From Cloacibacterium normanense (lineage in GTDB: Bacteria; Bacteroidota; Bacteroidia; Flavobacteriales; Weeksellaceae): 64,000 nucleotides of DNA. This document shows positions 1 to 64,000 of this stretch, piece by piece. The stretch spans positions 124,001-188,000 of the forward strand of contig NZ_PTPZ01000005.1 in NCBI RefSeq assembly GCF_002943105.1, written 5' to 3'. The position numbers were made by a program, and so were the translations under genes. The stretch's first letter is position 1, and each line of letters opens with the position of its first letter. The notes under the pieces were generated by a model, which had not been told where the DNA came from, made no database searches, and worked only from the letters and a program-made list of their open reading frames with translations.

Positions 1-2089
1 TCAATAAAGTTACTCTATTTCCAAATTTAAACTCTAAAGGATAAATTAGAGCAGGACAATAATCAGATTCTACCCTTACAAAAATAGTTGTGTCTGTAGA
101 AAATGACCAAGAATTGTTTAAAGCATTCGCGTTTCCAGCATTTGCATCGGTAATATTTGCGTAATATTTAGCTCGATAGATTCCTGGATTTAGAAGAATT
201 GCAGCAGTAACTTTGTTCAGATTTACTTTGATGGTTCCATCTAAATTTTGGTCACAAAGGGTAGTATTGAATTTAGAAATATCAACAATCGCTTTTGGAG
301 ACTCTACAACTTTTACATTTTGAGTAAAAGTACAGCCGTTTTCAGAAGTCAAAATCACGGTATATTCACCTTTTCCTACATTATTAATTTGATGAGAAGT
401 TTCCCCATTGCTCCATAAGTATGTGGAGAATTCTAGTCCACCTATATTTGCATCAAGATTTGTGGTTTCCCCTTCACAAATGGTAACCACGGGAGGTAAA
501 TTTGATCTTTTAGGTTGTCCAAAATTAAGGGTAAGAGCTGCAATGTTATCACAAATTCCAGATTTTTTAATTCTTACGTAGAAAGTAGTAGGTGTGGTTA
601 AATTCTGTGAAGAAGCAATAGGATTTTGTTCTAAATCTGCATCATTTTTGGTAAGATAAAATTGGTGAGTATATCCAGTTTCTGAGGTAAGTTGAGGTAG
701 ATAAGTGTCTAAATTTACGGTTTCGGTATTGTTAAAATCGCTATCGCAAACATTTGTAGAATAATTAGTTACTAAAATTTTATTCCCGAAAATAAATTGA
801 ATAGGTTGAATTTCTGGAGCACAAACACCATTTTCTACTCTTACATAAATGGTGATGTCTGTATTGTATGACCAATTATTGGGCAAAGTATTGGCATTTC
901 CAAGAGTAGCATCGGTTAAATTTGGATAATATTTTACTACAAATTCTGGTTTGTAATTGGTAATAATGGTAGCATTTAAGTCATCTAACTTAATTGGAAT
1001 ATTTCCGTCAAAATTTGTGTCGCAATTGTTAAAAGTTTTAGTGGCTACTATTGCTTTTTCTAGATATTCTACCAAAATAGTACCTTTTAAATTACAATTT
1101 GAATTAGAAATATTTACTTCATATTTGCCAGGAGAATTAACTGTATAAGTAGCTGAAGTTTCTCCAGAGAGTATATTTCCATCTTTGTACCATTGATAGG
1201 ATGAACTAGGAGTAGAAGCATCTAAAGTCAAATTGTCTCCCTCGCAAAGTGGATTTTTTGTAGAAATCAATCTGTCTGGACCTAAATCTCTACTTCCCAC
1301 AAAACTACCTGCTTTTAAAATTACTCCCGAATCGTATTTACCATTTCCTTGGTCTGCAATAACCAATTTTATATGATATTTTGTGCCGGGTATCACATTG
1401 GTTTCAGCAGTGAGAATGGCAGTTTGACCGTTAAAATTGGTTTGTGTTCTGTCTGGATTATAATGACCAAAATATTGTGAATTGCTTTCTTGACATCTTC
1501 CTCCAGAGCCTCTTACGGTTTCTGAAGTAATAGGAACATTGGTGTTAGGAACTAAAGCAAGATTTTTATAACTGGCGTCTGTAGTTTTTTTAATTAAAAA
1601 TGCAAATCCATCAGTGTATCCACAGCCTCCAGGATCACCCTGTCTTAAATATTGTTCAGAAAGGAACATGTACTCAAAACTAATTTTATTGGTAGTCGGG
1701 ATAAAGTCAAACTCTAAAATAGTAGCATTACTTGTTCCCACAATGTTGACTGCGGTTTCTAAATCATCATCTCCCAACCAATCTGAAGGTTCAAAACTTT
1801 GTATTCCAGAAAAAACTCCAGATGATTTAGAAGCGTCACCAGTCGTAAGAAGAATCCCTTCATTGATCTCAAAACCTGAATTGTTGGAGGTGATATATCC
1901 ATAGCTTTTTATTCCGTTAGAATTGTATCCCTTTAAATTAATATTAGATACAGATAAGCAAGTAGACGAGCCTATGAGTTTGTCTACCAAATCATTAGCG
2001 GTATAAGTGGTATTTACATTAATGTATTGTGCATTAATGAATGATATGAATAATAATAGTATAAAACTAAAATTCTTAGACAGACTCAT
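1..2089 (-). CDS. Secreted surface protein with choice-of-anchor-L-like N-terminus and Ig/PKD-like repeats (partial; runs off the window)
   Basis: The frame is open from an ATG at 2089 to the left edge (696 codons seen); the C-terminus is outside. The N-terminus is a signal peptide (MSLSKNFSFILLLFISFINA). Residues about 25-260 look like the choice-of-anchor L domain of flavobacterial surface proteins, with motifs such as GILLTTGDA and FDFIPTTNKISFEYMFLSEQY. Ig/PKD-like modules follow, including YQWYKDGN and SPGKYEVNISNSNC. Two copies of an about 80-residue unit (roughly residues 355-435 and 610-690) share a CDxNxDG start, KYYxNxTDAxxGNAN, IYVRVE and a terminal FGN; a more diverged copy lies between them. 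Family knowledge suggests secretion by the type 9 system and a role in adhesion or gliding, but the sorting domain is not visible. Ligand unknown. Confidence 0.85.
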   Translation of the reverse strand, partial: MSLSKNFSFILLLFISFINAQYINVNTTYTANDLVDKLIGSSTCLSVSNINLKGYNSNGIKSYGYITSNNSGFEINEGILLTTGDASKSSGVFSGIQSFEPSDWLGDDDLETAVNIVGTSNATILEFDFIPTTNKISFEYMFLSEQYLRQGDPGGCGYTDGFAFLIKKTTDASYKNLALVPNTNVPITSETVRGSGGRCQESNSQYFGHYNPDRTQTNFNGQTAILTAETNVIPGTKYHIKLVIADQGNGKYDSGVILKAGSFVGSRDLGPDRLISTKNPLCEGDNLTLDASTPSSSYQWYKDGNILSGETSATYTVNSPGKYEVNISNSNCNLKGTILVEYLEKAIVATKTFNNCDTNFDGNIPIKLDDLNATIITNYKPEFVVKYYPNLTDATLGNANTLPNNWSYNTDITIYVRVENGVCAPEIQPIQFIFGNKILVTNYSTNVCDSDFNNTETVNLDTYLPQLTSETGYTHQFYLTKNDADLEQNPIASSQNLTTPTTFYVRIKKSGICDNIAALTLNFGQPKRSNLPPVVTICEGETTNLDANIGGLEFSTYLWSNGETSHQINNVGKGEYTVILTSENGCTFTQNVKVVESPKAIVDISKFNTTLCDQNLDGTIKVNLNKVTAAILLNPGIYRAKYYANITDANAGNANALNNSWSFSTDTTIFVRVESDYCPALIYPLEFKFGNRVTLL

Positions 2090-2140
2090 ATTTTTAAAAC
2101 AGGGACAGCAAATTTACTTTATTATTGCCAATAATGCATA

Positions 2141-2175
2141 AAAAAACTCTGTAAGAATTTCTTACAGAGTTTTTT
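2141..2175 (-). terminator. Intrinsic terminator after tsf
   Basis: Stem AAAAACTCTGTAAG / CTTACAGAGTTTTT with a 5-nt AT loop, ending in a T tract on the minus strand just past the tsf stop. Confidence 0.85.
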
Positions 2176-2198
2176 ATGAGTTAAGTATTTAAAAAGAA

Positions 2199-3023
2199 TT
2201 AAGAAAGAGCAACTCTCTTGAATCCTGTTACTTTTAAATCTCCGTTTACAGATTTTACGAAATCAGCTACAGACATACCTCCATCTTTAATGAAAGCTTG
2301 GTGTACTAAAGTGTTTTCTTTATAGAATTTCTGCATTTTTCCTTTAAGGATATTATCAATAATGTTTGCAGGTTTTCCTTCTTTAGTTAAGATATCTCTT
2401 TCGATTTCTAATTCTCTGTCAATAACTTCTTGAGAAACTTGAGTTTCGTCTAAAGCGATTGGGTTCATAGCAGCAACTTGCATAGCTACAGATTTAGCAG
2501 CATCTTCAGCACCTTCTACATTAGCAGAAAGAGAAGTAAGAGTAGCGATTTTATTACCAGCGTGGATGTAAGAACCTACGAAATCACCTGCTAATTTTTC
2601 AAAAGCACCGATTTCAATTTTTTCACCAATAACACCTGTTTGTTCAATTAATTTTTCAGCAACTGAAATACCATTATAGTCAGAAGCTAAGAAATCTTCT
2701 TTAGAGTCAAAATTAAGCGCTCTTTCAGCGAAATCATGAGCTAATTTTACGAAGCTTTCGTTTTTAGCAACGAAGTCAGTTTCGCAGTTTAATGCGATTA
2801 CAACACCTGCAGTGTGGTCAGCATTTACTTTAGCAATTACAGCTCCTTCTGTAGATTCTCTATCTGCTCTGTTAGCAGCTACTTTTTGTCCTTTTTTTCT
2901 AAGGATTTCAATAGCTTTTTCGAAATCTCCTTCAGCTTCTGTAAGCGCTTTTTTGCAGTCCATCATACCTGCACCTGTCGTGTTTCTAAGTTTAGCTACG
3001 TCTGCAGCAACTGGTGTATACAT
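2199..3023 (-). CDS. tsf: Elongation factor Ts
   Basis: EF-Ts is the guanine-nucleotide exchange factor that recycles EF-Tu during translation in the cytoplasm. The 274-residue protein starts with a UBA-like domain (VAKLRNTTGAGMMDCKKAL), followed by the core that contacts EF-Tu, including the conserved NCETDFVAKNESF. Length is normal for Bacteroidota. It stands alone here: the usual upstream partner rpsB is missing, and the next gene upstream is divergent. A TAnnTTTG box about 45 bp upstream of the start gives it its own promoter. Confidence 0.97.
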   Translation of the reverse strand: MYTPVAADVAKLRNTTGAGMMDCKKALTEAEGDFEKAIEILRKKGQKVAANRADRESTEGAVIAKVNADHTAGVVIALNCETDFVAKNESFVKLAHDFAERALNFDSKEDFLASDYNGISVAEKLIEQTGVIGEKIEIGAFEKLAGDFVGSYIHAGNKIATLTSLSANVEGAEDAAKSVAMQVAAMNPIALDETQVSQEVIDRELEIERDILTKEGKPANIIDNILKGKMQKFYKENTLVHQAFIKDGGMSVADFVKSVNGDLKVTGFKRVALS

Positions 3024-3067
3024 AATTGAAATTTTTTGTTTATTTATTTGGTAAATTTTTAGATTTG

Positions 3068-3075
3068 CAAAGATA
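3068..3075 (-). promoter_or_regulatory. TAnnTTTG promoter box of tsf
   Basis: Minus-strand TATCTTTG followed by CAAA, a perfect match to the Bacteroidota -7 element, 45 bp upstream of the tsf ATG. Confidence 0.75.
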
Positions 3076-3145
3076 TGAAATTTCGTGTAAACTAAAAAGA
3101 GGGTTTTTGCGTTATATTTCTTAAAATAATTGATATTAAACTATA

Positions 3146-3721
3146 ATGAAAAATAAACTTTTACTTCTTATTTTGCTGGTCTTTTCCACCTTTTCGTTTT
3201 CGCAAACTTCTCAGGAATTAGACAAAGCAATGCTGAGTAAAGACCCTAAAGTGATTGCGGATTTTATTAAAAAATATCCACATAATAAGAATTCGGCTTT
3301 TCTTCAAAGAAAACTAAACAGTATGACTGGGAGTGGAAATGCAGCCGCTAAACCGAGTATACAACCGCTGAATACCGAGAAATTAGAAAAACAAGTAGAA
3401 AAAAGTGAGGCAAAAGGAGAACCAGATGCTAAAGCAAAACGTACTGCCGAAGTTCTTACGCACTTATTTAATAATGACCCCAATAAAAAAGATGCTTACG
3501 TTTTGATTAGAAATAAATCTGAGTGTAACCTCATTGTAAAATTCGAAGGAAAAAAATTCTATAATCTAGATGTTCCTAAAATGGGTGAAAATTATATTCT
3601 GGTGCAGAAAGGAACGTACAGAATTACCACGATGATTTGTAATGCGCAATACGCATCGGTTAAAAATATAACACAAGATTTAGAAATCAACTTGAATGCA
3701 GCAAAAAAAGTCAGAAAATAA
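3146..3721 (+). CDS. Secreted hypothetical protein (possibly DUF6759 family)
   Basis: The 191-residue protein has a signal peptide (MKNKLLLLILLVFSTFSFSQ), a short helical segment, a charged Lys/Glu-rich linker (about 75-105), and a C-terminal domain of about 85 residues likely to be beta-rich, containing YVLIRNKSECNLIVKFEGK and YILVQKGTYRITTMICNAQY. Two cysteines there (NKSEC and MICNAQ) could form a disulfide in the periplasm. From memory it resembles DUF6759 proteins of Chryseobacterium-type genomes; I cannot confirm that. Function unknown. The stop codon lies inside a terminator hairpin. Confidence 0.75.
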   Translation: MKNKLLLLILLVFSTFSFSQTSQELDKAMLSKDPKVIADFIKKYPHNKNSAFLQRKLNSMTGSGNAAAKPSIQPLNTEKLEKQVEKSEAKGEPDAKAKRTAEVLTHLFNNDPNKKDAYVLIRNKSECNLIVKFEGKKFYNLDVPKMGENYILVQKGTYRITTMICNAQYASVKNITQDLEINLNAAKKVRK

Positions 3722-3737
3722 TTTCTGACTTTTTTAT
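3703..3737 (+). terminator. Bidirectional intrinsic terminator
   Basis: Stem AGTCAGAAA / TTTCTGACT flanked by A- and T-runs. It overlaps the 3' end of the upstream plus-strand gene and also serves accA, which converges from the right. Confidence 0.8.
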
Positions 3738-3757
3738 TCAAATATTTTTTAGAAAAA

Positions 3758-4714
3758 TTAACCTACAAATCTACCCATTGCAATAAATTTCTCTTGTCTG
3801 TGATTTACTAATTCATCACCAGTGAAATTTTTGAGCGATTTAATATTGGTTAAAATATTTTTCTTCACATTATTATAAGCTATTTGAGGATCATAATGAG
3901 CTCCACCAAGTGGTTCTTCTATAATACCATCGATGATTTTCTCTTTCAGCATATCTTGTGGAGTAAGTTTTAATGCATTGGCAGCAGTTTCTTTGTGCTC
4001 CCAGCTTCTCCATAAAATAGAAGAGCAACTTTCTGGTGCAATTACAGAATACCAAGTGTTTTCTAGCATGTATACCTTATTTCCTACACCAATTCCTAAA
4101 GCACCACCAGAAGCACCTTCTCCAATGATAATGGTGATAATAGAAGTTTTCATTTGGCACATTTCATAGATGTTTCTAGCAATGGCTTCACCTTGACCTC
4201 TTTCTTCGGCTTCTAAACCAGGATAAGCTCCAGGAGTATCAATGAAAGTAACAACAGGAATTCTGAATTTTTCTGCCAATTTCATTAATCTAAGCGCTTT
4301 TCTGTAACCTTCAGGATTACTCATCCCGAATCTTCTGCGCTGTCTTTCCTTAGTAGTTCTTCCTTTTTGAGTTCCGATAATCATTACACTTTGACCGTCT
4401 ATTTTTGCAAGACCACCTACCATTGCAGGATCATCAGCAAAATTTCTATCACCGTGTAATTCTACAAAACTATCTTTGTCTACAATTCCATTAATAAAAT
4501 CTAATGTGTAGGGTCTGTCTGGATGACGTGATAGTTGAACTCTTTGCCAAGGCGTAAGATTTCCGTAGATTTCTTTCTTTTTTTCGATGATTTTGTCTTC
4601 AATTTGGCTGCAAGCCAATTTCATATCTACACCGCTTTCTTCACCAACTAAAGAACAAGTTTGGTATTGTTCCATTAACTCCTTAATTGGTAATTCAAAA
4701 TCTAAATATTCCAT
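3758..4714 (-). CDS. accA: Acetyl-CoA carboxylase carboxyltransferase subunit alpha
   Basis: This subunit pairs with AccD to move carboxyl from biotin to acetyl-CoA, making malonyl-CoA for fatty-acid synthesis. The 318-residue protein is full length for the family and has the alpha-subunit core: [39 protein letters not shown] and the oxyanion-forming stretch [14 protein letters not shown]. Biotin carboxylase and carrier genes (accC, accB) lie about 4-6 kb to the right in a separate operon; accD is not in the window. A TACATTTG box at 4736-4743 probably drives it. Confidence 0.97.
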
Positions 4715-4766
4715 TTTTGTTTAGAATTAATCCTTCAAATGTAGTAAAATTTCTTGTTTGAAAGAA

Positions 4767-6278
4767 TTATTTTATTTTTTCTATGGCTAATTTTAGCCTT
4801 GTTAAACTTTCTTCTTTGCCCAAAATTTCTAATAAATCTGGCACGTCTGGTCCTTTTAATTCCCCTACTAGAGCGAGTCTAAGTGGCATCATGACTTTCC
4901 CAAAACCTAACCCTTTTTCTTCTACTAAATGATGAATTTCTTCTTTCAAAATTTCGGATTTAAATTCTGTAGTGTTTAATTTTTCAGAAAGTTCTGTCAT
5001 GATGGAAGCTGTTTCTTCGTTCCAAGCTTTTTTTAATGCTTTTTCATCATATACAACAGGTGCTTCGAAGAAGAATTTTCCTTGTGCATAAATATCTTTC
5101 ACGAAAGTGGCTCTTTCTTTCATTAAACCGATAATTTTTAATAAGGTTTCGTCTGAAAGATTGATGTTTTGAGTTTCTTCTAAATTTTTAAAACTTTCTA
5201 AAAGTTCTTCATTAGACTGCTTTTGAAGATATTGGTGATTAAACCATTCTGCTTTTTCTTTAGAAAATCTTGCGCCCGCTTTGTGAACTTTATGCAAATC
5301 AAATTCTGAAGCCATTTCTTCTAGACTTAGGATTTCTTTATCATCTGAAGGTGACCAGCCCAAAAGTGCCAAGAAATTTACAAAAGCTTCTGGTAAATAA
5401 CCTTCTTCTTTATAACCTTTGTATGTTTCGCCAGTTGCTTCATCATAAAAATTCATTGGGAAAACTGGGAATCCAAATTTTGCGCCGTCTCTTTTGCTTA
5501 ATTTCCCTTTTCCTTCTGGTTTTAGAATTAGAGAAAGGTGTGCAAATTCTGGAGCAGTCCAACCCATTGCTTCATATAATAAAACATGTAAAGGCATTGA
5601 AGGAAGCCATTCTTCACCACGGATTACGTGGGTGATTTCCATTTCGTGGTCGTCTATAATATTAGCGAAATGATAAGTGGGCATTCCATCATTTTTAACC
5701 AAAACTTTATCGTCTAAAGTATTGGTGTTTACAGAAGATTTTCCTCTGATGATGTCTTCTAGATTTACAATTCTATCAATCGGCATTTTAAATCTTACCA
5801 CATAAGGAACGTTCTGATTGATGAGTTCCTGAGTTTCTTGTTCAGAAAGTGTAAGACTATTTGTCATACTATTTCTGGTGAAATTATTGTATGAAAAAAC
5901 TTCGCCTTTTGCTTCGTATTCTGCTCTTACTTTTTCTAATTCTTCGGGAGTGTCAAAAGCAATATATGCATAATCCGTTTTCAGGATTTCTGCGGTGTAT
6001 TTGTCGTAAATATGTCTTCTTTCTGATTGTCTATAAGGTCCGTAGTTTCCTCCATGAATTGGGGATTCATCTGGAATAATGCCGCACCATTCTAGAGCTT
6101 TCATAATGTATTCTTCTGCACCTTCTACATATCTTGCTGTATCTGTATCTTCTATTCTCAGCACGAAATCTCCGCCTTTATTTTTGGCAAAAAGATAATC
6201 GTATAACGCTGTTCTTACACCACCTAAATGTAAAGGTCCAGTAGGACTTGGTGCAAAACGCACTCTTACTTTGCTCAT
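4767..6278 (-). CDS. gltX: Glutamate--tRNA ligase
   Basis: This class I aminoacyl-tRNA synthetase charges tRNA-Glu. The HIGH-type signature is in PSPTGPLHLGG (residues 10-20) and the KMSKS-type loop is KLSKRDG (about residues 257-262). At 503 residues it is a normal discriminating GluRS with a C-terminal helical anticodon-binding domain. It has its own TAnnTTTG promoter and precedes accA on the same strand with a 52-bp gap. Confidence 0.97.
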   Translation of the reverse strand: MSKVRVRFAPSPTGPLHLGGVRTALYDYLFAKNKGGDFVLRIEDTDTARYVEGAEEYIMKALEWCGIIPDESPIHGGNYGPYRQSERRHIYDKYTAEILKTDYAYIAFDTPEELEKVRAEYEAKGEVFSYNNFTRNSMTNSLTLSEQETQELINQNVPYVVRFKMPIDRIVNLEDIIRGKSSVNTNTLDDKVLVKNDGMPTYHFANIIDDHEMEITHVIRGEEWLPSMPLHVLLYEAMGWTAPEFAHLSLILKPEGKGKLSKRDGAKFGFPVFPMNFYDEATGETYKGYKEEGYLPEAFVNFLALLGWSPSDDKEILSLEEMASEFDLHKVHKAGARFSKEKAEWFNHQYLQKQSNEELLESFKNLEETQNINLSDETLLKIIGLMKERATFVKDIYAQGKFFFEAPVVYDEKALKKAWNEETASIMTELSEKLNTTEFKSEILKEEIHHLVEEKGLGFGKVMMPLRLALVGELKGPDVPDLLEILGKEESLTRLKLAIEKIK

Positions 6279-6297
6279 TTTATGAAATTTTAAGTTG

Positions 6298-6305
6298 CAA
6301 ATTTA
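6298..6305 (-). promoter_or_regulatory. TAnnTTTG promoter box of gltX
   Basis: Minus-strand TAAATTTG followed by CAAC, 20 bp before the gltX ATG. Confidence 0.65.
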
Positions 6306-6388
6306 CGATTTTTATAGTTTTCTGATTATTATACAGTGCCTAAAATTTTTATTTCTTAATTTTGTAATATAATTTAAACTTTAAAAAC

Positions 6389-6733
6389 ATGCTAGAAATT
6401 GGTGAAAGACCTTGGGGAAAGTATTTTGTATTACAAGATGAACCTAATTTTAAATTAAAAAGAATAGAAGTTTTGCCTAATCAAAGACTTTCTTATCAGT
6501 ACCATCATCATCGTCAAGAATTTTGGACAATCGTAGAAGGAGAGGCGGTAGTAGTATTAGATGGGGAAGAAAATTTCTTACAATATGGGCAGAGTATTTT
6601 TATTCCTCAAGGAGCTAAACATAGAATAGAGAATCGCAGTGATGAAGTTTTGGTTTTTGTAGAAGTACAAACTGGAACTTATTTTGGCGAAGATGATATC
6701 GTAAGAATAGAAGATGATTACGAAAGAAATTAA
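6389..6733 (+). CDS. Small cupin protein, type II mannose-6-phosphate isomerase-like
   Basis: The 114-residue single-domain cupin matches the C-terminal isomerase part of bifunctional mannose-1-phosphate guanylyltransferase/mannose-6-phosphate isomerases: ERPWGKYFVL at the start, metal ligands in YHHHRQEFWTIVEGE, the turn GQSIFIPQGAKHRIENR, and IVRIEDDYER at the end. Stand-alone copies are common. Likely role is fructose-6-P/mannose-6-P interconversion for surface polysaccharide precursors; this is family inference. A TAATTTTG promoter box lies at 6357-6364. Confidence 0.85.
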   Translation: MLEIGERPWGKYFVLQDEPNFKLKRIEVLPNQRLSYQYHHHRQEFWTIVEGEAVVVLDGEENFLQYGQSIFIPQGAKHRIENRSDEVLVFVEVQTGTYFGEDDIVRIEDDYERN

Positions 6734-6740
6734 AATTGAA

Positions 6741-6767
6741 AATCCCGAAATACTCGGGATTTTTTTA
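6741..6767 (+). terminator. Bidirectional intrinsic terminator
   Basis: Stem AATCCCGA / TCGGGATT, loop AATAC, followed by seven Ts. It ends the cupin gene and overlaps the 3' end of convergent rocD. Confidence 0.85.
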
Positions 6768-8003
6768 TTTTTTATAATTCAAGATTACTTTTTCTATAAT
6801 AGCTACACATTCTAACAGTTGTTCTTTGGTAATTACCAATGGTGGAGCGAGTCTTATAATATTGCCATGAGTAGGCTTTGCTAATAAACCATTTTCTGCA
6901 AATTGCATACAAAGATTCCATGCAGTAGGTGATTCTGGAGTATCATTCACCAAAATAGCATTCAATAAGCCTTTTCCTCTTACTTGATAAATCAAATCTG
7001 TCTTAGCAATGATTTTCTGAATTTCTGCACGGAAAAATTTTCCTAATTCTTCTGCTCTTTCTGATAATTTTTCTTCTTCTACTACATCAAGGGCAGCTAC
7101 TGCAACTGCGCAAGCTAATGGATTCCCTCCAAAAGTAGAACCATGCTGACCAGGATGAATAACTTGCATAATGTTATCATTTGCCAAAACTGCAGAAACA
7201 GGATACATGCCTCCAGAAAGTGCTTTTCCTAAAATAAGAATATCTGGCTGAACATTTTCATGATGACAAGCGATTAATTTTCCTGTTCTAGCAATACCCG
7301 TTTGAACTTCGTCTGCAATGAAAAGAACATTATGTTTTTTACACAATTCTGAAGCATTTTTTAAATATCCTTCATCTGGAACATAAACACCAGCTTCTCC
7401 TTGAATAGGCTCTACTAAAAATGCAGCGATGTGTTGTGCTTCATCTTCTAAAACCTTTGATAATGCTTCAATATCGTTATAAGGAATTCTTAAAAATCCG
7501 GGTGTAAATGGTCCGTAATTATTGTGTGCATCTTTGTCATTAGAAAAAGAAACGATGGTGGTAGTTCTTCCGTGGAAGTTGTTTTCACAAACGATTATTT
7601 TAGCATAACCATCTTTAATTCCTTTGACTTCGTAACTCCATTTTCTAGCGAGTTTAATGGCTGTTTCTACTGCTTCTGCACCAGAATTCATCGGGAGAAC
7701 TTTGTCAAATCCAAAAAGAGAAGTGATTTTTTTCTCGTATTCTCCTAAGTTTGAATTGTAGAACGCTCTAGAGGTAAGAGAAAGTTTATGAGCTTGTTCC
7801 GTAAGTGCTTTTACAATTTTAGGGTGAGAATGTCCTTGATTTACTGCAGAATATGCTGATAGAAAATCAAAATATTGTTTCCCTTCTACATCCCAAACAT
7901 ATACACCTTCACCTTTTTCTAATACAACAGGAAGCGGATGATAGTTGTGAGCACCATGTTTATCTTCTAAATCTATATAATATTGAGCGTTTTTTGTAGA
8001 CAT
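6765..8003 (-). CDS. rocD: Ornithine--oxo-acid aminotransferase
   Basis: This PLP enzyme converts ornithine and 2-oxoglutarate to glutamate-5-semialdehyde and glutamate, linking arginine and proline metabolism. The 412-residue class III aminotransferase shows the cofactor region [36 protein letters not shown], and the PLP lysine in [13 protein letters not shown] (about K258). The start [20 protein letters not shown] is typical of ornithine rather than acetylornithine aminotransferases. It is monocistronic, with a TAAATTTG box at 8025-8032 and a terminator on each side. Confidence 0.93.
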
Positions 8004-8054
8004 AAATGTATTATTGAATTTTTACAAATTTACATTTTAATTTTAGAATTTTTC

Positions 8055-8089
8055 AATAAAAAAAGTTGCCTTTTTCAAGACAACTTTTT
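8055..8089 (-). terminator. Intrinsic terminator after accC
   Basis: On the minus strand GTTGTCTT pairs with AAGGCAAC around a GAAA loop, followed by a T run. It separates the accB-accC transcript from rocD. Confidence 0.8.
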
Positions 8090-8106
8090 CATTTATTTAA
8101 AACATT

Positions 8107-9465
8107 TTAAATAATGTTTTCGTAAGATTTATCCATTACAAAATCTTCCATAAATTTAGTGGTGTAATTTCCTGCAAGATAATCAGGATGTTCCATCAAT
8201 TGTCTATGGAAAGGAATAGTCGTTTTAATTCCTGCAATGTAGAATTCTTCTAAAGCACGTTTCATTTTTGCAATTGCTTCTTCTCTAGTTTGCGCTGTAG
8301 TAATAATTTTAGCAATCATAGAGTCGTAGTTAGAAGGAATGGTATATCCTTTGTAAACGTGAGTGTCTACTCTTACTCCGTGACCACCAGGAATGTTCAA
8401 TTCAGTAATTTTTCCTGGGCTCGGACGGAAATCATTAAAAGGATCTTCCGCATTAATTCTACATTCTATAGAGTGTAATTTTGGATAGTAATTTTTACCA
8501 GAAATTGGTTGACCAGCTGCCAATAAAATTTGCTCTCTAATTAAGTCAAAATCTACTACTTGTTCAGTAATAGGGTGCTCTACTTGAATTCTGGTATTCA
8601 TTTCCATGAAATAGAAATTTCTATGTTTGTCTACTAAGAATTCTATAGTTCCTACTCCTTCATAACCAATATATTCTGCAGCTTTTACAGCAGCTTCTCC
8701 CATTTTTTCTCTCAATTCTTCGGTCATGAATGGAGATGGAGTTTCTTCGGTTAGTTTTTGGTTTCTTCTCTGAACAGAGCAATCTCTTTCTGAAAGGTGA
8801 CAAGCATTGCCATATTGGTCTCCAGCAATTTGAATTTCGATATGTCTTGGTTCTTCAATAAGTTTTTCCATATACATACCTCCATTTCCGAAAGCTGCAG
8901 TAGCTTCTTGTACAGCAGAATCCCATAAATCTCTTAGGTTTTCTGCCTTCCAAACAGCACGCATTCCTTTTCCTCCACCACCAGCTGTAGCTTTAATCAT
9001 TACAGGATAGCCAATTTCTTCGGCTAATTTAGCAGCGGTTTCATAGTTAGGAACTAAGCCATCAGAACCCGGAACGCAAGGAACGCCAGCTTCTTTCATG
9101 GTAGATTTAGCCGTAGCTTTGTCTCCCATTTTTTCTATTTGCTCTGGAGTGGCACCAATGAATTTTATACCATTTTTCTCACAAATTCTTGAGAAATTTG
9201 CATTCTCTGATAAGAATCCGTAACCAGGATGGATAGCATCTGCATTGGTAATTTCTGCAGCAGCAATGATATTAGAAATTTTAAGATAAGAATCTTTACT
9301 TACAGGTGGTCCTATACAAACAGCTTCGTCTGCGAATCTCACATGCAAGCTGTCTTTGTCTGCAGTAGAGTAAACTGCTACCGTTTTGATTCCCATCTCT
9401 TTACAAGTACGAAGAATCCTCATAGCAATCTCTCCACGATTGGCAATTAATATTTTTTTGAACAT
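8107..9465 (-). CDS. accC: Acetyl-CoA carboxylase, biotin carboxylase subunit
   Basis: It carboxylates biotin on AccB using ATP and bicarbonate, the first half-reaction of acetyl-CoA carboxylase. The 452-residue protein has an N-terminal biotin-carboxylase domain ([14 protein letters not shown]), an ATP-grasp domain with glycine-rich loop [26 protein letters not shown], and a C-terminal domain with [11 protein letters not shown]. Length fits a stand-alone subunit, not a fused propionyl-CoA enzyme. It follows accB by 97 bp in the same direction. Confidence 0.96.
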
Positions 9466-9562
9466 CTTTTTAGAAATTTTAAATTTTAAATTTTTGAATT
9501 TTTAAATTATTTTAAAATGAAAAAGATTCACTTAAAATCTATAATTTATAATTTAAAATTAC

Positions 9563-10039
9563 TTATGATGGGTCTACTAAGAATAACGGTTGGTCATATT
9601 CTACAGGAGAAGCGTCATCTACTAAAATTTTAACAATTTTACCAGAAACTTCTGCTTCAATCTGGTTGAATAATTTCATTGCTTCGATTACACAAACCAC
9701 TGTATCATTTTTCACTTCACTACCTACATTTACGAATACATCTTTGTCTGGAGATGGTTTTCTGTAGAAAGTGCCAATCATAGGAGACTTAATGGTGATG
9801 TATTTGCTGTCATCAGAAGTTGATTCAGCTTTTGTTTCGGTAGCAGTAGCAGCTGGAGCGGCAACTGGTGCAGCTGCAGGAGCTTGATAAGCTACAGGTT
9901 GAGGTACATAACTTACTGCTTCACTACCAGCAAGTGGAGTTTTTATGTTGATTTCGAAATCTTTTGTTTTGTATTTCACTTCAGAAACACCAGCTTTTGC
10001 TACGAATCTTATAAGATTTAATAATTCTTTAGAGTCCAT
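9563..10039 (-). CDS. accB: Acetyl-CoA carboxylase biotin carboxyl carrier protein
   Basis: It carries the biotin that shuttles carboxyl between AccC and AccA/AccD. The 158-residue protein has an N-terminal segment, a flexible Ala/Pro-rich linker (about 45-70), and a C-terminal lipoyl/biotinyl domain whose target lysine is K122 in the motif EAMKL. A TATATTTG box at 10061-10068 and two hairpins between rpmF and accB suggest it is transcribed partly on its own. Confidence 0.96.
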
Positions 10040-10060
10040 ATATATAATTTTTTACGGCTT

Positions 10061-10068
10061 CAAATATA
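10061..10068 (-). promoter_or_regulatory. TAnnTTTG promoter box of accB
   Basis: Minus-strand TATATTTG, 22 bp upstream of the accB start and downstream of the rpmF terminators. Confidence 0.6.
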
Positions 10069-10082
10069 GTAATAAAACAACA

Positions 10083-10153
10083 AAAAACCATTCAATTTTT
10101 TATATAAATAGAATGGTTTTTTTATCGAAAAGAAAAAAGCTATGCTTTTTCTT
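10083..10153 (-). terminator. Tandem hairpins between rpmF and accB
   Basis: Reading the minus strand, AAGAAAAAGC / GCTTTTTTCTT (10130-10153) comes first and the stronger AACCATTC / GAATGGTT stem with a T run (10083-10122) second. They probably end most transcripts of the highly expressed rpmF before accB. Confidence 0.7.
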
Positions 10154-10155
10154 AA

Positions 10156-10356
10156 TTAGTCTTCAGTAGTTTCTACTTGTTTCTCTAATACTACTTTTCC
10201 TCTGTAGTATAGTTTTCCTTCATGCCAATGTGCTCTGTGATACAAGTGTAATTCACCTGTAGTTGCATCTTTTGCTAATTGAGGAACCACAGCTTTGTAG
10301 TGAGTTCTTCTTTTATCTCTTCTAGTAGATGACTGTCTTCTTTTAGGATGTGCCAT
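10156..10356 (-). CDS. rpmF: 50S ribosomal protein L32
   Basis: A small basic large-subunit protein of 66 residues beginning [20 protein letters not shown], the invariant L32 start. The zinc-ribbon cysteines of some L32 proteins are absent, so this is the C-minus type. It follows yceD by 31 bp, the usual arrangement. Confidence 0.97.
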
Positions 10357-10387
10357 TTTGTAATTCTTTAAACTTTATGTAAGATTT

Positions 10388-10912
10388 CTATTTTTTGTCT
10401 TTTAATTTTTTCAAAGCTTCCCAACGAGGGTCTATTTCGAGGGTTTCTTCTTCTTCAATTTCTTTGGGACTGAATTTTTCGATGAGTTCAAAATCTTCTT
10501 TTTTTACATTAGGAGAGATTTTTTTCATAGGAATAGATAATATTACTGCTTCGTAAATTGCCTGAGAAATGTTAAAAGCACTATCTCCTTGTGGGATGGT
10601 AATTACTTCTTCATTACTATCATCATATTCTTCTCCGAATTTTACCAAGAATTTTATTTCGTTTTCTATAGGATGAGTAAAAGTTTCGCTGGTGATGTCA
10701 CAAACTAAATTTACTGTTCCATGGATTTTAATCAGGAAATCTAAAAAGGTAGAGTGCTTTTCTAATAATACATCTACGTCTATTTTAGCGCCTAAAAACT
10801 CTTGTTCAGTCTCGAATAAATCAAAGAACGCTTGTTCTACTTCAAATTTAAATTCGTGCTTTCCAGTCTTAAGCCCTGAAAATGCTACGTCATAATTTCT
10901 AAATTTGTCCAT
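10388..10912 (-). CDS. yceD: YceD/DUF177 family protein (23S rRNA accumulation factor)
   Basis: The 174-residue acidic protein has the DUF177 core with the paired-cysteine region reduced: ...TVNLVCDITSETFTHPIENEIKFLVKFGEE, then a C-terminal tail ending IDPRWEALKKLKDKK, the usual signature before rpmF. Members assist 23S rRNA accumulation and large-subunit assembly; this is family knowledge. A TATTTTTG box at 10926-10933 starts the yceD-rpmF transcript. Confidence 0.9.
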   Translation of the reverse strand: MDKFRNYDVAFSGLKTGKHEFKFEVEQAFFDLFETEQEFLGAKIDVDVLLEKHSTFLDFLIKIHGTVNLVCDITSETFTHPIENEIKFLVKFGEEYDDSNEEVITIPQGDSAFNISQAIYEAVILSIPMKKISPNVKKEDFELIEKFSPKEIEEEETLEIDPRWEALKKLKDKK

Positions 10913-10925
10913 AAAAAATGGTGTG

Positions 10926-10933
10926 CAAAAATA
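10926..10933 (-). promoter_or_regulatory. TAnnTTTG promoter box of yceD-rpmF
   Basis: Minus-strand TATTTTTG followed by CACACC, 14 bp upstream of the yceD ATG. Confidence 0.65.
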
Positions 10934-10960
10934 AGTTAATTTTTTTAAATAACAAAAGTT

Positions 10961-12049
10961 TTATTCATTTTCTTCTGGTAAATCTTCATCTATACCATTG
11001 TCGTGAGCTAAAACTCTTGGTTTCAAGCGGTTTTCTATGAGGTCTTGATACTCGTTTCTATTTTTAAAAATTTTAATCGCTGTAAAAATGGCCTCAGAAA
11101 AAGATTGCTCATCTGCTAAATTTTTACCTGCAATGTCATACGCTACTCCATGATCTGGCGAAGTTCTGATGAAGGGCAATCCTGCAGTGTAATTTACGCC
11201 TTCTTCATAAGCTAATGTTTTAAAAGGAGCTAATCCTTGGTCATGATACATTGCTAGAACAGCATCAAATGAACTGTATTTCTCTGGTTGGAAGAAGCTG
11301 TCTGCAGGGAAAGAGCCAAAAGCTAAAATTCCTTCATTAAATAATTCTTTAATAGCAGGTTCTATAATTTCTATTTCTTCTTTGCCAATTGCACCGCCAT
11401 CTCCAGCATGAGGATTAAGGCCTAGAATAGCAATTTTCGGTTTTTGGATGCAGAAATCTTCAATCAATGATTGGTTGAGAACTCTCACTTGTTCCTTTAT
11501 TTTTTGTTTAGAAATATTTTTAGAAATTTCTGAAACAGGAATATGATGCGTAGAAACTGCAACTTTTAATTTTTCGGTAACGAGGAACATAAGTCCTTTT
11601 TTGCCGAATTTTTCTTCAAAATAACCAGTATGACCAGCATGTTTGAAGCCTTGCTTCATCATCTCGTCTTTATTGATAGGAGCGGTTACCAAAACATCTA
11701 TTTCGCCTTTCATTAAAGCATCTGTAGCGGCTTCTAAAGAATCTATAGCCATTTTAGTAGATTCTTCAGTAGGTGTACCGAAGTCTACATTTACATTGTC
11801 TTTCCAGAGATTTACAATGTTGAGTTTGCCATTAGCGGCTTCTTTGGCAGTTTGTACATAATTAAAAGTGGTGTTAATCTTAAACACATTCTTTTGGTAA
11901 GAAAATAATTTCCCCGATCCGAAAATTATCGGCGTGAAAAAGTCAGTAATGTTTTTGTCTTTCAGTGCTTTTAGGATGATTTCTACGCCTATTCCGTTAA
12001 AATCTCCCACTGAAATTCCTACCTTAATTTTATGGTGTTTAGAATTCAT
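10961..12049 (-). CDS. pdxA: 4-hydroxythreonine-4-phosphate dehydrogenase
   Basis: It oxidises 4-hydroxy-threonine phosphate in pyridoxal-phosphate synthesis (DXP-dependent route). The 362-residue protein starts with VGISVGDFNGIGVEIILKAL and keeps the metal-binding histidines in HAGHTGYFEEKFG, NPHAGDGG and AMYHDQGLAPFK. It is somewhat longer than the enterobacterial enzyme, with an acidic C-terminal tail. A TAAATTTG box lies at 12086-12093. It is upstream of yceD on the same strand but separated by that gene's promoter. Confidence 0.95.
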   Translation of the reverse strand: MNSKHHKIKVGISVGDFNGIGVEIILKALKDKNITDFFTPIIFGSGKLFSYQKNVFKINTTFNYVQTAKEAANGKLNIVNLWKDNVNVDFGTPTEESTKMAIDSLEAATDALMKGEIDVLVTAPINKDEMMKQGFKHAGHTGYFEEKFGKKGLMFLVTEKLKVAVSTHHIPVSEISKNISKQKIKEQVRVLNQSLIEDFCIQKPKIAILGLNPHAGDGGAIGKEEIEIIEPAIKELFNEGILAFGSFPADSFFQPEKYSSFDAVLAMYHDQGLAPFKTLAYEEGVNYTAGLPFIRTSPDHGVAYDIAGKNLADEQSFSEAIFTAIKIFKNRNEYQDLIENRLKPRVLAHDNGIDEDLPEENE

Positions 12050-12156
12050 TTTTAATTATCTTTGAATTTTAAAAAAAGATTGTCACAAATTTAGTGATTT
12101 TTAATTTATAAATCTTTAATCTAATATTTTTAAACTTTAACTTATATAAACAAAAT

Positions 12157-12741
12157 ATGTTTACAGGAATAATTGAAGCGACAGGAAAGGTAGAAAAATT
12201 GGAAAAACAAGGGACTAATGTTGTCTTTACTTTTAGCGGTCCTTTTACACAAGAACTTAAAGTAGACCAGAGTTTAGCGCATAATGGTTGTTGTCTTACT
12301 GTGGAATCAATAGATGGTGATTTGTACACGGTTACAGCGATTAATGAAACGCTAGAAAAAACCAATTTGGGCGAATTGAAAGTAGGAAGCGTAGTAAACT
12401 TAGAGCGTTGTATGAAAATGGATGGCAGATTAGATGGTCATATTGTACAAGGTCATGTAGATAAAACTGGCTCAATTGTTGCTATCGAAAATATTAACGG
12501 AAGTTATTATTTAACATTTACTTACGAAGAAGATGGTTCTTTTACCACAGTTCCGCAAGGTTCTATTACTGTAAATGGAATTAGTTTGACTGTTGCTGAT
12601 AGCAAAGAAAATCAGTTTTCTGTGGCGATAATTCCGTACACTTGGGAACATACCAATATGAATACTTTAAAAGTGGGAGACCGTGTAAATTTAGAATTCG
12701 ATATTATTGGAAAATATGTAGCCAAGCTTATGAAGAGATAA
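12157..12741 (+). CDS. ribE: Riboflavin synthase, alpha chain
   Basis: It dismutates two 6,7-dimethyl-8-ribityllumazine molecules to riboflavin. The start MFTGIIEATGKV and the two homologous lumazine-binding repeats, each with a GCCLTV- or GISLTV-type motif (about residues 48-53 and 145-150), identify it. Length of 194 is normal. The histidine-kinase gene follows after 3 bp, so the two are probably cotranscribed. No FMN riboswitch is visible upstream. Confidence 0.96.
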   Translation: MFTGIIEATGKVEKLEKQGTNVVFTFSGPFTQELKVDQSLAHNGCCLTVESIDGDLYTVTAINETLEKTNLGELKVGSVVNLERCMKMDGRLDGHIVQGHVDKTGSIVAIENINGSYYLTFTYEEDGSFTTVPQGSITVNGISLTVADSKENQFSVAIIPYTWEHTNMNTLKVGDRVNLEFDIIGKYVAKLMKR

Positions 12742-12744
12742 AAG

Positions 12745-14196
12745 ATGGCATTACATAGCTATAGCTTAAGAACTAAAATTTTTATAGGATTTATGGTAGT
12801 CTGTTTTTTCAGTATCATAGGTTCTACAGCTATGTCTTATCTTATCATCAAAAAATCTACAGATGAACAGAGCGTTACAGAAATGCAAAATAAGTTTGAA
12901 GCATTAATGAAAACGCTGGATTACGCAGTAAGCCATACTAATATTACTCAAGACAAAGATTTAGTCAATATTCTCCAAAACGAAATTTACGAGATTTCAG
13001 ATATTAATAAGCATGATGTAATTCTTTATGATTTACAAGGTAATTATTTGGTATCCAATAAAGAACTGAATCTTGTAGCGCAGAAAAAAATTCCTCATGA
13101 AACGTTAATGAATGTTTTGGAGTCTGACAAAAGAGTAGATGTACAAGAATACGATCAAAAAGTGGGCAGTAATGTCACCTCTTCTTATATGATTCTTAGG
13201 AATAACATGTTAGAGCCTATTGCGATTGTGTATTTCCCTTTTTATCACAATGATAATATTTATGCAGGTGCATTTAATAAATATGTTCAGTACATTATTT
13301 TGGTCAATCTTTTCCTCATTTTGTTGAGTATTTGGCTAAGTTGGGTGATTTCTAAAAATTTGACCAAAACAATTACAAGAATTTCTGAGCTCATTACCAG
13401 AACTACGCTTTTTGGTAGAGAAATGAAGCCGATTAAGTATTTTCAAAATGATGAATTAAGTGGTTTGGTAAAATCTTATAACAAAATGATTTACCAAATT
13501 GAAGATCAAAAAATGCTTTTGGCCAATAAAGAAAGAGAAGAAGCATGGAGAGAAATGGCAAAACAAGTTGCCCACGAAGTGAAAAATCCGCTCACGCCAA
13601 TGAAGTTGCTCATTCAGAATTTTGAGAGGAAATTTGATAAAAATGACCCAGAAATTGATCAAAAAGTCAGAAATCTAAGTCGAAGTTTGGTTGATCAAAT
13701 CGATTTAGTAGCTACTGTAGCAAGTGCTTTTTCAGAATTTGCCAAGTTGCCGCCAAAAAATGATGAATCTTTTAACTTAAAAGAAGAATTAGAAAATTTG
13801 GTAAGAGTTTTCAATGATGATGGTAATATTTATTTCCATGCGAATAAAGATATGATGCCGGTGAGAATGGATAGAATTTATCTTTCTAGAATTTTCACCA
13901 ATATGATTACCAATGCAAAACAAGCCGTTTCTGAACAAAGAAAATCCATCATCAATATAGATGCAGAACTCTTCAATAAGAAAATCATCATCGTTATAGA
14001 AGACAACGGAATTGGTATTCCTAAAGATAAATTAGAGCAAATCTTCGAGCCTAATTTTACGACCAAAAATTCTGGAATGGGACTCGGTTTAACCATGGTC
14101 AGAAAAATGATAGAAGAGTATAAAGGCGAAATTTCCGTGAAATCCGAAGAAGGAAAAGGAACCAAATTCACCATCATTCTTCCAACAAACGTTTAA
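12745..14196 (+). CDS. Membrane sensor histidine kinase
   Basis: The 483-residue protein has a transmembrane helix at about 12-35, a periplasmic sensor region of about 150 residues, a second helix at about 180-205, a HAMP-like segment, and a HisKA/HATPase_c core: phospho-acceptor H277 in AHEVKNPLTPMK, N-box MITNAKQAV, G1 EDNGIGIPKD and G2 GMGLGLTMV. The H-box with NPLTPM resembles NtrY-type kinases. No response regulator is adjacent, so signal and partner are unknown. It starts 3 bp after ribE. Confidence 0.93.
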   Translation: MALHSYSLRTKIFIGFMVVCFFSIIGSTAMSYLIIKKSTDEQSVTEMQNKFEALMKTLDYAVSHTNITQDKDLVNILQNEIYEISDINKHDVILYDLQGNYLVSNKELNLVAQKKIPHETLMNVLESDKRVDVQEYDQKVGSNVTSSYMILRNNMLEPIAIVYFPFYHNDNIYAGAFNKYVQYIILVNLFLILLSIWLSWVISKNLTKTITRISELITRTTLFGREMKPIKYFQNDELSGLVKSYNKMIYQIEDQKMLLANKEREEAWREMAKQVAHEVKNPLTPMKLLIQNFERKFDKNDPEIDQKVRNLSRSLVDQIDLVATVASAFSEFAKLPPKNDESFNLKEELENLVRVFNDDGNIYFHANKDMMPVRMDRIYLSRIFTNMITNAKQAVSEQRKSIINIDAELFNKKIIIVIEDNGIGIPKDKLEQIFEPNFTTKNSGMGLGLTMVRKMIEEYKGEISVKSEEGKGTKFTIILPTNV

Positions 14197-14229
14197 TTTT
14201 TTACTTTTCTCATTGAGAATTTCTTTAAA

Positions 14230-14925
14230 ATGAAACCTTTTCGATTTCAAAAATTTGATATTATACAGCATAAAAATGTTTTCCGAGTAGGAACAGACGG
14301 TGTTTTGCTGGGAGCTTTATGCAAGGTTGAAAATGCTCAAAGAATCTTAGAAGTAGGAACGGGAACAGGTTTGATTTCTCTAATGCTTGCTCAGCGAAAT
14401 GCAAATGCTGAGATTACTGCTTTAGATTTAAATGAAGATGCGGTGAATTTGGCTCAAGAAAATTTTAAAAATTCTCCGTTTTCAAAAAGATTACAGGTTT
14501 TTCATCAAGATTTTAAAACTTTTGCGTCGCAAAAAGAATATGATTTTGTGGTTTGTAATCCACCTTTTTTCGAGGAAAATAATTCTGTGAAAGATATTTT
14601 AGCGAGACAACAAGTAGAACTTACTTTTAGAAATTTAATACAAAAAACAGCTGACGTTTTATCTTCACTAGGAATTTTTTCAGTAATTATTCCTTCGGAA
14701 TCTGCACAAGAATTTGAAAACTTAGCTGAAGATTTTGATTTATATTTGGTAAGAAAAGTAAATATTTTCGGTATTGAAAACGGTGTTTTAAAACGAAATG
14801 TTTTAGAATTTTCTAAGAAAAAATCAGCATTGGAAACTCTTGATTTTACGATAGAAAAAAGTCCGAGAAAATACTCGGACCAATATTTAGAACTCACAAA
14901 AGAGTTTCATGTTTTTGGAAAATAA
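14230..14925 (+). CDS. trmN6: tRNA1(Val) (adenine(37)-N6)-methyltransferase
   Basis: A Rossmann SAM-dependent methyltransferase that modifies A37 of tRNA-Val. Start MKPFRFQKFDIIQHKNVFRVGTD contains the family-typical F-x-V-GTDGVLLGA stretch; SAM motif I is EVGTGTGLISLMLAQR and the amino-methylase motif NPPF is at residues 110-113. Length of 231 is normal. It is 33 bp downstream of the sensor kinase, probably in the same transcript, and converges on ftsE. Confidence 0.9.
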   Translation: MKPFRFQKFDIIQHKNVFRVGTDGVLLGALCKVENAQRILEVGTGTGLISLMLAQRNANAEITALDLNEDAVNLAQENFKNSPFSKRLQVFHQDFKTFASQKEYDFVVCNPPFFEENNSVKDILARQQVELTFRNLIQKTADVLSSLGIFSVIIPSESAQEFENLAEDFDLYLVRKVNIFGIENGVLKRNVLEFSKKKSALETLDFTIEKSPRKYSDQYLELTKEFHVFGK

Positions 14926-14927
14926 AA

Positions 14928-15638
14928 TTATTCAAAAAGTTCTACGGTGTTCATCACCTTAACTCCGCCATCTTCGCATTTAATCGCTTCTCCAGGGAAA
15001 TTTTGAATCATGTGGTAATCGTGAGTCGCCATCAGAACTGCACAGTTTCTTTCTAAAGATACTTTTTTCAATAAATTCATAATATCGTTAGAAGTTTCTG
15101 GGTCTAGGTTTCCTGTAGGTTCGTCTGCAAGAATCAATTCTGGATGATTTAGTAAAGCTCTTGCAATAGCAATACGCTGCTGTTCACCACCAGAAAGTTC
15201 ATGAGGCATTTTGTGTTTTTTCGTTTTCATGTCTACACTGTCTAGAACCTCGTTTATTCTGTCGTCCATCAGGTTTTTATCCTTCCAGCCAGTAGCTTCT
15301 AGCACGAAACGCAGATTTCTTTCTACACTTCTATCCGTCAATAATTGAAAATCTTGAAAAACAATGCCTAATCTTCTTCTAAGGTTAGGAATATCTGATG
15401 CTCTTAATTTTTGTAAATCAAATCCTACTACTTCTCCGTTTCCTTCTTTTAAAGGCAAGTGTCCGTACAAAACTTTTAACAATGAACTCTTTCCAGAGCC
15501 TGTTTTACCAATAAGGTAACAGAAAGTACCTCTCTTAATATGTAAATTCACATGAGATAAAACGGTAAAGTTTTTTTGTACAATTTTCGCGTCTTGCAGC
15601 GTAATGATGTCTTCTCCGTAGGTGTTATGATGTGGCAT
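14928..15638 (-). CDS. ftsE: Cell-division ABC transporter ATP-binding protein FtsE-like
   Basis: The 236-residue ATPase has Walker A GKTGSGKS (44-51), Q-loop FQDFQLL, signature LSGGEQQRIAIARAL and Walker B LILADEPTGNLDP. The pattern with FQDFQLLTDRSVERNL is typical of FtsE, which with FtsX controls peptidoglycan hydrolases at the septum. ftsX is not adjacent, as is common in Bacteroidota. A TATTTTTG box at 15703-15710 precedes it. A LolD-like export ATPase is a less likely alternative. Confidence 0.88.
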   Translation of the reverse strand: MPHHNTYGEDIITLQDAKIVQKNFTVLSHVNLHIKRGTFCYLIGKTGSGKSSLLKVLYGHLPLKEGNGEVVGFDLQKLRASDIPNLRRRLGIVFQDFQLLTDRSVERNLRFVLEATGWKDKNLMDDRINEVLDSVDMKTKKHKMPHELSGGEQQRIAIARALLNHPELILADEPTGNLDPETSNDIMNLLKKVSLERNCAVLMATHDYHMIQNFPGEAIKCEDGGVKVMNTVELFE

Positions 15639-15756
15639 AATGATTATAAATGATGGTTGATTTTTCTTGATTGATAAGAAGGCTTACTTTTTTATCAACT
15701 TTCAAAAATAAGGAAAACCTTTTTTTTATCCTAAATTTTAAGGAAATTTTAACAAC

Positions 15757-15788
15757 AAAAAATGCTCGGAAAGTAAATTTCCAAGCAT
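15757..15788 (-). terminator. Intrinsic terminator after rpmH
   Basis: Minus-strand stem ATGCTTGGAAA / TTTCCGAGCAT (one wobble pair) followed by six Ts. Confidence 0.8.
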
Positions 15789-15817
15789 GTCTTTTATAAT
15801 AAAATCAAAAGAAATTA

Positions 15818-15973
15818 TTATCTCTTAGCTCTTGCGTCGCTAATCGTTAATCTCTTTCTGCCTTTTGCTCTTCTAGCAGCTAATACTCTTCTACCATTTG
15901 GAGTAGACATTCTTTCTCTGAAACCGTGTTTGTTTCTTTTCTTTCTTTCTGATGGCTGGAATGTTCTTTTCAT
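15818..15973 (-). CDS. rpmH: 50S ribosomal protein L34
   Basis: This 51-residue gene is too short for common ORF cut-offs. It reads [18 protein letters not shown] at the start and ends in TISDARAKR, unmistakably L34, a basic protein of the large subunit. It has its own TATCTTTG promoter box and a strong terminator. The usual neighbours dnaA and rnpA are not here. Confidence 0.97.
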
Positions 15974-16020
15974 TACTTCAATTTATAATGGGTCCGTAAT
16001 TATTCTTCTTTTTGAGGTTG

Positions 16021-16028
16021 CAAAGATA
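16021..16028 (-). promoter_or_regulatory. TAnnTTTG promoter box of rpmH
   Basis: Minus-strand TATCTTTG followed by CAAC, 47 bp upstream of the rpmH ATG. Confidence 0.75.
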
Positions 16029-16238
16029 TGTTTTTTTTTATTTTCTGCAAATTAATTTTAGAAATAATTAAGTTTTTTTTGAGTAAATGGAATAAAACTT
16101 TTCTCAATAACTATTTTTAAGTGATTTTAATGATTGTACTTCTTCAAATTCTGTTTAATATGATTCTGAAAATCATTTTATAAATGTTGAGCGTTCAAAC
16201 ATCATCTTTGAGGTTTCGAGATTTTGGAGTAAAAAAAT

Positions 16239-16246
16239 TATCTTTG
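16239..16246 (+). promoter_or_regulatory. TAnnTTTG promoter box of nrnA
   Basis: TATCTTTG followed by CACC, 17 bp before the ATG. The rest of the 290-bp gap between rpmH and this gene is AT-rich and shows nothing else I can support. Confidence 0.7.
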
Positions 16247-16263
16247 CACCATAAATTTTTACA

Positions 16264-17268
16264 ATGTTTACAGAAAACCAACTTACAGAAATCAGAAGCC
16301 TTTTGCAACCGAATAAAAATGTAGTGATTATCACGCATTACAATCCAGATGGTGATGCAATTGGGAGTAGTCTTGGTTTAAAACATTTTCTTAAAAATTT
16401 AGGAGTTGATGCTACGGTAATTGTTCCGAATGATTTCCCGAAATTTCTAAAATGGATGCCCGAAGCAAAAAAAATAGTCATCGCAGAGTACAAACGTAAA
16501 ATTGCTGGCGAAGCGATTTATCATGCAGATGTAATTTTTTGTTTAGATTTTAATGCTCCTTCTAGAATTGGAATGTTAGGAGATTGGCTCACGAAATCTT
16601 GGGCGAAAAAAATCTTGATAGACCATCATCAGCAACCAGAGCATTTCGATTTTGTCTATTCTAATACCAGTATTCCCGCAACTTGTCAGATGGTGTATCA
16701 TTTCATTGAAGCTTTGGGAAAAGAAGATTTGGTAAATCAAGACGTGGCAGAATGTCTTTACACGGGAATTATGACTGATACTGGAGGTTTCCGTTTTCGT
16801 TCTACTTCTGCAGATACACATAGAATTGTAGCGAATTTAATAGAAAAAGGCGCTGATCCTTCTATGATTACGTCTAATACTTGGGATACCAATACGGTTT
16901 CTAGATTACATCTTTTGTCGTTGATTTTAGGAAGAATAGAATTGGTAAAAGATGGAAAAGTGGCGATTCTTTATTTAAAACGTGACGAATTAAAAGAATT
17001 TGGTTTCGAAAAAGGAGATACAGAAGGGTTTGTAAACTACGGATTGAGTATTGCAGGAACTAAAATGTCTGCTTTTTTCATGGAAGATTTATATGAAGAT
17101 TTCATCAAAATTTCTTTCCGAAGCAAAGACGATGTAGATACCAATGCATTTGCGAGAGCTCATTTCCATGGAGGTGGACATATCAATGCATCTGGAGGTA
17201 AATATTTTAAAAATATCCACGAAACCATTGAAGATTTTAAATCGAAGATTGAGAATGAAGATTTTTAA
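16264..17268 (+). CDS. nrnA: DHH-family phosphoesterase, NrnA-like oligoribonuclease/pAp phosphatase
   Basis: Members of this family degrade short oligonucleotides and/or dephosphorylate 3'-phosphoadenosine 5'-phosphate. Catalytic metal motifs are HYNPDGDAIGSS (25-36) and the DHH triplet at 120-122 (LIDHHQQPEHF), with the DHHA1 domain signature FHGGGHINASGG near the C-terminus. Length of 334 is normal. It overlaps the next small gene by 14 bp. Confidence 0.92.
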   Translation: MFTENQLTEIRSLLQPNKNVVIITHYNPDGDAIGSSLGLKHFLKNLGVDATVIVPNDFPKFLKWMPEAKKIVIAEYKRKIAGEAIYHADVIFCLDFNAPSRIGMLGDWLTKSWAKKILIDHHQQPEHFDFVYSNTSIPATCQMVYHFIEALGKEDLVNQDVAECLYTGIMTDTGGFRFRSTSADTHRIVANLIEKGADPSMITSNTWDTNTVSRLHLLSLILGRIELVKDGKVAILYLKRDELKEFGFEKGDTEGFVNYGLSIAGTKMSAFFMEDLYEDFIKISFRSKDDVDTNAFARAHFHGGGHINASGGKYFKNIHETIEDFKSKIENEDF

Positions 17269-17545
17269 ACAATTTTTCGCAGAGTTAAAAGACTACATTT
17301 CTGAATTTCTGAATGGTAGCCGTGAAGAATGGCAGTATAGAATCTCTGGTTTGATTGGTGTTTTGTCCATTTTACCATTTATATTTTTTATATGGAAACC
17401 TTATGAACCAGATTTTGTTAAAAGTTTGTCAAGATTTTATCAAAAATTGATAAGATATGCTTCGGCTCTAGCTTTTTATTTTTTAGTATTTCATTTATCA
17501 CAGTTTATTTTGAAATCATTTTTTAATAAGAAAATTAAGAAATAA
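17255..17545 (+). CDS. Small membrane protein of unknown function
   Basis: I chose the ATG at 17255, which overlaps the nrnA stop by 14 bp and gives a 96-residue protein; an upstream in-frame ATG at 17144 would only read through nrnA in another frame. It has an amphipathic charged N-terminus, two predicted transmembrane helices (about 31-48 and 66-86) and a lysine-rich C-terminus. No family recognised. The overlap suggests translational coupling with nrnA. Confidence 0.65.
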   Translation: MKIFKQFFAELKDYISEFLNGSREEWQYRISGLIGVLSILPFIFFIWKPYEPDFVKSLSRFYQKLIRYASALAFYFLVFHLSQFILKSFFNKKIKK

Positions 17546-17550
17546 AAATC

Positions 17551-18552
17551 TTAACAAATCCTAGGCAATTGCTCACCAATTAAAGGATTTACCACGCGTT
17601 TTCCGCCAAAAGCACTTTCCATAATGACTTTTCCGGCGTGTTCTTCGGTGATATAACCGATTTTCGAAGCGTGATGATTAACTCTTTGTAAAATTTCTAA
17701 AACTTCGTCTGAAATTTCATCGTCGCAAACACAAAGAAATGTTCCTTCATTCGCAACGTACATTGGGTCTAAACCTAGCAATTCGCAAGCGCTTTTTACT
17801 TGTCTTTGTACTAGAATTTTTTCTTCAAAAAGATGAATTCCGAGGTTGCTTTCAGAAGTAATTTCATTGAGAACAGAAGCTAAGCCGCCTCTTGTTGCAT
17901 CTCTTAGGAAATGAATTTTTTCACCAAAATTTTCGATGAGTTTTTTGACTTCAAAATTGAGATTTTTAGTGTCGCTCAAGATTTCAGAATCGAATTTTAA
18001 ACCTTCTCTTTCGCTCATAATTGCCATTCCGTGAGAAGCGATGTCTCTATTGATGATGATGGTTTGGTTCGGTTTTATGTATTCGATTCCGATTTTTGCA
18101 TTGTCATAAATTACACCAATTCCCGAGGTGTTGATGTAGATTTTGTCGCCTTTTCCGCGTTCTACCACCTTAGTGTCGCCTGTTACAATTTGTACACCTG
18201 CTTTTTCGGTGGCTAATTTTATAGAATGAATGATTTTTTCAAAATCTTCCATTGCAAAACCTTCTTCAATAATAAACGAAAGCGATAAATATTTGGGTTC
18301 TGCACCACACATCGAAATATCATTTACCGTTCCGAAAACCGCCAATTCGCCAATATTTCCTCCTTTGAAAAATATAGGAAAAACCACAAAACTGTCGCTA
18401 GAAAATGCTAACCTTCCAGATAATTCTAGAAAAGCACCATCATGTTTTTTGTTTAAGATTTCGTTTCCTAAATTTTTAAAAATAAGGTTATTGAGAAGTT
18501 CGGTCATCTTTTCGCCGCCACTTCCGTGCTGAAGGTTAATGCTTTCTGGCAT
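17551..18552 (-). CDS. hypE: [NiFe]-hydrogenase maturation protein HypE
   Basis: HypE accepts a carbamoyl group from HypF on its C-terminal cysteine and dehydrates it to the cyanide ligand of the active-site iron. The 333-residue protein has the AIR-synthase-like fold (LQHGSGGEKMTELL at the start, ATRGGLASVLNEI) and ends in PRIC, the required carbamoylated terminal Cys. It closes the minus-strand hypABC-E arm and converges on nrnA and its small partner. Confidence 0.97.
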   Translation of the reverse strand: MPESINLQHGSGGEKMTELLNNLIFKNLGNEILNKKHDGAFLELSGRLAFSSDSFVVFPIFFKGGNIGELAVFGTVNDISMCGAEPKYLSLSFIIEEGFAMEDFEKIIHSIKLATEKAGVQIVTGDTKVVERGKGDKIYINTSGIGVIYDNAKIGIEYIKPNQTIIINRDIASHGMAIMSEREGLKFDSEILSDTKNLNFEVKKLIENFGEKIHFLRDATRGGLASVLNEITSESNLGIHLFEEKILVQRQVKSACELLGLDPMYVANEGTFLCVCDDEISDEVLEILQRVNHHASKIGYITEEHAGKVIMESAFGGKRVVNPLIGEQLPRIC

Positions 18553-18575
18553 GATGCTTAATTTTTAAATTTTAA

Positions 18576-19334
18576 TTAAGATAATGCTGCTTTTTTTCTT
18601 ACATCTCTGTTCCAAATCCAGTCTCCCAAAGTGATGGCAGCGTTTATCATATAAAAAATATATTTGGCAATATTTGCAATATTCAGTTGTAAAAATGCTT
18701 TAATCAGCTGTACAACGTTATAAATGGTCCAACTTAAAAACGTGGTCTCGTATTTAAGCGCCGAACTGAAATTGGCGCCCAAAGAAAGTCCGAAAGTGAT
18801 AGAAACGATGTTGAAAAACAATAAATCGTCTCTTCCTCCGAAGATTTCCGTTCCTATGTAAACCAGTAAATATCCTAAAACTAAACCTACACTATTGATG
18901 AGGTAATAGTTGATGTCTATTTTTCTAATTTTTTCACCTTTTTTCCATTTAATCACTGCGAAATAAGTGATGATAAAGGTTAAAGGATAGGTAATTGCTG
19001 CGGAATGATTTCCTAAAAAGTAATCAATCGTTCCCGAATTTATAGTGGTAAAAACGCCAATAATATTGCCCACATTATTTTGTTTGCCCACAAATCTGGT
19101 AGAGAGTAAAGAAAAAACGGCTCCGATGGTAGAGAAAATTCCTAGAGGAAAAGCACCTTGTTTGATGAGTGCGATTTGCTCTGAAAAAGGAACGTCGAAC
19201 TTTACATTTCCTTGGAAATAATAAGTGAGATGATATTGATTATAGATGCTGATAACGAGGACTAATGTTGCTCCAAATAGGTCTAAATATTTAGATTGCA
19301 CAAAGGAACGAACTGCTTTTTTTAGGTGAATCAT
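18576..19334 (-). CDS. PnuC-like multi-pass membrane transporter within the hyp operon
   Basis: The 252-residue protein has about seven predicted transmembrane helices. Features such as GNHSAAITYPLTFIITYFAV, FLSWTIYNVVQLIKA and ANIAKYIFYMINAAITLGDW resemble the PnuC family of nicotinamide riboside/NMN transporters. It lies between hypC and hypE (23 and 64 bp gaps) on the same strand, so it is probably cotranscribed with hydrogenase maturation genes. A link to cofactor or metal supply is inference; the substrate cannot be read from sequence. Confidence 0.65.
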   Translation of the reverse strand: MIHLKKAVRSFVQSKYLDLFGATLVLVISIYNQYHLTYYFQGNVKFDVPFSEQIALIKQGAFPLGIFSTIGAVFSLLSTRFVGKQNNVGNIIGVFTTINSGTIDYFLGNHSAAITYPLTFIITYFAVIKWKKGEKIRKIDINYYLINSVGLVLGYLLVYIGTEIFGGRDDLLFFNIVSITFGLSLGANFSSALKYETTFLSWTIYNVVQLIKAFLQLNIANIAKYIFYMINAAITLGDWIWNRDVRKKAALS

Positions 19335-19398
19335 TTTTAAGTTTTATCACAAAATTCTTATAAAGTTTTAACAAAAATAAGAAAATCGTGATGATTAC

Positions 19399-19653
19399 CT
19401 AGTTTTCGGGCTCTAATTCTAAATCTTCTCCCATTAATTTCAGGGCGTCCATCGTTTTTTTTGCTTCATCTTCATCAATTATTCCGATAGCGGCACCTAC
19501 GTGAACGAGAACATAATCGCCAACTTTGGCTTCTGGAACCAAAGCGAGATTTACCTCTTTTCTGATGCCTTCAAAATCTACACTTCCTATTCTAAAGACT
19601 TCGTCTAGCTGAGAAGTAATGTTTTCTAATTTTCCTGGAATGGCTAAACACAT
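19399..19653 (-). CDS. hypC: [NiFe]-hydrogenase maturation chaperone HypC
   Basis: HypC carries the Fe(CN)2CO unit with HypD and delivers it to the large-subunit precursor. The 84-residue protein begins MCLAIPGK; Cys2 is the essential ligand. It has the OB-like core GDYVLVHVGAAIGIIDEDEA. An acidic tail ends the protein. Confidence 0.97.
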   Translation of the reverse strand: MCLAIPGKLENITSQLDEVFRIGSVDFEGIRKEVNLALVPEAKVGDYVLVHVGAAIGIIDEDEAKKTMDALKLMGEDLELEPEN

Positions 19654-19678
19654 AATTTTCTTTGTTAAGTTGATGATT

Positions 19679-19738
19679 TGTAAAGTTGTAAAACTGTAAA
19701 AAATAATTCTTTCGAGATTTTACGATTTTACAATTTTG
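19679..19738. repeat. Imperfect palindromic AT-rich repeat between hypB and hypC
   Basis: A run of GTAAA-type words on one side and TTTTAC words on the other forms an imperfect hairpin. The word AAAATCGTAAAA (minus strand, 19718-19729) also occurs exactly inside waaA at 44129-44140. The repeat supplies the last codons and stop of hypB. Confidence 0.55.
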
Positions 19739-20604
19739 CTTCTTAAAAATTCATACCAAGCTTCCATTCCTTCTCCTGAAGTAGCTGAAACTTCAAAAAA
19801 TTGGATATTTGGATTTACTTTTTTTGTGTTTTCTTTCAGTTTTTCTACATCAAATTTTAAGTATGGTAATAAATCAATTTTATTGATAATACAAATATTA
19901 GAACTGTAAAACATATCTGGATATTTCAGAGGTTTATCTTCTCCTTCTGTGGTAGAAATAATGACTACTCTTTGGTTTTCTCCTAAATCAAACATGGCAG
20001 GACAAACTAAGTTTCCTACATTTTCTATCATGAGTATAGAATTTTGTTTTGGTTTTAGTTCTTTTAAAGATTTGGCAATCATTTCTGAATCGAGGTGGCA
20101 TCCTTTTCCAGTGTTGATTTGAAGAACAGGAACGTTTAACGCGTGTATTCTGGCTGCGTCATTGGTGGTTTGTTGGTCCCCTTCTATTACAGAAAATTCT
20201 ATTTCACCTTTTAAGTCGGCGATGGTTTTTTCTAAAAGCGAAGTTTTCCCAGAACCAGGCGAAGAAACCAAATTCATTGCGAAAATATTTAAAGCTTCAA
20301 AAAATCCACGGTTTCTTTCTGCAACTAATTGATTTTGGTGAAGAATATCTTTTTCTAGTTCTACAATATTTACATCATGATGATGGTGGTGATCATGATT
20401 GTGGTCGTGATGATGATGTTCGTGGTCATGATTATGTTCATGTCCATGTTCGTGATGGTGTTCATGACTGTGGGAGTGATCTCCATGATGATGTTCATGA
20501 GAATGAGTATGACCATTGTGATGATGGTGAGTATGACGGTTTTCTCCCATTTTTGTTAAAGTAATTCCGTTTTCGTTGGAGCTACATCCGCAAGTTGAGC
20601 ACAT
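19720..20604 (-). CDS. hypB: [NiFe]-hydrogenase nickel-insertion GTPase HypB, His-rich
   Basis: HypB is the GTPase that with HypA inserts nickel into the large subunit. The 294-residue protein starts with the high-affinity Ni motif CSTCGCSS, then a histidine-rich tract (residues 24-76, 33 His of 53) for nickel storage, then the SIMIBI G domain with Walker A SSPGSGKT (114-121) and NKID. Its last codons (KIVKS) lie in the repeat that follows. It starts 11 bp after hypA. Confidence 0.97.
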   Translation of the reverse strand: MCSTCGCSSNENGITLTKMGENRHTHHHHNGHTHSHEHHHGDHSHSHEHHHEHGHEHNHDHEHHHHDHNHDHHHHHDVNIVELEKDILHQNQLVAERNRGFFEALNIFAMNLVSSPGSGKTSLLEKTIADLKGEIEFSVIEGDQQTTNDAARIHALNVPVLQINTGKGCHLDSEMIAKSLKELKPKQNSILMIENVGNLVCPAMFDLGENQRVVIISTTEGEDKPLKYPDMFYSSNICIINKIDLLPYLKFDVEKLKENTKKVNPNIQFFEVSATSGEGMEAWYEFLRSKIVKS

Positions 20605-20615
20605 ATGTTTAAATT

Positions 20616-20957
20616 TTAGCTGATAATTAATTTTTTTATTTTCATTTCTTGTCCTGTAATGATTTCCTTAAAAGGACTTCCGCAGCGTTCACAGGAATCA
20701 TAAATTTTAGAAATCTCGAATTCATGATTGCACTCTGCGCATCTCGCAAAACCATCTGGTTCTGTAATGTGAACTTTAGCATTTTCTAAAACACTATCCT
20801 TCATGCATTGTTCCCACGCAAATTCTAAAGAAGGAATTTCAATGCCAGAAATTTTGCCAATTTCTAGGTAAATTTCTTCTACTTTTTTGCCGTTAATTTT
20901 CTCAACTTCTTGAGTGGCAGTTTTTAAAATAGAGGTTGCAATTGAAAGTTCGTGCAT
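20616..20957 (-). CDS. hypA: [NiFe]-hydrogenase nickel metallochaperone HypA
   Basis: HypA delivers nickel together with HypB. The 113-residue protein begins MHELSIA, with the nickel ligand His2, and has a zinc site of two CxxC motifs (C73/C76 and C89/C92). It is the first gene of the minus-strand maturation arm, divergent from hyaA across a 242-bp spacer. A TAGATTTG box lies at 20980-20987. Confidence 0.97.
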   Translation of the reverse strand: MHELSIATSILKTATQEVEKINGKKVEEIYLEIGKISGIEIPSLEFAWEQCMKDSVLENAKVHITEPDGFARCAECNHEFEISKIYDSCERCGSPFKEIITGQEMKIKKLIIS

Positions 20958-20970
20958 TTTTTTGTTAAAT

Positions 20971-21073
20971 CATATGTAACAAATCTACACTTTTCTGATT
21001 AATTTTTTAAATGATTTTTGTGTTTTTAATAGGACTTTTATATGATTTTAATCAGTAACAAAAGTAACATATG
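20971..21073. promoter_or_regulatory. Divergent hypA/hyaA control region with GTAAC half-sites
   Basis: The region contains CATATGTAAC at 20971-20980 and its near inverse GTAACATATG at 21064-21073, plus GTAACAAAAGTAAC at 21055-21068. These flank the hypA promoter box TAGATTTG (minus, 20980-20987). The arrangement suggests a shared operator for the two arms; the binding protein (NikR or a Crp/Fnr-type factor) is unknown. Confidence 0.4.
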
Positions 21074-21199
21074 TTTAATAAAGTCACTGTTTATGGGATG
21101 TTTTGTTTAAAATAAATTTAAAATAATTATAAATAACATAATGTTTTTCGTTTGTATTTCAAAAATTTTCTAATTTTAGAAGGATTAATAAAAAATAAT

Positions 21200-22336
21200 A
21201 TGGGGACTAAAACTTCAACCAATGAAACTTATCTTCAGAGTATTGAGAGACAAGGATATTCTAGAAGAGATTTCATGAAATTTGTTGCCTTTATTGGCGC
21301 ATACATGGGTATCGAAAGTTCAGCTCTTGGTCAAGTAGCCAAAGCATTAGCTACTACACCAAGATTACCTGTAATATGGGAGCATTTCCAAGAATGTACC
21401 TGTTGCAGTGAGTCTTTTATCCGTTCAGACCATCCTATCGTAGCGGATATAATTCTTGATAAGATTTCATTAGATTACACTTTAACATTGATGGCGGCTA
21501 GTGGTCATCAAGCAGAAGCTGCGAAAAAATCTACCATGGAGAAATATAAAGGAAAATATATTCTTTGTGTAGAAGGTTCTGTTCCTCTAGGAGATGATGG
21601 TAATTATTGTGTAATTGCAGGAAGAACAGCTATAGATATTCTAAAAGAATCTGCCAAAGACGCTGCTGCTATCATAGCATGGGGAAGCTGTGCAACTACA
21701 GGTTGTGTACAAGCAGCAAAACCTAATCCTACTGGTGCGGTTCCTATTAATAAAATTATTACAGATAAACCGATTATCAATGTTCCAGGTTGTCCTCCAA
21801 TTGGTGAGGTAATGGCTGGAGTGATTGTACATTATGTAGCATTTGGTAAATTACCAGAATTAGATGCTGCAGGAAGACCAAAAGCTTTCTATTCTAAACG
21901 TGTTCACGATAGCTGCTACAGAAGACCTTATTTTGATGCTGGTCTTTTCGTAGAAAGTTTCGATGACGAAAATGCTAAAAAAGGATATTGTCTATATAAA
22001 GTAGGCTGTAAAGGACCATCTACTTATAATACCTGTGGTAATATGAAATGGAATGGTGGCATTTCTTACCCAATTCAGTCTGGTCATGGATGTCTAGGAT
22101 GTAGTGCAGATAAATTCTGGGATGCAGCAGATAGTTTCTATTCTAGAGACATTTCTGCAATAGGTGGTTTCGCAGAGAGTAATGCTGATACTGTGGGTAA
22201 AGTTGCTCTTGGTGGTGTAGTTGCCGGAGCTGCAATACATGCCGTAGCTTCTAATATTTCTAAGAGAAAAGATTTAGAAAGAAGAATAAAAGAAGCAGAA
22301 GAAAGTGAAAAAAAATTAGCTAAAGACAAGATTTAA
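21200..22336 (+). CDS. hyaA: [NiFe]-hydrogenase small subunit, oxygen-tolerant type
   Basis: The start is set at ATG 21200, placing the Tat motif SRRDFMKF at residues 21-28. The 378-residue subunit carries three Fe-S clusters. Cysteines 66, 68, 69, 164, 169 and 198 match, with a constant offset of 49, the six ligands of the [4Fe-3S] proximal cluster of Ralstonia HoxK as I recall that sequence. The distal cluster is H236/C239/C264/C270 and the medial one C279/C298/C301. A C-terminal helix (about 333-352) anchors it to the membrane, followed by a charged tail. hyaB follows after 11 bp. Confidence 0.96.
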   Translation: MGTKTSTNETYLQSIERQGYSRRDFMKFVAFIGAYMGIESSALGQVAKALATTPRLPVIWEHFQECTCCSESFIRSDHPIVADIILDKISLDYTLTLMAASGHQAEAAKKSTMEKYKGKYILCVEGSVPLGDDGNYCVIAGRTAIDILKESAKDAAAIIAWGSCATTGCVQAAKPNPTGAVPINKIITDKPIINVPGCPPIGEVMAGVIVHYVAFGKLPELDAAGRPKAFYSKRVHDSCYRRPYFDAGLFVESFDDENAKKGYCLYKVGCKGPSTYNTCGNMKWNGGISYPIQSGHGCLGCSADKFWDAADSFYSRDISAIGGFAESNADTVGKVALGGVVAGAAIHAVASNISKRKDLERRIKEAEESEKKLAKDKI

Positions 22337-22347
22337 AAATTTAAAAA

Positions 22348-24084
22348 ATGGCAAATAGAATAGTAGTAGATCCTATTACAAGGATTGAAGGTCACTTAAG
22401 AGCAGAGGTAGAAATCACAGACGGAACCATCAGAGACGCATTCCTTTCATCAGGGATGGTACGTGGTTTAGAAAATATTGTAAAAGGCAGAAACCCAAAA
22501 GATGTTTGGGCTTTTGTACAAAGAACTTGTGGAGTATGTACTACTACCCACGCTATTGCTTCTATTAGAGCAGTAGAAAACGCATTAGGAATTAATGTAC
22601 CGCCTAATGCAGAAATGGTGAGAAATATAATGCTAGGTTCATTATATGTGCATGATCATATTGTACACTTCTATCACCTTCATGCATTTGATTGGGTAGA
22701 TGTAGTCAATGGTTTAAGTGCAGACCCTGTAAAAACATCACAATTAGCACAGTCTATCTCTAATTGGCCAAAATCCTCACCAGGATATTTTGCTGATTTA
22801 CAAAAACGTTTGAAAAAATTTGTAGACAGCGGACAGTTAGGAATCTTTGCAAACGGATATTGGGGACACCCAGCTATGAAACTTCCACCAGAAGCGAATT
22901 TAATGGCAACAGCTCACTACCTTGAAGCTTTAGAATGGCAAAAAGAAATCGTAAAAATTCACGCTATTTTTGGAGGTAAAAATCCACACCCTAATTTCTT
23001 AGTAGGAGGAATGGCTTGTGCAATTAATGTAGATGATGCGAGCGGACTGAACGCTGAAAGATTAGCATTGGTTCAAAAATTATTAATCCAAGGAAAAGAA
23101 TTTGTAGAACAAGTTTATCTTCCAGATTTATTAACGATTGCTAGTTTCTACAAAGATTGGGGCGCAATTGGTGGTTTCCATAATTTTATGGCATTCGGAG
23201 ATTTCCCAATGGCTGGTTATGGAAATAAAGACATGAGTACCTACAAATTCCCAGCAGGTGTAATTCTTAATAAAGATTTATCTAAAGTACATGATGTAGA
23301 TTTAGAAAATCTGAAAACAGTAGAAGAACACGTGAATAATTCTTGGTACGATTATACAGGTGATCCAAACGCTGGAAAACAACCATGGAGTGGAGAAACG
23401 AATATCAATTATACAGGTCCGAAACCTCCATATGAATTCTTAGATGTAGAAAATAAATACAGCTTTATCAAAACTCCTCGTTGGAAAGGTCAAGCGATGG
23501 AAGTAGGCCCATTAGCCAGAATGTTAGTTGGTTATGCATTAGGAAGAGAAGATTTCAAAGAAGTAGTAGATTCTGCATTAACGAAATTAGATGTTCCTGC
23601 AGAAGCATTATTCTCTACTTTAGGTAGAACAGCAGCTAGAGGTTTAGAAACTCAATTAGTAGCTCAGTGGAATTTAGAATTCTATGATAAATTAATTGAA
23701 AATATCAAAGGAGGTGATGAAAGAATGGCAAATATGGAGAAATGGGAAGTTTCTACATGGCCAGCCGAAGCCAAAGGTGTAGGTAGAGTAGAGGCTCCAA
23801 GAGGTGGATTAAGCCACTGGATTGTAATAAAAGATGGTAAAACAGAAAATTACCAACAAATTGTCCCTTCAACTTGGAATGCTTCACCACGTGATCCAAA
23901 AGGACAGCGCTCTCCTTACGAAAGTACTTTAATCAATACTCCAGTTGCAGACCCAGAACTTCCATTAGAAATCATTAGAACGATTCACTCTTTTGACCCA
24001 TGTATTGCTTGTGCAGTGCATTTGTATGACGAAAAAGGAAATATCATCAAAGAAATTAATGACGTTTCTGTTTGTACCGTTTAA
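22348..24084 (+). CDS. hyaB: [NiFe]-hydrogenase large subunit
   Basis: It holds the Ni-Fe(CN)2CO active site that splits H2. The four ligand cysteines are in RTCGVCTTTH (C61, C64) and DPCIACAVH (C552, C555). The precursor has a 20-residue tail after H558, expected to be cleaved by HyaD once nickel is inserted. The sequence type, with RIEGHLRAEVEI at the start and the partner small subunit, fits group 1 membrane-bound uptake enzymes. It is followed 17 bp later by hyaC. Confidence 0.97.
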   Translation: MANRIVVDPITRIEGHLRAEVEITDGTIRDAFLSSGMVRGLENIVKGRNPKDVWAFVQRTCGVCTTTHAIASIRAVENALGINVPPNAEMVRNIMLGSLYVHDHIVHFYHLHAFDWVDVVNGLSADPVKTSQLAQSISNWPKSSPGYFADLQKRLKKFVDSGQLGIFANGYWGHPAMKLPPEANLMATAHYLEALEWQKEIVKIHAIFGGKNPHPNFLVGGMACAINVDDASGLNAERLALVQKLLIQGKEFVEQVYLPDLLTIASFYKDWGAIGGFHNFMAFGDFPMAGYGNKDMSTYKFPAGVILNKDLSKVHDVDLENLKTVEEHVNNSWYDYTGDPNAGKQPWSGETNINYTGPKPPYEFLDVENKYSFIKTPRWKGQAMEVGPLARMLVGYALGREDFKEVVDSALTKLDVPAEALFSTLGRTAARGLETQLVAQWNLEFYDKLIENIKGGDERMANMEKWEVSTWPAEAKGVGRVEAPRGGLSHWIVIKDGKTENYQQIVPSTWNASPRDPKGQRSPYESTLINTPVADPELPLEIIRTIHSFDPCIACAVHLYDEKGNIIKEINDVSVCTV

Positions 24085-24101
24085 TCTAAAAATATTTTAA
24101 A

Positions 24102-24854
24102 ATGGAAAACACAACTCAAATTCAAGAAGGCGTTCCTATTAAAACGGTCACCTTCAGACGAGCGTACATTTGGCAATTGCCCGTTCGTTTTTTCCATTGG
24201 ATTAATGGTTTTGCAATTACTTTTCTCATTATTACAGGGTTTTTAATCGCGAAACCTCCTGCAATTATGACTGCAAAAGAAGCGTCAGGACAATTTTGGA
24301 TGGGACTAATCAGACAAGTACATTTCATAAGTGCTTATGCAATGGTTGCTGTAATGTTTATGAGAGTTTATTGGGCTTTTGTAGGAAACAGATTTGCCAA
24401 TTGGAGACAGTTTGTGCCTTTTGATAAAAAAGGAAGAGAAAAAATGTGGCACGTAATCAAGTACGATATCTTTTTATTCAACGAAAAAGAATATAAGTTC
24501 ACGAGCATTCCTATTGGTCATAATGCAGTTGCTGCAGCATCTTATTTGGTAATGTTCATTCTAGCTTTAGTGATGATTTTCACTGGGTTTGCATTATATG
24601 CACCAACTTCTACTTGGTTCTTCCCTAAGTTTTTTGCTTGGGCTACCTCGTTGATTACTACAGATGAATTTTTAATCAGAAGAATTCACCATATTGTAAT
24701 GTGGGCATTTATATTGTTCATTGCAGTACATTTTTACCTAGTCTTATTCCACGATTGGTTAGAAGGTCGTGGTGAATCTTCGGCAATGGTAAGTGGTTAC
24801 AAATTCGTAAGAAAGGAAAGATTCGAAGATTATAAAGAAGAGGAGAAACATTAA
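24102..24854 (+). CDS. hyaC: Hydrogenase cytochrome b subunit
   Basis: This di-heme b-type cytochrome anchors the hydrogenase and passes electrons to quinone. The 250-residue protein has four transmembrane helices with histidines placed for heme binding in FFHWINGF, HFISAYAM and the last helix (HIVMWAFILFIAVHFYL). It completes the HyaABC respiratory complex. Confidence 0.94.
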   Translation: MENTTQIQEGVPIKTVTFRRAYIWQLPVRFFHWINGFAITFLIITGFLIAKPPAIMTAKEASGQFWMGLIRQVHFISAYAMVAVMFMRVYWAFVGNRFANWRQFVPFDKKGREKMWHVIKYDIFLFNEKEYKFTSIPIGHNAVAAASYLVMFILALVMIFTGFALYAPTSTWFFPKFFAWATSLITTDEFLIRRIHHIVMWAFILFIAVHFYLVLFHDWLEGRGESSAMVSGYKFVRKERFEDYKEEEKH

Positions 24855-24869
24855 TATTAAACTAAACCG

Positions 24870-24907
24870 AATTCCCTGAAATAATGATCATTTTCGGGGA
24901 ATTTTTT
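24870..24907 (+). terminator. Terminator-like hairpin between hyaC and hyaD
   Basis: Stem AATTCCCTGAAA / TTTCGGGGAATT (one wobble pair) with a 10-nt loop, ending in six Ts. It probably reduces read-through from structural genes into maturation genes. Confidence 0.75.
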
Positions 24908-25442
24908 GCCTCAAAAATTTAAAATTTTGAAAAATAATACAGAAACTTTCCAATATACCGTAGACGAATTTCATTCTGACGGAAATGACATTCTCATTTT
25001 GGGAATCGGGAATTATTTGATGGGAGACGAAGGAATTGGTGTTCAGTTTGTTAAAAATTTAGACACTTCTAGATTTCCAAAAAATATCAGTTTTTTAGAT
25101 GGAGGAACTGGCGGTTTTTCACTTGTTCCCTACATCGAAAGTCATGAGCATGTGATTATTGTAGATGCCACGATGGACGGAAAAGAAGAAGGAACGATTA
25201 CCCTTCTTACCCCTAAATTTTCAGATGATTTCCCCGTTTCGTTGAGCGGTCATAATTTTGGATTAAAAGACATGGTAGATATTCTTACTTTTATGGATAA
25301 AATGCCTAATATTTACCTTTTCACGGTTACCATTTCTAAAATGGAGCCCATGTATCTTGAGCTTTCACCAAAAGTAGCCGCGGCTATTCCAAAAGTAACC
25401 GAAATGGCTCTAGAATTAGTTCAAAAAATTAGAAAAAATTAA
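24906..25442 (+). CDS. hyaD: Hydrogenase maturation endopeptidase HyaD
   Basis: It removes the C-terminal tail of the large subunit after nickel insertion. The family core LILGIGNYLMGDEGIGVQ (about 30-47, with the nickel-sensing Glu), an Asp in VDATMDG and His in SGHNFGLKD match the HybD fold. There is no ATG near the start: the candidates are TTG 24906, inside the terminator T tract, or TTG 24927, which I consider more plausible. About 25 residues precede the conserved core. Confidence 0.9.
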   Translation: MPQKFKILKNNTETFQYTVDEFHSDGNDILILGIGNYLMGDEGIGVQFVKNLDTSRFPKNISFLDGGTGGFSLVPYIESHEHVIIVDATMDGKEEGTITLLTPKFSDDFPVSLSGHNFGLKDMVDILTFMDKMPNIYLFTVTISKMEPMYLELSPKVAAAIPKVTEMALELVQKIRKN

Positions 25443-25536
25443 ACGCTCATAGATTTCATAGAAATAAACAAGTCAATTTTAAATTTTTATTAAAATAATT
25501 TCATCTGTGAAAATCCGTGAAATCTGTTCGAACAAA

Positions 25537-27807
25537 ATGAAAACTACCGAAATACATATATCAGGGCGAGTTCAAGGTGTAGGTTTTCGTCCTTTTATTT
25601 TCAATTTGGCTGAAGAATTTCAGTTGAAAGGCTACGTTTCTAATGATGAGTTGGGTGTAATCATCGTTTGTCAAGGTGAAAATTCTGAGCAATTTTTTAA
25701 TGAAATTCACCATAGAAAACCGAAATCTTCCGAAATCATTTTTTCGGAAATCAAAGAAATTGAAACGGCAGAAATTTTTGATAATTTCTATATCAAACCT
25801 ACCGAAAAAAACATTGTGGTAGATATTCCGTTAACGCCAGATTTTGCCACTTGCGAATCTTGTGAAACAGAACTTTTTGATGAGAAAAATCCTCGTTATT
25901 TTTATCCTTTTACCACTTGTACACAGTGCGGACCGAGATATTCCGTGACTAAGAAATTCCCTTTCGAAAGAGAAAACACAGCAATTGAAGTTTTTAAAAT
26001 GTGCCCGAATTGTTTAGCAGAATACCAAAATCCAGAGGATGTAAGGTTTCATTCTCAAACCAATTCTTGTCCGAATTGTGGTATTCAAATTTGGTTAAAA
26101 GACAACCAAGGAAACGAATTTAAAGGCTCCAACAAAGAAATTTTCGAAAAATTAGCCAAAGAATTATCTCAAGGAAAAATCGTAGCACTCAAAAATACAG
26201 CAGGATATCTTTTAATGTGTGATGCTACCAATTCAGAAGCCATTTTAGAGTTGAGAAAAAGAAAACGCAGACCTACGAAACCTTTCGCCGTTTTATTTTC
26301 AGGAATTTCAACAATGAAGGAATATTTAGAAATTTCTGAATTGCAAATTCAGCATTTCAAATCCTCTGAAAGTCCTATAATTGTTACTAAAATTAAGGAC
26401 AAAAAAGATTTGGCAATTGAAGAAATTTCACCGAATATGAATACGATTGGCGCGATGTTTCCGTATTCTGGAACGTTGAAGTTGATTTCGAAAACTTTCG
26501 GAAAACCACTCATCGCAACCAGTGGAAATTTCCATGGTTCGCCAATTTGCTCTACAACAGAAGAAGCTGAGCAAATTTTAGGTAAAATTGCAGATTATTT
26601 TTTGCATAATACATTAGAAATTCAGCATCCTCAAGACGATTCTGTGATTAAATTTTCTCCAAAACATCACCAGAAAATTGTTTTTCGTCGTTCCAGAGGT
26701 TTTGCGCCGAATTATTTCTTTGCCGAAGAACTTTCGGAACTCAATAAAGAGAAAAATAAAATTTTGAGTTTAGGTGGAGACTTGAAAAACACCTTTGCTA
26801 TTGTTCCAAATAATCACGTTTATATTTCAGAATACATAGGCGATTTAGCGAATTTTGAAACCTACGAAAGATTTGAAAATACGGTAAAATCTTATCAAAA
26901 AATATTTAATTTTCAGCCAGAAATAATTCTTAAAGATTTACACCCAAAATATGAAAATCAAAATATAATTTCAAAATTTTCAAAAAAATCTGCTCAATCT
27001 GCGAGAATAGAAGAAATCCAACATCATAAAGCACATTTCGCCTCCATTTTAGGAGAAAAAAAGCTATGGAAAAAAGATAAAATTTTGGGCATTATTTGGG
27101 ACGGAATTGGTTTCGGAACTTCTACAGAAATTTGGGGCGGAGAATTTTTCCTTTTTGAAAATCAAAAAATGGAAAGAGTGGCTCAACTCGAAAATTTCGC
27201 TTGGATTTTAAGCGATAAAATGTCTAAAACACCTAAAATTTCAGCACTTTCAATTTCAGGAAATAATGAAGATTTGAAATTTGCTTTTGATGAAAACGAA
27301 TGGAAAATTTACACCAACTTAATTGAAAAATCAGAGATTAAAACTTCTTCTATGGGAAGGTTTTTTGATGCGGTTGCTTTTGTTTTAGGTTATGAAAAAC
27401 CTTTGTTTTTTGAAGGAGAATCTGCAATGTGGCTGGAGAAAATTTCTCAAGATGCTTTTGATGAAAATGTAAAGTTGATTGATTATTTAGAAGAAGAAAA
27501 TTTTGAAAATATTCCCACTAAAAAACTATTTTCAAGGATTTTAAAAGAAAAAATATCAGGAAAAAATTTGGGAGAAATCGGACTGAATTTTCATTATACT
27601 TTAATTAAAGCGATTGAAAAAATAGCAGAAGGTTTTGCTGTGAAAGAAATCGCTTTTTCTGGTGGAGTATGGCAAAATGCTTTGTTAGTAGATTTGGTAA
27701 TAGAATTTTTGGGAGATAAATTTGAGCTTCATTTCCACGAAAAACTTTCACCAAATGACGAGAACATCAGTTTCGGACAATTGAATTATTACTTAAAGTT
27801 AAAATAA
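25537..27807 (+). CDS. hypF: [NiFe]-hydrogenase maturation carbamoyltransferase HypF
   Basis: HypF makes the carbamoyl-adenylate used by HypE for the cyanide ligands. I chose ATG 25537 (756 residues), since the acylphosphatase domain starts there (EIHISGRVQGVGFRPF); a GTG at 25507 is also possible. Next come zinc fingers (CESCE, CTQCG, CPNCL, CPNCG), a YrdC-like domain (KNTAGYLLMCDATN) and the Kae1-like carbamoyltransferase domain (EEIQHHKAHFASIL). Full length for the family. Confidence 0.96.
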   Translation: MKTTEIHISGRVQGVGFRPFIFNLAEEFQLKGYVSNDELGVIIVCQGENSEQFFNEIHHRKPKSSEIIFSEIKEIETAEIFDNFYIKPTEKNIVVDIPLTPDFATCESCETELFDEKNPRYFYPFTTCTQCGPRYSVTKKFPFERENTAIEVFKMCPNCLAEYQNPEDVRFHSQTNSCPNCGIQIWLKDNQGNEFKGSNKEIFEKLAKELSQGKIVALKNTAGYLLMCDATNSEAILELRKRKRRPTKPFAVLFSGISTMKEYLEISELQIQHFKSSESPIIVTKIKDKKDLAIEEISPNMNTIGAMFPYSGTLKLISKTFGKPLIATSGNFHGSPICSTTEEAEQILGKIADYFLHNTLEIQHPQDDSVIKFSPKHHQKIVFRRSRGFAPNYFFAEELSELNKEKNKILSLGGDLKNTFAIVPNNHVYISEYIGDLANFETYERFENTVKSYQKIFNFQPEIILKDLHPKYENQNIISKFSKKSAQSARIEEIQHHKAHFASILGEKKLWKKDKILGIIWDGIGFGTSTEIWGGEFFLFENQKMERVAQLENFAWILSDKMSKTPKISALSISGNNEDLKFAFDENEWKIYTNLIEKSEIKTSSMGRFFDAVAFVLGYEKPLFFEGESAMWLEKISQDAFDENVKLIDYLEEENFENIPTKKLFSRILKEKISGKNLGEIGLNFHYTLIKAIEKIAEGFAVKEIAFSGGVWQNALLVDLVIEFLGDKFELHFHEKLSPNDENISFGQLNYYLKLK

Positions 27808-27819
27808 TAAAATGAATAC

Positions 27820-27902
27820 TGTCATTCTGAAAGAAATGAAATGTAGTGAAGAATCTAATGGTAAAAGATTCTTCATTTCGCTTTGCTGCATTCAGAATGA
27901 CA
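27820..27902. repeat. Dispersed palindromic repeat (TGTCATTCTGAA type)
   Basis: The 83-bp element has 12-bp perfect inverted ends (TGTCATTCTGAA / TTCAGAATGACA) and inner arms TGAAGAATCT / AGATTCTTCA. From memory it belongs to a family of intergenic palindromes common in Bacteroidota. It lies between hypF and the FKBP gene and could act as an mRNA hairpin. Confidence 0.75.
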
Positions 27903-27926
27903 TTAAAAAAATTTAAAATTTCATAA

Positions 27927-28553
27927 ATGGACATTTACGATTTATTAGGAAAAATAGACCACACCGAAGACGAAGACAAAGTATCTTATTCTGCAGGTGT
28001 TGTTTTGGCGATGAGCTTGAAAGATATGGGCTTTGAAGATATTAAATACGATGATTTTACGGAAGGAATGAAAACTGTTTTCAATAATGAAATGGGAAAA
28101 ATTTCGCCAAAAAAATCTATTGATATTTTCAACAATTATGTGCTCTTGCTTCGTGGTGAAATGTTGCAAAAAAATGCAGATGAAGGACAAGCTTTTCTCG
28201 AAAAAAATAAAGAAAATCCTAAAATTACAGAATTAGAAAGCGGTTTGCAATACGAAATTTTGGTAGAAGGAAACGGAGCAGTTCCAAAAATAACCGATGA
28301 GGTAGAAGTAGAATATGAAGGTTATTTGCTAGATAAGCAGGTTTTTGATTCTACTAAAGATGTAGGTGCTCAAGTTTTTAGAATTTCAGAAATGATAGAA
28401 GGATGGAAAGATGTGTTGACTAAAATGCAAGAAGGTTCTCGTTGGAAAGTGTATATTCCGCCACATTTAGCTTATGGCGAAAACGGAGCGCCACCAATGA
28501 TTCAACCGAATGCTACTTTGGTTTTTGTGATAGAACTGAATAAAATCATGTAA
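27927..28553 (+). CDS. FKBP-type peptidyl-prolyl isomerase
   Basis: The 208-residue cytoplasmic protein (no signal peptide) has an N-terminal helical dimerisation region typical of Mip/FkpA-like FKBPs and a C-terminal FKBP domain (about 105-208) with VEVEYEGYLLDKQVFDST and PPHLAYGENGAPPMIQPNATLVFVIEL. It catalyses proline cis-trans isomerisation. Its place between hypF and nikR hints at a folding role in hydrogenase maturation, comparable to SlyD in enterobacteria, but it lacks SlyD's metal-binding tail; this is inference. Confidence 0.9.
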   Translation: MDIYDLLGKIDHTEDEDKVSYSAGVVLAMSLKDMGFEDIKYDDFTEGMKTVFNNEMGKISPKKSIDIFNNYVLLLRGEMLQKNADEGQAFLEKNKENPKITELESGLQYEILVEGNGAVPKITDEVEVEYEGYLLDKQVFDSTKDVGAQVFRISEMIEGWKDVLTKMQEGSRWKVYIPPHLAYGENGAPPMIQPNATLVFVIELNKIM

Positions 28554-28589
28554 AATAATTTATTCACTATCTGGAATTTAATTATTTTA

Positions 28590-28616
28590 GTAACAATAAT
28601 TTTTAAGAAAGTAACA
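28590..28616 (+). promoter_or_regulatory. Candidate NikR operator before nikR
   Basis: GTAACA at 28590 and GTAACACG at 28611 lie exactly 21 bp apart, the second ending at the nikR start codon. The same layout occurs before the downstream TonB receptor gene. Assignment to NikR is inference. Confidence 0.4.
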
Positions 28617-28618
28617 CG

Positions 28619-29020
28619 ATGGCGCAAGTAAGATTTGGAGTGAGTTTAGACGAAGAAGTTTTGAAAGAATTAGACCAATTTGTTCTAGACAATCATTTGC
28701 CAAACCGTTCACAAGCGATTCGACACTTGGTAGAAAACCGAATTGTAGAAAAGAAATGGAAAGAAAATGATGTGGTTTCTGGTGCTATTGTGTTGCTTTT
28801 TGATCATCATAAAGGTGATGTAGGTGTAAAGATGAATGATATTCAGCATAAATTTTACAAAGAAATTCTTTCAGCACAACATTTTCATCTAGACCATGAT
28901 AATTGCTTAGAAATTATTGCAGTTAAAGGAAACGCAAATCGTTTAACCGATTTAGCCAATAAATTAATTGGTTTAAAAGGGATTATTCATGGGAAATTGG
29001 TAACCAGTAAAATGATATAA
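28619..29020 (+). CDS. nikR: Nickel-responsive transcriptional regulator NikR
   Basis: A ribbon-helix-helix repressor that binds DNA when loaded with nickel. The 133-residue protein has the RHH domain (RFGVSLDEEVLKELDQF, RSQAIRHLV) and the ACT-like nickel domain with the four ligands H77, H88, H90 and C96 (in QHFHLDHDNCLE), each one position beyond the E. coli ligands. Its place within the hydrogenase island next to a TonB receptor suggests it controls nickel uptake. Confidence 0.95.
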   Translation: MAQVRFGVSLDEEVLKELDQFVLDNHLPNRSQAIRHLVENRIVEKKWKENDVVSGAIVLLFDHHKGDVGVKMNDIQHKFYKEILSAQHFHLDHDNCLEIIAVKGNANRLTDLANKLIGLKGIIHGKLVTSKMI

Positions 29021-29023
29021 ACT

Positions 29024-29060
29024 AACCCTTTCAGAGTTTCAAACTCTGAAAGGGTTTTTA
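29024..29060 (+). terminator. Strong intrinsic terminator after nikR
   Basis: A 16-bp perfect stem AACCCTTTCAGAGTTT / AAACTCTGAAAGGGTT around one base, followed by a T run. It separates nikR from the receptor gene. Confidence 0.85.
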
Positions 29061-29071
29061 ATTTGCAAAAA

Positions 29072-29098
29072 GTAACACGAAAATATAAAAAAGTAATA
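29072..29098 (+). promoter_or_regulatory. Candidate NikR operator before the TonB receptor
   Basis: GTAACACG at 29072 and GTAATACG at 29093 are 21 bp apart, the second just upstream of the ATG at 29103. The 8-mer GTAACACG is identical to that before nikR. Confidence 0.4.
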
Positions 29099-29102
29099 CG
29101 GT

Positions 29103-31358
29103 ATGAGGTTAAAAATCTTTCTTTTTTTATTAATTTTAATTTCAATTAATGAATTTTTTGCACAAAATTTAAAAGGAATTTATGTTTTAAATGAAATTAC
29201 AAAAAAGCCAATTTCATCAGTATTAATAAGTGATTTTAATGATGGTTTTCAAGAATTTTCTGACGAAAATGGTTTTGTGAGTCTTCAAAATTTCAATTCG
29301 GAAAATCAAAAAATTTATGTTTCAGGAATTGGCTACGAAAAAGAAGAATTTGACTTAAATTCCATTAAAAAAGAGAAAGATTTTGGTTACATTTTTCTCA
29401 ACCCAAAAATAGTGAGTATCGAAGAGATTCAATTGAAAAGTTCTGCAAAAAATAACATTTTCCAAACGATTTCAGAATTAGATATTCATCTTCGCCCGAT
29501 TAACAATTCGCAAGAAATTTTGCGTTCTGTTCCAGGGCTTTTCATCGGTCAACACGCTGGAGGCGGAAAAGCGGAGCAGCTTTTTATTCGCGGTTTTGAT
29601 GTAGATCACGGAACGGATGTTAATATTTCTGTGGACGGAATTCCTGTAAACATGGTTTCTCATGCTCACGGACAAGGTTATGCAGATTTGCATTTCGTGA
29701 TTCCTGAATTTATTGATAAAGTAAATTTTGATAAAGGACCTTATTTTGCCGAAAAAGGAAATTTCACTACTGCTGGTTTTGTAGAATTTAAAACCAAAGA
29801 TTTTCTGGAAAATAATTTTGCCAAATTAGAAGTTGGGCAATTCAAAACGTACCGTGGAGTTTTGGGTTTTAATCTTTTAAAAAACAACAAAGAAGTAAAA
29901 AATCAAAGTTTATTTTTAGCAACAGAAGCTTATTTCACAGACGGCTATTTTGAAAGTCCTCAAGATTTTAACCGTTTTAATGGAATGCTGAAATATCATG
30001 GAAAGTTGAATGATAATAATTTCTTAACAGCTTATTTCTCTGGACTTTCCAGTAAATGGAATGCTTCCGGGCAAATACCTGATAGAGCCGTAGATGATGG
30101 GACAATTGACTGGTTTGGTGCAATTGATGACAATGAAGGAGGCAAAACTTCTCGATATAATTTTAATGCGAATCTAAAATCGTATTTAAAAAATGGTGGG
30201 AAACTCACTAATCAGATTTTCTATTCTAAATACCTATTTGAGTTGTATTCCAACTTTACATTTTTCTTAAATGACCCAATTAATGGCGACCAAATTCGCC
30301 AAAAAGAAGATAGAAATTTGTACGGTTTTAATTCTACTTACGAAAAATCCACAAAAATTTTTGGTCTGAAATCTGAGACATTTGCAGGAATTCAATTGCG
30401 TTATGATGATGTAAATGATTTAGAACTTTCCAGAACCAAAGACAGAACCATCACTACAGAAGCTTTAAAATTTGGTGACGTAAATGAAATGAATTTGGGT
30501 GCTTTTTGGAGTCAAAAAATTGCTTTAAATCAAAATTTTGATATTACACCTTCCATCAGATTTGATTATTTTGATAATCAGTATAATGACAAACTTCTTC
30601 AGCAAAAACTAAAATCAAATTCCAATATTTTCAGTCCAAAATTAAGAATGAATTATCGTTTCAATGAAAATGTGCAATTGTATTCTTACTTTGGGAAAGG
30701 ATTTCATAGCAATGACACCAGAGTTACAGTTTTAGAAAACGGCAAAAAGGTTTTACCACCAGCTTTGGGAGCTGATTTTGGTGGAGTTTTTAAAATTGGC
30801 AAAAAACTCATTCTTCAATCGGCGGTTTGGTATCTTTGGTTAGACCAAGAGTTTGTTTATGTTGGAGATGAAGCGGTGGTAGAAGAAGGTGGAAAAACCG
30901 AAAGAATGGGAATTGATATCACTGCTCGCTACGAAATTTATAAAAATTGGTTTGCAGATTTTAATTTAAGTATAGCGAAACCAAGAAGTTTAAATTTTCC
31001 TGCTGATGAAAATTTCATTCCTCTAGCTCCAAAATTAGTAAGCACAGGAGGAATTACCTACAGAAAACAAATGGGTTTCAACGGAAGTTTGCGTTACCGA
31101 TTAATGGGAGATAGACCTGCAAATGAAGATAATTCTGTGGTGGCAAAAGGATACTTTGTTTGGGATGGAACGGTAAATTATACCACTAAAAAATGGGAAT
31201 TGGGAGTTTCTGTTCAGAACATTTTTAATGTGAAATGGAAAGAAACCCAATTTGATACAGAAAGCAGATTGTATAACGAAATTCAGCCTGTTTCAGAGAT
31301 TCACTTTACGCCAGGAACTCCGTTTTTTGGTAAATTAAGTTACACTTATTTCTTCTAA
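29103..31358 (+). CDS. TonB-dependent outer-membrane receptor, probable nickel receptor
   Basis: The 751-residue protein has a signal peptide (about 1-21), a carboxypeptidase-like regulatory domain (about 24-95), a plug (about 110-225) containing NNSQEILRSVPGLFIGQ and a His-containing SHAHGQGYADLHFV segment, and a long beta-barrel ending in aromatic YFF. It imports a metal or metal complex with TonB energy. Position between nikR and hypD, and the shared upstream motif, suggest nickel; sequence alone does not prove the substrate. Confidence 0.9.
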   Translation: MRLKIFLFLLILISINEFFAQNLKGIYVLNEITKKPISSVLISDFNDGFQEFSDENGFVSLQNFNSENQKIYVSGIGYEKEEFDLNSIKKEKDFGYIFLNPKIVSIEEIQLKSSAKNNIFQTISELDIHLRPINNSQEILRSVPGLFIGQHAGGGKAEQLFIRGFDVDHGTDVNISVDGIPVNMVSHAHGQGYADLHFVIPEFIDKVNFDKGPYFAEKGNFTTAGFVEFKTKDFLENNFAKLEVGQFKTYRGVLGFNLLKNNKEVKNQSLFLATEAYFTDGYFESPQDFNRFNGMLKYHGKLNDNNFLTAYFSGLSSKWNASGQIPDRAVDDGTIDWFGAIDDNEGGKTSRYNFNANLKSYLKNGGKLTNQIFYSKYLFELYSNFTFFLNDPINGDQIRQKEDRNLYGFNSTYEKSTKIFGLKSETFAGIQLRYDDVNDLELSRTKDRTITTEALKFGDVNEMNLGAFWSQKIALNQNFDITPSIRFDYFDNQYNDKLLQQKLKSNSNIFSPKLRMNYRFNENVQLYSYFGKGFHSNDTRVTVLENGKKVLPPALGADFGGVFKIGKKLILQSAVWYLWLDQEFVYVGDEAVVEEGGKTERMGIDITARYEIYKNWFADFNLSIAKPRSLNFPADENFIPLAPKLVSTGGITYRKQMGFNGSLRYRLMGDRPANEDNSVVAKGYFVWDGTVNYTTKKWELGVSVQNIFNVKWKETQFDTESRLYNEIQPVSEIHFTPGTPFFGKLSYTYFF

Positions 31359-31365
31359 AAATGAT

Positions 31366-31373
31366 TATCTTTG
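31366..31373 (+). promoter_or_regulatory. TAnnTTTG promoter box of hypD
   Basis: TATCTTTG eight bases after the receptor stop and 37 bp before hypD, so hypD need not depend on the receptor transcript. Confidence 0.6.
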
Positions 31374-31409
31374 AAAGACATTGAATTTGAAGTATTTAAA
31401 TAAAAAAGC

Positions 31410-32486
31410 ATGAAATTTCTTACCGAATACCGCAATCCAGAACTCGTAAAGTTTTATTTAAACGAAATCGAAAAAATTGTTACAAAACCTTGGAATATCA
31501 TGGAAATTTGTGGCGGACAAACCCATTCTTTAGTGAAAAACGGTTTGTTAGAACTACTTCCAGACAAAGTGAGAATGATTCACGGTCCTGGTTGCCCAGT
31601 TTGCGTTACCCCGATTTCGTTGATTGATAAAGCGGTAGCTTTAATGGAAAAAGGCGCCGTTTTATGTTCTTTTGGAGATATGGTAAGAGTTCCGGGAAGT
31701 GAAAAATCATTGCTTCAAGCCAAAGCTGATGGTGGAGATTTAAGGATTCTGTATTCTCCGTTAGAAGCTGTTCAAATTGCAGAGCAGAATCCTAATAAAG
31801 AAGTGGTATTCTTTGCTGTAGGTTTTGAAACTACCGCTCCAAGTAATGCTTTAAGCGTGGTTCATGCCCAAAAATTAGGTCTTAAAAATTTCTCACTTTT
31901 AGTTTCTCATGTTCTGGTTCCGCCTGCAATGGAAGCCATTTTAGATGATGAATTTTGCAATATTGATGCGTTTTTGGGAGCGGGTCATGTTTGTACCATT
32001 ATGGGAACTTCAGAATATTTTCCTTTGGCCGAAAAATATAAAATACCGATTGTTATTTCAGGATTTGAACCTGCAGATTTGCTTAAAGCCATTTATCACG
32101 CTGTTTTGCAACTCGAAAAAGGCGAACATAAAGTAGAAAATTGCTACGAACGTTTGGTGAAAGACGAAGGAAATATTCCTGCTCAAAAAGTGGTCAACGA
32201 AATTTTTGAAATTGGAACTCAAGAATGGCGCGGAATTGGCGAAATCCCAAATTCTGGTTTAGTCATGAAAGAAAAGTACAAAGATTTTGATGCTTCTAAA
32301 AAATTTGACATTGAAAATTTAGAGAAAAAAGAAGAAAATCTTTGTATTGCTGGTGAAATCCTGAAAGGCATTAAAAAACCAGTTGAATGTCCGCATTTTG
32401 GGAAACTTTGCAATCCTGGGAATCCTTTAGGAGCACCAATGGTTTCTTCAGAGGGAGCTTGTGCAGCGTATTATCATTACAGTTAA
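31410..32486 (+). CDS. hypD: [NiFe]-hydrogenase maturation protein HypD
   Basis: HypD with HypC assembles the Fe(CN)2CO unit. The 358-residue protein carries the conserved cysteine motifs CGGQTH (C34 on), GPGCPVC (C62, C65), GAGHVCTIMG and the C-terminal iron-sulfur region CPHFGKLCNPG. It lies apart from hypC, hypA and hypB but in the same island; together all six hyp genes (A-F) are present. Confidence 0.97.
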   Translation: MKFLTEYRNPELVKFYLNEIEKIVTKPWNIMEICGGQTHSLVKNGLLELLPDKVRMIHGPGCPVCVTPISLIDKAVALMEKGAVLCSFGDMVRVPGSEKSLLQAKADGGDLRILYSPLEAVQIAEQNPNKEVVFFAVGFETTAPSNALSVVHAQKLGLKNFSLLVSHVLVPPAMEAILDDEFCNIDAFLGAGHVCTIMGTSEYFPLAEKYKIPIVISGFEPADLLKAIYHAVLQLEKGEHKVENCYERLVKDEGNIPAQKVVNEIFEIGTQEWRGIGEIPNSGLVMKEKYKDFDASKKFDIENLEKKEENLCIAGEILKGIKKPVECPHFGKLCNPGNPLGAPMVSSEGACAAYYHYS

Positions 32487-32590
32487 TAGAAGCGAGATTC
32501 AAGAAGTGAGATTTCAGATTTTTATTTAAAAAATTACATCTCATTTAATAATTATCTCATATCTAAAGTATCATATCTCAAATCTTAAAA

Positions 32591-33196
32591 ATGTTTAAAA
32601 TATTTCTTACCATCTATTCTGGCTTAGAGCATGCTTTTGAAGCCGACCATTTATTGGCGGTGAACACACTTGTTTCTCACCGCGAAAATCTGAAACAATC
32701 CATGAAAGATGGAATTTATTGGGGAATTGGTCATACCGCAACTATTTTTTTCATTGGAATTTTAATGATTGGATTTAAGTTTCAAATTGGGGAAGAAGTT
32801 TTTAAAAATTTTGAAGCAGGAGTAGGTGTTATGTTAATTATTTTGGGGCTTTACAGAGTTTTTAAACTCTTTTTTCCGAAAGAACACACTCATACTCATA
32901 ACACTTCTAGAGCAGCTTTCGGCGTGGGATTAATTCACGGTTTGGCTGGGAGCGGAGCATTAGTAGTTTTGGTGATTTCTCAGATGAAAACACCTTTAGA
33001 AGGGTTGATGTACATTCTTATTTTCGGGTTAGGTTCTATTTTCGGGATGTTTTTAGCGGCGTATTTGTTTAGTATTCCTTATACCAAAAGTCTTTTGAAA
33101 TCTAAAAAATTACAAGCCAGTTTGGTGATTATTTCCTCTATACTTTGTATCGTTTACGGCGGAAAAGTGGTGGTTGAAAATCTAGGGTTGCTTTAG
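32591..33196 (+). CDS. NicO/UreH-type nickel or cobalt transporter
   Basis: The 201-residue protein has about six transmembrane helices. The first holds HAFEADH (14-20), the HX4DH signature of NiCoT/NicO transporters that binds the metal. A loop with EHTHTHN adds histidines, and GVGLIHGLAGSGALVVLV repeats the His theme in a later helix. It likely brings nickel across the inner membrane for the hydrogenase. A 104-bp spacer with short repeat-like sequence separates it from hypD. Confidence 0.82.
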   Translation: MFKIFLTIYSGLEHAFEADHLLAVNTLVSHRENLKQSMKDGIYWGIGHTATIFFIGILMIGFKFQIGEEVFKNFEAGVGVMLIILGLYRVFKLFFPKEHTHTHNTSRAAFGVGLIHGLAGSGALVVLVISQMKTPLEGLMYILIFGLGSIFGMFLAAYLFSIPYTKSLLKSKKLQASLVIISSILCIVYGGKVVVENLGLL

Positions 33197-33257
33197 AATT
33201 TGGGCAATCCCCAATTTGCAAAATTTCCAACACCCAAATCTTTGCAATTTTGCAAAA

Positions 33258-33330
33258 AGGGTCGGGCTTTCCGTTGCAATTCCTCACTCGCTTTCAGCGG
33301 TTGCGGGATTTTCACTGCAATCCCTATTGT
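33258..33330. repeat. Dispersed repeat (GGGTCGGGCTTTCC...CAATCCCTA type)
   Basis: This GC-richer stretch after the NicO gene contains GGGTCGGGCTTTCCGTTGC and GGGATTTTCACTGCAATCCC, matching from memory a repeat family common in flavobacterial intergenic regions. It ends the hydrogenase island. Confidence 0.6.
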
Positions 33331-33355
33331 GAAAAGAGATTTGATTATTATTTCA

Positions 33356-34036
33356 TTATCGGCAATCAGTTTTTAATTTCTCAATTTTTTTATTTGCGGT
33401 AGAATCTATTCTTTTTTCATAATAGTAATACTTCTTTAAATCGTTATACGTTCCAATAAAAAATTCTGAATTACCATTTGAATATGTTCTTCCCGCATAA
33501 AAAATTGCTAATTTATCTCTAGGAGGTTCTTTTTTATTTTTTTCTAACGTCCATTCTTCATTGAAATCTTGTACCATTAACTCTTCAATTTTCACTCTTT
33601 TTTCATTATCAATAATATAAAATTTTTGATTTATAAATCCTTGTTCATCTTTAAATTGAGTTAAAAGAACGCCATCGTTTGGAATCTCATAAACTCGTGA
33701 ATCTTCTTCGTATTTTATTGGAGTTCCACATTTATGATTATAAGAAATATAAACAAAACCTCTATAGTTTTTTGGAATCAAAAAAATTTCTGGTTCAATA
33801 GTATTTATTTTCTTCCAAATTAAAATGCATATAGGAACTATTATAATTGGAAGAATTGAAAATACAATTTTTTTTAAAGAATTATAATTAGTAAACCATA
33901 AGATTGTAATTAAAATTATTAGACTTATTATTGGTAAAAAATAGAAGTATAATAATCCTGGCAAAAAACCAATTATCAAGGAATTTGTTATTATTAGAGT
34001 TAATATGAAAATTTTAAAAATATCTTTATTAATCAT
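33356..34036 (-). CDS. Hypothetical membrane protein (possibly DUF6843)
   Basis: The 226-residue protein has about three hydrophobic helices within residues 8-75 and a soluble C-terminal domain of about 150 residues with FVYISYNHKCGTPIKYEEDS and IPNDGVLLTQF. The pattern recalls DUF6843 proteins; I am not certain. Very AT-rich codon use. Function unknown. The gene is close behind the convergent repeat. Confidence 0.7.
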   Translation of the reverse strand: MINKDIFKIFILTLIITNSLIIGFLPGLLYFYFLPIISLIILITILWFTNYNSLKKIVFSILPIIIVPICILIWKKINTIEPEIFLIPKNYRGFVYISYNHKCGTPIKYEEDSRVYEIPNDGVLLTQFKDEQGFINQKFYIIDNEKRVKIEELMVQDFNEEWTLEKNKKEPPRDKLAIFYAGRTYSNGNSEFFIGTYNDLKKYYYYEKRIDSTANKKIEKLKTDCR

Positions 34037-34060
34037 ATTGTAAATAGTAATATTGATATT

Positions 34061-34843
34061 TTACAAAACAAAATGTTTCGGCAAATTATGCAACAATTCC
34101 GTATTGATAATTTCTGCACAAATCGTGGGTTTTTCCCAATGTCCATTATGTCCGCAATCAAGAACATACGTTTTGATGTTGGTCTTTTCAGGGATTATTT
34201 TAAGAAGATTTTCGGTTTTTACAGCATTGTCATATTTCCCAGTAATGATGAGGATTTTTGCATCTAAATTTTCTAAAATTTCAGTTCGGTCTGGTCTTTC
34301 TGCCATTCCTAATTGAGCGGCTTTTACGCCTTCTTTATTGGTAGATTTTGCAATGTTTTTCGCCAATTCTATTTTGCCTTCTAAAATATCTTTTTCATTA
34401 TTGCTAAAAAGATTTGGGATAGAAGTTTTGACGAAAGTCTCAAAATTTTCATCAATTACTGCAATACTTCTTTTACGGATTTGCTTTTTTTCGTCATCAT
34501 CTGCAACTGTAGTCGAAAAAAATAAAGTCATACTTTCTAAAATTTCAGGAAATTTTTCTGCAAAAGCCAGAGAAACATAACCTCCTAAAGAATGTCCTAG
34601 CAAATTGATTTTCTCTAATTTTAGAGCATCAATTACTTCTTTTACTTTTTCTGCCATCAATTCTACGGTGTGTATTTCTTGATAAACTTTAGATTTTCCA
34701 TGGCCGGGTAAATCTATTTTAATCAGTGTGAAATCTTTAGAAAGATGAGCTTCCATTTCTTCCCAAATGGTCGTGTTTTCCATAAAACCATGAAGTAAAA
34801 CCAATGGTTTTTTGCCGTTTCCTGAAATTTCGTGATGTAGCAT
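34061..34843 (-). CDS. Alpha/beta-fold hydrolase
   Basis: The 260-residue protein has oxyanion motif LLHGF (16-20), nucleophile elbow GHSLGG with S85, a late Asp in ITGKYDNAV, and the catalytic His region DCGHNGHWEKP. This is a general esterase/hydrolase fold; the substrate is unknown. A hexanucleotide repeat lies about 60 bp upstream of the start. Confidence 0.88.
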   Translation of the reverse strand: MLHHEISGNGKKPLVLLHGFMENTTIWEEMEAHLSKDFTLIKIDLPGHGKSKVYQEIHTVELMAEKVKEVIDALKLEKINLLGHSLGGYVSLAFAEKFPEILESMTLFFSTTVADDDEKKQIRKRSIAVIDENFETFVKTSIPNLFSNNEKDILEGKIELAKNIAKSTNKEGVKAAQLGMAERPDRTEILENLDAKILIITGKYDNAVKTENLLKIIPEKTNIKTYVLDCGHNGHWEKPTICAEIINTELLHNLPKHFVL

Positions 34844-34904
34844 AATTTTTAATTTTTTAGATGAGAGATTTGAGATACGAGATTAAAGATTTCAAATTTT
34901 TCAA

Positions 34905-34937
34905 CCTTTACCTTTACCTTTACCTTTACCTTTACCT
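34905..34937. repeat. Hexanucleotide tandem repeat (CCTTTA)5.5
   Basis: Five perfect CCTTTA units plus CCT lie between the hydrolase start and the stop of the next upstream gene. On the transcribed strand this is a TAAAGG repeat. Confidence 0.9.
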
Positions 34938-34941
34938 CAAT

Positions 34942-35445
34942 TTATTTCCAAATATCGATGTAATCTACAAAACCTTGAGCGTTTATTTTCTGTTGAAGTC
35001 TAAAGAACTCTCCTTTTCCTTCATCTCTGAATGTATTGCTGTTGCTCTTAGATTCTGTTTTACCATTGATGGTTTGTGTGATTTTTCCGTAGAAATTAAT
35101 GTGTTTTGGCGATACTCTATCAGCTTTTCCGTCAATGATGAGGATGTTTTTTCCAGATTTTGCATTTCCTTTTACTTCGTAACCATCACTCATAATTTTT
35201 GTGAAATTCACGGTTCCAGTTAATGAAACGCCATCATCAGATACGAAAGTAAGTTTATGTTTTCCGCTTAAATCACTGTAATTATTTTTGTTGTTCAATG
35301 CTCTGATGCTGTCATTGTATTTCATTCTCACCGCATTGATGGAATCAATAATCTTAGTGCTGTCTATATCTTTAGCATTATTTTCTGCGGTTTTGTTGCA
35401 CGAGAAAGCGATTAGAATCAAAGGAATAAAAAATAGTTTCTTCAT
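34942..35445 (-). CDS. Putative lipoprotein of unknown function
   Basis: The 167-residue protein has a lipoprotein signal ending IAFSC (Cys16), a low-complexity Asp/Lys linker and a beta-rich C-terminal domain (about 58-167) containing KLTFVSDDGVSLTGTVNF. It is likely periplasm-facing or surface-exposed. No family recognised with confidence. Confidence 0.75.
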   Translation of the reverse strand: MKKLFFIPLILIAFSCNKTAENNAKDIDSTKIIDSINAVRMKYNDSIRALNNKNNYSDLSGKHKLTFVSDDGVSLTGTVNFTKIMSDGYEVKGNAKSGKNILIIDGKADRVSPKHINFYGKITQTINGKTESKSNSNTFRDEGKGEFFRLQQKINAQGFVDYIDIWK

Positions 35446-35510
35446 GGTTATCTAATTAATTTGTATTGATTGAATACAAATTTAAACCAAACTTTTTATT
35501 CTGCCGATAC

Positions 35511-36437
35511 TTACTTCAAAAATTCTAAAACAGCGTAAAGTGAAATGCTAGAAATGAATATCCAAAGGATAATTCCTAAAAGAAGAGGCTTGACACCTAT
35601 ATTTTTGAGATTTTGTAGAGATAATCCTGCTCCAATTAAGAAAAGAGCAACCTTGAGTGTGTCTCTGGAAATTTCAGAAATGATAGAATTGAAATTTTGT
35701 AAAAAAGGAAGATAAGTTCCTGCTAAAATCGCTAAAACAAAGAAACCAATGAAATAAGGAATCTTAATTTTCCCTTCACTTTTGGTAAAAATAGAAATAA
35801 GAAAAGCCAACGGAATAATCCATAAAGCTCTTGCTAATTTTACGGTGGTGGCAATCTGTAATGCTTCGTTGCCATATTTACTGGCAGCGCCAACTACAGA
35901 ACTTGTATCGTGAATGGCGATAGCGCTCCAAATTCCAAATTGATTTTGACTTAAATTAAAAAAATGCCCAATTTCTGGGAAAATAAAAAGTGCAACAGCA
36001 TTCAAGACAAAAACAATTCCTAAAGCTACAGAAGTTTGTTTGCTATTGGCTTTTAAAATGGGTGCAACTGCTGCAATGGCGCTTCCTCCACAGATTGCGG
36101 TTCCTGCAGAAATGAGTTGAGCAATGGTTTTGTCAATTTTTAAAATTTTGGCTAAAAATAAGCCGAAAATCATGACCAAAGCAATCGTAGAAACGGTAAA
36201 AAGAAAACCTTGACTTCCTGCTTCTATTGCGGTGTTCAGGTTAATGCCGAAACCTAATCCTACAATAGAATATTGCAATAATTTTTTGACAAAAGTATCT
36301 GTCTCTAGAACTTTTCCGAATATATTCACAAAAAGAATTCCGAATAATAAAGCAATTGGCGGAGAAATTAGGGGTGAAAAAGATAAAACAGCGAGTGCTA
36401 AAAAGAGAAGTTGAAGAAGTAATTTTTTTTGAAGCAT
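35511..36437 (-). CDS. YeiH-family putative sulfate exporter
   Basis: The 308-residue protein has about ten transmembrane helices and typical YeiH motifs: GLGFGINLNTAIEAG, SAGTAICGGSAIAA and AIAIHDTSSVVGAA. Family members are annotated as putative sulfate exporters, but the substrate is weakly established. A rhodanese-type lipoprotein gene is divergent across a 113-bp spacer containing a palindrome, consistent with a shared sulfur-related role (inference). Confidence 0.9.
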   Translation of the reverse strand: MLQKKLLLQLLFLALAVLSFSPLISPPIALLFGILFVNIFGKVLETDTFVKKLLQYSIVGLGFGINLNTAIEAGSQGFLFTVSTIALVMIFGLFLAKILKIDKTIAQLISAGTAICGGSAIAAVAPILKANSKQTSVALGIVFVLNAVALFIFPEIGHFFNLSQNQFGIWSAIAIHDTSSVVGAASKYGNEALQIATTVKLARALWIIPLAFLISIFTKSEGKIKIPYFIGFFVLAILAGTYLPFLQNFNSIISEISRDTLKVALFLIGAGLSLQNLKNIGVKPLLLGIILWIFISSISLYAVLEFLK

Positions 36438-36488
36438 GTTTTTTCTGAATTATCGATTGCGAAAATATTCAAAACCAAAATTTGCTAT

Positions 36489-36504
36489 TGTAACTTTTGT
36501 TACA
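36489..36504. promoter_or_regulatory. Palindrome TGTAAC-TTTT-GTTACA
   Basis: A perfect 16-bp dyad lies in the divergent spacer between the YeiH-like gene and the rhodanese gene. The spacing resembles Crp/Fnr-type operators; the regulator is unknown. Confidence 0.55.
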
Positions 36505-36550
36505 TAAGAACTCTCGCTAATGAAATAGTTTTGTAAAAAATAGAAAAAAA

Positions 36551-36937
36551 ATGAAAAAGTTAATATCAATATTGAGTTTTGGAGCTTTAGTTATTATAGG
36601 AACACAGTGTTCTTCTCCTAAACCAGCAGAAAGTAATGCTCAAACTGAAGCCCAAAAAGAAGTTTCAATTAAAGAACAAGTTGCAAACGGAGCATTTTTA
36701 GTAGATGTAAGAACGCCACAAGAATTTGCAGAAGGAAGTGTAAAAGGAGCCGTGAATATTCCGCTTGATGAAGTAGAAAGTAGATTGAATGAATTCAAAG
36801 GAAAACCATCTGTAATTGTTTTTTGTAGAACTGGAAACAGAAGCAGCCAAGCAAAAGCGATTCTAGAATATAACGGAATAAAAAATGTAACCAACGGAAT
36901 CAATACCAAAACGGTAAACGAAGAATTGGCTAAATAA
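36551..36937 (+). CDS. Rhodanese-like lipoprotein
   Basis: The 128-residue protein has a lipoprotein signal with Cys20 and a rhodanese domain: VDVRTPQEFAEGSVKGAVNIP and active-site loop FCRTGNRSSQA with catalytic C92. Periplasmic single-domain rhodaneses move sulfane sulfur between donors. It is divergent from the YeiH-like transporter gene. Confidence 0.92.
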   Translation: MKKLISILSFGALVIIGTQCSSPKPAESNAQTEAQKEVSIKEQVANGAFLVDVRTPQEFAEGSVKGAVNIPLDEVESRLNEFKGKPSVIVFCRTGNRSSQAKAILEYNGIKNVTNGINTKTVNEELAK

Positions 36938-36960
36938 AATGTTCTAAAGAATTTAATTAT

Positions 36961-36997
36961 AAAAAAAGCTTTCAAAATTTTGAAAGCTTTCTTTTTT
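36961..36997 (+). terminator. Bidirectional intrinsic terminator
   Basis: Stem AAAGCTTTCAAAA / TTTTGAAAGCTTT followed by T-rich sequence, between the rhodanese gene and convergent dsbD-like gene. Confidence 0.8.
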
Positions 36998-37015
36998 ATC
37001 CATGAAATGATGATT

Positions 37016-39064
37016 TTATTTCTGTTTTTTATAAAACTCGATTCCACATTCTAAGAATTTTTTGAAATCTTCTTTCGGCATATAACCAGAAACAGGAGTG
37101 TTAATCACTTTTTCTTCTGGAGTTACCAAAACGTAATGCGGTTGAGAATTATTATTAAAATTCACTTGTTGGAACATACTCCATTTATCTCCGATGGTTT
37201 TAATGCGTTTCATTTGTCCGTTTCCTAAATCTACTTTGGTTTGTTCTGCTTCTGGCAATTCTTCTTTGTCGTCTACATAAAGAGAAGCGAGAATAACCTC
37301 GTTTTGTAAAGTAGGTAAAATGTCTGGTTCGCTCCACACAAATTCTTCCATTTTTCTACAGTTTTCGCAACCATAACCTGTGAAATCTATTAAAACGGGC
37401 TTGTTTTCTTTCTTTGCCAATGCTATTGCTTTGAAATAATCATGTTCTGGATGCATTCCCAGAATTCCGTCTTTTTCATCATGGAGATAGCTCACATTAA
37501 TTGGAGGCAAAATTCCTGAAAGCATTTGTAATTTTGGTCTTTCTGCAGGAACTAATCCTTGAACTAAATAAACCAAAAATCCAATTCCTAAAACTCCAAA
37601 GATTTTTCTAGTGATAGAAATTTTTTGGTTTTTATCATCGTGTGGAAATCTGATTTTTCCAAATAAATAAAGCACTAAACCGATGGTGATGATAATCCAA
37701 ATCGCGATGAAAAGTTCACGTTTTAGTAAGAATGTTTTGGAAACTAAATCTGCTTTTGACAAAAATTTCAATGCTAAAGCTAATTCTACGAATCCTAGAA
37801 CTACTTTTACGGTATTCATCCAACCGCCAGATTTTGGTAAACTTTGTAACGCTTGTGGAAATAATGCCAATAATCCGAAAACGATTGCCCAACTTAAACC
37901 AAATCCTGCTAAAGCAAAAGTTAATAACATCGGAACGTTTGCAGAACCCGTAACAGCGCTTCCTAATAAACTTCCTAAAATTGGTCCAGTACAAGAAAAT
38001 GAAACAATGACCAGGGTTAAAGCCATAAAAAAAATCCCGATGATTCCTCCTGCTTCTTCCGCTTTTGAAGATTTATTGGCGATAGAACTTGGCAAAGTAA
38101 TATCATAATATCCGAAGAAACTTCCTGCGAAGAATAAGAATATCAAGAAAAATGCAATATTTAAGCTTACTGATGTAGAAATTTGGTTGAAAATGTTTCC
38201 CGCAATTCCATCAATAATGTGAAACGGAACGCTCAATAAAACGAAGATTAAAAGAATAAAAAATCCGTAAATAAATGCGTCTCTTTTTCCTTTTGATTTG
38301 TCTTTTTGCCCTTTGGTAAAAAATGAAACCGTCAATGGAATCATTGGGAAAACGCAAGGCGTTAACAAAGCGATTAATCCACCTAAAAATCCTAAAAATA
38401 AATAAGTGAGGTAGTTTTCAGATTTTTTTTCTTTTGCTACTCCACAGTCTGTTAAAGGATTTTCGAAATCTAATGAAGAAACCTTTAAACCTTCTTGTTG
38501 AGGAGCAATTTCTGTATTTTCAGTTGTTGCAGGAATTGTAGAGGCTACAGATTTTGCTGAATCTACATTTTGTACATTTTCTTTGTTGTCCTCAGTTTTT
38601 ACAACTGCTGAACTTTCTATCGTTTTTTCAAATTCTAAAGATTCAGGAGCTAGACAAACTCTGTCATCACAAGTTTGATACGTAAACTCTGCGATTACAT
38701 TGGCTGGTTTTTCAGGATTTTTGAGTTTAAATTTTTGCTTAATTGTCACATTTCCAGATAAGAAAATCAAATCTGTACCAAAAGCTTCAGAAAATTCAGT
38801 TTTTCTGCTACCTATTTCTACAGGTTTTCCAATCAGTTGAATATCTTTAGAATTTAGTTTTAATTCTGTGGGAATCGCTCCAGATTCTGGATCAATATCT
38901 TTAGAGTAAATATGCCATCCTTTGTCAATATTAGCGGTAATTACTGCTTCGTATTCGTTATTTGGGAGTGATTTTACATCGTATTTTATCGTGACGTGTT
39001 TCTGAATTTGTGCAGAGAACAATGAGGTAATAGCGATAAAAAGTAAAAGCAAAAACTTCTTCAT
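37016..39064 (-). CDS. DsbD-like thiol:disulfide interchange protein
   Basis: The 682-residue protein has a signal peptide, an N-terminal DsbD alpha-like domain (about 20-140), a low-complexity linker, an eight-helix central domain (about 215-490) with the paired Cys motifs TPCVFPMIPL and SCTGPILG, and a C-terminal thioredoxin domain with CENC (about 565-568). It transfers electrons from cytoplasmic thioredoxin to periplasmic proteins. Full length. Confidence 0.93.
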   Translation of the reverse strand: MKKFLLLLFIAITSLFSAQIQKHVTIKYDVKSLPNNEYEAVITANIDKGWHIYSKDIDPESGAIPTELKLNSKDIQLIGKPVEIGSRKTEFSEAFGTDLIFLSGNVTIKQKFKLKNPEKPANVIAEFTYQTCDDRVCLAPESLEFEKTIESSAVVKTEDNKENVQNVDSAKSVASTIPATTENTEIAPQQEGLKVSSLDFENPLTDCGVAKEKKSENYLTYLFLGFLGGLIALLTPCVFPMIPLTVSFFTKGQKDKSKGKRDAFIYGFFILLIFVLLSVPFHIIDGIAGNIFNQISTSVSLNIAFFLIFLFFAGSFFGYYDITLPSSIANKSSKAEEAGGIIGIFFMALTLVIVSFSCTGPILGSLLGSAVTGSANVPMLLTFALAGFGLSWAIVFGLLALFPQALQSLPKSGGWMNTVKVVLGFVELALALKFLSKADLVSKTFLLKRELFIAIWIIITIGLVLYLFGKIRFPHDDKNQKISITRKIFGVLGIGFLVYLVQGLVPAERPKLQMLSGILPPINVSYLHDEKDGILGMHPEHDYFKAIALAKKENKPVLIDFTGYGCENCRKMEEFVWSEPDILPTLQNEVILASLYVDDKEELPEAEQTKVDLGNGQMKRIKTIGDKWSMFQQVNFNNNSQPHYVLVTPEEKVINTPVSGYMPKEDFKKFLECGIEFYKKQK

Positions 39065-39173
39065 TATTTAATTTTTAGAGGTACAAAAATATAAAATTGT
39101 AGGTCTTAAAAAGATATAAATAGTCTGATTTAACTTATTTTAAGAATTAATTTTATCAATTTCTTGTAAAATT

Positions 39174-40124
39174 TCATTTTTTTCTTTTGTTGCAAACAAT
39201 TTCTTTTCTTTTGATAGAAATTTCATAAGTGTTGCTTCGGAAAAATTTACCATTTTCAGCATTTATGATTTTTTCGATTTCAATTCCTGTGAAACCTAGT
39301 TTTCTAATGATTTCAATGATGAGAACTTTCGGTTTTCGGAATAAAATTTCTTTGTTCAAGGTAAATCCTTCTTCATTTTCATCCATTAAAATTTCTTGAA
39401 AGGTCTTTTCGGTTTCGTTTTGATAAAAATCGTTAACCGAACTTAGATAAGACAAACTTTCACCGAATTGTTCTAGAAACTGTGGAAAAATTTCCAGAAT
39501 TTTTGGGGTGAGTTGATTTCGGATTTTATTTCTAAGATAATCGTTTTTTTCATTGGATTTATCTTCTCTGAAATCGATGCGGTTTTCTTCTGCAAAATCA
39601 TAAATTTCTGCTTTGGTAAATTTCAGAAGTGGACGAACAATGCTGTTTTCATTTTTAGGAATTCCGCTTAATCCTTTAATTCCAGAACCTCGAGAAAGAT
39701 TGATGAAAAAAGTTTCCAGCTCATCATTGAGATGATGAGCTGTAACAACATAATCCAGATTTTCTTCCTCTAAAATTTTGAAAAAGAAATCATATCTCAA
39801 TTCTCTCGCCCAATTTTGAAGGGATTTCATTTGAGTTTTTTCTTGTTCTGAAACATCTTTTAGATGAAATTTGATTTTATTTTTTTTGCAAAAATCTTCT
39901 ACAATTTTTTGATCAAGATTAGAATCATCTCCTCGAAAATGATAGTTTACATGAGCTACTTGAAACTCTAGACCTTTGCCATTTTGACTGGAATTGAAAA
40001 ATCTAAACAAGTGCGAAAGCACCATAGAATCAGCACCACCAGAAACAGCCAAAAGAAATTTTTTAGAAAAAATGTCTTCTCCTAAAACTTCTAAATTTTC
40101 CTTAAAATTGTTAAAATCTAACAA
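39174..40124 (-). CDS. tilS: tRNA(Ile)-lysidine synthase
   Basis: It makes lysidine at position 34 of the minor tRNA-Ile(CAU). The PP-loop ATPase motif SGGADS is at 28-33, with VAHVNYHFRGDDS and TAHHLNDELETF. The 316-residue length is short; the usual C-terminal domain appears truncated, though the core is intact. It has a TATATTTG box at 40142-40149, divergent from the OmpA-like gene. Confidence 0.94.
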   Translation of the reverse strand: MLDFNNFKENLEVLGEDIFSKKFLLAVSGGADSMVLSHLFRFFNSSQNGKGLEFQVAHVNYHFRGDDSNLDQKIVEDFCKKNKIKFHLKDVSEQEKTQMKSLQNWARELRYDFFFKILEEENLDYVVTAHHLNDELETFFINLSRGSGIKGLSGIPKNENSIVRPLLKFTKAEIYDFAEENRIDFREDKSNEKNDYLRNKIRNQLTPKILEIFPQFLEQFGESLSYLSSVNDFYQNETEKTFQEILMDENEEGFTLNKEILFRKPKVLIIEIIRKLGFTGIEIEKIINAENGKFFRSNTYEISIKRKEIVCNKRKK

Positions 40125-40173
40125 AACTGCCTATTTTTAGGCAAATATAATTCTTCTTGTGGAATGATTTTTG

Positions 40174-40181
40174 TAATTTTG
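40174..40181 (+). promoter_or_regulatory. TAnnTTTG promoter box of the OmpA-family gene
   Basis: TAATTTTG 31 bp before the ATG, divergent from the tilS box at 40142-40149. Confidence 0.65.
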
Positions 40182-40212
40182 GTAACAATAATTTTAAAAA
40201 GATAAAAGCTTT

Positions 40213-41049
40213 ATGAAAATTTTAAAAATTTTTGCTTTTGGAGCAATCGCACTTACGCTTACTTCATGTGTGAGCAAAAAGCAATATGATGCATTAAATC
40301 TTAACTACAAACAATGTGTTGAGAATGCAGGAGAGAGACAAAGACAAATTCAAGATTTACAAGCAGCAAATGCAGGTTTGACCAGTGAAAACAATTTATT
40401 AAGAGACCAAAACGGTGCACTTAAATCTTCACTAGACGCTTGTTTGTCTAACGCAGGAAAAGGTTCTGCTAATATTGATAAATTAATCGGAGAGATTAAT
40501 GCGTCTAACTCTTACATTAAGCGTTTGATTTCTACCAATTCTAAAAATGACAGTTTAAATTTAGCTTTATCTAATAAATTGAAAAGAAGTTTAGATAATG
40601 TAGCAGATGCAGATGTAGATGTAAAAGTTCTAAAAGGAGTAGTGATGATTTCACTTTCTGACAAAATGCTTTACAAAACAGGAGATTATAACATTTTACC
40701 AGCGGCTCAAGAAGTGCTAGGAAAAGTGGCTAAAGTGATTAATGATTATGATACTTACAGCGTTCTTATCGAAGGAAATACGGATAACGTTCCTTTAGCA
40801 AGTGCTAATTTACCAAAAGACAACTGGGATTTGTCAGCGCTTAGAGCTACTTCTGTTGCGAAAATTTTACAAACACAATTTGGCGTAAATCCTAACAGAA
40901 TTACAGCAGGAGGTAGAAGTGAGTACAATCCTAAAACGACTAATGCTTCCGTTTCTGGACGTGCAGAAAACCGTAGAACAGAAATCATCATCATGCCTAA
41001 GCTAGATGAATTCATGAAACTAATGGACATCGCTCCAGTAAAAAAATAG
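40213..41049 (+). CDS. OmpA-family lipoprotein
   Basis: The 278-residue protein has a lipoprotein signal (Cys19), a coiled-coil region (about 25-130) with QDLQAANAGLTSENNLLRDQ and an OmpA C-terminal domain that binds peptidoglycan (EGNTDNVPL, ITAGGRSEYNPK, RAENRRTEIII). It likely tethers the outer membrane to the wall. It has its own promoter and terminator. Confidence 0.93.
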   Translation: MKILKIFAFGAIALTLTSCVSKKQYDALNLNYKQCVENAGERQRQIQDLQAANAGLTSENNLLRDQNGALKSSLDACLSNAGKGSANIDKLIGEINASNSYIKRLISTNSKNDSLNLALSNKLKRSLDNVADADVDVKVLKGVVMISLSDKMLYKTGDYNILPAAQEVLGKVAKVINDYDTYSVLIEGNTDNVPLASANLPKDNWDLSALRATSVAKILQTQFGVNPNRITAGGRSEYNPKTTNASVSGRAENRRTEIIIMPKLDEFMKLMDIAPVKK

Positions 41050-41069
41050 AATCTTAGATTTATTATTTA

Positions 41070-41099
41070 AAAACCTCGAATTTTTTTCGAGGTTTTTTA
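41070..41099 (+). terminator. Bidirectional intrinsic terminator
   Basis: Stem AAAACCTCGA / TCGAGGTTTT with a T/A tract on both sides. Confidence 0.85.
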
Positions 41100-41321
41100 T
41101 TTTTTTGATGAAAGAAAAAACAAACCTATACCAACAGCCAAATAAAATAATGTTCCAAAAGACAGGGTGAATAAATTTCTCCTTATATTTTTATTGAAAT
41201 GATTATTGTAGAAAATATCATAGCCAGTGATCAAAATAAGTGGGAAAAATAAAATTGGCCAAATAAAAAAGATGAAAATTGGATGGTAAAAAATGTTTTT
41301 CAAAATGAATCTTTTGCTCAA
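41097..41321 (-). CDS. Small two-helix membrane protein
   Basis: The 74-residue protein has two hydrophobic helices (about 12-33 and 50-70) with basic flanks. It is a plausible real gene because it sits against a bidirectional terminator and no other frame explains the region. Unknown function. Confidence 0.5.
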   Translation of the reverse strand: MSKRFILKNIFYHPIFIFFIWPILFFPLILITGYDIFYNNHFNKNIRRNLFTLSFGTLFYLAVGIGLFFLSSKK

Positions 41322-41379
41322 AGTTAAAAAGAAAAGTAAATAAATTCTGTAATTTTGTAAAAAATCATCACATCAATCC

Positions 41380-42024
41380 ATGAGTTATTTCGAAGAATTG
41401 CATCCAGAAATGGATAGATATTTAGAAGATACCGCTTCTGCAGAACCAGAAATTTTGAAAAGATTGCGCAAAGAAACTTTTCAGAAAACTACACAACCAC
41501 ACATGATTTCGGGATATCTTCAAGGTAGATTTCTTTCTTTGATTTCAAAAATGATTTCGCCAAAAAATATTCTAGAAATTGGAACTTTCACCGGTTATGC
41601 AGCGCTTTGTTTAGCTGAAGGCTTGCAGAGAGACGGAAAATTGACCACGCTAGATGTAAATGAAGATTTGGCTTATTTGCCTCAAAAATATTTTGCCCAA
41701 AGTGAATGGGCTTCTCAAATAGACTTTAAACTACAAGATGCTAAAGAATTTTTAAAAAATTCTAGCGAAACCTTTGATTTGATTTTCATTGATGCGGATA
41801 AAGAAAACTATCATGAATATTTACAATTGGTGAAACCCAGAATGAAATCTGGAAGTGTTTTGATGATTGATAATGTACTTTGGTACGGAAAAGTGCTTGA
41901 TGAAAAGGGAAATAAACAAACCGAACAGATAAAACTCGTGAATAAATTAGTTGCTGAAGATGCAGATTTTGAAAATGTAATTTTACCTTTGCGAGACGGA
42001 GTTCATTTAGTTCGTAAGATATAA
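41380..42024 (+). CDS. SAM-dependent O-methyltransferase (caffeoyl-CoA OMT type)
   Basis: The 214-residue protein matches the class I O-methyltransferase family: MISGYLQGRFLSLI, SAM motif ILEIGTFTGYAALCLAEG, LIFIDADKENYHEY and MIDNVLWYGKV. The substrate is unknown; bacterial members methylate small catechols and related compounds. A TAATTTTG box lies at 41350-41357. The next gene follows after 4 bp. Confidence 0.9.
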   Translation: MSYFEELHPEMDRYLEDTASAEPEILKRLRKETFQKTTQPHMISGYLQGRFLSLISKMISPKNILEIGTFTGYAALCLAEGLQRDGKLTTLDVNEDLAYLPQKYFAQSEWASQIDFKLQDAKEFLKNSSETFDLIFIDADKENYHEYLQLVKPRMKSGSVLMIDNVLWYGKVLDEKGNKQTEQIKLVNKLVAEDADFENVILPLRDGVHLVRKI

Positions 42025-42028
42025 GGTT

Positions 42029-42733
42029 ATGGAAAAATACTACTGCAGCGTGTCTGTTTCACCGATGAGAGCCGAAGTTTCAGAAAAATCTGAAATGATT
42101 TCTCAAATTTTATATGGTGAAACCTGTGAAATTTTAGAAACGGAAGGGAATTTCAGTAAAATCAAAATGGATTTTGATGGCTATGAAGGTTGGGTGAATT
42201 CTACAGTTTTAAAAAAACAAAATGCTGAAATTTCTAAAAATTTGGTGACGCAGTCTTTTGGTGAATTTAATTTGCCAGAAGGTAAAAGTTTACTTTCCAT
42301 AGGAAGTGAAGTCGGTTTTGCAACAGAAAATGCTGTTGATACAAATAACCTGCGAGAAAGTTTAGTAGAAACGGCCAAAAAATTCTTGAATGTCCCTTTT
42401 TTATGGGGAGGAAGAAGTTTTTTTGGAATAGATGATAGCGGATTTGTACAGTTGTTGTATAAAGTTCACGGAATTACTTTACCGAGAGATCCAGAACAAC
42501 AAGCTTTACATGGAACAGCTCGTGATTTTGTAGAAGAAAGCGAAGCAGGAGATTTAGCGTTTTTTGAAGATGCAGAAGGAAAAATTATTCATGTAGGTTT
42601 AGTATTATCGCCTTTTGAAATTATTCATGCAAGTGGAAAAGTGAGAATAGATTCTCTAGATTTTTCTGGAATTTATAATGCAGAACAAAATAAGCACACG
42701 CACAAATTGAGGTTTGTGAAAACAATGATTTAA
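42029..42733 (+). CDS. NlpC/P60-like (C40) protein with the catalytic Cys replaced
   Basis: The 234-residue protein has an N-terminal SH3-type domain (about 1-65) and an NlpC/P60 domain (about 110-232). The conserved nucleophile motif, normally DCSG, reads DDSG: D136 takes the place of Cys. The catalytic His (H188 in IIHVGLV) and the second His (H200) remain. It may be an inactive peptidoglycan-binding relative of endopeptidases. No signal peptide is seen. Confidence 0.85.
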   Translation: MEKYYCSVSVSPMRAEVSEKSEMISQILYGETCEILETEGNFSKIKMDFDGYEGWVNSTVLKKQNAEISKNLVTQSFGEFNLPEGKSLLSIGSEVGFATENAVDTNNLRESLVETAKKFLNVPFLWGGRSFFGIDDSGFVQLLYKVHGITLPRDPEQQALHGTARDFVEESEAGDLAFFEDAEGKIIHVGLVLSPFEIIHASGKVRIDSLDFSGIYNAEQNKHTHKLRFVKTMI

Positions 42734-42789
42734 TTAAAAATTGGAAGTTGTGAATTAATGACTAAGTTTAAAAAAAATATTTTTATTAA

Positions 42790-43254
42790 ATGATAAACTA
42801 CAAAAACATTAATAAACTACTGTTAATTATTCAAGTTATATTGTTTTTATTTTTATGGATTTTCACAATAATTCATTTTTCTGAACTTCCCGAAATAATT
42901 CCTCAACATTATGGATTTGATGGAAAACCAAATGTTTATGGAAATAAAAGCATGATTTGGACTTTGCCTATTATAGGGAGTTTACTTTTTCTTTTGCTCA
43001 ATCATGTCTCAAAAAATACAGATTCAGAATTACTAAATATATCTCCAAAAATAAAAGCAAAGCCCGAATTAGCAAGAACTTTTGTAAATGCACTATTAGT
43101 TTTTATTCTATTCTTGTTTTCCAGAATTTTATTTGAAGAAATAAAAATTATTAAAGGATTTCAAGAAAGTTTATCTTTTTTTGTCCCTACAATAATTATT
43201 GTTATGTTGGTTTCTATTGTTGGTTTTAATACCTATTATCATTACAAAAAATAA
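42790..43254 (+). CDS. DUF1648-domain membrane protein
   Basis: The 154-residue protein has four transmembrane helices and the DUF1648 motif LPEIIPQHYGFDGKPNVYGNK (about 37-57). Function of this family is unclear. It lies between the C40-like gene and waaA on the same strand. Confidence 0.8.
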   Translation: MINYKNINKLLLIIQVILFLFLWIFTIIHFSELPEIIPQHYGFDGKPNVYGNKSMIWTLPIIGSLLFLLLNHVSKNTDSELLNISPKIKAKPELARTFVNALLVFILFLFSRILFEEIKIIKGFQESLSFFVPTIIIVMLVSIVGFNTYYHYKK

Positions 43255-43269
43255 AATTACATTCTCACA

Positions 43270-44535
43270 TTGAAATTTCTCTACAACATATCCATCTTTC
43301 ATCTTGAATTAGCGTTCAAGGTTTTGTCGTGGTTTAATGACAAGATTAAAAGTGGTTTAGAAGGCAGAAAACAATCTTTAGAAATTGTAAAATCTAAAAT
43401 AAAAAATGAGGACAGTGTCCTCTGGATGCACGCTGCAAGTTTGGGAGAATATGAACAAGGTTTGCCAGTTTTAGAAAAACTGAAAGATAAATATCCCAAT
43501 CATAAAGTTTTAATTACTTTTTTCTCGCCTTCTGGTTATGAAAACGTGTTGAAAAAGAACAAAGAAGATATTTTGTGTTATCTTCCTTTTGATAAAAAAT
43601 CTACGATTTCAGAATTTGTAAAAGCGGTTCATCCTGAAATTTTCTTTACCGTAAAATACGATTTTTGGTATCATCTTTTAGACGAACTCAAGCAAAATGG
43701 AGCTAAAGTTTTTGTGATTTCAGCGTTGTTTTATGAAAATCAAGTTTACTTTAAACCACAAGGAAAATGGTTTGTGAATGAACTGAAAAAAAATGTGGAT
43801 TGGATTTTTCATCAAACCGAAAAGTCTCTTTCTTTAGCTCAAAGAGTAGGTTTAACCAAAGGTTCGGTTTCTGGAGATACACGTTTTGACAGAGTGAAAC
43901 AAATCAAAAACAGAGATAATTCCGTAGAGTTGATTTCAGATTTTAAAGCAGATAAAAAACTGCTGGTTTTCGGAAGTTCTTGGGAAGCCGAAGAAAAAAT
44001 GGCTCAAATTCTTTCTCAAAAATTAGAAAATTTTAAAATTCTTATCGCACCACATGATTTAAAAAGAGTTCAAAATCTCAAACAAATTTTTCCAAGCGCA
44101 ATTCTCTACAGTGAAATCGCAAAATCGCAAAATCGTAAAACTGAAATTGAAACGACTTCACAACTTCACGATTTTACAACTTCACAAATACTCATCATAG
44201 ACAGTATTGGCTTGCTTTCCAAACTCTATTCTTATGCAGATATTGCAGTTGTAGGAGGTGGTTTTCACGATAAAGGTTTGCACAATATTTTAGAAGCGGC
44301 AACTTTCGGCGTTCCTGTAATTTTTGGAAATCAATACAAGAAAAATCCTGAAGCTGATGCTTTAATTGCCCAAAATGGAGGTAAATCTTTCGATAATGAA
44401 GAATTGGCAGCTGATTTTGTCATTGAATTATCAAAAAATTCAAATCTGTTACAAGAAATGAGTGAAAATGCAAGGAATTTTGTTCATTCTCAACCGAATT
44501 CTTCTGAGATTATTCTAGAGAAAATTTTAGCATAA
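43270..44535 (+). CDS. waaA: 3-deoxy-D-manno-octulosonic acid transferase
   Basis: It adds Kdo to lipid A precursor at the inner membrane. The 421-residue GT-B glycosyltransferase starts at TTG and has WMHAASLGEYEQGLPVLEKL, LITFFSPSGYE, FGSSWEAEE and VVGGGFHDKGLHNILEAA. Residues about 281-306 are an unusual repeat-derived insertion (44112-44189) between the KRVQNLKQIFPSA region and LIIDSIGLLSKLY. It remains in frame. Confidence 0.93.
   Translation: MKFLYNISIFHLELAFKVLSWFNDKIKSGLEGRKQSLEIVKSKIKNEDSVLWMHAASLGEYEQGLPVLEKLKDKYPNHKVLITFFSPSGYENVLKKNKEDILCYLPFDKKSTISEFVKAVHPEIFFTVKYDFWYHLLDELKQNGAKVFVISALFYENQVYFKPQGKWFVNELKKNVDWIFHQTEKSLSLAQRVGLTKGSVSGDTRFDRVKQIKNRDNSVELISDFKADKKLLVFGSSWEAEEKMAQILSQKLENFKILIAPHDLKRVQNLKQIFPSAILYSEIAKSQNRKTEIETTSQLHDFTTSQILIIDSIGLLSKLYSYADIAVVGGGFHDKGLHNILEAATFGVPVIFGNQYKKNPEADALIAQNGGKSFDNEELAADFVIELSKNSNLLQEMSENARNFVHSQPNSSEIILEKILA
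44112..44189. repeat. Repeat-like insertion inside waaA
   Basis: A run of AAATCGCAAAATCG words then ACTTCACAACTTCACG words forms an imperfect palindrome. AAAATCGTAAAA at 44129-44140 is shared exactly (opposite strand) with the hypB-hypC spacer. Confidence 0.6.
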
Positions 44536-44591
44536 TTTATTCTGAGCATAATACCTGATAACAATCATCTCGTAGCGATTTATAATCTTCA

Positions 44592-44599
44592 TAATTTTG
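44592..44599 (+). promoter_or_regulatory. TAnnTTTG promoter box of the carbonic anhydrase gene
   Basis: TAATTTTG just before the ATG at 44612, which also argues against an earlier TTG start at 44597. Confidence 0.6.
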
Positions 44600-44611
44600 C
44601 AAAAAATTATC

Positions 44612-45301
44612 ATGAAGAAAGTAATTGTAGGCGTTTTAATGTTGGTAGGCGCAATGTGGAGTTTTACGGGTTGTACTTCTAACCAAATTTCTCAAAAAGA
44701 AACCCATATCCAAGAAAATCTTAATCCAAATCAAATTTTAGAAGTTTTAAAAACTGGAAATGAACATTTTGTACATCACAAAAATGCTTTTCCGCATTTA
44801 GATGAAGCCAGAATGAAGGAAGAAGTTTCTGGGCAACATCCTATCGCAACGGTTGTGAGCTGTTCTGATTCTAGAGTGCCTGTAGAATTGGTTTTTGACC
44901 GTGGAATTTGTGATTTGTTTGTGATAAGAACTGCAGGGAATTCATTAGATGATGATATGACGATGGGGAGCTTAGAGTATGCGGTGAATCATTTACACAC
45001 TAAATTAATTATTGTAGTGGGCCACGAAAAATGTGGCGGAATTACGGCTGCAATTTCTCAACATAATGAAGGAAAAGAACCCAAAGAAATTTCTAATCTT
45101 ATAGAAACACTCAGAAAAGGAGTGGAGCCTTTCGTAGGAAAATCTGAAAAATTAGATGACGCAATTCATTATAATGTAGACCAACAAATTCAGAAAATTC
45201 TTCAAAACCAAGAACTGAAAGATTTAATTGATAAAGGAGAACTGAAAGTCATTGGTGGTTATTACCATCTTAATGACGGGAAAGTAGATTTTCTTAATTA
45301 A
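44612..45301 (+). CDS. Beta-class carbonic anhydrase, lipoprotein
   Basis: It interconverts CO2 and bicarbonate. ATG 44612 gives 229 residues with a lipoprotein signal ending at Cys21, so it is likely membrane-anchored in the periplasm, unlike most bacterial beta enzymes. Zinc ligands are C84 (in SCSDSRVP), H138 and C141 (GHEKCGG); D86 and R88 form the catalytic dyad. The stop overlaps a degraded glycosyltransferase fragment on the other strand. Confidence 0.93.
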   Translation: MKKVIVGVLMLVGAMWSFTGCTSNQISQKETHIQENLNPNQILEVLKTGNEHFVHHKNAFPHLDEARMKEEVSGQHPIATVVSCSDSRVPVELVFDRGICDLFVIRTAGNSLDDDMTMGSLEYAVNHLHTKLIIVVGHEKCGGITAAISQHNEGKEPKEISNLIETLRKGVEPFVGKSEKLDDAIHYNVDQQIQKILQNQELKDLIDKGELKVIGGYYHLNDGKVDFLN

Positions 45302-45497
45302 AAATTTTAGAATATTTCTTAAATCCATTGAAAGCCCAATTGGCGGTATAATATAAAGACTTGAGCGTGGAAAAATTCATGTGTTCTTTGTACACCAAAT
45401 TTTGGTCTTTCATGATATTGGTTTTCTTTCTAGAAACACTTCCTTCTCGCATTCTGTATTTAGCCAAAGTTTTTTTAAGAGGCTTTCCGTAAGGGAT
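45294..45497 (-). pseudogene. C-terminal remnant of a family 2 glycosyltransferase
   Basis: A 67-codon open stretch reads IPYGKPLKKTLAKYRMREGS and ends NGFKKYSKIFN with a stop at 45294. It resembles the C-terminal end of GT2 enzymes of flavobacteria. Upstream it meets an in-frame stop in a poly-A tract and no start, so it is a truncated relic. It overlaps the convergent carbonic anhydrase gene by 8 bp. Confidence 0.55.
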
Positions 45498-45504
45498 TTT
45501 TTAA

Positions 45505-45637
45505 GATGGAGCTGTGAAAAAAGTAGAAGTAGTTTCTTTCACCGCTCAAAAACTCATTGTAAAAGGGGGAAAAAGAAATTGGCGGAGAAAATGTATATTG
45601 TAAAAGTGATCAATACATAAGATTAATTAATTTGTAA
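45505..45637 (+). pseudogene. Possible frameshifted C-terminal gene fragment
   Basis: Frame 1 reads DGAVKKVEVVSFTAQKLIVK; after the run GGGGGAAAAAG (45566-45575) frame 2 continues EIGGENVYCKSDQYIRLINL to a stop. The two parts read like one protein broken by a frameshift, with no start. Family not recognised. Confidence 0.35.
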
Positions 45638-45747
45638 ACGAGATATTTTATAATCCTTATTCATAACGATAGGGATTTTTCTTTTAAAAATCATAAATTT
45701 GTAAATTCTTAGAAATCAAGTTTAACAATACTTTAAAATATTACAGC

Positions 45748-48672
45748 GTGTTTTACGATCACAAGCAGATAGAGCAAAAATGGCAGAAGTTTTGGGAAGA
45801 AAACCAAACTTATAAAACTGAAAATAATTCTACAAAACCTAAATTCTACGTTTTAGATATGTTTCCTTATCCTTCTGGAGCGGGTTTACACGTAGGTCAC
45901 CCTCTGGGTTATATCGCCTCTGATATTTATGCAAGGTTCAAGAGACATCAAGGTTTTAACGTTTTGCATCCTATCGGTTATGATTCTTTCGGTTTGCCAG
46001 CAGAACAATACGCGATTCAAACTGGGCAGCATCCTGCAATTACTACAGAGCAAAATATTACCAGATATGAAGAGCAATTAAGAAAAATTGGTTTCTCTTT
46101 CGATTGGAGTAGAGAAGTGAGAACTTCTGATGCTTCTTATTACAAATGGACGCAATGGATTTTTATAGAATTGTTTCATTCTTGGTACAATAAAACTTCG
46201 GATAAAGCAGAATCTATCGAAACTTTGGTAGAACATTTTTCAAAATTCGGGACTGAAAACTTAAACGCAGTTCAAAATGATGAATTAAATTTTACCGCAG
46301 AAGAATGGAATGCTGCTGATGAAAACAAAAAACAAGATATTTTACTCAATTACAGATTGGCTTATAGAGCCGAAACTACTGTAAACTGGTGTCCTGCTTT
46401 GGGAACTGTTTTGGCGAATGATGAGGTAAAAGACGGAAAATCTGAACGTGGCGGTTATCCTGTTTTTCAGAAAAAAATGATGCAGTGGAGCATGAGAATC
46501 ACTGCGTATTCTGAAAGACTTTTAAATGGATTGAAAACTTTAGATTGGCCACAACCGTTGAAGGATTCTCAAGAATATTGGATTGGAAAATCTCAAGGAG
46601 CAGCGGTAAAGTTCCGAGTTCCGAGTTCCGAGTTCCGAGTTGATGAGGCAGAAATTGAGGTTTTTACAACAAGACCCGACACGATTTTTGGGGCAACTTT
46701 TATGGTTTTGGCGCCAGAAAATCCTTTGGTAGAAAAATTAACGACTCCAGAGCAAAAATCTGAAGTTGAAAACTATATAGAAGAAACTTCTAAAAAAACG
46801 GAACGTGATAGAATGGCAGACGTGAAAAACGTTTCCGGAGCGTTCACAGGAAGTTTTGCAATAAATCCTTTCACAGGGAAAAATATCCCGATTTATATTT
46901 CAGATTACGTTTTGATGGGTTACGGAACAGGGGCTGTAATGGCGGTTCCTGCGCATGATGAACGAGATCATCGTTTTGCGAAAAAATTCGGGTTAGAAAT
47001 CATTAATGTTATTGAAAACGATTTCGATATTCAAGAAGAATCTTATGATTCTAAAGATTCAGTTTGTGTAAATTCTGAATTTTTAAACGGACTGAATTAT
47101 AATGATGCGAAAGCAAAAATTATTTCAGAAATCGAAAAAATGGGAATCGGTCACGGAACTACCAATTACAGACAGCGTGATGCGATTTTCTCTCGTCAAA
47201 GATATTGGGGAGAGCCGGTTCCTGTGTATTATAAAGACGGAATGCCTTATACTTTGCCTGTTTCTGCATTGCCATTAGAATTGCCAGAAGTAGAGAAATA
47301 TTTACCAACAGAAGACGGCGATCCACCATTAGGAAATGCGAAAAATTTCGCTTGGGACGAAGCTAGCCAAAAAGTAGTGGCTGTAGATTTAATTGATGAA
47401 AAAACCGTTTTCCCGATGGAACTTTCTACCATGCCAGGTTGGGCAGGAAGTTCTTGGTATTTCTTGAGATATATGGATCCGAAAAATGATGGTGAATTTT
47501 GTGCAAAAGATTTATCAGATTATTGGGGCGGCGTCGATTTATATATTGGCGGAAGCGAACACGCAACTGGTCATTTATTGTATTCTCGTTTTTGGAATAT
47601 GTTCTTAAAAGACAGAGGTTACATTAACCAAGATGAACCTTTCCAAAAATTGATAAATCAAGGAATGATTTTGGGTTATAGCGCATTTATTGCTGAATCT
47701 TATCATGAAGATAAAAAAATAACGCCAATTTATATTTCCCAAGACTTATTAGCTCTTTCAAGTGTTGAATCGGATTGGATTGAAAAAAAGGAAGAATTTT
47801 ACAGAAATGAAGGTTTGGATGAAAAGACAATTTCAGAAATTAAATTTAGATTTTTACATGTTGATATTTCATTATTGAAAAATGAAAGTAGTTTAGATAT
47901 TGAAAAATTTAAACAATGGCGTTCAGAGTTTAACAACGCATTTGTTATTACAAATAATAAAGGGGAGTTAAAGGTTCTTCGTGAAGTAGAAAAAATGTCA
48001 AAATCAAAATACAACGTTGTAAATCCAGATGATATTGCAGAAGAATATGGTGCAGATTGTTTGCGTTTGTATGAAATATTCCTTGGTCCTTTAGAGCAAT
48101 CAAAACCATGGAATACACAAGGTTTAAGCGGAGTTTACGGATTTTTGAAAAAATTCTATAACCTTTATTTTGATGGAGATAACTTCTCGGTTTCAGAGGA
48201 AGAGCCAACCAAAGCAGAATTGAAAGTTCTACATACTTTGATTAAGAAATTTACGTTTGATATTCAGAATTTCTCATTCAATACTTCGGTTTCTCAGTTT
48301 ATGATTGCTGTAAACGAGTTGCAAAAAATGAAGTGCAATAAGAGAGCGATTTTAGAACCTTTAGCGGTTATTATTTCTCCTTATGCGCCACATATTTGCG
48401 AAGAATTGTGGGAAAAATTAGGTAAAAATACTTCTATAGAATTTGAGAAATTACCAGAATTAAATGAAGCGTATTTGGTAGAAGATGAGATAAACTATCC
48501 GGTAAGTTTCAATGGTAAAATGAAGTTTACCTTGGCTTTAGCAGCGGATTTAGATGCTAAACAAATTGAAGAAATAGCGATGAGTAATGAAAAGGTTCAA
48601 GAAATTTTAGCGGGAGCAACTCCTAAAAAAATAATTATTGTGCCAAAGAAGATTATCAATATCGTTTTTTAA
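45748..48672 (+). CDS. leuS: Leucine--tRNA ligase
   Basis: The 974-residue class I synthetase, starting at GTG, charges tRNA-Leu. The HIGH-type motif is HVGH in PSGAGLHVGHPLGY and the KMSKS motif is EKMSKSKYN (about 749-757). An editing domain and a Bacteroidota-type leucine-specific insertion are present. A heptanucleotide repeat at 46611-46641 adds residues KFRVPSSEFRVD in the editing-domain region. Confidence 0.96.
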   Translation: MFYDHKQIEQKWQKFWEENQTYKTENNSTKPKFYVLDMFPYPSGAGLHVGHPLGYIASDIYARFKRHQGFNVLHPIGYDSFGLPAEQYAIQTGQHPAITTEQNITRYEEQLRKIGFSFDWSREVRTSDASYYKWTQWIFIELFHSWYNKTSDKAESIETLVEHFSKFGTENLNAVQNDELNFTAEEWNAADENKKQDILLNYRLAYRAETTVNWCPALGTVLANDEVKDGKSERGGYPVFQKKMMQWSMRITAYSERLLNGLKTLDWPQPLKDSQEYWIGKSQGAAVKFRVPSSEFRVDEAEIEVFTTRPDTIFGATFMVLAPENPLVEKLTTPEQKSEVENYIEETSKKTERDRMADVKNVSGAFTGSFAINPFTGKNIPIYISDYVLMGYGTGAVMAVPAHDERDHRFAKKFGLEIINVIENDFDIQEESYDSKDSVCVNSEFLNGLNYNDAKAKIISEIEKMGIGHGTTNYRQRDAIFSRQRYWGEPVPVYYKDGMPYTLPVSALPLELPEVEKYLPTEDGDPPLGNAKNFAWDEASQKVVAVDLIDEKTVFPMELSTMPGWAGSSWYFLRYMDPKNDGEFCAKDLSDYWGGVDLYIGGSEHATGHLLYSRFWNMFLKDRGYINQDEPFQKLINQGMILGYSAFIAESYHEDKKITPIYISQDLLALSSVESDWIEKKEEFYRNEGLDEKTISEIKFRFLHVDISLLKNESSLDIEKFKQWRSEFNNAFVITNNKGELKVLREVEKMSKSKYNVVNPDDIAEEYGADCLRLYEIFLGPLEQSKPWNTQGLSGVYGFLKKFYNLYFDGDNFSVSEEEPTKAELKVLHTLIKKFTFDIQNFSFNTSVSQFMIAVNELQKMKCNKRAILEPLAVIISPYAPHICEELWEKLGKNTSIEFEKLPELNEAYLVEDEINYPVSFNGKMKFTLALAADLDAKQIEEIAMSNEKVQEILAGATPKKIIIVPKKIINIVF
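46611..46641. repeat. Heptanucleotide tandem repeat (GTTCCGA)4 in leuS
   Basis: Four perfect GTTCCGA units plus GTT. Three units equal 21 bp, so changes by one unit would shift the reading frame. Confidence 0.9.
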
Positions 48673-48939
48673 GGAATTGTTAAATATTTTTTAAAAATTT
48701 ATAAAAATTTCTTTGAATATTTGAAAAAAAATAAGGCTAAAAATTTTGTAGTTTTTATGATTTTAACATCATGTGAAAATATCTCACAAAAAATATAAAA
48801 TATATTGTTAAATCTGTAATCTACAATGGTTTTCGAGAAACAAGAAATTTATCATAGTTTGATTTTTTAACTTGCATTTTCCAATAAAATAGCTTTATTT
48901 TACAGCCTCAAAAAATTAACAATTATAATTTAGTTTAAT
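48673..48939. other. AT-rich leader upstream of exbB
   Basis: 267 bp without a gene. It is very AT-rich; I see no structured RNA. The stretch ATAAAATAGCTTTATTTTAC near 48889 is a weak palindrome. The promoter of the exbB operon is presumably here. Confidence 0.4.
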
Positions 48940-49800
48940 ATGGAAATGAATGTTTCAACACAAGAGGAGCAAGTAGTTGCTAAAAAAGTAGGAGGCCTTA
49001 ATCCTGCAGTTGTTTTACCTATTCTATATGTTATAGCGTTAGGTATTTATATTTTTATTTTAGGTAATCCTGGTAACTTTAAGAACGAAGGGGTTACTGG
49101 TCTTTCAGTTGCTTTTTCTGATGTAGAGAATAAGGACTTACATCCAGATTCTTTCATGGGAATTATTTACATGGGGGGACCAATCGTTCACATTTTGATT
49201 TTATTCATGATTACTGTTATTGTTTTCGCTATTGAGCGTTTCTTCGTTCTTAGAAAAGCAGCAGGTACAGGTAACTTAGAAAACTTTGTAATTAAAGTTA
49301 GAAATTTACTTGACAAAAATAAAATTGATGAAGCAGTTGAAGAGTGTGATGCTCAAAAAGGTTCTGTAGGTAACGTAGTGAAAGAAGGTCTTACAACTTA
49401 CAAAGCTTTAGCAAATGATACAACTCTTAACAAAGAGCAAAAAATGGTAGCGCTTACTAAATCAATTGAAGAAGCTACAACTTTAGAAATGCCAATGTTA
49501 GAAAAGAACATGATGATTCTTTCTACTCTAGGTACAGTAGCTACGTTAGTTGCACTATTAGGAACGGTAATCGGTATGATTAAGTCTTTCCAAGCTTTAG
49601 GTGCTGCTGGAGGTACTCCTGATGCTGCTGCATTATCAATCGGTATTTCTGAAGCACTTATCAACACTGCATTAGGTATTGGTACTTCAGCTATCGCTAT
49701 TATTCTTTATAACTTCTTTACTTCTAAAATTGACGGACTTACATACAAAATCGACGAGATTGGTATGTCTATCCAACAATCTTTTGCAGAATTTAACTAA
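48940..49800 (+). CDS. exbB: ExbB/MotA/TolQ-family proton channel
   Basis: The 286-residue inner-membrane protein forms the proton channel that energises TonB. It has an N-terminal helix (about 23-42), a second (about 80-100), a cytoplasmic loop and two C-terminal helices with TLGTVATLVALLGTVIGMI. A start at the second Met (48946) is also possible. It leads the exbB-exbD-exbD-tonB operon. Confidence 0.93.
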   Translation: MEMNVSTQEEQVVAKKVGGLNPAVVLPILYVIALGIYIFILGNPGNFKNEGVTGLSVAFSDVENKDLHPDSFMGIIYMGGPIVHILILFMITVIVFAIERFFVLRKAAGTGNLENFVIKVRNLLDKNKIDEAVEECDAQKGSVGNVVKEGLTTYKALANDTTLNKEQKMVALTKSIEEATTLEMPMLEKNMMILSTLGTVATLVALLGTVIGMIKSFQALGAAGGTPDAAALSIGISEALINTALGIGTSAIAIILYNFFTSKIDGLTYKIDEIGMSIQQSFAEFN

Positions 49801-49885
49801 TCAGTTAATTTTTGGCAAAAAAATTGCACTCTTTTTAAATGAAAGAATGCATAACTAGAAGTTTAATTTAATAAAAAATAATAAA

Positions 49886-50485
49886 ATGGCGAGAGTCAAA
49901 CCAAAAAGACACGGTGTTGTAACAGACATGACAGCAATGTGTGATGTTACTTTCTTGCTTCTTACATTCTTTATTATGACTACTCAGTTTAAAAAGCCTG
50001 ATGTAGAGCAAATTAAACCGCCAACTTCTATTTCTGAAAAATTACTTCCAGATGGGAACTTAATGACAGTTAATGTTACTCCAGACGGTAAGTTTTATTT
50101 CGCAGCTGTTGAAAACTTTAAAGAAAGATCAGAGTTGCTAGACAAAATGGGAGCTAAATATGGTGTAAAATTTTCAGAAGAAGAAAAAGTAGCTTTCTTC
50201 AAAACTCCAGCAATTGGAGTTCCGATGAATCAGCTTAAGAGTTTTCTTAAAATGCCTGAAGATCAAAGAAAGTTTGTAAAAACTGCGGGAGTTCCATTAG
50301 ACAGTACAAATAAGCAATTAATAGATTGGATTAGTAGTAGTCTTGAAATTAATCCACAATATAAATTGGCTATTAAAGGAGATGCAAACACTAATTACCC
50401 TAAAGTAAAAAATTTATTTGAAGGGCTTAGAGATATAGAGTATTATAAGTTTTGGTTAATTACTAGCCAGGAAACTAATAAATAG
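49886..50485 (+). CDS. exbD: ExbD biopolymer transport protein (first copy)
   Basis: The 199-residue protein has one N-terminal helix (about 16-34) bearing the functional Asp in MTAMCDVTFLLLTFFIMTTQF and a periplasmic domain. It partners ExbB in the TonB motor. It is the first of two different ExbD proteins in the operon, 8 bp before the second. Confidence 0.9.
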   Translation: MARVKPKRHGVVTDMTAMCDVTFLLLTFFIMTTQFKKPDVEQIKPPTSISEKLLPDGNLMTVNVTPDGKFYFAAVENFKERSELLDKMGAKYGVKFSEEEKVAFFKTPAIGVPMNQLKSFLKMPEDQRKFVKTAGVPLDSTNKQLIDWISSSLEINPQYKLAIKGDANTNYPKVKNLFEGLRDIEYYKFWLITSQETNK

Positions 50486-50492
50486 TAAAGAA

Positions 50493-51056
50493 ATGGCAGA
50501 AGTACAAGTACAAGAAAAGAGCGAAAAGGGAGGCAAAGTCCGTTCCAAAAAGCAGAGTACTAAAGTTGACATGACACCAATGGTGGACCTTAACTTTTTG
50601 ATGCTAATGTTTTTTATGTTTACTACTACATTTAGTAAACCGAATGTAATGGACCTAGGGTTACCAGCAAAACCAAAAGTTGATCAACCAAAACCTAAAG
50701 ATACTCAGATTGATTTAACGAATTCAATTTCGTTGATTATTGGTAAAAATAATAGAATTTTCTATCACCAGTTAGATCAAGCAGGTCTTAATGAACAGAC
50801 TTTACAAGAGACTACTTATGATAGAGAAGGGATTACAAAAGTAATCGAGCAAGCAAAACGTAATGCTAAAGATGTTACTAAATTTACAGTAATTATCAAG
50901 CCTACAGATGATGCAGTGTATAAAAATTTCGTAGATATTTTAGATGAAATGGCGATTACTAATTCTCAGCAATATGGGGTTACAGATATTAAGCCATGGG
51001 AAAAAGTTATCTACGAGAAAAAAGTTGGAGGTTCTACACCGGCACCAGCTCAATAA
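50493..51056 (+). CDS. exbD: ExbD biopolymer transport protein (second copy)
   Basis: The 187-residue protein has a lysine-rich N-terminus, a transmembrane helix with the conserved Asp in DMTPMVDLNFLMLMFFMF, and a periplasmic domain. It is clearly diverged from the first ExbD, suggesting a heteromeric complex, as often in Bacteroidota. Confidence 0.9.
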   Translation: MAEVQVQEKSEKGGKVRSKKQSTKVDMTPMVDLNFLMLMFFMFTTTFSKPNVMDLGLPAKPKVDQPKPKDTQIDLTNSISLIIGKNNRIFYHQLDQAGLNEQTLQETTYDREGITKVIEQAKRNAKDVTKFTVIIKPTDDAVYKNFVDILDEMAITNSQQYGVTDIKPWEKVIYEKKVGGSTPAPAQ

Positions 51057-51081
51057 TTAATTCAAAACTTATTTGAATATT

Positions 51082-51912
51082 ATGGAAAATGAAAATTTAA
51101 ATTACAATCCATCTTTAGATGAAATTGTATTTGAGCATAGAAATAAAGAATACGGTGCATATGATTTAAGATCAAGTTATAGAAGAATCTTAACAAGATC
51201 TATGATCATTGGAACTCTTATTTTCTGTATAGCAGCAATTACTCCTTTTGTAGTAATGAAAATTAAGCAATTAGCTGCTAAAGAAAAGACAGAAGTAGAT
51301 GCTAACCTTATCGAAATTCTTCCTGAAGAACAAGTGAAAGAAGAGATTGTGGAAAAAGAAGAAACTCCACCACCTCCACCACCTAAAGTAGAAGAAAAGA
51401 TTGAAATTCTACAAAATGTAGTACCTGAACCAGTAAAGGCGCCTAAAGTGGAAACTCCACCTCCGCCAATTTCTGAACAGTTAAAAACTACAACAGGTCT
51501 TGTAAATCAAGAAGGTGTAAAACAAACGAATTATGCACCACCTCCTGTTGCTGCTCCACCAAAAGCTGCTGCAGTAGAGTCTAAAGCTCCAAGTACTACA
51601 GAGGTTTATGAATCTGTAGACCAAGAAGCAGAATTCCCTGGAAGTTTAAACTCTTTTAGAAATAAAATTGGTGAAAACTTTGATAACTCTGCAATGGAAG
51701 GAGGAGAAGGAACGCTTAAAACTACAGTTACCTTTATTGTAGAAAGAGATGGTACAATTTCTGATGTTAAAGCATCTGGTTCTAACCCAGATTTTAATAG
51801 TGAAGCTGTAAGAACAGTGAAAAGTATTAGAACAAAATGGGTTCCTGCAAAAATTAATGGTCAACCAGTAAGACAAAGATTTAGGTTACCATTAACTATG
51901 AATTTTGAATAA
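51082..51912 (+). CDS. tonB: TonB-family energy transducer
   Basis: Start chosen at ATG 51082 (276 residues) rather than an in-frame TTG at 51073. It has an N-terminal cytoplasmic segment, one helix (about 40-62), a proline-rich spacer (about 95-175, with PPPPPPKVEEK) and a C-terminal TonB domain (about 190-276, AEFPGSLNSFRNKIGEN). It transmits the ExbBD motor's energy to outer-membrane receptors, including the one at 29-31 kb. Confidence 0.92.
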   Translation: MENENLNYNPSLDEIVFEHRNKEYGAYDLRSSYRRILTRSMIIGTLIFCIAAITPFVVMKIKQLAAKEKTEVDANLIEILPEEQVKEEIVEKEETPPPPPPKVEEKIEILQNVVPEPVKAPKVETPPPPISEQLKTTTGLVNQEGVKQTNYAPPPVAAPPKAAAVESKAPSTTEVYESVDQEAEFPGSLNSFRNKIGENFDNSAMEGGEGTLKTTVTFIVERDGTISDVKASGSNPDFNSEAVRTVKSIRTKWVPAKINGQPVRQRFRLPLTMNFE

Positions 51913-51930
51913 ACTTACCAATTTTCATAT

Positions 51931-51959
51931 AAAAAGAGAAGCGTAAGCTTCTCTTTTTT
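51931..51959 (+). terminator. Intrinsic terminator after tonB
   Basis: Stem AAAAAGAGAAGC / GCTTCTCTTTTT around a GTAA tetraloop. Confidence 0.85.
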
Positions 51960-51992
51960 ATGTCATTTATTAATAAACTTAATTGCTTTTAT

Positions 51993-52190
51993 ATGTTTAA
52001 TTACTTATCTGTTTTAATCGGGTTATTTTATATTGCATTAGGTGTTTTTGTAATTGTATATCGTTTTTTTCTAGTACAATTAGATGAGATACCATCTTAT
52101 TTATTAGGTGGATTACTCATTTTATATGGAATTTTTAGAATAGGAAGAGCAATTTATTACATAAGAAGAAAGGATGAAGAAGACGTTTAA
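51993..52190 (+). CDS. Small membrane protein
   Basis: 65 residues from ATG 51993, with two helices (about 3-26 and 35-56). An in-frame ATG at 51960 exists but sits on the tonB terminator. It overlaps the start of the next gene by 17 bp, implying coupling with the PstS-like protein. Function unknown. Confidence 0.6.
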   Translation: MFNYLSVLIGLFYIALGVFVIVYRFFLVQLDEIPSYLLGGLLILYGIFRIGRAIYYIRRKDEEDV

Positions 52191-53043
52191 GATTTTTATT
52201 TTTTTTATTTCAGTTTTTTCAGTCATTTCTTGTTCTCAAAATGAATCAAGCAGACCAAACAAAGGTGAAATAGTCATTGCTGCAGATGAATCTTTTAGAA
52301 ACGTAACAGAAGCTTTGGCAGAAAGATATGTTGCGCATTATCCTGAAACTAAACTTCATCTCAAATTTCAGAAAGAAGACTATGCCTTAATGGATTTATT
52401 GAAGCGAAACGTAAGAGTTATTGTGATGTCTAGAGAACTTACAGCAAAAGAAAAAAAACTCTATGAAGAAATGGTAGATCTTCCTTTAGAGCCAGCAAAA
52501 TTCGCTGGAGATGCTGTGGTATTTGTAGTTGCTAAAGATTCTCCTAAAAACTCAATTAGTGTTCAAGAAATAAAAAATGAACTACAATCTGATGAAAAAA
52601 ATATAATTTTTGATGGTGTAAATGCTAGTAATTTTAATTTTGTAGCTCAGAAATTAAATTTAGCCCCTCAAAAAATAAAATATTCACTAATTAAAGGTAA
52701 TAAAGGAATTGTAGAGAAAATTAATAAATTCCCTAATAGTATAGGGGTTATTAGTCTTAATACCATCTCGAATCCTTACTCTCGAGAAGCTGAAGATTTA
52801 AGGAAACAAATAAAAATTCTCTCTGTTACAGAAAATAATATTGCTTATGAGCCGAACAGAGAAAATATAAGAAATATGAAATATCCTTTCACCAGGATTC
52901 TTTATTTTTTAACTAATGAAGGACATTTTGGGTTAGGAAATGGTTTTATCAGATTCTCTTGCACTCAAAAAGGTCAAATAGTGGTAAGTAAAGAAGGACT
53001 TCAACCTTATAATATTTTTAAGAGAGAAGTAATGATGAGATAA
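52174..53043 (+). CDS. PstS-like substrate-binding lipoprotein
   Basis: The 289-residue protein has a lipoprotein signal ending ISC (Cys20) and a PBP type II fold: GEIVIAADESFRNVTEALAERYV and RYVAHYPETKLH resemble phosphate-binding PstS. In Bacteroidota, such genes next to TonB systems are common, so the ligand may not be phosphate. It precedes a TPR protein gene after 94 bp. Confidence 0.82.
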   Translation: MKKTFKIFIFFISVFSVISCSQNESSRPNKGEIVIAADESFRNVTEALAERYVAHYPETKLHLKFQKEDYALMDLLKRNVRVIVMSRELTAKEKKLYEEMVDLPLEPAKFAGDAVVFVVAKDSPKNSISVQEIKNELQSDEKNIIFDGVNASNFNFVAQKLNLAPQKIKYSLIKGNKGIVEKINKFPNSIGVISLNTISNPYSREAEDLRKQIKILSVTENNIAYEPNRENIRNMKYPFTRILYFLTNEGHFGLGNGFIRFSCTQKGQIVVSKEGLQPYNIFKREVMMR

Positions 53044-53137
53044 AAAATTTTTAATTTTAAGAGATTTAATTTAATTTTGGAACGGTAATTGTGTATTAGT
53101 AATTAACATAATACATTAACAATAAAAAAATAGAAAA

Positions 53138-54799
53138 ATGAAATATAGATTCGGACTTCCTAAAAAAATAGTTTTTGGTGCAGCGGCAACTTTTCTATTA
53201 AGTTTTGCAAGCGCACAAACAGTGTCAGAAGGGATTATTAATTTAGATAGCCATAAATATGCAAAGGCTAAAGAAGTTTTTAATCAGATGATTGCCAAAT
53301 CACCTACTGCAGAAAACTATTATTATTTAGGATACTCATATTTAAGTCAGTTTGAACCAAATTTTGAACTAGCTAAAGAAAATTTCGATAAAGGTTTAGC
53401 AATTGATTCTAAAAGCTATCTTAATAAAATTGGTCTTGCTACCATTAAATTAGGGAAAGGTCAAAAAGCTTCAGCAATCACAGAACTTACTCAGGTTGCA
53501 AAAGAGTCTAAAGAAAAAGACGCAGAAGTTCTTTATAGAATTGGAGAAGCTCTTACCATGTTCGAGAATAACAATGATCCAGCTTTAGCCATTACTTATA
53601 TCAATAAAGCAATTGAAAAAGCACAGAAATACGGTGTTCCTGCTTACTATTATTATACTTTAGGAGATGCATACAGATTAACTAGAGATCCAGGAAATGC
53701 AATGACTGCTTATGATAGAGCTTCTGAAGTTGCTAAAAATAAAGCTTCTGTTTTCTACAGAATGGCTACATTATGGATGGCAGCAAAACAGTATAAAAAA
53801 GCAGAAGAAAACATTGTAAAAGCTATCAATACAGATGCAACTTATGCTCCAGCGTACAAAGCACAAGCTCAGTATAATAAAATTTTCCAAAGACATGAGG
53901 AAACTACACAGAGTTTGATTAATTATACGAAGTATGCAGACGAAGATCCAAGTACAGCATTAGAGATTGCCAAGTTATACTTTATTAATAGTGACTTTGC
54001 TGAATCTAAAGCGACTTTAGATAAGGTTTTTGACAAAGTAAATGATCCAATTAAGTTTAAGTTAAGAGCTTATTTACAATATAATGAAAATGATTTTGTA
54101 AACGCTAAAACTAATCTAGAAACTTATTATGCAAAAGTAGAGCAATCTAGAATCATCCCGAGTGATGCAGGTTTAGAAGCGGTAATTTATGCAGGATTAG
54201 CATCTAAAGAAGCAGACGCTGCTGCAAAAGCTGCCTTAATGCAAAAAGCTAATGAAAAATTAGCGGTTGTGAAAGCTGCTAAAGATGATACCTTAGATTG
54301 GGATTCAGAATTCGCAAAAGCATCAAGTGGTGCTGCGGAACTTCAAGCAAAAGCAGACGCAGGTCCTTCTAATGATAATATCGTGGCTCTTAAAAAACAA
54401 GTAGCTGCAAACAAAGAAGATACTACTGCATTGTTCAATTTAGCAATGGCTTATCAAGAAGTAAGTAACTGGGATGGTGCTGCTCTAGCTTGGCAAAAAA
54501 TGAATGACCTTCTTCCAACTTGGGAGCCGGCTTATTATAGCAAAGGTTATGCATTACAACAAGCTGGTTATAAAGAATTAGCTGCTGTAGCTTTCCAAAA
54601 ATATATAGATGTAGCATTAACTAAAACTCCTGCAGAACAACAGGCTTTACAAGAAACATTGTTTGGAGCTTACTATTCTGTAGCTTACTTGTTACACACT
54701 ACGGATAAAGTAAAGGCAAATGAAGCTTTACAAAAAGCTTTAGCAATGAAACCAAACGATCATAATTCACTTCTTTTACAGAAAGAATTAATGAAATAA
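53138..54799 (+). CDS. Tetratricopeptide-repeat secreted protein
   Basis: The 553-residue protein has a signal peptide (about 1-26, ending SFASAQ) and many TPR units, for example AENYYYLGYSYLSQFEP, AYYYYTLGDAYRL and AYYSKGYALQQAGYKEL. TPR proteins act as scaffolds; in this context it may assist the TonB or PstS-like proteins. Gene ends in a terminator. Confidence 0.88.
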   Translation: MKYRFGLPKKIVFGAAATFLLSFASAQTVSEGIINLDSHKYAKAKEVFNQMIAKSPTAENYYYLGYSYLSQFEPNFELAKENFDKGLAIDSKSYLNKIGLATIKLGKGQKASAITELTQVAKESKEKDAEVLYRIGEALTMFENNNDPALAITYINKAIEKAQKYGVPAYYYYTLGDAYRLTRDPGNAMTAYDRASEVAKNKASVFYRMATLWMAAKQYKKAEENIVKAINTDATYAPAYKAQAQYNKIFQRHEETTQSLINYTKYADEDPSTALEIAKLYFINSDFAESKATLDKVFDKVNDPIKFKLRAYLQYNENDFVNAKTNLETYYAKVEQSRIIPSDAGLEAVIYAGLASKEADAAAKAALMQKANEKLAVVKAAKDDTLDWDSEFAKASSGAAELQAKADAGPSNDNIVALKKQVAANKEDTTALFNLAMAYQEVSNWDGAALAWQKMNDLLPTWEPAYYSKGYALQQAGYKELAAVAFQKYIDVALTKTPAEQQALQETLFGAYYSVAYLLHTTDKVKANEALQKALAMKPNDHNSLLLQKELMK

Positions 54800-54803
54800 A
54801 AAA

Positions 54804-54832
54804 TGAGCTTCTCTATTGAGAAGCTTTTTTTT
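54804..54832 (+). terminator. Intrinsic terminator after the TPR gene
   Basis: Stem AGCTTCTC / GAGAAGCT with a TATT loop and eight Ts. Confidence 0.85.
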
Positions 54833-54866
54833 AATTCTAAATTTGAAAATTTAATTTTAATTTCTG

Positions 54867-54874
54867 TATTTTTG
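54867..54874 (+). promoter_or_regulatory. TAnnTTTG promoter box of bshB1
   Basis: TATTTTTG only 4 bp before the ATG at 54879; the transcript may be leaderless. Confidence 0.55.
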
Positions 54875-54878
54875 ACCC

Positions 54879-55598
54879 ATGAAAGTAGATATTTTAGCAA
54901 TAGGAGCACATCCAGATGACGTAGAGTTAGGCTGTGGCGGGACTATAGCAAAATTAATTTCCGAAGGAAAAAAAGTAGCCATCATAGACCTTACCGAAGG
55001 TGAATTAGGAACAAGAGGAACTAATGAAACCAGAGCGCAAGAAGCGGCAACTGCATCTGAAATTTTAGGAATTTCTGCTAGAGAAAATCTTAAAATGAAA
55101 GATGGTTTTATTATCAATTCTCAAGAATATCAGTTTAGAATCATTGAAATGATTAGGAAATATCAACCAGAAATCGTGCTTTGTAATGCGATAGATGATA
55201 GGCATCCTGATCATGCGAAAGCCGCAAAATTAGTTTCAGATGCGTGTTTTTTATCTGGATTGGTTAAGATAAAAACCGATTATGAAGGTGAATCTCAAAA
55301 ATTTTGGAGGCCAAAACAAGTTTTTCATTACATTCAGTGGAAAAATATTGAACCGGATTTTGTAATGGATATTTCTGGATTTTTAGACAAAAAAATAGAA
55401 GCTTGTTTAGCATATAAAACTCAGTTTTATGACCCAACTTCCACAGAACCAATGACTCCCATCGCTACCAAAGATTTTTTAGAAAGTCTAACTTATAGAG
55501 CGCAAGATTTAGGAAGATTGAGTGGAGTAGAATATGCAGAAGGTTTCACAACTGAAAAGTTATTGGCATTTAAAAATTTTGAAGGAATTATTTGTTAA
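54879..55598 (+). CDS. bshB1: Bacillithiol biosynthesis deacetylase BshB1
   Basis: It removes acetyl from GlcNAc-malate in bacillithiol synthesis. The 239-residue LmbE-like zinc enzyme has AHPDD (10-14), DLTEGELGTRGT and DDRHPDHAKAAKL. Presence implies bacillithiol as the low-molecular-weight thiol. bshA and bshC are not in this window. Confidence 0.93.
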   Translation: MKVDILAIGAHPDDVELGCGGTIAKLISEGKKVAIIDLTEGELGTRGTNETRAQEAATASEILGISARENLKMKDGFIINSQEYQFRIIEMIRKYQPEIVLCNAIDDRHPDHAKAAKLVSDACFLSGLVKIKTDYEGESQKFWRPKQVFHYIQWKNIEPDFVMDISGFLDKKIEACLAYKTQFYDPTSTEPMTPIATKDFLESLTYRAQDLGRLSGVEYAEGFTTEKLLAFKNFEGIIC

Positions 55599-55613
55599 TT
55601 GTTTTAAAAATTT

Positions 55614-55621
55614 TATATATT
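55614..55621 (+). promoter_or_regulatory. TAnnTTTG promoter box of tRNA-His
   Basis: TATATTTG followed by CACA, 16 bp upstream of the tRNA; a TTG lies 21 bp further upstream as the -33 element. Confidence 0.75.
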
Positions 55622-55636
55622 TGCACACGCAAAAAC

Positions 55637-55711
<75 letters not shown>

Positions 55712-55712
55712 C

Positions 55713-55747
55713 AAAAAAAGCATCCTAATTCTGGATGCTTTTTTATT
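55713..55747 (+). terminator. Intrinsic terminator after tRNA-His
   Basis: Stem AAAAGCATCC / GGATGCTTTT followed by Ts; bidirectional with dtd. Confidence 0.85.
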
Positions 55748-55767
55748 TTATGGATGTCTTAGAAATT

Positions 55768-56217
55768 CTACGCTTTGGTGATGCTGTCCAGAACTAGAGT
55801 TACAGGACCATCATTCAGTAAAGATACTTTCATATCTGCCCCGAAAATCCCACTTTCTATTTTTAGGCCAGATTTAGCAATCTCAGATTTAAAATATTCA
55901 AATAAAGGAATGGCTTTTTCTGGTTTTGCCGCTTTTATATAAGACGGTCTGTTGCCTTTTTTGTAATCAGAGATTAAAGTAAATTGACTGATGCATAAAA
56001 TTTCTCCCGCTAAATCTTTTACAGAAAGGTTCATTTTTCCTTCAGTATCTGAAAAAATTCTTAAGTCTACCACTTTTTTAATTAACCAATTGGCATCTTC
56101 TTGAGTATCGCTTTCATCTACGCCGATGAGAAGGAGTAATCCTTGAGAAATTTCTCCTACAATTTTTCCTTCTACTACAACAGATGCTTCTTTTACACGT
56201 TGAACTACTATTTTCAT
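55768..56217 (-). CDS. dtd: D-aminoacyl-tRNA deacylase
   Basis: It hydrolyses D-amino acids from mischarged tRNA. The 149-residue protein starts MKIVVQRVKEASVVVEG and has SQFTL (substrate-facing) and NDGPVTLVLDS near the end. Normal length. Confidence 0.95.
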   Translation of the reverse strand: MKIVVQRVKEASVVVEGKIVGEISQGLLLLIGVDESDTQEDANWLIKKVVDLRIFSDTEGKMNLSVKDLAGEILCISQFTLISDYKKGNRPSYIKAAKPEKAIPLFEYFKSEIAKSGLKIESGIFGADMKVSLLNDGPVTLVLDSITKA

Positions 56218-56226
56218 GCCTCTAAA

Positions 56227-56679
56227 TTAATTATAAATATTTAAAATGTTGGTAGAAGAATTATAATTATAAAAATATTGTTTCAGAGGATAAGGACTTA
56301 TGGAAGCTGGCGCTCCAGAATTGAGAAACCATTTTGCATTGTCTTTTTTGCAAATAACCAAGCTGCCATTTTCTACTTCTAATGTAGTGTCTGTGGAAGG
56401 GCAAATATGTGGAGCGTTTCTATCATAAATTTTGAAACCATCATTGGTTCTGTAAACGATTAAGCCTCTGGTTCCAGATTGTTGTTCTGAGACGTAAATC
56501 CAGCCTCCAATATTGTTAAGAGGATAATAAGAAGGTAGACTTAAATTGAGTTGAACAGAAATAAATTGATTGGGAAAACAACTGGTAGTTTCTTCTCTGT
56601 TAGAACAAGAGTTGAGCGTTTTTAATGCGCTGAAAGCCAGTAAAATTGGGATAATTATTTTTAAAAGGCTTGGTTTCAT
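56227..56679 (-). CDS. Lipoprotein with Rieske-like C-terminal domain lacking canonical ligands
   Basis: From ATG 56679 the protein has 150 residues, with a lipoprotein signal (LNSC). The C-terminal part (FKIYDRNAPHICPSTDT, then LVICKKDNAKWFLNSGAP) resembles a Rieske fold, but the CxH and CxxH motifs are incomplete, so a cluster is unlikely. An upstream start (56694) is possible. It precedes dtd by 9 bp. Confidence 0.65.
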   Translation of the reverse strand: MKPSLLKIIIPILLAFSALKTLNSCSNREETTSCFPNQFISVQLNLSLPSYYPLNNIGGWIYVSEQQSGTRGLIVYRTNDGFKIYDRNAPHICPSTDTTLEVENGSLVICKKDNAKWFLNSGAPASISPYPLKQYFYNYNSSTNILNIYN

Positions 56680-56693
56680 ATTAAAATTAATCA

Positions 56694-56701
56694 TATCTTT
56701 G
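56694..56701 (+). promoter_or_regulatory. TAnnTTTG promoter box of greA
   Basis: TATCTTTG followed by TAAC, 80 bp upstream of greA. Confidence 0.6.
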
Positions 56702-56781
56702 TAACTCGAAATTTTAATGAATATTGTCCGGCAAAGGTCGGATTATTTTTTTATATTAACATTAACGCAAAATAACCAGAT

Positions 56782-57261
56782 ATGAGTAAAGTAATGAATT
56801 ATGTAACCAAAGAAGGTTTGGAAAAAATGAAGGCAGAGTTAGAACTACTCGAAAGCATAGAAAGGCCTAAAATTACTCAACAAATCGCAGAAGCAAGAGA
56901 TAAAGGGGATTTATCTGAAAATGCAGAATATGACGCAGCGAAAGAAGCGCAAGGTTTGCTAGAAATGAAAATCTCTAAAATTAAAGATACTATCGCAAAC
57001 TCTAAAGTGATTGACGAAAGTCAATTAGACACTTCTAAAGTTTCTATTCTTTGTACCGTTCGTCTTAAAAATAATGCGACCAAACAAGAACAAAAATTCA
57101 CATTGGTTCCCGATAATGAGTCTGACATTAAAGCAGGAAAAATTTCGGTAAATACTCCTATTGCAAAAGGATTATTAGGTAAAGCGGTAGGCGAAACTGC
57201 GGAGATTGTTTTACCAAACGGTAATAAACTTTCTTTTGAAGTTTTAGAAATTTCATTGTAA
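56782..57261 (+). CDS. greA: Transcription elongation factor GreA
   Basis: It rescues stalled RNA polymerase by transcript cleavage. The 159-residue protein has the N-terminal coiled coil with the acidic tip DLSENAEYDAAKEAQ and the C-terminal FKBP-like domain ending LPNGNKLSFEVLEI. The HIT gene follows after 25 bp. Confidence 0.96.
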   Translation: MSKVMNYVTKEGLEKMKAELELLESIERPKITQQIAEARDKGDLSENAEYDAAKEAQGLLEMKISKIKDTIANSKVIDESQLDTSKVSILCTVRLKNNATKQEQKFTLVPDNESDIKAGKISVNTPIAKGLLGKAVGETAEIVLPNGNKLSFEVLEISL

Positions 57262-57286
57262 TTTTAATCTTTAAAATTTACAAATT

Positions 57287-57676
57287 ATGAGTTCTATATT
57301 CACCAAAATTGTAAACGGAGAAATCCCTTGCTACAAAATCTCTGAAGACGAAAATTATTTGGCTTTTTTAGATGTAATGCCATTAGCAAAAGGTCATACT
57401 CTTGTGATTCCTAAGAAAGAAGTAGACTTAATCTTTGATTTAGAATCAGAAGATTTTAAAAATCTTTGGGGATTTGCTCAACAAGTAGCCAAAAAAGTTG
57501 GAGCAGCGATGCCATGTGTAAGAGTGGGAGTGGCTGTGATAGGATTAGAAGTTCCTCATGCGCACATTCATTTGGTTCCTATGAATACCATGCAAGACCT
57601 TAATTTTGGTAACGAAAGGCTGAAACTTTCACCAGAAGAATATCAAGAAATTCAAAATAAAATAATTAACTCTTAA
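57287..57676 (+). CDS. HIT-family nucleotide-binding protein
   Basis: A histidine-triad protein of 129 residues, starting SSIFTKIVNGEIPCYKI, with catalytic triad H91, H93 and H95 in HAHIHLVP. Members hydrolyse nucleoside phosphoramidates. It is in a likely operon with greA. Confidence 0.94.
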   Translation: MSSIFTKIVNGEIPCYKISEDENYLAFLDVMPLAKGHTLVIPKKEVDLIFDLESEDFKNLWGFAQQVAKKVGAAMPCVRVGVAVIGLEVPHAHIHLVPMNTMQDLNFGNERLKLSPEEYQEIQNKIINS

Positions 57677-57682
57677 AATATA

Positions 57683-57718
57683 TTAACTCAAATTTCATAG
57701 CGAAGTTTGAGTTTTTTC
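57683..57718 (+). terminator. Intrinsic terminator after the HIT gene
   Basis: Stem AACTCAAA / TTTGAGTT followed by a T run. Confidence 0.8.
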
Positions 57719-57731
57719 AAAAATAAAAAGA

Positions 57732-58919
57732 ATGAATCCTAATCAATGCTCATTTTGCGGAAGAAAAAAATCTGAAGTTGAAATTTTAATCTCAGGACAA
57801 AATGGATTTATCTGTGAAAACTGCGTAGAACAAGCGCATGCTATTGTAAAAGAAAGTGTACATGAAGATGAGTTTTCGCCAGCTACCTCGATTGAAGAAC
57901 TTAAAAAACCTAGAGAAATTAAAGAATTTCTAGACGAATACGTAATTGGTCAAGATCAAGCTAAAAAACAATTGTCTATAGCAGTTTATAACCATTATAA
58001 AAGACTTCTTCATAATAAAGACGAAAATAAATCTGTAGAAATAGAAAAGTCTAACATTATTATGGTAGGCGAAACAGGAACGGGGAAAACACTTTTAGCA
58101 AAAACGATTGCTAAGCAATTAAAGGTTCCGTTTTGTATTGTAGATGCTACCATTTTAACAGAAGCTGGTTATGTAGGAGAGGATGTTGAAAGTATTTTGT
58201 CTAGACTTTTAATGGTGGCGAATTATGATGTAGAAGAGGCGGAAAAAGGAATTGTTTTTATTGACGAAATTGATAAAATTGCTAGAAAATCAGACAATCC
58301 GAGTATTACCAGAGATGTTTCTGGTGAAGGGGTTCAGCAAGGTTTATTGAAGCTTCTAGAAGGAAGTATTGTAAATGTTCCACCACAAGGAGGAAGAAAA
58401 CATCCTGACCAAAAATACATTCAAGTAAACACGCAGAATATTTTATTTATTGCAGGTGGAGCTTTTGATGGAATTAAAGAAATCATTGAGAGAAGGCTCA
58501 ATAAACAAGCGATAGGTTTCAGTACAGATAAGCATTCTAAAGTAGAAGAAGAAAGCTATATTTTAGAAAAATTAAATGCTACAGATTTAAGAAGTTTCGG
58601 GCTTATTCCTGAATTATTAGGTAGATTTCCTATTGTTACTCATTTGGATAAACTGACAAAAGAAACAATGCTTAGAATCCTTACAGAACCTAAAAATTCA
58701 ATTATTAATCAATTTGTTGAACTTTTTAGGCTAGACGGCATAAAACTTGCATTTACGGATCAAGCCCTTGAAAAAATTGTAGACTATACCATTGATAAGG
58801 GTTTAGGAGCAAGAGGTCTTAGAGGTACTACTGAGAAGGTTCTCGAGGATTATATGTATAGAATAGATGAGTTAGAAAAAGAACTTAGAATAGATGGCGG
58901 AAATATTTTAGAACCATAA
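57732..58919 (+). CDS. clpX: ATP-dependent Clp protease ATP-binding subunit ClpX
   Basis: It unfolds substrates for ClpP. The 395-residue protein has the zinc-binding domain (C6, C9, C28, C31), Walker A GETGTGKT (113-120), Walker B IVFIDEIDKI, and the C-terminal GARGLRG. clpP is not next to it. Confidence 0.97.
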   Translation: MNPNQCSFCGRKKSEVEILISGQNGFICENCVEQAHAIVKESVHEDEFSPATSIEELKKPREIKEFLDEYVIGQDQAKKQLSIAVYNHYKRLLHNKDENKSVEIEKSNIIMVGETGTGKTLLAKTIAKQLKVPFCIVDATILTEAGYVGEDVESILSRLLMVANYDVEEAEKGIVFIDEIDKIARKSDNPSITRDVSGEGVQQGLLKLLEGSIVNVPPQGGRKHPDQKYIQVNTQNILFIAGGAFDGIKEIIERRLNKQAIGFSTDKHSKVEEESYILEKLNATDLRSFGLIPELLGRFPIVTHLDKLTKETMLRILTEPKNSIINQFVELFRLDGIKLAFTDQALEKIVDYTIDKGLGARGLRGTTEKVLEDYMYRIDELEKELRIDGGNILEP

Positions 58920-58971
58920 ATTTAACTTAAGAATTTTGTAATATTTTAAAACTAAAGAATATCTTTACAAT

Positions 58972-60261
58972 ATGAAAAGAAAATTTTTATTCCTCCCTTT
59001 TTTACTATTGAGTTTTTTTATTTCAGCTCAATTTACCATTAAGGTAGAATCTCCAAAAGATTTTTTATTTAAGGAAGCCTATCTTTATTCGCTAAACGGG
59101 TCTAAAGATATTTTATTAGATAAAGTAGAGAAAAAGAATAATGTTTGGTTTTTTAATGTGAATAAAAATTATGTGGGTATGCTAAAAATATATTTTCCAC
59201 AGGCTAATACCTCATTAAATTTTATTTCTGAAAATAAAGATATAGACCTTAGTTTCGAAACAAAGAACAATAAAGTAAATCAAATAGACTATAAAGATGA
59301 ATCAAATAAGATTTTTTATGCTATTCAAGACCAGCAAATAAAAAAGGAGCAAATTTTACCTGCACTTAATCAGATTCAGACCTTTTATAAAGAAAATTCT
59401 GCATTTGGCAGTGCCTTAAAAAGTGAAATTTCAGCATTAAATCAAGATATTGTTTTTAATGAAGATGAGCACCCTTTTTTAAACTATTATTTTAAGACTT
59501 ATCAAAATTATATAAAAGAAACTAACTCCAAAAAGAATATTACCAATGAAGATATTGTTTCTTTTTTAAATAATACACAGAACTACTTAGAAACCTCTTC
59601 ATTGCTCAAGCCAATTTTAATGGTTTTTTTAAGCAATACAAGCAGATCAAGTTTAGGCGATGAAGTAGATAAATTACTTACAACTGTAAATGTAGAAACA
59701 CCTCGCGGACAAACAATACTTTCGGAATTAATTGAAATTTTTAATGTTTACAGCATTAAAGATTTAAAAGAAAAATATCTTACAGAAGCCAAAAATTTAA
59801 AATGTACCATTAATGATAGATTAGCCAATACTATAAAATCTAATGCGAATACAGAAATTGGAAAGATTATTCCCAATAATACTTTCTTAAATCCTGTAAA
59901 TACTAAAATGAAATCTCTTCACGACGTGAAAGCCGATAAAAAGATTATCATATTGTGGTCTTCTACTTGTTCTCACTGCGAAAAAGAAATTGGCGAAATG
60001 GTGCTTCAGTATAATAAATTGAAAGAAAAAAATATAGAAGTAGTAGGACTTTCTTTAGATTCTGATGCGAAGTCTTATTCAGATAAAGTAAAAATGCTGC
60101 CTTGGATTAATGATACAGAACTCAAAGGTTGGTACAGCAGTTATGTAGATACTTATAATGTTCATGCAACACCAACTTTCTATATAGTAGATGCTAAGAA
60201 TAAGATTATAGCTAACCCAGATAACTTTTCTGAAATTTTAGAATTATTACAGCTAAAATAA
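58972..60261 (+). CDS. TlpA-like thioredoxin-domain protein
   Basis: The 429-residue secreted protein has a signal peptide (about 1-19), a large helical N-terminal domain of unknown role, and a C-terminal thioredoxin fold (about 305-429) with the redox motif CSHC (333-336) and a cis-Pro in VHATPTFYIVD. It likely acts in periplasmic thiol-disulfide exchange. It lies 52 bp after clpX. Confidence 0.9.
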   Translation: MKRKFLFLPFLLLSFFISAQFTIKVESPKDFLFKEAYLYSLNGSKDILLDKVEKKNNVWFFNVNKNYVGMLKIYFPQANTSLNFISENKDIDLSFETKNNKVNQIDYKDESNKIFYAIQDQQIKKEQILPALNQIQTFYKENSAFGSALKSEISALNQDIVFNEDEHPFLNYYFKTYQNYIKETNSKKNITNEDIVSFLNNTQNYLETSSLLKPILMVFLSNTSRSSLGDEVDKLLTTVNVETPRGQTILSELIEIFNVYSIKDLKEKYLTEAKNLKCTINDRLANTIKSNANTEIGKIIPNNTFLNPVNTKMKSLHDVKADKKIIILWSSTCSHCEKEIGEMVLQYNKLKEKNIEVVGLSLDSDAKSYSDKVKMLPWINDTELKGWYSSYVDTYNVHATPTFYIVDAKNKIIANPDNFSEILELLQLK

Positions 60262-60284
60262 TTTGTAGACTTTAAAATTATTTA

Positions 60285-60292
60285 TATATTTG
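60285..60292 (+). promoter_or_regulatory. TAnnTTTG promoter box of tRNA-Met
   Basis: TATATTTG followed by CACC, with TTTG 19 bp upstream, ending 13 bp before the tRNA. Confidence 0.8.
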
Positions 60293-60305
60293 CACCACGA
60301 AAAAC

Positions 60306-60379
60306 GGCGAGGTAGCTCAGGTGGTTAGAGCGTTGGATTCATAACCCAAAGGTCACGGGTTCAAATCCCGTCTTCGCTA
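60306..60379 (+). tRNA. tRNA-Met (CAT)
   Basis: Cloverleaf with D stem GCTC/GAGC, anticodon CAT in loop TTCATAA, T loop TTCAAAT and A73. The acceptor stem has G-T pairs at its first and sixth positions. It is not an initiator, to judge by the paired first position; a lysidine-type tRNA-Ile is a less likely alternative. CCA is not encoded. Confidence 0.9.
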
Positions 60380-60384
60380 CAAGT

Positions 60385-60423
60385 TAAGCAATAAATATTT
60401 TAAATATTTATTGCTTTTTTTTA
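60385..60423 (+). terminator. Intrinsic terminator after tRNA-Met
   Basis: Stem AAGCAATAAATATTT / AAATATTTATTGCTT then eight Ts. Confidence 0.85.
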
Positions 60424-60566
60424 TTATATAAGTTCTCGTCAATTTTCTACTTTTCACAAAAAAATAATCTCCTTGAGGATATAAATTCTATTTTCAGGAA
60501 TTAATAAAATGCTATTATTTCCTAATGAAATAATGATAAAAATTAGGTAAAAAAAATGTAAAAAAT

Positions 60567-60597
60567 TTTGTTAGTATAAAAGAAATATGTATTTTTA
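60567..60597 (+). promoter_or_regulatory. Promoter of the candidate small RNA
   Basis: TTTG at 60567 and TATTTTTA at 60590 are 19 bp apart, the Bacteroidota spacing, with one mismatch in the last base of the -7 box. Confidence 0.5.
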
Positions 60598-60600
60598 CAT

Positions 60601-60689
60601 CGCTTTCAATGAGCATCGCTCGAAAGCAATAAATTTTTTTTCATCATTTGTGTTTTTAGAATCGCATCCTAGGATGTGATTCTTTTTTT
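60601..60689 (+). ncRNA. Candidate small RNA
   Basis: About 89 nt lies between a promoter and an intrinsic terminator in a spacer that encodes no protein on this strand. The 5' hairpin pairs GCTTTC (60602-60607) with GAAAGC (60622-60627) and GAGC (60611-60614) with GCTC (60618-60621). A single-stranded AT-rich region with a T-run (60634-60641) and TCATCA follows. Target and class are unknown; I match no known family. Confidence 0.5.
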
Positions 60690-60690
60690 A
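60659..60690 (+). terminator. Plus-strand terminator of the candidate small RNA
   Basis: Stem GAATCGCATCC / GGATGTGATTC (one wobble) and seven Ts on the plus strand only, so it ends a plus-strand transcript, not the minus-strand DUF3810 gene. Confidence 0.8.
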
Positions 60691-61725
60691 TGCCTTTCTT
60701 CGTTCGTATAACACAAGTAAATCAATGAAATAAGAGTAAGTAACGCTACCTTCTTGTTGGTTTGATTTCAAGAAAATATCATTAGTGAAATAGAATATTT
60801 CGGTAATAAAAGAATCGTTTTTTTCTTTGAATAATCGTTCGTTTTTTAAATCTCTTTTCACTTCTTTAGAAATAAATAAACTCGATTGAGAAGCAAACTC
60901 TGGATTAGAGTTTCGTAGAGCATTAATTAAACTTTTAGTCACATACAAATAGGCGCTATATTTAAGTTCAGAACTATCTGAATTTTCACAAATGAGAAAG
61001 CCTATAAAATTAGCTTCTTGTTCCCTTGCAAAACCTAATTGATGCGCACTTTCATGAGACAAAGTGAAAGGAATGTAAGTGTGCGGTAACTCCGCGTTAT
61101 ACTGTGCTTCTGTGGTAAATGGATTATAATAGCCAAGGATTCCTGTATAGCTTATCATTGGATTAAATAAACTCGCTTTAAAGTTGTCAATATTTGACGT
61201 TTCAAATGGATAATACTCTTTTGGTAAGCGCTTTTGAGAATGAAGTATGCTTGACTTTAATACTTCAATATTTTTAATTTTGAATATATGCTTTGTTTCA
61301 ATTTTTTTTCTTTCTTGATTGGTTAATGCAATGTATTTTAAAGTAAGTTTTTCTAATTCTTTGGTGGAGATTTCTACTTTATTTTTGTCATAAAGAGGTT
61401 TTTGGAAATACAGCATTCCCCATGAAATTTGATAAATAAAATAAGAGATATTTAGTATAATCAATAGAGCTCTAAAGTTACTATTCTTAATGCTTTTGAA
61501 AAGAAAAAGAAAAAGTAAAACGATAAAAATAATGTAAAAGACATCTCCAACAGAAAATATAAAATGAGAGAAAAGCTCATTTTGAAATTCTTTTTTGAAA
61601 TGAAAAAAAGTTGTGAATTGCTGAACGATTATTTCGTTTTTTGAAAAGATATAGAATAAAAGAAATTGGGCAAACAATAAGCCTGCCCAAAAAAATGATT
61701 GTTTATTTTTTAAAATTTTTACCAT
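60688..61725 (-). CDS. DUF3810 membrane protein, putative zinc metalloprotease
   Basis: The 345-residue protein has transmembrane helices near residues 12-30, 55-80 and 85-105, then a soluble domain with HESAH (HExxH, about residue 226) and an EQEANFIG glutamate, the zinc-protease arrangement of DUF3810. It lies at the end of the transporter-kinase operon and overlaps the kinase gene by 7 bp. Substrate unknown. Confidence 0.88.
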   Translation of the reverse strand: MVKILKNKQSFFWAGLLFAQFLLFYIFSKNEIIVQQFTTFFHFKKEFQNELFSHFIFSVGDVFYIIFIVLLFLFLFKSIKNSNFRALLIILNISYFIYQISWGMLYFQKPLYDKNKVEISTKELEKLTLKYIALTNQERKKIETKHIFKIKNIEVLKSSILHSQKRLPKEYYPFETSNIDNFKASLFNPMISYTGILGYYNPFTTEAQYNAELPHTYIPFTLSHESAHQLGFAREQEANFIGFLICENSDSSELKYSAYLYVTKSLINALRNSNPEFASQSSLFISKEVKRDLKNERLFKEKNDSFITEIFYFTNDIFLKSNQQEGSVTYSYFIDLLVLYERRKA

Positions 61726-62672
61726 ACTAAAGCGCTTGCCCCAAGAATTGCAGCATCTGCTTCTTGTAAGTCACTGTACAAAATTTTAACTTTATTTTTG
61801 AAAACTTGTAATAAGTTGTCTTCCATAGCTTGTCTGGTTGGCTTCATGATAAGGTCACCAGCTTTGGTTAATCCACCGAAAAGTACAATGGCTTCAGGTG
61901 CAGAAAAATGCACGAAAGTAGCTAAAGCTTCTCCTAATATTTTACCAGTAAATTCGAAAACTTCATTGGCTAAAGAATCTCCTTGTTCTGCGCATTTAAA
62001 TACGGTTTCACTGGTCAATTCATTGATAGGATAATTTTCTAATAAACTAGGTGAATGCTGGGTTTCTTGTAATAATTCAATAGCGGTATCTCTTACACCT
62101 GTTGCAGATGCGTAAGCTTCTAAAGATCCTTTCAGTCCAGTTCCTTTGTGCTCTCTACCACCGTTTCTTACAATTACGTGACCTAATTCTCCCGCAAAAC
62201 CATTGTGTCCTAAAACGATTTTTCCATCAATGATAATTCCGCTACCTACACCAGTTCCTAAAGTAATGGTGATGAAATTTTTCATTCCTTTAGCAGCGCC
62301 ATATTGCATTTCGCCTACAGCAGCAGCATTAGCATCATTAGTTAATTTAGCAGGAATGTGGAATTTCTGTTCTAGAAGTTCAGCCATAGGAATAATGCCT
62401 TTCCATTTTAGGTTGGCAGCATATTCTATCGTTCCTTGATAATAATTAGCATTTGGAGCTCCCATTCCTATTCCTACGAATGCTTCTGGACCGCCATATT
62501 GCTCAATCATAGGATTTAGTTTTTCTGCTAAATCATCTATAAAAGCTTCTACGTTATCATGTTCATTGGTTTTAATTCTGTCTTGAACTAGAATTTCCCC
62601 TTTTTTATTTACGATACCGAATTTGGTATTGGTACCACCTACATCGATACCAATTGCATATTTTTCTTTCAT
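61719..62672 (-). CDS. ROK-family sugar kinase (probable glucokinase)
   Basis: Start at ATG 62672 (317 residues), right after the transporter stop; an in-frame TTG at 62681 would overlap it. ATP-binding motif GIDVGGTNTKFG and GTGVGSGIIIDGK are present. The usual zinc-binding CxCGxxGCxE is replaced by GGREHKGTGLKGSLE without cysteines, a variant seen in some family members. It phosphorylates sugar delivered by the neighbouring transporter (inference). Confidence 0.9.
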   Translation of the reverse strand: MKEKYAIGIDVGGTNTKFGIVNKKGEILVQDRIKTNEHDNVEAFIDDLAEKLNPMIEQYGGPEAFVGIGMGAPNANYYQGTIEYAANLKWKGIIPMAELLEQKFHIPAKLTNDANAAAVGEMQYGAAKGMKNFITITLGTGVGSGIIIDGKIVLGHNGFAGELGHVIVRNGGREHKGTGLKGSLEAYASATGVRDTAIELLQETQHSPSLLENYPINELTSETVFKCAEQGDSLANEVFEFTGKILGEALATFVHFSAPEAIVLFGGLTKAGDLIMKPTRQAMEDNLLQVFKNKVKILYSDLQEADAAILGASALVW

Positions 62673-62673
62673 G

Positions 62674-63945
62674 TTAGTCAACTTTAATGTCTTTATTTAC
62701 GTTTTTGCTTCCTACTAATGCATAGAATAGCATATAAGTAATTCCTATAACTACTACCCAATAACTCTGTACATATCCGAAGATATCAGCAGCATAACCT
62801 TGAACTGCCGGGATAATTCCACCACCGCAAACCATCACCATGAAAATACCAGATGCAGCTGCAGTATATTTTCCTAATCCTTCTGTAGCTAAGTTAAAGA
62901 TTCCTCCCCACATTACAGAAGTACATAATCCGCATAATACCAATAGCATAATACTTACCGGAACTTGAGCTAATCCGAAAGAAATGTCAGATTGGAAAAC
63001 AGGCATACTTACCATTTGGTCTTTTGGTAAGAAGATTGCTAAAAGTACAAATGCCAATCCTAGAACTGCTGCGAAACTTAACATTGATTTACTAGAAAAT
63101 TTAGAACCTAAAACACCTCCAGTTAATCTTCCTACTAACATTAAGAACCAATATGTTCCTACTACAGTTCCTGCAGTGGTAGCATTAATTTTTAAGTCGC
63201 CAGTCATATAAAGGTTGGCAATATTCGGGATTCCTACTTCTACACCTACATATACGAAAATTGCAATTGCACCTAATACAAAGTGTCTGAATGAAAGAGG
63301 ACTGTGTGTATTTTTTTCTGTGCTTTTCTCTGCTACAATGTGTGGCTCTGGAATGCTCATAGAATATAATACGATAAATGCCAAAACAAAAATTCCTATT
63401 GCTAAGAATAATGCTGGATTAGCATCTGAAATAGTAGCTTTAGCTACGTCTCCCATTAGATAACCTACTAATACTGGAACGATTGTAGCTCCCATAGAGT
63501 TTAAAGTACCACCGAATTGTAATAACTGGTTACCTCTTTTTCCTTCTCCTCCTAAAGTATTTAGCATAGGGTTTACTACAGTATTTAGCATACACATAGA
63601 GAAACCACCTACAAATGCTCCAATTAAATAAACGGCAAAACTTTCGATTTTACCAGAGAAGAAAGTAATTGCTACACCAGCAATACCTACCAAAATTGCA
63701 GTAAGAGCAGTTTTTTTATAACCAATTTTTTGCAGCATTAAACCTGCAGGAATTCCCATGAAAGCATAAGCGAGAAAATTGGCAAAATTACCTAATTGTG
63801 AAAGTAAATTACTTGCCTGAAATTGGTTTTTTACAATTACTCCCATCGGGTTTTGTAAACCTGTAACGAAGGCAATCATAAAAAAGAGTGCAAACATCAT
63901 TGCAATCGGTAAAGCATAGCTTTGTTTGTTTTGGTTAGTGTCCAT
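62674..63945 (-). CDS. Sugar:H+ symporter, FucP/GluP type MFS
   Basis: The 423-residue protein has about twelve helices and FucP-family motifs: FVTGLQNPMGVIVKNQF, LAYAFMGIPAGLMLQKIGYK and GAFVGGFSMCMLNTVVNPML. Likely glucose/galactose or fucose uptake. The kinase gene starts 1 bp after its stop, so they form an operon. Confidence 0.92.
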   Translation of the reverse strand: MDTNQNKQSYALPIAMMFALFFMIAFVTGLQNPMGVIVKNQFQASNLLSQLGNFANFLAYAFMGIPAGLMLQKIGYKKTALTAILVGIAGVAITFFSGKIESFAVYLIGAFVGGFSMCMLNTVVNPMLNTLGGEGKRGNQLLQFGGTLNSMGATIVPVLVGYLMGDVAKATISDANPALFLAIGIFVLAFIVLYSMSIPEPHIVAEKSTEKNTHSPLSFRHFVLGAIAIFVYVGVEVGIPNIANLYMTGDLKINATTAGTVVGTYWFLMLVGRLTGGVLGSKFSSKSMLSFAAVLGLAFVLLAIFLPKDQMVSMPVFQSDISFGLAQVPVSIMLLVLCGLCTSVMWGGIFNLATEGLGKYTAAASGIFMVMVCGGGIIPAVQGYAADIFGYVQSYWVVVIGITYMLFYALVGSKNVNKDIKVD

Positions 63946-64000
63946 ATTTTTGTTTTTAATTTATTTTATAAATCCTGAGCAGAAATTATGCTAACAAATA

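Follow-up and report, generated by a model that had tools for sequence, protein, structure and literature searches.

The hydrogenase locus

The window analysed here is a stretch of 64,000 nt from the Cloacibacterium normanense genome (contig NZ_PTPZ01000005.1, positions 124,001 to 188,000), and it carries the structural genes of a NiFe hydrogenase together with hyp maturation genes (Table 1). On the minus strand, an intact ORF for a multi-pass protein is wedged between hypC and hypE, where the original prediction had placed it, and both neighbouring genes are likewise intact. The hydrogenase genes themselves, together with hypF and hypD, lie on the opposite strand and include one for a b-type cytochrome subunit (TIGR02125, above cut-off); hydrogenases of the b-type cytochrome kind are membrane-bound and do not use NAD. 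The NikR regulator, the TonB-dependent receptor and the NicO/HupE-like permease encoded further on may act jointly in nickel uptake.

Scans for transcription signals between 17400 and 21200 were uninformative, with 0 terminator-like sites against 2.0 in shuffled sequences and 12 promoter-like sites against 14.2; one Bacteroidota-type promoter-like site, containing a mismatch, falls within hypB. Riboswitch control of the ORF was discarded on the basis of an Rfam scan of positions 16000-34000 at E 1, which returned no riboswitch near it and, as its sole match, a region resembling Flavo-1 RNA (Table 1).

Table 1. Annotated features at and around the PnuC-like gene (window coordinates)
Feature	Coordinates	Strand	Evidence and remarks
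hypE	17551..18552	-	TIGR02124, 422 bits; downstream neighbour, 23 nt gap
hypC-to-hypE interval carrying the insert	18553..19398	-	7 nt (G010) and 9 nt (G089) in insert-free congeners
PnuC-family transporter gene	18576..19334	-	ATG start, 252 aa, intact ORF; PF04973
hypC	19399..19653	-	TIGR00074; upstream neighbour, 64 nt gap
hypB, His-rich N-terminal region	19720..20604	-	Pfam/NCBIfam
hypA	20616..20957	-	Pfam/NCBIfam
NiFe hydrogenase small subunit, large subunit, b-type cytochrome, maturation protease	21152..25442	+	
hypF	25507..27807	+	Pfam/NCBIfam
NikR nickel regulator	28619-29020	+	
TonB-dependent receptor	29103-31358	+	
hypD	31410..32486	+	away from its usual site upstream of hypE
NicO/HupE-like permease	32591..33196	+	PF03824, 28.2 bits, cut-off 27.7; HupE_UreJ_2 below cut-off
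Flavo-1 RNA-like match	33256-33332	-	39.4 bits, slightly under the gathering score of 42

A PnuC-family protein under purifying selection

As had been proposed from the sequence, the product of the ORF belongs to the PnuC family. It matches PF04973 (NMN_transporter) with an E-value of 2.2e-13 and a score of 51 bits (cut-off 27.3), and the match joins residues 67-239 to positions 3-173 of the 175-position profile, covering the last seven of the eight long helices in the structural model described below. No NCBIfam model was reached at E 0.001, the PnuC equivalog TIGR01528 included; among the 36 aligned members of the subfamily, all match PF04973 and 17 reach TIGR01528 at this threshold. The host genome encodes another PF04973 protein on a separate contig, with a stronger match of 174 bits.

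Orthologs of the window protein are present in two further species, with 98-99% protein identity. Between pairs of the three carrier species, the dN/dS of the PnuC-like gene is 0.016, 0.041 and 0.030, comparable to the values for HypE in the same species (0.033-0.036), and because this range shows purifying selection, the ORF is a working gene. Its GC content (0.33-0.35) is no outlier against that of the window (0.327).

Fold and the WxxW motif

The window protein was aligned with 35 relatives (69 full-length proteins reduced at 85% identity, two subfamily proteins shorter than 215 aa having been left out ahead of the alignment), and the AlphaFold2 model built on this alignment has a mean pLDDT of 93.3 and a pTM of 0.88. 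Of its eight long helices, seven lie between residues 64 and 242. The best two Foldseek matches are chains of the PnuC structure 4QTN, which we take to be a Neisseria protein (top E 2.9e-6, probability 1.00, TM 0.60/0.64, rmsd 5.9). A second structural aligner placed 4QTN far ahead of the next entry (Z 17.3 versus 7.5), with an rmsd of 3.7 and 14% identity over 205 aligned residues, so that the comparison with PnuC suggested in the original prediction gives a clear best fold match. A search of solved structures with the single sequence returned nothing at E 10, and the alignment profile recovered 4QTN weakly, at E 0.0031, unrelated chains starting at E 0.26.

The profile alignment sets the columns of F199 and W202 on the two Trp residues of the WALW stretch of 4QTN. 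According to PMC7162841, TM6 of PnuC contains a conserved WxxW that binds the substrate. The window protein has FxxW at this place, the first Trp being replaced by Phe, whereas 34 of the 36 aligned members retain it; the other exception is a protein of a Winogradskyella MAG, and Phe also occupies this position in the G039 and G080 orthologs. W202 is conserved in 36/36 rows and N206 in 35/36. The window protein resembles 4QTN, a nicotinamide riboside transporter, in its fold and in the alignment of its second Trp and the Asn that follows, and differs from it in overall sequence, in the Phe and in a host that has no NadR-type kinase above cut-off. The next gene downstream of the Winogradskyella one (L028, 9980-10762) resembles a CobW-type GTPase by eye.

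Because Phe at the first WxxW position is found in only one other protein of the 36 and the locus is nickel-related, one could envisage a PnuC derivative of altered specificity, carrying for example nickel or another metal complex for hydrogenase assembly, which the original prediction had raised as one option. We consider this extremely improbable. The protein has no Cys, and its only His residues (3, 35 and 110) all lie outside the eight long helices, H3 sitting in a short N-terminal helix; it was on these two absences that the metal substrate was ruled out. Moreover, L012 and L013, the proteins closest to it, have Ala in place of H110 (though the Saprospirales rows L021, L022 and L025 have His), the near-invariant W202 and N206 are kept, and NikR, the TonB-dependent receptor and the NicO/HupE-like permease are already encoded at the locus.

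Placement within the genus and the family

Seven genomes of the genus were sampled, five of which have a full-length hypE. In three of these five (G000, G039 and G080) the PnuC-like gene lies between hypC and hypE, whereas in G010 and G089, which keep their hyp and hydrogenase genes, the site is empty and hypC is separated from hypE by a few nucleotides (Table 1). The hypC of the host stops two codons sooner than that of the congeners without the insert. Within the genus, one gain and one loss fit this distribution alike, and the gene might be ancestral and have been lost from G010 and G089. The wider sample speaks against such a loss: the PnuC gene is also missing from four family genomes that have hypC upstream of hypE (G012, G003, G106 and G096) and from G400, which has the hypABC-E layout of the host, and the closest proteins come from Saprospirales-type genomes, not from family relatives (see below). 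We therefore regard ancestral presence followed by loss as unlikely and gain as the probable course of events.

hypD is absent between hypC and hypE in the genus as well as in G012 of the same family, and the joint differs in content among relatives, which is why we read it, from few cases, as a permissive spot. In G012 it comprises about 205 nt with no convincing gene. G003 has two small ORFs there (65 and 107 aa; toxin-antitoxin-like by eye, neither matching a Pfam family), G106 has a 236-aa ORF on the opposite strand with no Pfam match, and in G096 the joint measures 34 nt. Beside the hypE of G101, no hypC was detected.

Surveys outside the genus

Searching with the window protein at E 0.001 gave matches in 8/197 family genomes, five of them weak (L006-L010, E 1.7e-5 to 9.3e-4), and in 6/395 phylum genomes, the own genome counted. 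A GTDB scan yielded 72 named loci of this PnuC-like subfamily outside the genus. Around none of the 72 did tblastn at E 1e-4 detect HypA-F or hydrogenase genes, some neighbourhoods being seen in part because of short flanks (at least 9 kb on both sides in 43/72 and at least 3 kb in 51/72). One locus with no ORF over the match (L087) was kept in this search and is absent from the gene-neighbour table, which therefore holds 71 loci.

Approached from the side of the hydrogenase, a strong HypE match (E 1e-60) is present in 132/395 phylum genomes, the own genome counted, and we examined the hypE neighbourhoods of 50 of the other 131, namely the 30 best-scoring (flanks up to 1.5 kb) and 20 chosen ones (flanks of about 4 kb). 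Searches at E 1e-3 with the subfamily profile and with the genome's other PnuC found a PnuC gene in none of these 50, in agreement with the earlier remark that it is an unexpected partner for hyp genes. In 41/50, the first hyp gene detected upstream of HypE was HypD, with HypC upstream of HypD in 31 of these; 8/50 gave no match to either HypC or HypD, and a single neighbourhood showed hypA-B-C-E without hypD. In the family, strong HypE matches occur in 10/296 genomes, half of which belong to the genus, and none of the five others, three of them on contigs shorter than 9 kb, has a PnuC gene near hypE. Among the papers covered by the literature search, none linked PnuC with hypC and hydrogenase, or with hydrogenase maturation.

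Among the loci surveyed, co-occurrence of the PnuC-like gene with hyp genes is not conserved. As far as sampled, its placement is unique and recent, an outcome that the original prediction had named as telling against its own reading. Could the transporter nevertheless have been recruited for the hydrogenase, being co-induced with the hyp genes and importing an NAD precursor or another nucleoside for hydrogen oxidation? Its orientation along with the hyp genes, the short gaps on either side, the lack of terminator-like sites in 17400-21200 and its retention under purifying selection in three species would all suit such a role. Two congeners that have hyp and hydrogenase genes do without it, however, the pairing recurs at none of the loci surveyed from either side, and the host possesses NadA, which performs one step in making NAD de novo, alongside a hydrogenase of the b-type cytochrome kind. 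Recruitment is, in our judgement, quite unlikely, and we give even less credence to a combined version, very unlikely in our view, in which an acquired PnuC with an altered WxxW would now be a working, co-induced member of the hyp operon importing a metabolite for the hydrogen-oxidising state. NAD supply for the hydrogenase, which had been put forward as a possible function, was rejected as unneeded, because the host has NadA and its hydrogenase includes a cytochrome of the b type.

Origin of the gene

The nearest proteins belong to Portibacter and other Saprospirales-type genomes, with 48-63% identity in the alignment, as opposed to 31-39% for the 16 Flavobacterium-type rows, and this difference suggests horizontal transfer of the PnuC-like gene. 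In the tree, the window rows fall within the Saprospirales-type group with support of 95/94, long-branch warnings applying elsewhere in the tree, and they return to this group (95/97) once the long branches are removed. Constraining the window row to group with the 16 Flavobacterium-type rows gave an AU p-value of 0.064, by which such a grouping is disfavoured, although not formally rejected. Saprospirales-like bacteria would be the donors and the ancestor of the three carrier species the recipient. One Flavobacterium-type locus (L029) comes from a GTDB record titled as a Klebsiella pneumoniae MAG, a title that is probably wrong.

Relatives and the possible substrate

The Saprospirales-type proteins (L017-L027, Portibacter included) share 49-66% identity with the window protein in the scan, are similar in length and align in the WxxW region; in contrast to the window gene, no hyp genes were found near theirs. 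The Portibacter homolog comes after Sulf_transp/DUF6691 and TauE/SafE genes, unlike the window gene, and this neighbourhood is conserved, as judged by Pfam for L017, by the same clusters in L019 and by a TauE-like gene common to L020. It might hint at another substrate, and it is a point that a nucleoside reading leaves unexplained. In Flavobacterium (e.g. L032, L044 and L054), the homolog commonly lies beside an opposite-strand gene resembling a LacI regulator by eye (cluster C1, 40/71 loci), which is followed by a conserved three-gene block.

More distant members of the subfamily are found in Streptococcus, Lactobacillaceae and Veillonella (11 loci, e.g. L039, L048, L060, L083 and L088; 36-45% identity in the scan), and all seven that were aligned retain WxxW, unlike the window protein. 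The copies in lactobacilli and Veillonella have varied neighbours, whereas immediately behind the Streptococcus copy (L039) lies an NrtR-type gene, its product combining NUDIX and NrtR_WHD domains. Since PMC12735969 reports an NrtR-regulated pnuC-nadR operon in Streptococcus sobrinus, nicotinamide riboside is our leading guess for the substrate of the Streptococcus branch, by analogy. Elsewhere in the PnuC family, substrates named in PMC7749635 include thiamine, riboflavin and, as a prediction, deoxynucleosides. Rfam scans of 8 of the 11 Bacillota loci returned tRNAs and one DUF3800-I RNA, with no riboswitch among the matches, and that of 13 kb around the host's other PnuC gene (L109) gave two matches, both under the gathering score. 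A simple kinase motif had no match within six genes of the homologs at 71 loci.

For the window protein itself, nicotinamide riboside is the candidate we would name first, while placing it somewhat short of an even chance. This reading is weakened by the lack of a NadR-type kinase above cut-off in the host, where all matches to PF13521 and TIGR01526 fall below it. Another nucleoside is a possible but more doubtful substrate, and by our own estimate the remainder falls to other vitamins or further compounds. PnuN, a predicted deoxynucleoside transporter named in PMC7749635, belongs to the same wider family, and the host has a deoxynucleoside kinase; no NrdR-like box lies near the window gene. 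A scan of the whole window with a motif that we assume to represent the NrdR box gave a single match, with three mismatches, at 43561, far from the gene and against 0.37 expected in the window, and the PnuN reading by way of NrdR boxes was dropped.

A probable acquired passenger of the hyp operon

Taken together, the most probable explanation, and one we hold with fair confidence, is that a horizontally acquired PnuC facilitator rides in the hyp operon and stands outside hydrogenase maturation. An ancestor of three species of the genus would have received the gene from a Saprospirales-like donor, and it would have been inserted into the hypC-hypE joint after this had been opened by the relocation of hypD. 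Co-transcribed with its neighbours, it would probably be a passenger on the hyp transcript with no part in maturation. The facilitator would pass a vitamin precursor of the nucleoside type across the inner membrane, with nicotinamide riboside as the likeliest candidate, and the imported precursor would be trapped by metabolism within the cell. Co-expression with the hyp genes may still be of use, because three species have retained the gene at this place and the scan of 17400-21200 detected no terminator-like site. The Phe in the WxxW motif, the missing match to an NCBIfam PnuC model and the lack of a riboswitch match close to the gene likewise count against our main explanation. A link of the PnuC-like gene to hydrogenase maturation is not supported, since the pairing is confined to a single small clade, the sister sites are empty and no such partnership occurs elsewhere among the loci examined; most likely, this is a new member of the PnuC family in an accidental place.

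The case cautions that operon neighbours can mislead on function, as what looks like an accessory maturation gene seems to be an insert confined to one lineage and sitting in a joint opened by the move of hypD. The subfamily to which it belongs spans Saprospirales, Flavobacterium, lactobacilli and Veillonella, and its substrate could be assayed.

Loss of the hydrogenase locus in two congeners

The hydrogenase locus has been lost from G056 and G070, the two sampled genomes of the genus that have no full-length hypE. Their shared junction connects codon 301 of hypE with codon 173 of hupE across 5 nt, leaving a remnant in which the final 33 codons of hypE are fused to the terminal part of the hupE-like gene (L105, 9333-9536; L106, 8763-8959; window equivalents 17652 and 33107). 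In window coordinates the lost segment corresponds to 17653-33106, about 15.45 kb, and it spans the PnuC insertion site. The flanks are mostly collinear with the window, 33202-34069 and a stretch near 17300-17548 being unmatched in both genomes. Because the junction is identical in the two, a single ancestral deletion is suggested.
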